A stretch of DNA of 26,631 bases, from positions 1-26,631 of the IMG/VR virus record IMGVR_UViG_3300037488_001862; one strand, written 5' to 3'. Both the position numbers and the translations under genes were made by a program. The DNA comes from a virus. Below, piece by piece: positions 1 through 26,631 of the stretch (position 1 is the stretch's first letter; each line of letters starts with the position of its first letter). The notes beneath the pieces were generated by a model. The model had not been told where the DNA came from. It worked only from the letters and a program-made list of their open reading frames with translations, and searched no databases.

Positions 1-3
1 TAT

Positions 4-58
4 AGGGGTAACCATCCAACCAACCCCCACCCCTCCTTAAATCGGTTAAAAAGGGGTA
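4..58. repeat. AGGGGTA direct repeat and small inverted repeat at left edge
   Basis: AGGGGTA occurs at 4-10 and 52-58. ACCCCT at 29-34 can also pair with AGGGGT at 52-57, and TTAA/TTAA segments lie inside that loop. No T-tract follows, so it is not a convincing terminator. It could belong to a control region or to the end of a gene left of the window. The rest of 1-130 shows no ORF that I can support. Confidence 0.25.
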
Positions 59-130
59 TATATGTAAAGTGCTGATAATCAATGAGTTATAAAAATGTGG
101 ATAAAATGTGTAAAATAGTTTATCAATTAT

Positions 131-161
131 TTGGAAATATGAGTAGTTTATCGTATCTTTA
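131..161 (+). promoter_or_regulatory. Candidate Bacteroidota-type promoter for the left plus-strand block
   Basis: TTG at 131-133 is followed after exactly 20 nt by TATCTTTA at 154-161. This resembles the Bacteroidota primary sigma consensus (-33 TTG, -7 TAnnTTTG) with one mismatch at the last base. Transcription would begin near 168, about 43 nt before the first ATG. A 7-bp stem (171-177 with 187-193, one G-T pair) lies in that leader. The promoter at 2149-2179 has the same 20-nt spacing, which supports both calls. Confidence 0.5.
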
Positions 162-210
162 TGGTATTAAAGGTTGAGGGTATTCTTCAACTTAAACAAA
201 AAACAACGTT

Positions 211-966
211 ATGAGTAAATCAAACAAAAGTGTTACACCTTTCACTATCAAAAAAGGTACATTTGATTTGAACGAATACAACAAATCGTATTCAAATTCA
301 CCATTGTATTCTTACATAGATGAGAATCTAAAAGAACTCCGTTCACAACTAACAATTCAAAATGATGTTGTTGGGTATGTAATGGATGATATGTATGATA
401 CTTCGGATATCAGAAACATAGATGTAGTAGAAACCTATTACATTGTTGGTGAGAAAGATGATTTCAATGTATGTGATATCAGAAAACCAATGTTAAGTAG
501 ATTGATTAGTGGGAACTTAGTTCAAAAGTTCACTCAGTATCTATCAGAAACACTTTACAATTTAGGTAATGAGGAACACCAAAAGTTATGTGATTCATTA
601 GATATCGTTTACGGAGGTGGGAGTGGTAACATACACAAATGTTATAGGTTAGTAGATACCTTATATTGGGAATACAATGATGATAAAACATTAGAAAGTA
701 ATTGGGATGTTAGAAATAAACTTATTGATGGATGGAGAGAAAGTACTCTATACAAAGATTGGTTAGAGTATGTGTACCATAAGGTAAAGGAGAAGTATGA
801 TATCACAAAGGTATTTGGTGAAGGGTTATTATTAACTGATTACCTAAAACACAAAAAGAAAGTGTTTGAGGGTACATTCAGTAGAGATTACGAATCCCTT
901 TTAGAGAGATACCTTAGAGATAAGAAAGAGATTTCTGATTTAGAAACCTATTTAGAAACCCTTTAA
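211..966 (+). CDS. Hypothetical phage protein, 251 aa, first gene of the left block
   Basis: I do not recognise this protein. It is soluble, rich in Asp, Glu, Tyr and Lys, with no signal peptide, membrane segment or nucleotide-binding motif that I can see. A Gly-rich turn (YGGGSGN) sits near residues 134-140, and the last 40 residues are strongly charged and probably helical. The ATG at 211 follows an A-rich leader (AAACAAAAAACAACGTT) without a Shine-Dalgarno sequence, as expected for Bacteroidota. It is the first of four co-directional genes behind the promoter at 131-161. Its position opposite the late operon suggests early or middle expression, which is an inference. Confidence 0.75.
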   Translation: MSKSNKSVTPFTIKKGTFDLNEYNKSYSNSPLYSYIDENLKELRSQLTIQNDVVGYVMDDMYDTSDIRNIDVVETYYIVGEKDDFNVCDIRKPMLSRLISGNLVQKFTQYLSETLYNLGNEEHQKLCDSLDIVYGGGSGNIHKCYRLVDTLYWEYNDDKTLESNWDVRNKLIDGWRESTLYKDWLEYVYHKVKEKYDITKVFGEGLLLTDYLKHKKKVFEGTFSRDYESLLERYLRDKKEISDLETYLETL

Positions 967-975
967 TAAAACATT

Positions 976-999
976 AGGGGAGTTGAAATACACTCCCCT
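976..999 (+). terminator. Hairpin between the first two genes, weak terminator or attenuator
   Basis: AGGGGAGT (976-983) pairs perfectly with ACTCCCCT (992-999) around an 8-nt loop. It begins 10 nt after the stop of the 251-aa gene and ends 16 nt before the ATG at 1016. The following bases (TATTAAAAC) are only weakly U-rich, so partial termination or mRNA end protection is likelier than full termination. Confidence 0.4.
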
Positions 1000-1015
1000 T
1001 ATTAAAACAAACAAT

Positions 1016-1411
1016 ATGAATAAGAATAAACAATATAGAGAGTACATAATTGAAAACATTAGGGTTAATAGAGTTCAATTAAACGAATTAAACGAAGGTG
1101 ATTGGGAAGAATTAGGATATAGTAGTGAGGAAGATATGGATGTTTGGATTACCAAATATAGATGGGTAGTTCGTACTTTAGAGGATTCATTAGAAACCTT
1201 TGATAAAATCTTTGAGGTAGATGATACGGATGATAGGGTATCATTCGCTAACGTAGAGGATGCATACGATTACTATTGGGACCAAAGTAGAAACCCAAAT
1301 GGTAATTGGGAAACTGAACAAGAACTTGATTTAGGTGAGATAGGGTTTTGTATTATGAAGGGATTCAAAGTAGATGAGTGGATGGAATGTAGAAACCGAA
1401 AAAATAAATAA
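1016..1411 (+). CDS. Hypothetical acidic phage protein, 131 aa
   Basis: The function is not recognised. The protein is very acidic and Trp-rich (a GDWEELGYSSEED segment near the N-terminus), suggesting a small soluble protein that might bind another protein or mimic DNA; that is only a guess. An in-frame TTG at 983 would add 11 residues, but it lies inside the 976-999 hairpin. The ATG at 1016 follows the A-rich leader AAAACAAACAAT, so I prefer it. The stop is 3 nt before the next ATG. Confidence 0.65.
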   Translation: MNKNKQYREYIIENIRVNRVQLNELNEGDWEELGYSSEEDMDVWITKYRWVVRTLEDSLETFDKIFEVDDTDDRVSFANVEDAYDYYWDQSRNPNGNWETEQELDLGEIGFCIMKGFKVDEWMECRNRKNK

Positions 1412-1414
1412 GTT

Positions 1415-1579
1415 ATGAAAACAATTAAGTTAGATATCAATTCAATTAGTGATGAGTGTTACAAACAATTACTAAAGGAGTTCAAACAAAAAGCTAAAGA
1501 GGAAGGTATAAATTGGGATGAGGTTGAAGAAGATTATCTTCAACTTTGGGAAGTTAAATGTGAGTTACAAAAAAATTAA
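1415..1579 (+). CDS. Small hypothetical protein, 54 aa
   Basis: This short ORF fills the space between its neighbours: 3 nt after the previous stop and 6 nt before the next ATG. It begins MKTIKLDINSISDECYKQ and ends VKCELQKN. It is charged and mostly helical in appearance (KQLLKEFKQKAKEEG), with two Cys. Its start shares the leader AATAAGTTATG with the next gene, which supports translation. The function is unknown. Confidence 0.65.
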   Translation: MKTIKLDINSISDECYKQLLKEFKQKAKEEGINWDEVEEDYLQLWEVKCELQKN

Positions 1580-1585
1580 TAAGTT

Positions 1586-1948
1586 ATGGAAGATAGAATA
1601 AAAGAATTAGAAGAAAGGATTGTATCCGTTGAACGTAGGTTTCAATCACTATGGAATACATTAAGTGATGAGGCACACAAAGAGATAGAGGGTGAGACCC
1701 GTAGGATGATTGAGAGTGACCCTAACTCATTCGTATATACACTTAAGTTTGTAGTTGAAACGGATAAGGGTAAGAAAGAGTTCCCTACGTTTGTGATTAA
1801 AGCGTGGAGTGAGAAGCAGGCGTACTACTTAGGGTTTCAGGATATCATATACCCCGCTTGTAAGAAGGCGCAGGATGAAGGTAAGATAAGGTACTTTAAA
1901 ACGTTCTCAAAGGAAGTAGAGGATGTTAGGTTAAATAAAAATAGTTAA
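1586..1948 (+). CDS. Hypothetical protein with N-terminal coiled coil, 120 aa
   Basis: Residues 1-20 form a probable coiled coil (MEDRIKELEERIVSVERRFQ), suggesting an oligomer. The remainder looks like a small alpha/beta domain (YTLKFVVETDKGKKEFPTFV, then KAWSEKQAYYLGFQDI). I cannot assign a family. It is the last gene of the left block: about 54 nt after its stop comes the strong terminator at 2003-2031. It shares the AATAAGTTATG start context with the 54-aa gene upstream. Confidence 0.7.
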   Translation: MEDRIKELEERIVSVERRFQSLWNTLSDEAHKEIEGETRRMIESDPNSFVYTLKFVVETDKGKKEFPTFVIKAWSEKQAYYLGFQDIIYPACKKAQDEGKIRYFKTFSKEVEDVRLNKNS

Positions 1949-2002
1949 TAAGTAATTGTTTTACTCACAATAATTGAGGTTTCTTCATTGTTCCTCAATG
2001 TT

Positions 2003-2031
2003 CCCCCGGTCTTTTCCACCGGGGGTTTTTT
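2003..2031 (+). terminator. Rho-independent terminator of the left block
   Basis: CCCCCGGT (2003-2010) pairs perfectly with ACCGGGGG (2018-2025) around a 7-nt loop and is followed by six T (2026-2031). It is very GC-rich for this region, a textbook plus-strand intrinsic terminator ending the 211-1948 block. Confidence 0.9.
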
Positions 2032-2035
2032 GTAA

Positions 2036-2060
2036 TAAAAAATCCTACCGAAGTAGGATT
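2036..2060 (-). terminator. Minus-strand terminator with UUCG tetraloop
   Basis: Read on the minus strand, AATCCTAC (2060-2053) and GTAGGATT (2048-2041) form a perfect 8-bp stem capped by C(UUCG)G, an exceptionally stable tetraloop, followed by TTTTATT. It abuts the plus-strand terminator at 2003-2031, so the two act back to back. The only transcription it could stop is late minus-strand transcription that has crossed the sigma factor gene. Confidence 0.75.
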
Positions 2061-2148
2061 AGTTATGGTGGGATGATATACGAAAAATAAAAATGGCAAT
2101 TTGTATAATAGAATATATAGGGTATCCCACCAATAATATATATACGAT

Positions 2149-2179
2149 TTGGTAATTTCAGAAATATTTCGTACCTTAG
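2149..2179 (+). promoter_or_regulatory. Candidate Bacteroidota-type promoter of the sigma factor gene
   Basis: TTG at 2149-2151, a 20-nt spacer, then TACCTTAG at 2172-2179 (consensus TAnnTTTG, one mismatch), followed by CA. Spacing and elements match the promoter at 131-161. The start of transcription would be near 2186, leaving an AT-rich leader of about 50 nt before the ATG at 2239. It suggests that host polymerase makes the phage sigma factor. Confidence 0.55.
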
Positions 2180-2238
2180 CAGTTACATATATAACAACCA
2201 TCAATTTGTTTGTTATTATTATATAAACTATAAGTTAC

Positions 2239-3093
2239 ATGCCACGCAAAAAGAATCCAAACAACAACTACTTTCACGAAGGAGTTGAAGAAGCAATCCA
2301 CCAATATAACATTGTGGAAACTGAAGGGGAGAAGAATAAGTTATTTACTATAATATACCCTGCTCTATTTAAAATAGCGGAGGTGTACTATAATAAGATT
2401 AAACCCACCTATATAGATGGTGAACCAATTGATATTCAATACGATTGTGTTGGGTACTTAACCGAAAGATTATTTAGAATCAAAGAAGGTAAAGGTAAAG
2501 CATTTTCCTATATGACGATATGTGCAAAAAACTATTATATCTTTCATAATCAAAGAGGATACACAGGTACAAAGAAAACACTTAAGTTAGATGTACTAAA
2601 TGAGAATTGGGATATTGCTGATGAGGATGATGGTAGAGCAGAACAAATGGAAGATAGTGCAAAACTATTAAACGCATTTGCTGATTACTTAGAAACTAAT
2701 TTAAAATCATTTCATACAGTACATACACGTAAAGCTGCTCCTATTGTGCAGGCCGTTGTAGATTTAATTCGTAATATAGATTCTATTGAAGATTTCAATC
2801 GTAGAAATATAATGAATAACTTATGTGAGATAAATGGATTAAAAATAGATAGACACTATATCACAAAGATGTTTAACAAATTTGAGGTACACTATATTAA
2901 TTTTAAAAGAGAATGGGATAAAGGAAAGTTAGTTTCAAACTTTGAAATGAAAGAGGAACTAACACAGGAAGAAATTGATTATTGTATTAAACATTATAAT
3001 ACACTTAGTGTTCGTACACTATCTAAAAAGTTTGGTGTTCAATCTTATGAGGTTCGTAAACAATTAGGTAAAGCAGGATTAATTAATGTTTAA
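2239..3093 (+). CDS. T4 gp55-like late-transcription sigma factor
   Basis: It probably directs host RNA polymerase to phage late promoters. The N-terminal half carries the pattern of the gp55-like family: a YFHEGVEEAIHQYN segment (residues 11-24), EKNKLFTIIYPALFKIAE (31-48) and the hallmark GKGKAFSYMTICAKNYYIF (84-102), equivalent to the sigma region 2 that binds polymerase and melts the -10 box. T4 gp55 is about 185 aa. This protein has 284 aa and ends in a probable helix-turn-helix (LSVRTLSKKFGVQSYEVRKQ), which could stand in for sigma region 4; that is inference. It has its own host-type promoter. Its stop overlaps the end of the opposing late operon by 4 nt. Confidence 0.8.
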   Translation: MPRKKNPNNNYFHEGVEEAIHQYNIVETEGEKNKLFTIIYPALFKIAEVYYNKIKPTYIDGEPIDIQYDCVGYLTERLFRIKEGKGKAFSYMTICAKNYYIFHNQRGYTGTKKTLKLDVLNENWDIADEDDGRAEQMEDSAKLLNAFADYLETNLKSFHTVHTRKAAPIVQAVVDLIRNIDSIEDFNRRNIMNNLCEINGLKIDRHYITKMFNKFEVHYINFKREWDKGKLVSNFEMKEELTQEEIDYCIKHYNTLSVRTLSKKFGVQSYEVRKQLGKAGLINV

Positions 3094-3416
3094 CTTATAC
3101 GATACGCCTTACCCTTCCAACTAAAACGTGTTACGGTATTGGTATCTAATGTTCTCCAATCTCCGCCGGGATAATCACCCTGTAAGTTCCACATACCTTC
3201 TGCAGCTTTTGTATCACTACCTCCAGCATTACCACCTACATACGCAGAACTATCCCAAAACATAGAGTATCTTCTATTGTTACCTTCGTTTGTTTTCCAC
3301 CATATATACATAGGTTCGTTAGATGATGTTTCACCTAACATCAATTCAAATTGATTACGTGATACTTCTTCAATAGCAAACTTAAGAATGTTTTTATGTA
3401 CTAAGTTATGATTCAT
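3090..3416 (-). CDS. Small protein with shared MNHNLVH leader, 108 aa; last gene of the late operon
   Basis: I do not recognise the body of this protein. It is rich in Trp and Gly toward the C-terminus (MWNLQGDYPGGDW), suggesting a compact beta-rich domain. Its first residues, MNHNLVHKNILKF, nearly repeat those of the upstream neighbour (MNHNLVHSKIIKF). Such a leader on two genes behind a capsid maturation protease could be a signal for packing into the prohead, as with T4 internal proteins; that is inference. Its ATG overlaps the end of the upstream gene by 11 nt, and its end overlaps the sigma factor gene tail to tail by 4 nt. Confidence 0.7.
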   Translation of the reverse strand: MNHNLVHKNILKFAIEEVSRNQFELMLGETSSNEPMYIWWKTNEGNNRRYSMFWDSSAYVGGNAGGSDTKAAEGMWNLQGDYPGGDWRTLDTNTVTRFSWKGKAYRIS

Positions 3417-3765
3417 TTAATAATCCTAATTGTCTAAGTTTATTTCTACTCCAACCTAATGCAGCTTTACCACCCCATGCATCATACATAAGTTTACCAC
3501 AACCATCTCCATAAGATTTAGATGATACTAAATCACCTTCATGTCTACTTAAAAATGAATACATTCTTTGGATTGTATCAACTGATATAGGTTCTCCATT
3601 AGCTAATTGATTAGCACGTTGTTTTCCAACCGGAGTTCCACAACTACCCCAACCATTTTTATCTGCATACTCTAATGCTCTCTTTGCATTTCCTTTCACA
3701 CCATCAGGGTAATCAGAATAAGATTCAAATTTAATAATTTTACTATGTACTAAATTATGATTCAT
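3406..3765 (-). CDS. Conserved phage protein with two-Cys GWGSCGTPVGK-type domain, 119 aa
   Basis: After a short leader (residues 1-13) comes a domain I know from many phages but cannot assign a function: YPDGVKGNAKRALEYADKNG, then GWGSCGTPVGKQRANQLANG, then DTIQRMYSFLSRHE and a CGKLMYDAWGGKAALGWS ending. In other phages, as I recall, this domain occurs near or fused to head maturation proteases. Here it follows the XkdF-type protease with a 1-nt overlap (TAATG), so the two are translationally coupled. The leader matches that of the next gene. Confidence 0.75.
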   Translation of the reverse strand: MNHNLVHSKIIKFESYSDYPDGVKGNAKRALEYADKNGWGSCGTPVGKQRANQLANGEPISVDTIQRMYSFLSRHEGDLVSSKSYGDGCGKLMYDAWGGKAALGWSRNKLRQLGLLNES

Positions 3766-4568
3766 TAATCAATTTTTATAGGAACACAATTTGGAACTTC
3801 TCTACCATCTGCATCAATCTTTGTACCAATTGCTTCGTAGCCATCCCAACAGGGATTTGGTTCTATGAATGTTTGTTTAGCGATTGAACCTGATACAGGT
3901 TCTCCTGCATAACTACTATCAACTGAAGGTTCTGATAACTCAACACCATCCATTAAAAGGGAATGTATAGTTGTTAATAACTTCTTTGCTTCCTCATCAG
4001 TTAAATCTTTTATTTCTTTTTGTAAATACGCAGGTTCTTTTGAGTTCTTAACTAACTGATGGGAAAATATCCCTTCAATTGAGAATCCCGATAGGATACC
4101 TGTTTTTACATACTCATTCCACACCTGCTCATTCTTAACGTGCATTGTACCAGCCCAAGTTCCTTTAGGTAATGATAAACCATACACTGCTGATTTATCT
4201 CTTTTAGTATCTTCTACTATCCATGATTCAACTAATGTGATATCATCAACAGGTTTTTGGTGTTCAATAGTTACTGCATCAGTATATTTCTTTTCCAAAT
4301 AGATTTCTGATAATCTTTTGATTGTTTCAGGTTTTATAAACACATGATAAGGATTACCCTCACCGTCCAACCTCAATATATTTTTATTTGGTATAAGGAT
4401 TGCACCTAATACTAATCTCTTTTCATCATCTAATTTAGCTAACTGAACTTTCTCCTTACCAAAGTAAATCCAATTACTTTCAATAGCGGGTTCAGTAACC
4501 ATTGATATTGCATAGATAAAATCATTTTCATCTTCTATCGTTAGCTCATATAGTAAATCTTCTTTCAT
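3765..4568 (-). CDS. XkdF-type phage prohead serine protease
   Basis: Probable head maturation protease of the XkdF/S78_2 family (herpes-assemblin-like fold), cutting scaffold and other prohead proteins during capsid maturation. Family segments seen: AISMVTEPAIESNWIYF (residues 20-36), KRLVLGAILIPNKNILR (50-66), VTIEHQKPVDD with candidate catalytic His103, LVESWIVED, LPKGTWAGTMHV, and GFSIEGIF with candidate Ser163. The C-terminus has the CWDGYEAIGTK and VPNCVPIK motifs common in these phages. The gene lies 12 kb from the capsid gene, an unusual place. A TATAAATA box 38 nt upstream suggests its own late promoter. Confidence 0.85.
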   Translation of the reverse strand: MKEDLLYELTIEDENDFIYAISMVTEPAIESNWIYFGKEKVQLAKLDDEKRLVLGAILIPNKNILRLDGEGNPYHVFIKPETIKRLSEIYLEKKYTDAVTIEHQKPVDDITLVESWIVEDTKRDKSAVYGLSLPKGTWAGTMHVKNEQVWNEYVKTGILSGFSIEGIFSHQLVKNSKEPAYLQKEIKDLTDEEAKKLLTTIHSLLMDGVELSEPSVDSSYAGEPVSGSIAKQTFIEPNPCWDGYEAIGTKIDADGREVPNCVPIKID

Positions 4569-4606
4569 AATACTTTAACAATTTAGTTGTGTTATTTAGT
4601 TATATA

Positions 4607-4614
4607 TATTTATA
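4607..4614 (-). promoter_or_regulatory. Candidate T4-like late promoter TATAAATA before the protease
   Basis: The minus strand reads TATAAATA from 4614 to 4607, exactly the T4 late -10 consensus recognised by gp55. It begins 2 nt after the stop of the tape measure gene and ends 38 nt before the protease ATG, within the only gap between them. The gap is very AT-rich, so chance is possible. Confidence 0.5.
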
Positions 4615-4616
4615 TA

Positions 4617-6386
4617 TTAGTACCCACCAAAGGTTGCGGCTACTGATGTTCTTCTATCTAAAGCTTGTTGTGAACTTATCTTACCACTTACTACATACGC
4701 CTCAATAGGTTTACCTGTTGCTCCACTTAACGTTTGTGCAATTTGTGCACCTGGTGTTGCTGCTTGCGTTCCACCTATTACAGGTGCCGCCGTAGCTGCT
4801 ATGGTTGGTGATGCAATATTTGCTCCTGCTCCACCACCACTATTACCTCCACCACCACTTGCGGATGCTGATGATTTCTTTGCTGATAATACTGCTGCGA
4901 TTTGTGCTGCAGATGTTGCACCAACTACTCCTATTTGTAATGCTGAGTTTATACCTAATTTAACTTTACCTGCTACTGCTCCAGCAATTGCTGCTTTACC
5001 TGCGGCTGCTTCTGCAATACCTAATGGTGCAGTTATTGGATTAAATAATTTTGGTATAGATGATAGTATAGCTGCTTCACCTGTTGCAATTGTTTTATTA
5101 AATTCTGCATTACCTGCAGCTTTGTTTAATAAGATTTGTCCAATTGATGCTGCTGCGTTAATAGCAATTTGTGCAACACCAAATATCTTTTGTGCAGTTG
5201 AACCTTGTTCAAACACACTATTCAATCCTGATACTACATTTGCTATATTAGTTCCTAAATCTACCCAACTTTGTCCAATTGCTTGATTAGCTGCAAATTC
5301 AGAATCTGCTCTATCTTGATTTAATTTTTTTATCTTTTCATATTGGTCAAATTGGAATTTAGCAAAATCATCTGCTAATTTCTTTTTCTCTGCATCAACT
5401 TTGAGTGCATCTTCATTTTCTTTATCTCTATATTTCTTATCAATTTCAGCTAATAACTTTGCTTGAGCTTCTTTAATTATTCCTATATCATCTCCGTATT
5501 TTGTTGCAAGATATATTAAAGTTGCGTAATGTTGATTTATTTTATATTCTTCTTGCTCTCTAGCAGATAATGTTTGTAGATAAGCTTCATACTGACCATC
5601 AGCTAATTCTTTTCTTTCTTGCTCTCTAATTTTCTTAGCTTCTTCAGCTGCTCTTTTTAAATCATCATTTTGCTCTTTTAGATTTTCTTTTTGAGTTTTG
5701 GTCATCTTTTTAGTTCCAGCCTCAAATCTTTGAACTGCTGAATCATAATTTGTACTAAATCCAGTTACACTTTCTTTAGCATCTGTCCAAGCTCCTTTAA
5801 AATCTCCTTTAAATAATTTTACAATTGATGAACCTAATTTACCTATTGATTGGAATACTGCGGTTACTGCTGAATATACTACTTCAAATGCTTTACTAAC
5901 GTATGGTAATGCATCAGTTGCTAATTGTATAAAACCATCTATTAATGGTTGTAATGCTTCCAATAAACCATTTAGAATCTTTTCTAATCCTATCATCAAT
6001 GGTTCAAACTTTTTAACTGCTTCTTCTGATTTACTAAATGCAGCAGCTAATCCAGCAACTAATGATACTATTAAACCAATACCAACTGCTTTAAATGCTG
6101 CACCAAATGATTTAGTTGCAATCTCTAATTTTCTAAATGCACCTGCTATTTGTCCAACGATACCTGGTGTATCTTCTAATTGGTCCGCAAATGATTTAGC
6201 ACCTACTTTTGCTTCTTCTAAAGCATCCTCAACATCTTTGATGCTTTTGGATAATTTTTTAAAATCTTCAGAACCAGCTGCAGTTTCTTTTAATTGCTTC
6301 TTAAGTTCTTTTAATAACTTAATGGATGGTTCTATGTTAGTTTCAACATCTACAATTATCTCCGTATTATATGAATTATCTGCCAT
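4617..6386 (-). CDS. Tape measure protein, 589 aa
   Basis: Likely tail tape measure, setting tail length and being ejected ahead of the DNA. It begins with a coiled-coil region (residues 17-70), has a hydrophobic membrane-like segment around 95-117 (AVGIGLIVSLVAGLAAAF), a long charged helical zone (about 225-345), a second Ala-rich hydrophobic region (about 395-500), a Gly/Ser hinge (SASGGGGNSGGGAG) and the C-terminal motif AYVVSGKISSQQALDRR. I recognise this C-terminus from tape-measure-like proteins of Bacteroidota phages. At roughly 0.15 nm per residue it would fit a tail of about 90 nm. A 49-aa ORF directly precedes it. The chaperone-like genes, normally its neighbours, are 20 kb away. 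Confidence 0.75.
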   Translation of the reverse strand: MADNSYNTEIIVDVETNIEPSIKLLKELKKQLKETAAGSEDFKKLSKSIKDVEDALEEAKVGAKSFADQLEDTPGIVGQIAGAFRKLEIATKSFGAAFKAVGIGLIVSLVAGLAAAFSKSEEAVKKFEPLMIGLEKILNGLLEALQPLIDGFIQLATDALPYVSKAFEVVYSAVTAVFQSIGKLGSSIVKLFKGDFKGAWTDAKESVTGFSTNYDSAVQRFEAGTKKMTKTQKENLKEQNDDLKRAAEEAKKIREQERKELADGQYEAYLQTLSAREQEEYKINQHYATLIYLATKYGDDIGIIKEAQAKLLAEIDKKYRDKENEDALKVDAEKKKLADDFAKFQFDQYEKIKKLNQDRADSEFAANQAIGQSWVDLGTNIANVVSGLNSVFEQGSTAQKIFGVAQIAINAAASIGQILLNKAAGNAEFNKTIATGEAAILSSIPKLFNPITAPLGIAEAAAGKAAIAGAVAGKVKLGINSALQIGVVGATSAAQIAAVLSAKKSSASASGGGGNSGGGAGANIASPTIAATAAPVIGGTQAATPGAQIAQTLSGATGKPIEAYVVSGKISSQQALDRRTSVAATFGGY

Positions 6387-6389
6387 AGT

Positions 6390-6539
6390 TTATTTTTTAC
6401 TTTTAAACTTTCTTATTAGTAACTGCTTTAATTCTCTCCAAGTAGATGGATATTTGTACTTACCTTTAGCAATATCAATATCTTCAGATACCCCATAGAA
6501 TTCGTTTATATTCAATAAATCAATTATATTCTTTATCAT
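6390..6539 (-). CDS. Small hypothetical protein, 49 aa, directly before the tape measure
   Basis: This short ORF starts MIKNIIDLLNINEFYGVSED and ends LKQLLIRKFKSKK. Its stop is 3 nt before the tape measure ATG (TAA ACT ATG), and it fills most of the 185-nt space between the methyltransferase and tape measure genes. It has an acidic-aromatic first half and a basic tail. Position suggests a tail assembly helper, but nothing in the sequence shows that. Confidence 0.55.
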   Translation of the reverse strand: MIKNIIDLLNINEFYGVSEDIDIAKGKYKYPSTWRELKQLLIRKFKSKK

Positions 6540-6571
6540 ATACTATTTAACACTTTATTTTTATTTTATGA

Positions 6572-7171
6572 TTAAGGGTTCAATTGGAACAAAATCATAC
6601 ACTTATCGTTATAATGAGGGTATCCTTCCTGACAATCCTCATTTATTAGATATATAGGATTTAACTGAAATGGGGGTATCATAAGGTTAATACACTTCCA
6701 ACCACCATTCTCCACATCAGGGTTCATATCCCACTTCGTAAAGGATGTAGCTAGGAGGTATTTTGAACCACTCTCCTGACAGTTTCTCAATGCGAGTGAT
6801 ACATTATCATTACTTAGGTGTCCTAAGCAATCCCTAACGAATATAAGGTCCACTTTAGGTAGGGTATCATTTATCAAATCCAACACCCTAAAATCAACAT
6901 TTGTATAGTTTGCTTTATTTAATCCTATTAATGGTTCTACTATATCTGCTCCTATATAAGAAGCACCACATAAATCCACATCTTTCATCCAATTCCAATC
7001 TCCGCATGGGATATCTAAAATTGATTTAATACCAAACTTTTGTAATAATACAGGTAACTCTCTACGAATCACTTTTGTATTTTGCATTTCACTTCCACCA
7101 CCACTCACACTTTCAGGTGAGCACCATAGATTCTTTTCGTAAATCTCCGTAAACTTTTCTTTTACACTCAT
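6572..7171 (-). CDS. Class I SAM-dependent methyltransferase, 199 aa
   Basis: Probable Rossmann-fold methyltransferase. Motif I is SILDIPCGDWNWM (about residues 50-62), followed by the acidic strand end YIGADI (72-77), NVDFRVLDL (91-99) and PKVDLIFVRDCLGHLS (105-120), a pattern I know from a small-methyltransferase family in phages and bacteria. The substrate cannot be read from the sequence. The gene overlaps the glycosyltransferase gene by 4 nt (ATGA), which suggests they act together, perhaps on a glycan. A role in DNA modification is less likely, since no target recognition region is present. Confidence 0.8.
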   Translation of the reverse strand: MSVKEKFTEIYEKNLWCSPESVSGGGSEMQNTKVIRRELPVLLQKFGIKSILDIPCGDWNWMKDVDLCGASYIGADIVEPLIGLNKANYTNVDFRVLDLINDTLPKVDLIFVRDCLGHLSNDNVSLALRNCQESGSKYLLATSFTKWDMNPDVENGGWKCINLMIPPFQLNPIYLINEDCQEGYPHYNDKCMILFQLNP

Positions 7172-8103
7172 AACAATATTGATTTTTTTGCTGTTTCTTT
7201 AACCTGTTCCCAATAGTATGTATTTGCTTTATTCTCATCTACTATTAATTCATCACCATAAGGTAATCTATTAATGTAAGATGCTTTGTGAAACATACCG
7301 CTATTAGCATCCATTACTCCTGCATTATGTAATATCCAATATTTCTCAACTGAACTTATATTATCAGTACTCCACCCAAATGCCATTCTTTCATCTACTT
7401 GCGTTGAATGACCAAACAACCATGCGTTCCATAATAAACTCCACATACCTGCTGTCCACTTTTGTATTGGATAATCCCAATCTGCTTTTTGGATATGTAA
7501 ATGTTCTACTGAATTAAAGTAAGAATATAATCTAATTGCATCTTTTTCTACTTTATCCCAAAATTCAAATCCTTCTCCCTTAATTAAATACTGAGCACCT
7601 CCTGAATGATTATTCATTAGTTTAGGTATTTGTTTATCTAATCCAATTATATTACACATATCTTCATATATGTGATTTCCTTTTTGTTGTATGTAATCGT
7701 AATTAATGTATGAGTTTGTATCGCTCATATACCATGTATTGTTATTTCTTCCCCAATTTAATTCCGGCGGGCGTGTAAACACAATATCACTATCATGTAA
7801 AAATAACCACTCATCTTTTAAAGCAGGATATGCTTTAAGATGTTGTTTCATTAAGTTAAAATAAATTGATGGGATATAAGAATAATCTTCTCTAGTATCC
7901 TCATAGAAAAAGAAACGAACGGTATTGTAATGAGATTGAAGTTTCTTCCAATCATCAGGTACATGTCCATTGTTTATTGCACCCAATATATCAATCTGAT
8001 TTGGGTTTACTCCATGCTTAATGAAGTTATTAATTAGAACCTCAACTTGCCAAGTATAATATGAGTTAGCTGGTTGAGCACATATAAATCGTGTTTGTTG
8101 CAT
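7168..8103 (-). CDS. GT-A-type glycosyltransferase, 311 aa
   Basis: Probable nucleotide-sugar-dependent glycosyltransferase. The start FICAQPANSYYTWQVEVLINNF (from residue 6) and the strand-loop EWLFLHDSDIVFTRPPE with a DxD metal-binding motif (Asp104-Ser-Asp106) fit a GT-A fold. The later HSGGAQYLIKG and WSLLWNAWLFGH segments fit the acceptor half. It resembles the hydroxyproline or serine O-glycosyltransferase-like proteins seen in aquatic phages, but the acceptor is unknown. It is translationally coupled to the methyltransferase. Directly upstream is a tail protein with a Thr/Ser-rich linker, a possible O-glycosylation target (inference). Confidence 0.75.
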   Translation of the reverse strand: MQQTRFICAQPANSYYTWQVEVLINNFIKHGVNPNQIDILGAINNGHVPDDWKKLQSHYNTVRFFFYEDTREDYSYIPSIYFNLMKQHLKAYPALKDEWLFLHDSDIVFTRPPELNWGRNNNTWYMSDTNSYINYDYIQQKGNHIYEDMCNIIGLDKQIPKLMNNHSGGAQYLIKGEGFEFWDKVEKDAIRLYSYFNSVEHLHIQKADWDYPIQKWTAGMWSLLWNAWLFGHSTQVDERMAFGWSTDNISSVEKYWILHNAGVMDANSGMFHKASYINRLPYGDELIVDENKANTYYWEQVKETAKKSILL

Positions 8104-8115
8104 AACATTTTATTT

Positions 8116-9099
8116 TTATAAACAGCCTCCATCACAAGATGCAAAAGTATCTAAGTTTAATGTAGTTCCAATATCACCACTTACAACATTATAAACTGAT
8201 GTCATAATACTTGCTATTCCACCTGAATTACAATCAGCATCAGTTATAATACCTGTACAATATGCATTTGCGTAGTTATCAGGTTCTCCACATTGTTGGC
8301 AAATTACACCAACACTAATTGTATCACCTGGATATACAGCTCTAGTTCCATTTGAAGTAAAACCTCTAGTTTCAACAATTAAACCATTTACAAATAAATC
8401 AAAAGTTCCATTAGCTCCACCTGTTTCACTAAAGCTCCATGCTAAAGTAGCGTAACCAGCAGATGTAGTAGTTGTTGAAGTTGTAGTAGAAGTTGTAGTA
8501 GTACTGGTTGTGGAAGTTGTAGTAGGATAGGTTGTAGTACTTGTTGAGGTAGTAGTTGTTGTTGGTACAACATCTTGAGCAAACGGCAACGCATCAGGTA
8601 ATATAGGTCCAAGTAATTGTATTTGACATTCTCCATTCTTTAAATTAAAATCATTAATTGCACGGAGATGATAATAATTTCCACGCCATGAAACAACATC
8701 ATTTAATTCCATTTTAAAATAATCTGCTAATGGAATAATAGCTGATGCATTTATTAATCTAGTTCTAGGATTGTATAATAAATCTACATAATTTTCCCAA
8801 TATTTTGAATATAAAGATTCGGTTGGTGTTTCTCCATAAACTGCTTGCTCATTAAAAAATAATAATGAATCTGAATTGGTTGTTGGAAAAGAACCCGATA
8901 CAACATTGTAGTTATCAAAATATGGAAATGCGTTTTGTTCATAAGTAACTCCACCTACTGAAGATGAGCCACTTTCAATCCACCATGTTTGAGAATCAAT
9001 CATTCCATTATAAAACAATAATCTTGGTAGTACTCTACTTGGATTATAATTTTGGTCTGAAATGTAAGTTGGTATGTATATTGGTATAATTTGTGACAT
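8116..9099 (-). CDS. Tail/baseplate-associated protein with Thr/Ser linker and C-terminal decoration domain, 327 aa
   Basis: Residues 1-175 look like the end of a baseplate-type tail protein of Bacteroidota phages: YSKYWENYVDLLYNPRTRL, then MELNDVVSWRGNYYHLRAI, a pattern of a domain that elsewhere ends the large tail protein encoded just upstream. Residues 179-213 are an almost pure Thr/Ser linker. Residues 215-327 form a separate, probably beta-sandwich domain (TFDLFVNGLIVETRGFTSNG, AVYPGDTISVGVICQQCG) with six Cys. It seems to be an adhesin or decoration domain hung on the baseplate, perhaps for receptor or glycan binding. The stop is 12 nt before the glycosyltransferase start. Confidence 0.6.
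   Translation of the reverse strand: MSQIIPIYIPTYISDQNYNPSRVLPRLLFYNGMIDSQTWWIESGSSSVGGVTYEQNAFPYFDNYNVVSGSFPTTNSDSLLFFNEQAVYGETPTESLYSKYWENYVDLLYNPRTRLINASAIIPLADYFKMELNDVVSWRGNYYHLRAINDFNLKNGECQIQLLGPILPDALPFAQDVVPTTTTTSTSTTTYPTTTSTTSTTTTSTTTSTTTTSAGYATLAWSFSETGGANGTFDLFVNGLIVETRGFTSNGTRAVYPGDTISVGVICQQCGEPDNYANAYCTGIITDADCNSGGIASIMTSVYNVVSGDIGTTLNLDTFASCDGGCL
8461..8565 (-). repeat. Thr/Ser linker repeat in the baseplate-associated protein
   Basis: Encodes residues 179-213, nearly all Thr and Ser with one Tyr-Pro. On the minus strand it is a run of ACA/ACT/ACC/TCA-type codons in mixed order. The varied codons suggest selection on the protein rather than simple slippage of one triplet. Confidence 0.85.
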
Positions 9100-9110
9100 A
9101 TAATTTTATT

Positions 9111-11126
9111 TTAGCAGAAGAATCCTGTTCCGTATCCTATTTCACCTGTTACTGGATTTATATCATATACTTCATTACCACCACCATAGGTAAAGTATTT
9201 GTATCCTTTAATTGCTACTGCACCATATTGGTCATAGTATGCAATTTGTCCCGGTGATATCATACCATCAGCAGTGAACATTTCAATTTCAGTAGGACTA
9301 CCACATGCTGCACCTTGATAATTTAGTGATGTAAAGTGATAATTACTACCTGCAGAGTATTGTGTTATAGTTGGATTTAATCCACTAATAGAACCTGATA
9401 AACCTGTTCCTGCAATTCTAATTAAAGGTGAGCTTGCTAATGTTGTTTTAACTTCAAACTTACCCTGTGAAAAGAAATTGTTATTATCTACATAATATTG
9501 TTTACCATATTCTCTATTTGCAGCTTTACTAAATTGTTGTGAAATATAATCTTGGTCTAATGCATCTCCAAAGTTTAATTCGTTTACTGCTAAATTATTA
9601 GCTGGAATTACTTCTATCTTTTCATCTAAATTAATATAGTTGTTGAAGTTTTTAATTTCTCCTGATTGATACCAATTGTTAAATGATTCTACTATAAATT
9701 CATTTTGTTTAGTTTTAGATGGATATATTACTAATTGAAATTTCTTTTGTACACCTTTAAGAAAATCAACCATTTTAATACCTTGTGTACCATACGGCAT
9801 ATTAGCTGCTATATCCATTACTCTACCATCAGCTGCTTGTTTTACTTCTGTTATTTCTAAAAATGATTTAGTTGTTCCTAACGGGTCTAATGTTACTGTT
9901 GGTTGTACAGTTGGTAATGCATTATTAGGACTTTGTTTTATTTGAAAATAATAATTACCTACTGGTATATCATCAAGTTTAAATTCAGTTGCTAATTCAT
10001 AAGTTGTATTAATTGCATTAGCACCTCTACTTTGTTGTAGTTGGTCAAAGAAAAATATATAAGATTGTATTGCACGAGTTGAATAAGGTGTAGAACTGCC
10101 TGTTTCTATCATTCGTATTTGCCAAGTTCCATTTGCTGATAAAGTACCTGGCATATTATTTACTGAACAACTTACATTTATGTTTATGTTTAATTTACCT
10201 GATAGATTAGTTCTTTCTTTAACTTCGTATGCACCATTGTTATAAAAACCCTGAGCATCTGAAAATACGTTATACCAAGGTAATGTAGTAAATGTTCCAG
10301 CAGTTAAAACCTTATCAGTCATACCACTACCGGATACTGCACCTATTTTTATTTTACCATAGGTTTCCAAATCAACACCAGCAAATTCAGGATATTTTAA
10401 TGAGTTATTACAAACTAAATACACATCATCTAAAAATGGTTCATTAAAAAAAGAACCTGTATATGTGTACCCTGCATAATCAAATACCGCATCCCATACT
10501 TTTTTCATACGGATTGCTGGTTTGAAGTTTTGTACTGTTAATGCACCATTCTGGTCATCCATACCAAACAATTCGTATTGACCTGATGTAAATTTATATC
10601 CACTACCATAATCAGCTAAAGGATAAACGATATCACCATTAAATAAATTACCACCCCAACTTGCCGATATATTATTATAAGAAGCAGTGTGGTTATATAT
10701 GTTTAAGTTTGTTAAATCAGTTAAATATGCTTTATTAACTGTTCTAGCAAAAGAAGATACTGAACCATAGATACTTACTTCGTATGAATCAATAAATTTA
10801 TTATAAAGTACATTTACCTTATTTAATTGTAGATAACCCTGTGATAAATAAATACCATCAAAATCTAAATAAGCTGGAACTTTTATGTTGGTTGCAAATG
10901 TATCAGGATTTTCTATACTAATATCATAGCAGTGTTCAAAGAATGCATTATTCTTTTTACTTCCAGGTAATGTAATTTGTCTTGTGAAATCAGCAGGTAT
11001 TACACCTAAATCAAACAATCCAGTTACGTTATCAGATAAAAGTATTTCTTCATCTTCAAATACATCTAATTGCACACCATTTGCTACGAGTTTATATACG
11101 AAACCTTGAGTACTAGTTATTCCCAT
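9111..11126 (-). CDS. Large tail/baseplate structural protein, 671 aa
   Basis: Recognised by its start, a YKLVANGVQLDVFEDEEILL segment followed by DFTRQITLPGSKKNNAFFEHCYD, a pattern of large structural proteins in Bacteroidota phage tail modules. The middle contains beta-rich segments and MVDFLKGVQKKFQLVIYPS, which resembles baseplate hub-type domains. No enzyme motif is visible. It overlaps the upstream 384-aa gene by 1 nt and is followed after 11 nt by the 327-aa protein, so the three are probably assembled together at the tail tip. The exact role (hub, distal tail or sleeve) is not determined. Confidence 0.65.
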   Translation of the reverse strand: MGITSTQGFVYKLVANGVQLDVFEDEEILLSDNVTGLFDLGVIPADFTRQITLPGSKKNNAFFEHCYDISIENPDTFATNIKVPAYLDFDGIYLSQGYLQLNKVNVLYNKFIDSYEVSIYGSVSSFARTVNKAYLTDLTNLNIYNHTASYNNISASWGGNLFNGDIVYPLADYGSGYKFTSGQYELFGMDDQNGALTVQNFKPAIRMKKVWDAVFDYAGYTYTGSFFNEPFLDDVYLVCNNSLKYPEFAGVDLETYGKIKIGAVSGSGMTDKVLTAGTFTTLPWYNVFSDAQGFYNNGAYEVKERTNLSGKLNININVSCSVNNMPGTLSANGTWQIRMIETGSSTPYSTRAIQSYIFFFDQLQQSRGANAINTTYELATEFKLDDIPVGNYYFQIKQSPNNALPTVQPTVTLDPLGTTKSFLEITEVKQAADGRVMDIAANMPYGTQGIKMVDFLKGVQKKFQLVIYPSKTKQNEFIVESFNNWYQSGEIKNFNNYINLDEKIEVIPANNLAVNELNFGDALDQDYISQQFSKAANREYGKQYYVDNNNFFSQGKFEVKTTLASSPLIRIAGTGLSGSISGLNPTITQYSAGSNYHFTSLNYQGAACGSPTEIEMFTADGMISPGQIAYYDQYGAVAIKGYKYFTYGGGNEVYDINPVTGEIGYGTGFFC

Positions 11127-12280
11127 TATATGATTAATTTATATGCTTGTCCCCAATCAAAATCAAATTGATATTGAACTAACTTATCATTAACACCTGT
11201 TTTAAATACAACATTATTTGTTGTAATTGTAATAGGTCTTAAACTGTTTGGTTCATTATAAACCCAATATATCTCATCAGAAACTAACAATTGTTTAAAT
11301 ATATCATTATATGAATCAGGTAAATAATCAGTATTAACTGAAAGAGTTTGTTTACTATCTGATAAATAATTTAAAGTAGAGCTATCAGAATTTTGATAAC
11401 TTAAAGATGTACCCTGCCATGAACCTAATTGAGGTTGGTAGGTTCTCTTAGTTGATTGAAATCCTTGTCTATTAACTAAATAAAAATTAAACCAATCAAA
11501 TTGTCCAAATCTATTTTTCCATTTGATTCTAACATTAGGATACTTTTGAATACAATTCTTTTCGTATCTAATTGAAGTACCTAATTTAGTTCCACCATTA
11601 TAAGCTTGTATTTCAAAATAATCATTTGCGGTTGATATTGGAAATCCACTTTGATTTGGTGCTATTGGATATTGTTGTATCTGATTAGAAGAAGATATAG
11701 ATGATGATAATGTGAAATCAGCACTACCTAAGTTACCTGTATAAGTTAATTTAGTAGGTTGTGTTCCTCCTGCAGTACCAACATATACACCACTCACACC
11801 ATAATTTGAATCTAAAAAAGATTGTGTTACAGGTCCATCAGTTAATAATGGATAGTGAATTGATTTAGAAGGTAATTGTTGATTGATTGGTTCTTGAAAT
11901 ATACCATATCCATCTAATGCTTTATATACACCACTTAGTGCATGTGAGCTAGTTATAATATTTAAACCATCTTTATATTGCCAATAGAAATCTACTGCTA
12001 AATATTTTACATTTGAGGAGTTTTGTTGTGCTAAATCAGTTAATGTAGAATTCATAATCCTACTTACATCAAATATACCAACCAAACTTTCATTTGGATA
12101 TTTTACTAATGTGTATTCTGGTAGAGCTGGTTTGGTAGTTGAACCTGTCCAATAGTATAGTTCCCCATAATATTGAAAAGATGAACTATATACAACACCG
12201 CTGCTTTCTGCAACTGTAAAAATCATTGGGGATTGTGCCAATGATGCTGATGCTGGGTATTGAGTAATCGTTAGTGACAT
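11126..12280 (-). CDS. Tail structural protein, 384 aa
   Basis: Likely a tail tip or distal tail protein. It starts with MSLTITQYPASASLAQSPMIF and includes VRIKWKNRFGQFDWFNFYLV followed by TKRTYQPQLGSW, a combination I associate with conserved tail-module proteins of Bacteroidota phages found just before the large baseplate protein. It is beta-rich and Ser/Tyr-rich with no hydrophobic segment. A 50-nt AT-rich gap precedes it. Its stop overlaps the next start by 1 nt. The biochemical role is unknown. Confidence 0.6.
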   Translation of the reverse strand: MSLTITQYPASASLAQSPMIFTVAESSGVVYSSSFQYYGELYYWTGSTTKPALPEYTLVKYPNESLVGIFDVSRIMNSTLTDLAQQNSSNVKYLAVDFYWQYKDGLNIITSSHALSGVYKALDGYGIFQEPINQQLPSKSIHYPLLTDGPVTQSFLDSNYGVSGVYVGTAGGTQPTKLTYTGNLGSADFTLSSSISSSNQIQQYPIAPNQSGFPISTANDYFEIQAYNGGTKLGTSIRYEKNCIQKYPNVRIKWKNRFGQFDWFNFYLVNRQGFQSTKRTYQPQLGSWQGTSLSYQNSDSSTLNYLSDSKQTLSVNTDYLPDSYNDIFKQLLVSDEIYWVYNEPNSLRPITITTNNVVFKTGVNDKLVQYQFDFDWGQAYKLII

Positions 12281-12330
12281 AGTATCTATTTAATATTTAA
12301 CCACCAAACACTAAATTGTATTTGATGCTC

Positions 12331-12711
12331 TTATTTACCGAAAGATTGTCTAGTTTTAGAATATCCACCTTTTTGGAATGTATCCTGAAGGTTTTGTGCA
12401 ACTAATAACTGAACTTGAGCTTTTGAATAGTTTATTATCATATCCGTTAAACTTTTATCTTCACTTGCTCTTACCACAAAGTTAAATTCAGGTCTCTTAG
12501 ATAGAGCAATCCTTTTAACAACTTTTGGGGGAGTGTTCCACCATAATCCATAAGAAACCATATTAAGGTCTAATGTATATTTGAAATCACTAACTTTTTT
12601 ATATGAAGTAGCAATACTACTTCTCATTTTCCCTGTTTTATATGGAGAACCAGCTTTAGATAGTTTCTTATACTGCTCAGATATTTCTTTTAATGTTGGT
12701 ATTTTTGCCAT
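12331..12711 (-). CDS. HK97 gp10-like head-tail/neck protein, 126 aa
   Basis: A small basic protein with the PYKTGKMRSSIATSYKK motif (residues 23-39), characteristic in position and pattern of gp10-like minor tail or neck proteins, where an arginine-rich turn packs in the connector. Its place, after the tail-completion gene (2-nt gap) and before the tail proteins, fits. Confidence in the module is good, in the exact homology moderate. Confidence 0.55.
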   Translation of the reverse strand: MAKIPTLKEISEQYKKLSKAGSPYKTGKMRSSIATSYKKVSDFKYTLDLNMVSYGLWWNTPPKVVKRIALSKRPEFNFVVRASEDKSLTDMIINYSKAQVQLLVAQNLQDTFQKGGYSKTRQSFGK

Positions 12712-12713
12712 TA

Positions 12714-13232
12714 CTAACCTAATAGATTATATAAGCATCTAGGTCTATCGTTATGAGTTGTTACATCAAATGTTGCAACCCATCCAGCTAAACCATTTTC
12801 AAATGTATCTTTAAATGCTTCACAACTTACACCATCATTAATATCAAAATTATCTACTGCGTATTGAGTGTAAGATGTTAAATCATTAATAATAGAAAGA
12901 GTGTTAGCATGTATATCAACCAAATCATCAGTTCCGAAGAACGGAATAGTTTGTTTATTGTGTACACCAACCGATTCATTGTTTTTTAATTTTATTTTAT
13001 CAGCTACCGTTAATTGGCATGTATATGTTGTTACTGAATCTCCTAACACTGCATTTAGTATTAATATATTACCTAATGGATATGTTGGAAATTCACCTAC
13101 ATCTATATCATTAATATCACCCTGACTAACTGTTTCAATACCAGGATGATTTGTCATTATTGTTTTAAAATAGTTTAAAACATTGTAGTACAACGAATAG
13201 TTAGTACCTACTTTATTTACTACGTTTCCCAT
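12714..13232 (-). CDS. Tail-completion/terminator-like protein, 172 aa
   Basis: Probably caps the tail tube for joining to the head. The pattern YYNVLNYFKTIMTNHPGIETVSQGDINDIDVGEFPTYPL is shortened here to its key parts: helix 13-27, HPGIETVSQGD 29-39 and the FPTYPL turn near 48-53. The C-terminal CEAFKDTFENGLAGWVATFDV matches my recollection of a protein conserved between connector and tail genes in Bacteroidota phages. It starts 4 nt after the connector gene's stop. It may be the equivalent of lambda gpU or HK97 gp10-neighbour proteins. Confidence 0.6.
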   Translation of the reverse strand: MGNVVNKVGTNYSLYYNVLNYFKTIMTNHPGIETVSQGDINDIDVGEFPTYPLGNILILNAVLGDSVTTYTCQLTVADKIKLKNNESVGVHNKQTIPFFGTDDLVDIHANTLSIINDLTSYTQYAVDNFDINDGVSCEAFKDTFENGLAGWVATFDVTTHNDRPRCLYNLLG

Positions 13233-13236
13233 AATA

Positions 13237-13755
13237 TTATAATTGGATACCTCCGAAATATTGGTTCGTAAAATCAGGATAAACCTGTGTTAAGTTTCCA
13301 ACACTTTGAAGATATTGTGGTATTTGATTTGAATATGCTACTAAATAGTTTTGCATTCTAGTTGCATAAAAATCTGCACTATTTTCAGCTTTTGCTAATA
13401 GGTAATCAATCTCATTCTTAGACGGCGTTTCCCCCGTATCTGATTTGTGCTTGATTGCACCTTCACTTTTGAATTGAATGCCCGAAAATGGGATGTATTC
13501 AACGCAGGAGTACCATATTAAGGTTGATTTGATATGCTCATTAATTAAATCCTGATAATAAGCATCTAAAGTATTAATTGTACCATTAGTAATATGATAT
13601 TGTAGAAACTCAAACAACACAGTACCCAATAGATTAAGCATGTACTTATCTTGCGCAGTACGAACGAATGGTAGTAACCTATCAGCATCAATTGCACCCT
13701 GTAAAGGTGAGTTTTTGATTATATCGTTTCTAGTTATAAAAAGTGCGTAGCTCAT
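13237..13755 (-). CDS. Head-tail connector (adaptor) protein, DUF6712-like, 172 aa
   Basis: A mostly helical protein next to the portal gene, as connector or adaptor proteins (gp6-like) usually are. Key segments: RNDIIKNSPLQGAIDADRLL (9-28), AQDKYMLNLLGTVLFEF (34-50) and ESTLIWYSCVEY-like helix near 75-86 (actual residues KSTLIWYSCVEY). It would sit under the portal and receive the tail. It follows the portal gene by 2 nt and precedes the tail-completion gene by 4 nt. Confidence 0.65.
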   Translation of the reverse strand: MSYALFITRNDIIKNSPLQGAIDADRLLPFVRTAQDKYMLNLLGTVLFEFLQYHITNGTINTLDAYYQDLINEHIKSTLIWYSCVEYIPFSGIQFKSEGAIKHKSDTGETPSKNEIDYLLAKAENSADFYATRMQNYLVAYSNQIPQYLQSVGNLTQVYPDFTNQYFGGIQL

Positions 13756-13757
13756 TG

Positions 13758-15011
13758 TTATTTTTGTTTAAATATTTCAAATTCCTTTGTGAAGTTTGGA
13801 TTACTTTGTTGTATAACTACATCTTCTTCAGTAGTTGCAGGGTTTTCACCTTGCTCATTAATATCATCTTCAACTTCATCAATAGTTTGTCCAGTTTCAT
13901 CCGCAGTTTCTGAAAGAATTGCTAATGGTGTTAATTGTTCAAAGTATAATTCAGTATTATCATAACCTGATAGTTCAAACACATCAGTTAATGCGTTTAT
14001 CACTAAATTTTGGAATGGATTGATTGTCATTGTTTGCATAATTGAATATGCAGTTTTCATTTCTTCTGATTGAGAACTAAATCCATTAGCTACAGTACGA
14101 ATACCAAATAATAATGGAGATGTGATTCTATGTCCTACTAATATTCTATCTTGCGCATAATCGGCAACATATTTGTATTTCTCATGCAGATTATCAGTAG
14201 TAATCGTTTCAATTGTTGGTTTTGATTCAACGTTATCGTTAAATGATATCATAAATCTACCAGCATTACGAGTTCCTGTAAACTTATTCTCAATTAAACT
14301 CTCAATTGTTTGTCTTTCTTCAGGTGCCGGTACTCCACTATTCATATTAATCATTACTAATGGTAAAAAACCATTCTCAATGTTGTTCATGTGTAAGTTA
14401 GATAACTCAGCTTCTACAAATGAGAATTGTAATGCACTCATCCAATCAGGTAAACTATAATAGTATCTACCTGGTGTATAGTTTTTAACATAAAGTAATT
14501 CACACTTTTCATTTGATGTACCAAACGCAGGTATTAGTTTTTTATACTTTTGTGCTTTTTGGTCACTCCAATCAGTGCAATAGTAATAGTTTTGTACCTT
14601 TGGGTTATCATATATCTTCTCAGCACGAATTGTTTGTACTGGGATGTGATATATTTTAATTATTTTAGTATGCGAATCATCCCAATATACTTGAAATGAT
14701 GAGTTACCATATAATTTTAAATCAAAGATACCTCTCTTAAGTTCTTCCTGTGGAAGTATGCTATCTAATGTAGTTTGGAATGCCGTATCTTTTGAATACA
14801 AACCCTTTCCAAATATTAAATCAGATATACCCTCTACGCAAGCTGCGTTTGTTGTTGATGTAGTAAAACTATCAGTTACATTTGAGAAATAATCATCAGG
14901 ACCTATTATACCAACAGGTACCCATGTATATCTTGTTTTTGTATCCTCTCTTACGATTGGTATTTCTTGTTGTGTTAAATTCACAACGGAAAAGTTTTGT
15001 TTTCCTTTCAT
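13758..15011 (-). CDS. Portal protein, 417 aa
   Basis: Likely portal, the dodecameric channel through which DNA enters and leaves the capsid. Segments fit portals of Bacteroidota phages: DLIFGKGLYSKD and LKRGIFDLKLYGNSSFQVYW in the clip/wing half, LSNLHMNNIENGFLPLVMINM, then DRILVGHRITSPLLFGIR followed by a helical crown (SSQSEEMKTAYSIMQ). The acidic Glu-rich tail (residues 380-405) is also typical. A TTG at 15020 is in frame, but it would overlap the upstream gene; ATG 15011, 1 nt after that gene's stop, is preferred. Portals usually precede the capsid gene; here it lies downstream. Confidence 0.8.
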   Translation of the reverse strand: MKGKQNFSVVNLTQQEIPIVREDTKTRYTWVPVGIIGPDDYFSNVTDSFTTSTTNAACVEGISDLIFGKGLYSKDTAFQTTLDSILPQEELKRGIFDLKLYGNSSFQVYWDDSHTKIIKIYHIPVQTIRAEKIYDNPKVQNYYYCTDWSDQKAQKYKKLIPAFGTSNEKCELLYVKNYTPGRYYYSLPDWMSALQFSFVEAELSNLHMNNIENGFLPLVMINMNSGVPAPEERQTIESLIENKFTGTRNAGRFMISFNDNVESKPTIETITTDNLHEKYKYVADYAQDRILVGHRITSPLLFGIRTVANGFSSQSEEMKTAYSIMQTMTINPFQNLVINALTDVFELSGYDNTELYFEQLTPLAILSETADETGQTIDEVEDDINEQGENPATTEEDVVIQQSNPNFTKEFEIFKQK

Positions 15012-15012
15012 A

Positions 15013-15387
15013 TTAATCAATTATTATATATTCGTTATCAGTTACGTTACTTACATACACTTCTTCAACACCTAATTGGTTTACATACGCAGGTTTGTTT
15101 ATTGATTGAGATGCAAATACTGAAATAGAACCATGCCAAATAGAGGATGTTCCATCAGTTATATATGCTCTATACTGCTCACCTATAATAGATTGTGATA
15201 TAGATGCTGTCCAATTAAGGATACCCTCGTATGCATTATAAGTGTAAGGTCTTCCCGATGCACTAATAGAAGATGATGTATTCACTAATGTGTACATATC
15301 TTGCAATTGTAATACAAGGTTAGAAGAACCGGTTGGTTCTACTCTAATTGAGTAGTTATTACTTCCTGATATATAGTATGCTAACAT
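15013..15387 (-). CDS. Small beta-rich virion protein, 124 aa
   Basis: It begins MLAYYISGSNNYSIRVEP, is Ser/Tyr-rich and looks like an all-beta Ig-like domain (YTYNAYEGILNWTASIS; EQYRAYITDGTSSIWHGSISVF). Similar small proteins occur in structural modules of Bacteroidota phages, so a tail or head decoration role is plausible but not shown. It is the first gene after the terminator at 15455-15484 and ends 1 nt before the portal ATG. The 68-nt gap upstream must hold a promoter if that terminator is efficient; I see no exact late box there. Confidence 0.55.
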   Translation of the reverse strand: MLAYYISGSNNYSIRVEPTGSSNLVLQLQDMYTLVNTSSSISASGRPYTYNAYEGILNWTASISQSIIGEQYRAYITDGTSSIWHGSISVFASQSINKPAYVNQLGVEEVYVSNVTDNEYIIID

Positions 15388-15454
15388 TAAGTTGTATTTA
15401 CGTTGAATTATCTATATATTTAACAAACTTATCTCACCTTATAGTGATACGCAC

Positions 15455-15484
15455 AAAAAAAAGGGATAGTTTTACCTATCCCTT
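15455..15484 (-). terminator. Rho-independent terminator after the capsid gene group
   Basis: On the minus strand AAGGGATAG (15484-15476) pairs perfectly with CTATCCCTT (15469-15461) around a 6-nt loop and runs into eight consecutive T (15462-15455). This 9-bp hairpin with a U-tract is a strong intrinsic terminator, 24 nt after the stop of the 184-aa tail-tube-like gene. It separates scaffold, capsid and tube-like genes from the portal and tail genes. Confidence 0.85.
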
Positions 15485-15508
15485 CTAATATTTTAAGCGA
15501 AATACCGA

Positions 15509-16063
15509 TTAGTTAGCTGCTCCGTTTACGATTGTAGGAGGATTAGTAACTGAACCAAATGGATTACCGAATGTTGAACCTGATATAAATGATGCAGGGT
15601 ATTGCTCCATACCATTGAACGTTATTGAATAACCATAAAGGTCACCTAATGCTGCTCCTGTTTGTAGAGTACCTGCAGTTACATCTGCTCCCTCTCTTTG
15701 TCCTACCAATAGAGTATCTCCATTCATAGTGTGTACAAAGATTTGAGGTCTTCCATACGCCATTAACTTTAATTGCGTTGTCATCTCATTTGTTAATTTC
15801 TTCAAGTTTAACACTAACTCCTGATTAAAGAAGGTAGTACCATTTTCTCTTGATGAATTAACTGTTTCAGTATATGCGCTAGTTCCTTTAAGTTCGTAGT
15901 AGTAAGCTGTAAGTCCTGCAGGTAATGATTCTATTAAATCATCACTTACACCGTTTGTTGCGGTAGCAAGTGAACCGGTCCAGTTTACAAAGTAAACTCC
16001 AGCTAATCCACCTACGGATTCCTTACAAACTTCCATACGTCCTTTATCTAGTGTACATGGCAT
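15509..16063 (-). CDS. Tail-tube-like / major structural protein, 184 aa
   Basis: Probably an abundant virion protein, likely the tail tube. It opens CTLDKGRMEVCKESVGGLAGVYFVNW, here cited as two parts: Cys-containing start (residues 3-14) and SVGGLAGVYFVNW (16-28). It continues with FNQELVLNLKKLTNEMTTQL and AYGRPQIFVHTMNGDTLLVG, then YGYSITFNGMEQYPA, a beta-rich pattern that I know from a conserved family next to capsid genes in Bacteroidota phages. It follows the capsid gene across a hairpin (16107-16137) and is closed by a terminator, suggesting separate control of its mRNA level. A head decoration role is the alternative. Confidence 0.55.
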   Translation of the reverse strand: MPCTLDKGRMEVCKESVGGLAGVYFVNWTGSLATATNGVSDDLIESLPAGLTAYYYELKGTSAYTETVNSSRENGTTFFNQELVLNLKKLTNEMTTQLKLMAYGRPQIFVHTMNGDTLLVGQREGADVTAGTLQTGAALGDLYGYSITFNGMEQYPASFISGSTFGNPFGSVTNPPTIVNGAAN

Positions 16064-16106
16064 AATTTTATTTTTTAATTGTTTCTTCTTTTTTTAATTT
16101 GAGTAA

Positions 16107-16137
16107 AGGGAGATATAGTTTTAACTTTAATCTCCCT
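16107..16137 (-). terminator. Hairpin between capsid and tail-tube-like genes, partial terminator or mRNA stabiliser
   Basis: AGGGAGAT (minus strand 16137-16130) pairs perfectly with ATCTCCCT (16114-16107) around a 15-nt loop; flanking GAGTAA/TTACTC can extend it across a bulge. An A/T-rich stretch follows, but no continuous U-tract. It begins 14 nt after the capsid stop. Likely effects are partial termination or protection of the capsid mRNA 3' end. Confidence 0.5.
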
Positions 16138-16150
16138 ATTACTTACTCAA

Positions 16151-17104
16151 TTAATAATTTTTGTAGATAGCGATGTCAGAACCGATACCATATTGTGTAG
16201 ATGCGGTGTATCTCATGATAATTCTGAAATTTTGAGAACCATCTAAGTCTTCCATATCTAACACTTTTACAAGGTTGTAATCACTCATCAAACCTGTTCC
16301 GAAGAATAAGTTAGATTTTTGTGCAGCAACCATAGCAGAAGATGCTAAACCTGGACACCATGCTAATTCAATACCATTGAAGTTCATTGGTTTCTCTCCA
16401 ACATTCATTAAATTGTTATAACCGTTAGCACCTTGCGCACCACCAGCTAATGCTTGTTGGTATGCTTTTGCCACGTTAGTTGGTACATAGATTAATACAT
16501 CCTCTTTACCATAAATAGTTTGAGGGATTGCATCAACTAAAGAGTTTAATCTAGCTAATACGTTTGTTGAATCAATTGAACCAGAAAGTGATGCAGTGAT
16601 AGGAGCGTTTACTCCACCTGCTACTACTGATGATGATAATGCGTTGTAGATACCACCGAATTGTCCGTTAGTAGCTGCAACACCTTGCCAAATTGAGATT
16701 TCAGTTGCTTCTGCAACTTTTCCTCCAACGTAGCTCACCAAAAAATCATTGAATGATGCAGGGATAGTGTCAAATGCACTATAACCTAACTGCAATGCTT
16801 CCCATGAATTTACGAATTCAGCTTTACATAATTGTAAGTTTACTTGCAATTCTTTAGGTGTAAGTATTCTCTCAGTAAGAGCTACTGTACCTGAAGTTGC
16901 GAAATCACACGCTGCATCAGTTATGATAGAATCAACCGCAATCTTAGAGATTACTGATTTGTACTTCACATTTGGCATGATAGTGATATAATTTTTATCT
17001 AGCGTTTGTGCAGATAAAAGGGCGCTCGCGATATATTTTCCCGCAAATTCCCCGGCGTACGTGCTAGTAACACTAGGTTGTACGAAGTTTTGATTTTTTC
17101 TCAT
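16151..17104 (-). CDS. Major capsid protein (HK97 fold), 317 aa
   Basis: Forms the icosahedral head. I recognise a capsid protein family common in Bacteroidota and marine uncultured phages: YAGEFAGKYIASALLSAQTL (residues 16-35), ILTPKELQVNLQLCKAEFVNSWEALQLG, YVGGKVAEATEISIWQGV (129-146), IPQTIYGKEDVLIYVPTNVAKAY and a C-terminal FFGTGLMSDYNLVKVLDMEDLDGSQNF region. The last positions (YGIGSDIAIY) complete the P-domain strand. There is no obvious long cleavable N-arm, in line with a separate scaffold gene upstream. A TATAAATA box ends 23 nt before the ATG. The start has an A-rich leader without a Shine-Dalgarno sequence. Confidence 0.9.
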   Translation of the reverse strand: MRKNQNFVQPSVTSTYAGEFAGKYIASALLSAQTLDKNYITIMPNVKYKSVISKIAVDSIITDAACDFATSGTVALTERILTPKELQVNLQLCKAEFVNSWEALQLGYSAFDTIPASFNDFLVSYVGGKVAEATEISIWQGVAATNGQFGGIYNALSSSVVAGGVNAPITASLSGSIDSTNVLARLNSLVDAIPQTIYGKEDVLIYVPTNVAKAYQQALAGGAQGANGYNNLMNVGEKPMNFNGIELAWCPGLASSAMVAAQKSNLFFGTGLMSDYNLVKVLDMEDLDGSQNFRIIMRYTASTQYGIGSDIAIYKNY

Positions 17105-17126
17105 TTTTTAATAAGTTTTTTGTTAA

Positions 17127-17789
17127 TTATTTATATAATCTAGATAGGAAAGAATTCTGCGATGAAGCTTCCACTTTCTTACTAAATTTATTTTTTGTTG
17201 GTTTTGCTGAAGGATTCTCCTCTATTGGAGCTCCATCTAACTTTGGAAGTTCTTCTTCCTCATCACTCATTTGAACATCTTCTTCTTGCTTAGGATACAT
17301 TCCATCCTGCATAGATTGGATTTTCTTTTCCATCTCATCAATACGATATTGTAATTTTTCCATTACTTTACCCATATCTTCAGTGATAGGTTCTGCAGTT
17401 TCATCTTCTTCATCAGTAGATTCACCACCGATATCTTCACCAGCGATTGATTCCATATCTTCAGGTAATTTTTCAACAGGTACTTCATCTGATTTTTGCT
17501 CAGTTGGTTCATCACCTACATCTGCTCTATCAACTATCTTACCTTCTTCAGTAGTTACTTTAATTCTAACTTCATTACCTTCTGAATCTTTAAGAACAAT
17601 TTCATGTTCTCCGTTTGGTGCTGCACTTTTAGTACCATCTTCTGATACTACTGCAACATCCTCACCTACATCAAAGGTAGGTGATTCTAAAATCGTACCA
17701 TCTGCTAATTTAGCGTATGCTAAAGTAACTTCTTCTTTTGATAAAGAAAGAGTTGCTATGATTTTGTTTAATACTTGCTTTGCGTTCAT
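17127..17789 (-). CDS. Putative scaffold / prohead core protein, 220 aa
   Basis: Lies 22 nt upstream of the capsid gene, the usual scaffold position. The N-terminus has a small beta domain pattern (AYAKLADGTILESPTFDVGED, 24-44; APNGEHEIVLKDSEGNE, 57-73) seen in presumed scaffold proteins of related phages. Residues 90-137 are highly acidic and disordered, 138-165 form a coiled coil (KVMEKLQYRIDEMEKKIQSM) and the tail is basic (KNKFSKKVEASS), fitting capsid binding. The XkdF-type protease encoded at 3765 would degrade it during maturation. The identification rests on position and composition. Confidence 0.65.
   Translation of the reverse strand: MNAKQVLNKIIATLSLSKEEVTLAYAKLADGTILESPTFDVGEDVAVVSEDGTKSAAPNGEHEIVLKDSEGNEVRIKVTTEEGKIVDRADVGDEPTEQKSDEVPVEKLPEDMESIAGEDIGGESTDEEDETAEPITEDMGKVMEKLQYRIDEMEKKIQSMQDGMYPKQEEDVQMSDEEEELPKLDGAPIEENPSAKPTKNKFSKKVEASSQNSFLSRLYK
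17128..17135 (-). promoter_or_regulatory. Candidate T4-like late promoter TATAAATA before the capsid gene
   Basis: The minus strand reads TATAAATA from 17135 to 17128, over the last codons of the scaffold gene, ending 23 nt before the capsid ATG. It exactly matches the T4 late consensus. In T4 the capsid gene 23 also has a strong late promoter immediately upstream. Transcription would start near 17121, giving a leader of about 17 nt. Confidence 0.5.
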
Positions 17790-17842
17790 ATTTTTGTGTA
17801 TTTAATTATTTAACAACTATTACGTTGTTTGTAGTTATTTTT

Positions 17843-18058
17843 TTATTGAGGTGAAAGAAATACATCGTTTACCTCATCGTATGTATCTCCGATAGATGCA
17901 AACTTACCTCTAATGTTTCCATTGTAAGAAGTTTGAACCCACTTTCCAGTGAATCCCATATCATTAAGTAATTCCTCTCCTCTATGTTCATCTTCGTTAG
18001 CAACTACAACCACCCAAGTTACTATATTGTATGCATCTATTTTTGCGAAATGTGCCAT
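17843..18058 (-). CDS. Small conserved phage protein (MAHFAKID family), 71 aa
   Basis: I recognise this as a short family widespread in aquatic phages, including cyanophages: start MAHFAKIDAYNIVTWVVVV, end WVQTSYNGNIRGKFASIGDTYD. Its function is not established. It usually lies among tail fibre genes or near structural genes, as here between the Gly-rich adhesin and the scaffold. The N-terminal strand is hydrophobic but too short and polar at its ends for a convincing membrane segment. Confidence 0.7.
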   Translation of the reverse strand: MAHFAKIDAYNIVTWVVVVANEDEHRGEELLNDMGFTGKWVQTSYNGNIRGKFASIGDTYDEVNDVFLSPQ

Positions 18059-18069
18059 AATTTATTATT

Positions 18070-18915
18070 TTAATTCCAAGTAAATGTACCTGATGCGTTA
18101 AATTGATGATAAGTGTATCCGCCTGATTGAGTTATATCTCCTCCAGTTGCATTTGGTGTACCAGGGTATCTAAAAATACAAACACCTGAACCTCCAGCAC
18201 CTGAAGTTGTTTCTCCTAATCTAGTAGCTCCACCACCATTACCTGTGTTAGGTGCTCCTGATGGACCTGGAGTAGTAAAACCAGTTAATCCACCTTTAGA
18301 CCTTACAGTTGCACTATCAAACCAAACTTGCGATACTCCACCACCAACTCCACCTAATCCTCTATAAGTTCCTGATGCAGCTGCTCCAACATTACCATAT
18401 AGTAATCCTTGAGATACTCCACCACCTAAACCTTGTGAATTATCTATCTGACCTCCACCACCACCTGAACCTCCAGTTCCGCCGGTTTGTCCACCTCCAC
18501 CACCGTTACCACCACCATCTGCTACTACTAATGTTGCACCACGTTGTACTAATGAATTGTTACCTGAACCACCAGGTCCACCTCCACCACTAAATCCATC
18601 TCCACCTGCTCCAATAACAATATTGTATGCTCCAGAGAATACATTTAATGAACCGGTCCAATAAGCACCAGCTCCACCTGCTCCACCACCACCTGCAGCA
18701 GATGTACCTGCTCCACCAGCTCCACCAACTAATAGATACTCTACTGATGTAGGTGCTACAGTTGTTGTAGTTGAAGTTGTAGTTGTTGTAGAAGTAGTTG
18801 TAGTACTTGTTGTAGTTGAAGTTGTAGTACTTGTTGTAGTAGGTCCTATTTGTGGGCCTGCTCCAATGTTACTTCCTCCTAGTGCACCTACAATATTTAA
18901 GTTTAGATTTAACAT
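18070..18915 (-). CDS. Gly-rich tail adhesin with Thr/Ser linker, 281 aa
   Basis: Likely receptor-binding tip. Residues 1-24 form a short anchor (MLNLNLNIVGALGGSN), 25-54 a Thr/Ser linker, and 58-281 a Gly-rich domain beginning VEYLLVGGAGGAGTSAAGG with many GGxGG runs, akin to the polyglycine-sandwich folds of phage tip adhesins (T4-like gp38 type). The last residues (YTYHQFNASGTFTWN) are a common ending of Gly-rich phage adhesins. Glycine loops in such proteins vary rapidly to change host range. It is one of several candidate adhesins encoded in a row. Confidence 0.65.
   Translation of the reverse strand: MLNLNLNIVGALGGSNIGAGPQIGPTTTSTTTSTTTSTTTTSTTTTTSTTTTVAPTSVEYLLVGGAGGAGTSAAGGGGAGGAGAYWTGSLNVFSGAYNIVIGAGGDGFSGGGGPGGSGNNSLVQRGATLVVADGGGNGGGGGQTGGTGGSGGGGGQIDNSQGLGGGVSQGLLYGNVGAAASGTYRGLGGVGGGVSQVWFDSATVRSKGGLTGFTTPGPSGAPNTGNGGGATRLGETTSGAGGSGVCIFRYPGTPNATGGDITQSGGYTYHQFNASGTFTWN
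18754..18843 (-). repeat. Thr/Ser linker repeat in the Gly-rich adhesin
   Basis: Encodes residues 25-54, a TTTSTTT-type run separating the short N-terminal anchor from the Gly-rich domain. The DNA is a mixed series of Thr and Ser codons like those at 8461, 19811, 20177 and 20489. Confidence 0.85.
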
Positions 18916-18920
18916 CTATT

Positions 18921-19193
18921 TTATTTTAATGCGATAATGTTAGTTGCGGTTGATGATGAAGATACTGCTGATATCAAACCTGGGATAAATCCACTAGCTG
19001 ATATAAAAGTTAGTACGCTTGCATCGTATGTTCTTACAACTAAATTACCTTGTCCACCTACATATAAACCTCCAGCTACAAAACCGAATGAACCGGTTTC
19101 TGAGTTGAAAGTTGTTCCTGTTGAAGGAGTTACTGCTGCACCACCAACGAATTGAGGATTAGCAATGTATGAACTTTGAGTTTCTAATTTCAT
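18921..19193 (-). CDS. Spike-base-like protein, 90 aa
   Basis: The sequence fits the small spike base protein family (RCAP_Rcc01079-like): GGLYVGGQGNLVVRTYD (about residues 41-57), TFISASGFIPG (62-72) and the ending SSTATNIIALK. Such proteins are thought to form a small beta-structured base on the virion; the exact role is little known. It sits between the DUF1566 and Gly-rich adhesin genes, fitting a platform for adhesins (inference). It begins 44 nt after the DUF1566 stop with an A-rich leader. Confidence 0.7.
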   Translation of the reverse strand: MKLETQSSYIANPQFVGGAAVTPSTGTTFNSETGSFGFVAGGLYVGGQGNLVVRTYDASVLTFISASGFIPGLISAVSSSSTATNIIALK

Positions 19194-19237
19194 AATATTC
19201 TTTTTTATTTTAACAATTAAGTTTCCTTTTATAGTGA

Positions 19238-19804
19238 TTAAAAGCTTCTTACCGCTCTTACATAATTTTGTTCAAATGGTAATCCTGTTTTATAACTATC
19301 TCTTGTATCTCCACTAGACATGTTTATTGATGCTGCATAAAACTCTTTTGAGTTAAACCCAACTGCCTGATTTGATGACCAGTAAAACTGTCCGCTAAGA
19401 CCAGGAACATAACTTCTATTTGTATATAATAATTGTAATTCATTATATGAAGGTAAGTACCAATCGTTATATCCATCATTTGAATAATCAGAACATAATT
19501 TAGCAGCTATACCAGCTTGCGTACATTCGGTTATAATTTGAGTTGTATTTGATTGTCCACTTCCATATCCCAAACTTAAACCTGATATAAACACTCCTCC
19601 ACATCCCCATGAAGTATTTCCAGCTATGTCAGAAATACTAGCTATTAATCCTGTTTGTGCATTAGGTACTACATAAAATACAACGCCGCCACCATAGTAA
19701 TCACCCAATTCTATTGGTTTTTGTTGAATAACATTTTGTATATTAACATCACCTAATTGTATTCCTCTATAATCCAATGGTGTATTTCCTAAATAAACTT
19801 GCAT
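19238..19804 (-). CDS. DUF1566 (Lcl C-terminal, C-type-lectin-like) adhesin, 188 aa
   Basis: Residues about 33-188 match DUF1566: GGGVVFYVVPNAQTGLIAS, NDWYLPSYNELQLLYTNR (113-130), FYWSSNQ (140-146) and the ending YVRAVRSF. This domain has a C-type-lectin-like fold and serves as a ligand-binding domain, in some phages the variable target of diversity-generating retroelements. Residues 1-25 (MQVYLGNTPLDYRGIQLGDV...) look like a short tail-attachment segment. The ATG lies 3 nt after the stop of the upstream Thr/Ser-rich protein and in the same frame, so readthrough would fuse the two. Confidence 0.75.
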   Translation of the reverse strand: MQVYLGNTPLDYRGIQLGDVNIQNVIQQKPIELGDYYGGGVVFYVVPNAQTGLIASISDIAGNTSWGCGGVFISGLSLGYGSGQSNTTQIITECTQAGIAAKLCSDYSNDGYNDWYLPSYNELQLLYTNRSYVPGLSGQFYWSSNQAVGFNSKEFYAASINMSSGDTRDSYKTGLPFEQNYVRAVRSF

Positions 19805-19807
19805 ATC

Positions 19808-20398
19808 TTATGGCATTGTTGTTGTTGATGTACTGCTTGTTGTTGATGTAGGGAACGTTGTTGTACTGCTACTAGTTGTAGAAGTAGGGAATGTTGTTGT
19901 ACTAGTACTGCTAGTTGAAGTTGGCATTGTAGTGCTACTTGTTGAAGTAGTAGTTGTTGTTGTTCCTCCACATGCACTACAATCTCCATAAGATGTCATC
20001 ATAGTAGAGAACGTTCCACCCATTGCTGAAGGAGTTATTGTCCAACAAGCATTTGTATCATACGGTGCACCAACTGCAAAGAACTTATAAACTCCTACTA
20101 ATGATAAATTAGTACTAGTAGTAATAGTATAAGAAGAACCCCCAGCACAATTGTTTATTACATAATTGTAATTAGCTGAAGTTGTAGTACTAGTTGAACT
20201 TGTTGTGCTACTTGTTGTAGTTGTTGGAGTAGTTGTTGTACTTGTTGAAGTAGTACTGCTCGTAGTTGTTGGAGAAGCAGTTGTAGAGGTACTAGTTGTT
20301 GTTGTAGTACTCATTGCGTTTATAGCATCAATAGCCGCATTTATCTTTGCTCTTGCTACTGCTCCGCTATCTCCGTTATTTACTGTTTGTAATGGCAT
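19808..20398 (-). CDS. Thr/Ser-rich mucin-like protein ending in a linker, 196 aa
   Basis: Residues 1-29 form a helical segment (SGAVARAKINAAIDAINAM) that probably anchors or trimerises. Residues 30-74 are a Thr/Ser linker. Residues 75-145 form a small domain with four Cys (VINNCAGG, NACWTIT, YGDCSACGG). Residues 146-196 are a second linker built from FPTSTTSS-type repeats. The protein then stops with nothing attached, although the linkers elsewhere carry a domain. The DUF1566 gene follows in frame after TAA GAT, so it may be a split fusion. Dense Thr/Ser suggests O-glycosylation, not demonstrated. Its domain has no family I know. Confidence 0.65.
   Translation of the reverse strand: MPLQTVNNGDSGAVARAKINAAIDAINAMSTTTTTSTSTTASPTTTSSTTSTSTTTTPTTTTSSTTSSTSTTTSANYNYVINNCAGGSSYTITTSTNLSLVGVYKFFAVGAPYDTNACWTITPSAMGGTFSTMMTSYGDCSACGGTTTTTTSTSSTTMPTSTSSTSTTTFPTSTTSSSTTTFPTSTTSSTSTTTMP
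19811..19963 (-). repeat. C-terminal Thr/Ser/Pro tandem repeat
   Basis: Encodes residues 146-196, with imperfect repeats of about a dozen residues around FPTSTTSS and TTTFP. The DNA repeats are close enough to allow recombination or slippage and therefore variation in length. Confidence 0.8.
20177..20311 (-). repeat. First Thr/Ser linker of the 196-aa protein
   Basis: Encodes residues 30-74, nearly pure Thr/Ser with occasional Pro or Ala, between the helical anchor and the four-Cys domain. Confidence 0.85.
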
Positions 20399-20410
20399 AA
20401 TATATTATTT

Positions 20411-20668
20411 TTAATCTATCCAATATGATGAATCCATCCACACACCATAATCATTCCATTTAGCAGATGCTAAAATCCAAGGATATGGAAATGTAGTGGT
20501 TGTTGTAGTTGAAGTTGTTGTTGTTGTTGTTGTAAGAGGTATAGTTGTAGTTGAAGTAGTTGTACTTAAAGATACAAACACAGGTGCTACATCTTCGGTA
20601 TTACCTAAGCTGCTATTACCTACTGACATGCTACCTATTACTTTTCCACCTACTTTAATTTGATACAT
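20411..20668 (-). CDS. Small Thr-rich linker protein, 85 aa
   Basis: An N-terminal beta segment (MYQIKVGGKVIGSMSVGNSS) resembles short fibre-attachment sequences. Residues 35-60 are a Thr/Ser linker and the final 25 residues are aromatic (WILASAKWNDYGVWMDSSYW). The layout of anchor, linker and terminal module is the same as in three other proteins of the window, with a peptide-sized module here. Its start overlaps the end of the sulfotransferase-like gene by 14 nt. Aromatic Trp/Tyr residues could bind sugar, a guess only. Confidence 0.6.
   Translation of the reverse strand: MYQIKVGGKVIGSMSVGNSSLGNTEDVAPVFVSLSTTTSTTTIPLTTTTTTTSTTTTTTFPYPWILASAKWNDYGVWMDSSYWID
20489..20566 (-). repeat. Thr/Ser linker repeat in the 85-aa protein
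   Basis: Encodes residues 35-60, including a run of seven Thr. The minus-strand codons are mixed ACA, ACT and TCA triplets. Confidence 0.85.
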
Positions 20669-21149
20669 AATCTTCGTTTCTTAATGTTACCCCACCATCA
20701 TCTGACATTCGTTTTAAGGGTTGTTCCCAATCGTGCTTAAGTTCTAATCCAAACTTAATTGATATCCTCTCTAATAGGTTATAATAGTGGTTTACACACC
20801 ATTCATGCTCTACTATCAATACCTTACTACTATCAAACTCTTTTGCTCTATCAATATAGTTTTGATGTGCTTCTCTATCAATCAATAAATTCATCCCACC
20901 TCTTTTCAAACTTTTCCTCCACTCATCAAACTCTTTATATATAACAATTATACCTTGCGAAGTATCTAACATAGGATAATTGTGCTTCTCCAATGTTATA
21001 TGAGGACCACTTCCCTTTACATTATTTACCACACTTATATTATGGTAATCAACATTATAAAAGTTATTTCGTAATGTCCATTCCATAAAGTTGGTACCTG
21101 AACGAGGTAACCCATATACCTGTATCTTATTGTGGTAATTCAAACTCAC
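20655..21149 (-). CDS. Sulfotransferase-like P-loop protein, 164 aa
   Basis: Residues 8-25 (KIQVYGLPRSGTNFMEWT) carry the PRSGTN loop typical of the PAPS 5'-phosphosulfate-binding motif of sulfotransferases. Residues 67-82 (IVIYKEFDEWRKSLKR) fit the 3'-phosphate-binding segment with its conserved Ser. It is shorter than most sulfotransferases (250-300 aa), so it may be a minimal or divergent form. Acceptor unknown; a glycan or Thr/Ser-rich adhesin encoded nearby is conceivable. The start is GTG, overlapping the upstream 64-aa gene by 23 nt; a TTG two codons later is an alternative. The next ATG falls after the P-loop, so it is too late. Confidence 0.65.
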   Translation of the reverse strand: MSLNYHNKIQVYGLPRSGTNFMEWTLRNNFYNVDYHNISVVNNVKGSGPHITLEKHNYPMLDTSQGIIVIYKEFDEWRKSLKRGGMNLLIDREAHQNYIDRAKEFDSSKVLIVEHEWCVNHYYNLLERISIKFGLELKHDWEQPLKRMSDDGGVTLRNEDYVSN

Positions 21150-21321
21150 AAGTTAAAGGATTAAAAATACTCCCACTTACAGGCAAATTTTCTTCATCAA
21201 CTGATTGCGCACCAACAATTGGATTACCATCGCTAGTTATCCAATCTTCAGTTTTTGTAGGGTCTAACCATTTTACTTCAACAAAATTATAATTCTCATC
21301 CCATATTGCGTAATATCTCAT
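21127..21321 (-). CDS. Small hypothetical protein in the fibre cassette, 64 aa
   Basis: Begins MRYYAIWDENYNFVEVKWLD and ends NPLTCEFELPQ. It is acidic, with alternating aromatic and polar residues suggesting a small beta domain. The function is unknown. It lies 10 nt after the LamG gene and overlaps the sulfotransferase-like gene, so a small fibre accessory or chaperone is possible, but no motif supports this. Confidence 0.6.
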   Translation of the reverse strand: MRYYAIWDENYNFVEVKWLDPTKTEDWITSDGNPIVGAQSVDEENLPVSGSIFNPLTCEFELPQ

Positions 21322-21331
21322 AATAAATAAT

Positions 21332-22117
21332 TTAAGGTGCTATTATCATTGCAGGTGGTGGAGTAAATGCAGCTGTGTATTTTGCTACTCCTTTGTATAT
21401 TCTCCAATCCTGTATTGTAACTCCACTAGTGTTAGCAGTACTTGGGTGTCCATTTAGATTAACTGCAGTTGTTGTTGAGTTTATTGTTTTTGCTAATGTT
21501 ACTGTTGTGCACAAAGCTCCATTAAGAAATACTCTCCATACATTACCTTGTCTTGTCATAGCCATGTGTCCCCAAGCTCCAGTAGCAGGTCTACTTACTA
21601 AATTAGTAAATAAAAGAGTTTCACTACCTCCACCAGATAAATAACAAACTGATTGTGTTGCAGTTGCTGCTGGAAACCAATATATTGATGTATTAGGAAT
21701 ACTACCATATTGGTAATCTGCATACAACCATCTAGGGTTTGTATTTGAAGATTGGTTTATCCAAAACTCTATTGTAAAATCACCACTAGTTGGAAGTTTT
21801 ACCCCAGCATTAGTTGAGTTAAAAAATGCCGAAGCACCTGGTGAATTAACTGCAGTTGATTGTCTATAAGTTCCTGTGTTAAAAAAGTTTGATGCACTTC
21901 CGCTTGTAGCAGTTGAAAATCTTTGTCCTGCAGGTATGTTACTTACAATTGGTGCACCCGTTCCTCTTATTAATTGAGAAACATCATCCCAACTATTTCT
22001 CATACCTAAATTAGTAAAAACACAACCGGGTGAAGCAAATGTTAAAAACGATGCCAATGGGTCATATCTTGGGGTTGCTTGCTGACCTGTAAATGTATAA
22101 GGTGTAAATAATGCCAT
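21332..22117 (-). CDS. LamG/concanavalin-A-like lectin domain tail protein, 261 aa
   Basis: Residues about 110-258 form a LamG-like jelly roll: DFTIEFWINQSSNTNPRWLY, GAWGHMAMTRQGNVWRVFLN, then VTIQDWRIYKGVAKYTAAFTPP, the classical order of this fold. The N-terminal 100 residues (PYTFTGQQATPRYDPLASF) are Ser/Phe-rich and probably attach it to the tail. Such domains bind carbohydrates, so it is a candidate receptor-binding protein. It begins 1 nt after the stop of the large fibre gene. Confidence 0.75.
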   Translation of the reverse strand: MALFTPYTFTGQQATPRYDPLASFLTFASPGCVFTNLGMRNSWDDVSQLIRGTGAPIVSNIPAGQRFSTATSGSASNFFNTGTYRQSTAVNSPGASAFFNSTNAGVKLPTSGDFTIEFWINQSSNTNPRWLYADYQYGSIPNTSIYWFPAATATQSVCYLSGGGSETLLFTNLVSRPATGAWGHMAMTRQGNVWRVFLNGALCTTVTLAKTINSTTTAVNLNGHPSTANTSGVTIQDWRIYKGVAKYTAAFTPPPAMIIAP

Positions 22118-22118
22118 A

Positions 22119-25100
22119 TTAAATAAACTTTTTAGCCGGTAATAAATAAACGTTTGAACTATCGTATGCTATGAATGTAAGTAAATCAGTTTGTCCACTT
22201 CCTGATGTAGGTAAGTAAGCTGAACCTGATATTTGTTTTACATTTGAACTGAACGATGCCGTTGGTATTCCTACAGTTGTTAATCTTAATGTCACACTCT
22301 CTCCAGCACTTGCGTTCACAATATTAAAGTGTGTAACTCCATTTGGTGCTAAAGATGTAAAGAATCCACCAGCGTTAAAATCAATTGATGCAGTTGATGA
22401 AGCAATTGATGTTGATACTATGTTACCTGCTACACTACCAGTTATTACTAATGAACCTGATAGTACTGCTGAACCTGTGAATGGGAATCCGTTACCACTA
22501 CCTCCACCACCAAATGATGATGTTGCTACTGCGGTTGAAAGATTACCTGCTCCACCTACCCATGCATATCCTTCAGTTAAAGATGCTGTGAATTGACCTG
22601 TTGCTTTTATTGAACCAGTTACTCCTAAAGAACCTGTGATTTGTGCACTACCTGTGAAAGGAAATGCAGTATCTACTATGTTTGAACCCGATATGATATA
22701 TAATGTGTTCACATCAGGTACTGCTAATCCTGCGTATTCTGCTTCAGTTAGTGTTACAATGTGTTCAATTCTAGGTACTGATGGGAATGTATCGTTTCTA
22801 TTATCCACAACCGAACCTGATTCACTTCCTACTTGTATATTCATTGAACCTAATACTGAGAATGAACCTGTGATATCTACATTACCAACATAAGATGCTA
22901 AGAAAGATGTACCTGAAGTACCATTTGAACCAGCCGGTCCAGTAGCAGCTTGTAAGTTTATTGTCCAACTTGCGTATGTTCCACTACCAACTGCTAAAGT
23001 TATTTGGAATGTCATTGAACCTGTAATATCATTATAAGATACTACGATACCTTCCATATAGTTACTTACATCGTAAGCACATACCATAGGTTGTCCTACC
23101 GTATAATCTAATCCAGTTCCTACCGTTATTGTTCTATTGTTACCAATACTTCCTATTGAAATAGAAGTTGTTGATGTTGTTGTATATTGTTGAGATTCTC
23201 CTGATGTACCTGAAGAACCTGATGTTCCATTTATTCCCGATGTGCCACTAACTCCACTAGTCCCACTCACTCCGCTTGTGCCTGAAGTTCCTGATGAACC
23301 AGGATTACCAGGTGCACCATTGAATCCAGAAGTACCAGATGAACCACCCGTCCCACTTACACCAGAAGTTCCTGATGAGCCACCAACTCCGTTTGTACCA
23401 TTAACTCCATTAGTTCCATTAACGCCGCTCGTACCACCACTACCATTCGTACCACTCAAGCTAACACCCGATGTACCTGAACTACCTGCAGTTCCAGAAG
23501 AACCATACGGTTGTGAACCTGTTACAAAGTATAATGTATTAACATCTTTAATAGGAATTGATGCAAAGGATGCTGATGTAAGCGTTACAATCTTAAATCC
23601 TGCAGGTACATCCGTAAACGTATCACCTAATGTAGATACAATTGAACCAGTAGTTCCAGCATTTTGTATCAATGGTATGCTTCCAGTTATTAATAAAGAA
23701 CCTGTTAGTTTTAAGCTACCTGTTATTTCAGCAGAACCAGAGAATGGAAATTGTACACCCTGTATTGAGGATGTTAAAACCAATTGTGTTCTACCATTTG
23801 CTCCACCAACCCAAACATAACCAGAAGGTAATGATGCCGTTAATGCGTTTTGTATATCAATACTTCCAGAAATAACCTGTGAAGATGAGAATGTATTTGA
23901 ACCTGTTGTTGCGTATGAACCTGATTTACTATTCAATGAATTTACTGAACCTGTAATACTATTTGTAAAAGATGCAGTTGCTACCAACCCGGCAGTTCCA
24001 TTTTGTCCTACCCATGCGTATCCATCTCTTAATGAAGCAGTTAATGCTCCATTAACAATTAGAGAACCAGTTACACCATTTTGGAATCTAACTGCGTTAC
24101 CTAATTGTATTTCAGTTCCATTATCTACTATTGATGATGGTCCAATACGCTCTCCGTTATCAATTCCTTTTGGTATTGTGTTTGTTGCTATACCTGTTTC
24201 ATTACCTATATTGTTATATGTTTCAGGTCCTAATATGAATAGTGAAGATGTAGTTCCAGCACCTAATGTGTGTATTGAAATCCATCTATTCTCTACTGAA
24301 TCATAAAAGAATGAACCTGAGTTTTGTGGTAATGAGCCACTATCGTTTACAACCAATCCACCAAATCTTACACCTGGCGTTTGTGTGTTTACTGATATAA
24401 TATTACTTCCAATGTTTAATTGAGAAGATGTGATATAGTTTACTGATGAAGAACCTAATACAGTTAAGTTTTGATTAATGATTAAAGAACCAGACATTAC
24501 GTTTGTTCCTAATCCACTAAATGTACCTACACCACCTACAACTAAATTTCCAGTAAAAGTACCACCACCCTGTGCATCTACTCCACCACTAGCTGATATA
24601 TGTCCACCTAATTTTAAGTTGTTACTTCCAGTTATATTACCTACTATTGATGTACTACCTGATATGTTTGTACTACCAGTTATAGTTGTACTTCCAATTA
24701 TGTTTGTTGAACCCGATACTCTTAATGAACCTGTTGCTCTTAAAGATGATGTCACCTCTAAGTTGTTTGTTTTCATATTAGAAGATGTAATCTCATTTGA
24801 ACGTATGATACCATTACCAGCAGCATCGTATTGCATTTCTAAATTACCATAGATAAATGCAGAACCTGTCACCTTTACGTTACCACCCATTAAATGTAAA
24901 CCACCCTGAACATCTACTGCGTTATATTGAGAACCTGTTACGATTAACCCTTGCTCTAAAACAGTTAAATCATCCACATTAAGTGTAGAGTTAATTGTTA
25001 CACCACTATTAACATTCATTGTTAATGTTGATGTACTCTCCATAACAACATCTGCTCCTGCTGCACCAACTATAAATAAATCACCACCAGATGTATTACC

Positions 25101-25472
25101 AACCTGATGTGGGTTACCTGCTACGGATGATGATATGAATAATGAACCTGATATTGTTTGTGAACCAGCAAACTTATTACTTCCTGTTACGGTTGCTTTA
25201 GTATTGATGTCAGCTTGTAGTACTGATGAACTATAATTCAATTGAGCATCAGTTGCATATTGCATATCCAATGAAGAACTAAAATTCTGCAATGCTGCAA
25301 TACTACCAGATAGTGATTCGGATACACTATTAAATGTACCCTGATTAACAGTGCTATCAATAACATCGGTGTTATACTCTCTTAATATTAGAGGAGTAAT
25401 ATAACCTGTGTTGTTATTGGGGAAGCTACTTTGATTTTCTGCTTCTAACTGTGTTTTATTTAATTGAGACAT
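22119..25472 (-). CDS. Large tail fibre with TGS beta-repeats and collagen-like region, 1117 aa
   Basis: Likely a trimeric side or central fibre. Residues 1-110 may form the helical attachment part. About 110-350 is dense in TGS/SGS-type beta repeats (NIIGSTTITGSTNISGST). GYAWVG-type modules occur near 480, 552 and 969, and a VNTLYF/VNTLYI module near 640 and 917. Residues about 656-760 are collagen-like GSSGTSGVSGTSG repeats. The last 90 residues (THFNIVNASAGESVTLRL; QISGSAYLPTSGSGQTDLL) match a C-terminal domain common in aquatic phage fibres. No enzymatic or peptidase motif is visible. It sits 19 nt after the small Cys-motif gene. Confidence 0.8.
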   Translation of the reverse strand: MSQLNKTQLEAENQSSFPNNNTGYITPLILREYNTDVIDSTVNQGTFNSVSESLSGSIAALQNFSSSLDMQYATDAQLNYSSSVLQADINTKATVTGSNKFAGSQTISGSLFISSSVAGNPHQVGNTSGGDLFIVGAAGADVVMESTSTLTMNVNSGVTINSTLNVDDLTVLEQGLIVTGSQYNAVDVQGGLHLMGGNVKVTGSAFIYGNLEMQYDAAGNGIIRSNEITSSNMKTNNLEVTSSLRATGSLRVSGSTNIIGSTTITGSTNISGSTSIVGNITGSNNLKLGGHISASGGVDAQGGGTFTGNLVVGGVGTFSGLGTNVMSGSLIINQNLTVLGSSSVNYITSSQLNIGSNIISVNTQTPGVRFGGLVVNDSGSLPQNSGSFFYDSVENRWISIHTLGAGTTSSLFILGPETYNNIGNETGIATNTIPKGIDNGERIGPSSIVDNGTEIQLGNAVRFQNGVTGSLIVNGALTASLRDGYAWVGQNGTAGLVATASFTNSITGSVNSLNSKSGSYATTGSNTFSSSQVISGSIDIQNALTASLPSGYVWVGGANGRTQLVLTSSIQGVQFPFSGSAEITGSLKLTGSLLITGSIPLIQNAGTTGSIVSTLGDTFTDVPAGFKIVTLTSASFASIPIKDVNTLYFVTGSQPYGSSGTAGSSGTSGVSLSGTNGSGGTSGVNGTNGVNGTNGVGGSSGTSGVSGTGGSSGTSGFNGAPGNPGSSGTSGTSGVSGTSGVSGTSGINGTSGSSGTSGESQQYTTTSTTSISIGSIGNNRTITVGTGLDYTVGQPMVCAYDVSNYMEGIVVSYNDITGSMTFQITLAVGSGTYASWTINLQAATGPAGSNGTSGTSFLASYVGNVDITGSFSVLGSMNIQVGSESGSVVDNRNDTFPSVPRIEHIVTLTEAEYAGLAVPDVNTLYIISGSNIVDTAFPFTGSAQITGSLGVTGSIKATGQFTASLTEGYAWVGGAGNLSTAVATSSFGGGGSGNGFPFTGSAVLSGSLVITGSVAGNIVSTSIASSTASIDFNAGGFFTSLAPNGVTHFNIVNASAGESVTLRLTTVGIPTASFSSNVKQISGSAYLPTSGSGQTDLLTFIAYDSSNVYLLPAKKFI
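23195..23504 (-). repeat. Collagen-like Gly-X-Y coding repeat
   Basis: Encodes about 103 residues with Gly at every third position, mostly GTSGVSGTSGSSG. Pro is nearly absent; Thr/Ser/Asn fill the other places, as in many phage collagen-like stalks. The underlying DNA has many near-identical 18-30-nt units, likely to vary in number. Confidence 0.85.
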
Positions 25473-25491
25473 ATACGTTAATTAATTTTAC

Positions 25492-25737
25492 TTATGAAAG
25501 GATGTCAAATCCGTTGCTAAACCCACTACTAAATGCTCCTAATACTACTACCGGTGATTGTGTTTGTCCGATACCTTGTTGAAGTAACGCACCATCACAA
25601 CACTTACGTGAGTATGTATTGGAATGTAAGCATAAACATGCTCTACGATTATTCTTTGGTGATGATTTACCCTGCGTAGGTCCTATGTAAACACCTGAAG
25701 TTGCAACAAATCTTGCTAAATACGATGGAGTTGGCAT
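25492..25737 (-). CDS. Small Cys-motif phage protein, 81 aa
   Basis: Recognised by the motif RRACLCLHSNTYSRKCCDGA followed by LLQQGIGQT (residues 31-59), with Cys at 34, 36, 46 and 47. The CxC...TYSxxCC...QGIG pattern recurs in small proteins of Bacteroidota and uncultured aquatic phages, usually before tail fibre genes. Four closely placed Cys suggest zinc binding or disulfides; neither is shown. The first 20 residues (PSYLARFVATSGVYIG) are beta-like. A TATAAATA box lies 62 nt upstream. Confidence 0.65.
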   Translation of the reverse strand: MPTPSYLARFVATSGVYIGPTQGKSSPKNNRRACLCLHSNTYSRKCCDGALLQQGIGQTQSPVVVLGAFSSGFSNGFDILS

Positions 25738-25791
25738 TTTAATATGGTTTAATTATTTAACAAACAACATAACAAAAGTAGTGGATTCTAC

Positions 25792-26052
25792 CTATCTCTT
25801 ATTTATAATCTCTTTTTGTAGCAGATTATGTAATGTGTTTAAATCACTTTGATATGCTAAAAACAATAAACACTTCTCTAATGGGAGTTCAGTGATTTCA
25901 TCAATATTGCGGATATCTCCTCCGGCGAGTTGGATAAGTGCGGAATAGTTTTTCCACTTTCTGCTAAAATTGATTTGATGTGGGGAGCTACTTCCGGCAT
26001 CTCCTTCAAACAATTCAGGGTAGCGCTCGGTAAGACCGTTAATAAACGAACA
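25792..26052 (-). CDS. Second reading frame of the chaperone-like pair, expressed by -1 frameshift or separately
   Basis: This frame is open from the T9 run at 26052-26060 to the stop at 25792. After a slip it would add 86 residues: ...INGLTERYPELFEG, then NFSRKWKNYSALIQLAGGDI and ELPLEKCLLFLAYQSDLNTL. The KWxxYxxLxxLAGGDI / LPLEKCLxFLAY pattern is one I know from the second tail-chaperone-like ORF of Bacteroidota phages. There is no ATG; an isolated TTG at 26011-26013 is the best independent start (73 aa). It overlaps the first frame by about 175 nt. Fusion after residue 168 would give a 254-aa product, like the lambda G/GT arrangement. Confidence 0.65.
   Translation of the reverse strand, partial: CSFINGLTERYPELFEGDAGSSSPHQINFSRKWKNYSALIQLAGGDIRNIDEITELPLEKCLLFLAYQSDLNTLHNLLQKEIINKR
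25800..25807 (-). promoter_or_regulatory. Candidate T4-like late promoter TATAAATA before the Cys-motif gene
   Basis: The minus strand reads TATAAATA from 25807 to 25800, inside the last codons of the chaperone-like second frame and 62 nt before the ATG at 25737. It exactly matches the T4 late consensus and would drive the fibre and adhesin genes. Confidence 0.45.
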
Positions 26053-26555
26053 AAAAAAAACAATGCACCGAAGTGGATATCCATAGTTACATCTAAAAAC
26101 GCATCATCATCTCCATACCCTGTGTACCCTTTAATCTCATACAACCCTGCTGATTTGTGTTGTACCGGTCTATATAGCACACTCATTATCTTTCCCCAAT
26201 TGGCATCTATTTGAAACGTATCCCACTTGCTTATATCTAAGTAAGCACCATACGATATGTTAGATAGGTTAGGTTCAAATCCATACTCCGTACCTCCTAT
26301 GTTTATAAATCGTTGTAGGGGTAAATCGGTTTTGTTCATAAAGTTTACGATATCACTCTTTATTTTGCTTAACACACTAGCTTCCATACTATATAAATAC
26401 TTTGGTGGGAACTCGCATAGGTTGTGTAGGAGAGCAGCTGCGTACCCTTCATCACTATCTCCGTATGTTTTTAAATCCTCTAATAACTTAAGGTATTGTC
26501 TTAAGGTGATAGCACTCCATTCGGTAGGTACTTTAATGTTTATCTTTTGTTTCAT
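25878..26555 (-). CDS. Tail assembly chaperone-like protein, first frame, 225 aa
   Basis: I recognise a family common in tail modules of Bacteroidota phages: IKVPTEWSAITLRQYLKLLED (residues 7-27), LPLQRFINIGGTEYGFEPNL (78-97), SYGAYLDISKWDT (101-113), KIMSVLYRPVQ and HFGALFFFVRLLTVLPSATLNCL (161-183). It probably helps tape measure and tube assembly. Phe166-168 are encoded by nine T, a likely -1 slip site into the second frame, so both a 225-aa and a 254-aa product are expected. The tape measure gene is not adjacent but 20 kb downstream, which weakens the chaperone reading. It starts 1 nt after the stop of an incomplete upstream gene. Confidence 0.65.
   Translation of the reverse strand: MKQKINIKVPTEWSAITLRQYLKLLEDLKTYGDSDEGYAAALLHNLCEFPPKYLYSMEASVLSKIKSDIVNFMNKTDLPLQRFINIGGTEYGFEPNLSNISYGAYLDISKWDTFQIDANWGKIMSVLYRPVQHKSAGLYEIKGYTGYGDDDAFLDVTMDIHFGALFFFVRLLTVLPSATLNCLKEMPEVAPHIKSILAESGKTIPHLSNSPEEISAILMKSLNSH
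26052..26060 (-). promoter_or_regulatory. U9 slippery site for -1 ribosomal frameshifting
   Basis: The mRNA has nine consecutive U (codons 166-168 of the 225-aa frame), which contains the canonical U UUU UUU heptamer in the right phase. Slipping back one base moves ribosomes into the open second frame, ending at 25792. I did not identify a convincing downstream pseudoknot. A homopolymer error in the assembly could mimic this. Confidence 0.55.
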
Positions 26556-26556
26556 A

Positions 26557-26631
26557 TTATCTTTGGTTTGCTTTCTCTCTATATTGTTCTGGATTGATTA
26601 ACTCTATCGTACCTAATGTTGATTTAATAGT
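26557..26631 (-). CDS. C-terminal end of an upstream gene, cut by the window edge
   Basis: The minus strand is open from the right edge to a TAA at 26557-26559, giving 24 residues (TIKSTLGTIELINPEQYREK...). The stop is 1 nt from the chaperone-like ATG, the tight spacing seen throughout this operon, so this is probably the end of a real gene. The product cannot be identified. Confidence 0.5.
   Translation of the reverse strand, partial: TIKSTLGTIELINPEQYREKANQR

Follow-up and report, generated by a model that had tools for sequence, protein, structure and literature searches.

A phage glycosyltransferase family paired with threonine-rich tracts of virion proteins

The phage protein family phrog_4417, which is listed as being of unknown function, is probably a protein O-glycosyltransferase acting on Thr/Ser tracts of virion proteins, judging from the family match, the fold of a structure model, the conserved residues, and the adjacency, co-occurrence and co-loss of gene and tract. 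The pairing of this gene with Thr runs in unrelated phages suggests that these phages put sugars on their own particles. The window, i.e., the whole stretch of DNA analyzed here, is a 26.6 kb record of an uncultured phage (IMGVR_UViG_3300037488_001862; 26,631 nucleotides). Its late genes, on the minus strand, encode a portal, a probable coat protein (MCP; phrog_11320, a family of unknown function), tail proteins and a tape measure. An XkdF-like putative prohead protease (3765-4568; Pfam Peptidase_S78_2) is encoded beyond the tape measure gene, apart from the portal and coat genes.

The glycosyltransferase and the Thr/Ser tracts of the window

The glycosyltransferase (GT) gene (7168-8103, minus strand) starts 12 nt past a gene for a tail-module protein with a Thr/Ser linker (8116-9099, minus strand), and its ORF overlaps that of a methyltransferase by 4 nt, so that the coupling of the two enzymes directly after a linker protein, as read in the initial annotation, is borne out. 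The protein matches the phrog_4417 profile over its full length (5.3e-67, residues 5-304 of 311), and 74 records of isolates carry the family, the dairy phages 1706 and bIL285 among them. No glycosyltransferase model of Pfam or NCBIfam was matched, and the enzyme is not filed under the GT8 sequence family because Pfam holds no glycosyltransferase model that matches it; searches of PDB sequences, with the single protein and with a profile, returned no glycosyltransferase and no relevant match. The AlphaFold model built from a 41-sequence alignment (pLDDT 92, pTM 0.90) has a GT-A fold, in agreement with the earlier assignment, and its top solved match is glycogenin (Z 15.4 over 226 residues at 3.4 Å), followed by LgtC (Z 15.1), the Skp1 galactosyltransferase and UGGT (14.7), LARGE1 (14.0), and GlyE (13.8). 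At D104, D106, Q214, H259, G262, and K273, at least 97% of 47 dereplicated phrog_4417 members have the same residue; D104 and D106 form the DxD metal-binding motif, and the conserved residues are probably equivalent to the DxD, Q, and H..G..K of GT8 enzymes.

A scan of genome contigs with the GT alignment found one chromosomal relative, in Enterococcus innesii (L163:5834-8325). This relative has in-frame stops, lies after a 33-aa ORF ending in PTPTATPEP and is followed by PqqD-like, signal-peptidase-like and ABC-transporter-like ORFs; the region looks like a modified-peptide cluster. In three loci (L020:9309-9989; also L023 and L025), the phrog_4417 gene is separated from the linker gene by a second glycosyltransferase-like ORF.

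Long Thr/Ser linkers had been noted in four proteins of the window (at residues 179-213, 25-54, 30-74 and 146-196, and 35-60), and the tracts as recomputed, all on the minus strand, lie close to these positions. The tail-module protein directly upstream of the GT carries 25 T and 7 S among the 34 residues 180-213 (8461-8562). A Gly-rich tail-fiber-like protein (18070-18915; Pfam Gly_rich_2, 2.4e-10) has an N-terminal tract at residues 26-52 (18760-18840), a 196-aa protein (19808-20398) has two tracts, at residues 30-74 (20177-20311) and at about residues 145-195 (about 19817-19921), and an 85-aa protein (20411-20668) has one at about residues 35-59. Upstream of the linker genes, a large fiber-like protein (22119-25472) with collagen-like GTSG repeats (Pfam Collagen, 2.2e-9) and Phage_tail_C repeats is encoded. 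With a background of 17% T+S, taken from the other late proteins of the window, about 4e-7 windows with 17 Thr/Ser in 20 residues would be expected by chance, and no tract was seen in 1290 random viral genes; chance low complexity was therefore rejected as the origin of the tracts. DNA slippage repeats are an unlikely origin as well, and the tracts look selected at the protein level, because their codons are mixed (ACA, ACT, ACC, ACG, AGT, AGC, and TCN). A point against the proposed role of the GT is that only one of the four linker genes adjoins it.

Pairing of the enzyme with Thr tracts across phages

The GT was gathered from 80 viral, 17 isolate and 13 intact Lactobacillales prophage loci, which were dereplicated at 90% GT identity, and a tract was defined as a Thr/Ser run of at least 7. 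This measure overlooks short ORFs (L436) and tracts with interruptions, for instance TTTTTTQATTTTTS (L421). It gave a tract for the gene immediately upstream of the GT in 39 of 55 loci, for the downstream gene in none of 54, and for 34 of 682 other genes (Fisher p about 8e-32; relatedness is not corrected for in this or the later statistics). Inspection by eye showed a Thr-rich tract beside or near the GT in all 17 isolates, and all 13 intact prophage loci have one just upstream of it. As a point against the pairing, no tract is visible near the GT in a few loci, although several of these records contain runs of poly-Thr codons at another place.

In the isolates, the tracts are mostly C-terminal tails of the major capsid protein (MCP) or the major tail protein (MTP), as in the MTP of phiFL1A (...GTTTTTSTTTTTTSSTTTTTTTQASSK) and the MCP of 4995_1 (...GTTTTTTKPTTTTTTTQA). 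The exceptions are Lactobacillus phage 521B, with a TTVKPTTVAP repeat, bIL285, with a Thr tail on the MTP only, Chryseobacterium phage MA9V-3, in which the tract is an internal linker, and Enterococcus phage 9183, in which the tract lies out of frame after the MCP (L420:3767-3886), suggesting a frameshift. The initial annotation had placed a possible virion glycosylation system on adhesin stalks; the GT does track the tracts, but the acceptor appears broader than stalks, being in isolates mostly the C-terminal tail of MCP or MTP.

The MTP of Staphylococcus phage SA2 and of the Arcanobacterium-assigned phage TPWB06 ends in TTTTTTTTP at CCC TAA (L168:5640-5725 and L425:3690-3760), and the +1 frame leads on into a second, longer Thr-rich stretch; a programmed +1 frameshift that lengthens the tail is possible in both. 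In Lactobacillus phage LpeD, the Thr/Ser tract protein adjoining the GT (orf68; L424:3590-3994) is annotated as a herpesvirus-like "glycoprotein," presumably because of low-complexity similarity.

It could be argued that the GT merely extends a sugar first put on the tract by a host enzyme, as its fold neighbors LgtC and the glucoside-Skp1 galactosyltransferase act on existing sugars. We consider this very unlikely; GT and tract are paired in phages whose hosts belong to different phyla (Firmicutes and Chryseobacterium), so that a priming enzyme common to these hosts is less likely, and in most of the isolates examined the annotation shows no other glycosyltransferase gene beside the GT.

The reverse searches started from the tracts. 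A blind scan for 12 ACN codons found a phrog_4417-like GT in 13 of 120 viral loci, vs. none of 120 for a random 14-mer (p 0.0002), a whole-record search found the GT in 7 of 50 poly-Thr records and in none of 50 controls, and the GT was among the next two genes for 11 of 96 poly-Thr genes. Because the GT was found in a minority of poly-Thr loci, most poly-Thr phages lack phrog_4417, which counts against the proposal. Three poly-Thr loci without it (L216, L219, and L250) have a Pfam Glycos_transf_2 gene downstream of the poly-Thr gene, and other glycosyltransferase families may serve Thr tracts such as these.

Enzyme and tract are also lost together. Among seven phages with a homologous tail protein (four streptococcal phages and three of Coetzeevirus) that were absent from the GT matches listed, none has a Thr tail on the MCP or MTP and none has the GT at the locus, while Coetzeevirus R3.3 has the GT and Thr tails on both proteins. 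Within the clade of the window, five relatives with about 77-81% MCP identity (L123, L131, L136, L142, and L160) have no GT in the whole record; their linker protein ends near ...IQLLGPILEGSLN, just short of the tract position, where that of the window runs on into VVPTTTTTSTST, its gene is followed by that of the tape measure, and no tract was found elsewhere in their examined DNA. The eight GT-bearing relatives with tracts vs. the five without either (p 0.0008) possibly reflect one evolutionary event.

An alternative is that the GT acts on another acceptor (for example teichoic acid, a glycan of the host surface or the DNA of the phage), the Thr tracts being mere spacers in a late operon, and known phage glycosyltransferases do act on DNA and on glycans of the host surface (reviewed in PMC12619734). 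We regard this as improbable. The tract occurs in the upstream gene and never in the downstream one, unrelated proteins lose their tails at the same residue when the GT is missing, and the upstream protein differs between phages (capsid, tail tube or fiber); because these proteins are unrelated, the feature that they share is the tract. The asymmetry between upstream and downstream genes and the co-loss also led us to reject coincidence within a late operon as the main cause of the pairing. The correlation of enzymes with linkers, which had been put forward as a check, is thus strong for the GT, with tract adjacency in unrelated phages, GT-less relatives without tracts, and joint gain and loss, and we keep to the reading of phrog_4417 as an O-glycosyltransferase of virion Thr/Ser tracts.

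The methyltransferase and sulfotransferase-like genes

The methyltransferase (6572-7171, minus strand), a proposed sugar methyltransferase, matches the phrog_3382 profile over its full length (1e-52, residues 6-195 of 199). In the METHYLTRANSFERASE survey, phrog_3382 was found in 9 and a Pfam methyltransferase match in 11 of 28 genes next to or near a GT, figures that are not a rate because these genes were not randomly chosen. The isolate matches to the protein come from three kinds of phage, and every context opened was a glycosyltransferase cluster. In Synechococcus phage ACG-2014f, the homolog lies in a cluster with epimerases, an aminotransferase and an annotated sulfotransferase; in mycobacteriophage Ariel, the relative lies in a capsid and glycosyltransferase gene neighborhood (order MCP-GT-GT-kinase-MT); and in prophiGD91-2, it is again part of a glycosyltransferase cluster. 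The expected correlation with linkers is therefore partial for this enzyme, which stands beside only some GTs but whose isolate homologs lie inside glycosyltransferase clusters.

The sulfotransferase-like protein (20655-21149, minus strand), a rare accessory gene, overlaps the 85-aa linker gene by 14 nt, as had been noted, but its assignment as a sulfotransferase is weak (Pfam Sulfotransfer_3, E=0.021, below the cut-off; low-confidence model). That the virion glycans of the window phage are also sulfated by this protein is a tentative idea that we hold to be rather doubtful. The best structural matches of its model are SULT and tyrosylprotein sulfotransferases (best Z 9.7, to SULT1C3), its P-loop (5'-PSB) is invariant in its one detectable viral relative (L082), and the sugar cluster of the Synechococcus phage, with its methyltransferase homolog, includes an annotated galactose-3-O-sulfotransferase gene. 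Against sulfation, besides the Pfam match below the cut-off, stand the model confidence (pLDDT 65), a Foldseek search with nothing at E<0.001, and the single relative. No relative was found among isolate phages, and many linker-bearing relatives of the window lack the gene; a correlation with linkers did not hold for this enzyme.

Proposed mechanism and comparison with known systems

We propose that the substrates of phrog_4417 are Thr/Ser-rich tracts that form part of virion proteins, and that it modifies them in the cytoplasm of the host. In the window phage, the acceptor would be the tract of the upstream tail-module protein and, by extension, the tracts of the tail-fiber-region proteins; in other phages, it would mostly be the C-terminal Thr tails of the major capsid and major tail proteins. 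Judging from the fold, the reaction would require a nucleotide sugar and a metal bound by the DxD motif, and the sugar, once added, is probably methylated by the phrog_3382 methyltransferase, whose gene is co-transcribed; for this system we infer catalysis, the use of Thr/Ser as the acceptor, the identity of the sugar and its methylation. The biological role may be shielding, stalk stiffness or adhesion, a guess guided by the mycobacteriophages. On balance we slightly favor the wider view that phrog_4417 defines a widespread portable module, consisting of a dedicated Thr-tract O-glycosyltransferase, a Thr tag that marks a virion protein for coating, be it capsid, tail tube or adhesin, and optional sugar-modifying genes.

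The proposal gives a testable function to a phage family labeled as being of unknown function, and it would allow the virion proteins and residues that are glycosylated to be predicted from sequence alone. If it is true, the glycosylation of virions is not peculiar to mycobacteriophages; it recurs in phages whose hosts are lactic acid bacteria, enterococci, staphylococci or Bacteroidota. The portable module would be a phage counterpart of mucin-type glycosylation, found in phages of both Firmicutes and Bacteroidota. With so simple an acceptor as a Thr tract, the enzyme could also serve as a glycosylation tool.

In streptococcal serine-rich-repeat adhesins, a Ser-rich stalk is glycosylated by GT-A enzymes encoded in a multi-enzyme cluster. 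The GT has a GT-A fold related to that of streptococcal GlyE (PDB 5gvv and 5gvw, among the matches of the model), while it differs from that system, a bacterial adhesin with a multi-enzyme cluster, in having no sequence-detectable homology. The GT likewise shares the GT-A fold (Z 14-15) and the DxD motif with glycogenin, LgtC, other GT8 enzymes and UGGT (GT24), and its conserved Q and H..G..K appear equivalent to those of GT8 enzymes, but it is only ~10% identical to these proteins and has no Pfam match.

The closest known phage systems are those of the mycobacteriophages Che8, Corndog, and Myrna, in which, according to the sections consulted of PMC12363180 and PMC12619734, phage-encoded glycosyltransferases modify the capsid and tail tube (Freeman et al., 2023), with glycans reported at the C-termini of capsid and tail-tube proteins. 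A likeness to these is that a relative of the window methyltransferase lies beside capsid and glycosyltransferase genes in Ariel. Unlike the mycobacteriophage enzymes, phrog_4417 has hosts among Firmicutes and Bacteroidota and shows no detectable sequence relation to them; no mycobacteriophage was among the matches listed for the GT (tblastn, 50,697 phage records, 1e-5). The Thr/Ser tract as a recognizable partner of the enzyme also sets the present system apart from the mycobacteriophage system as those sections describe it, and the phrog_4417 family was not described in the open-license literature on phage poly-Thr or Thr-rich glycosylation. Virion glycosylation itself is thus known from mycobacteriophages, and what appears to be new here is an orphan enzyme family together with its Thr-tract partner.
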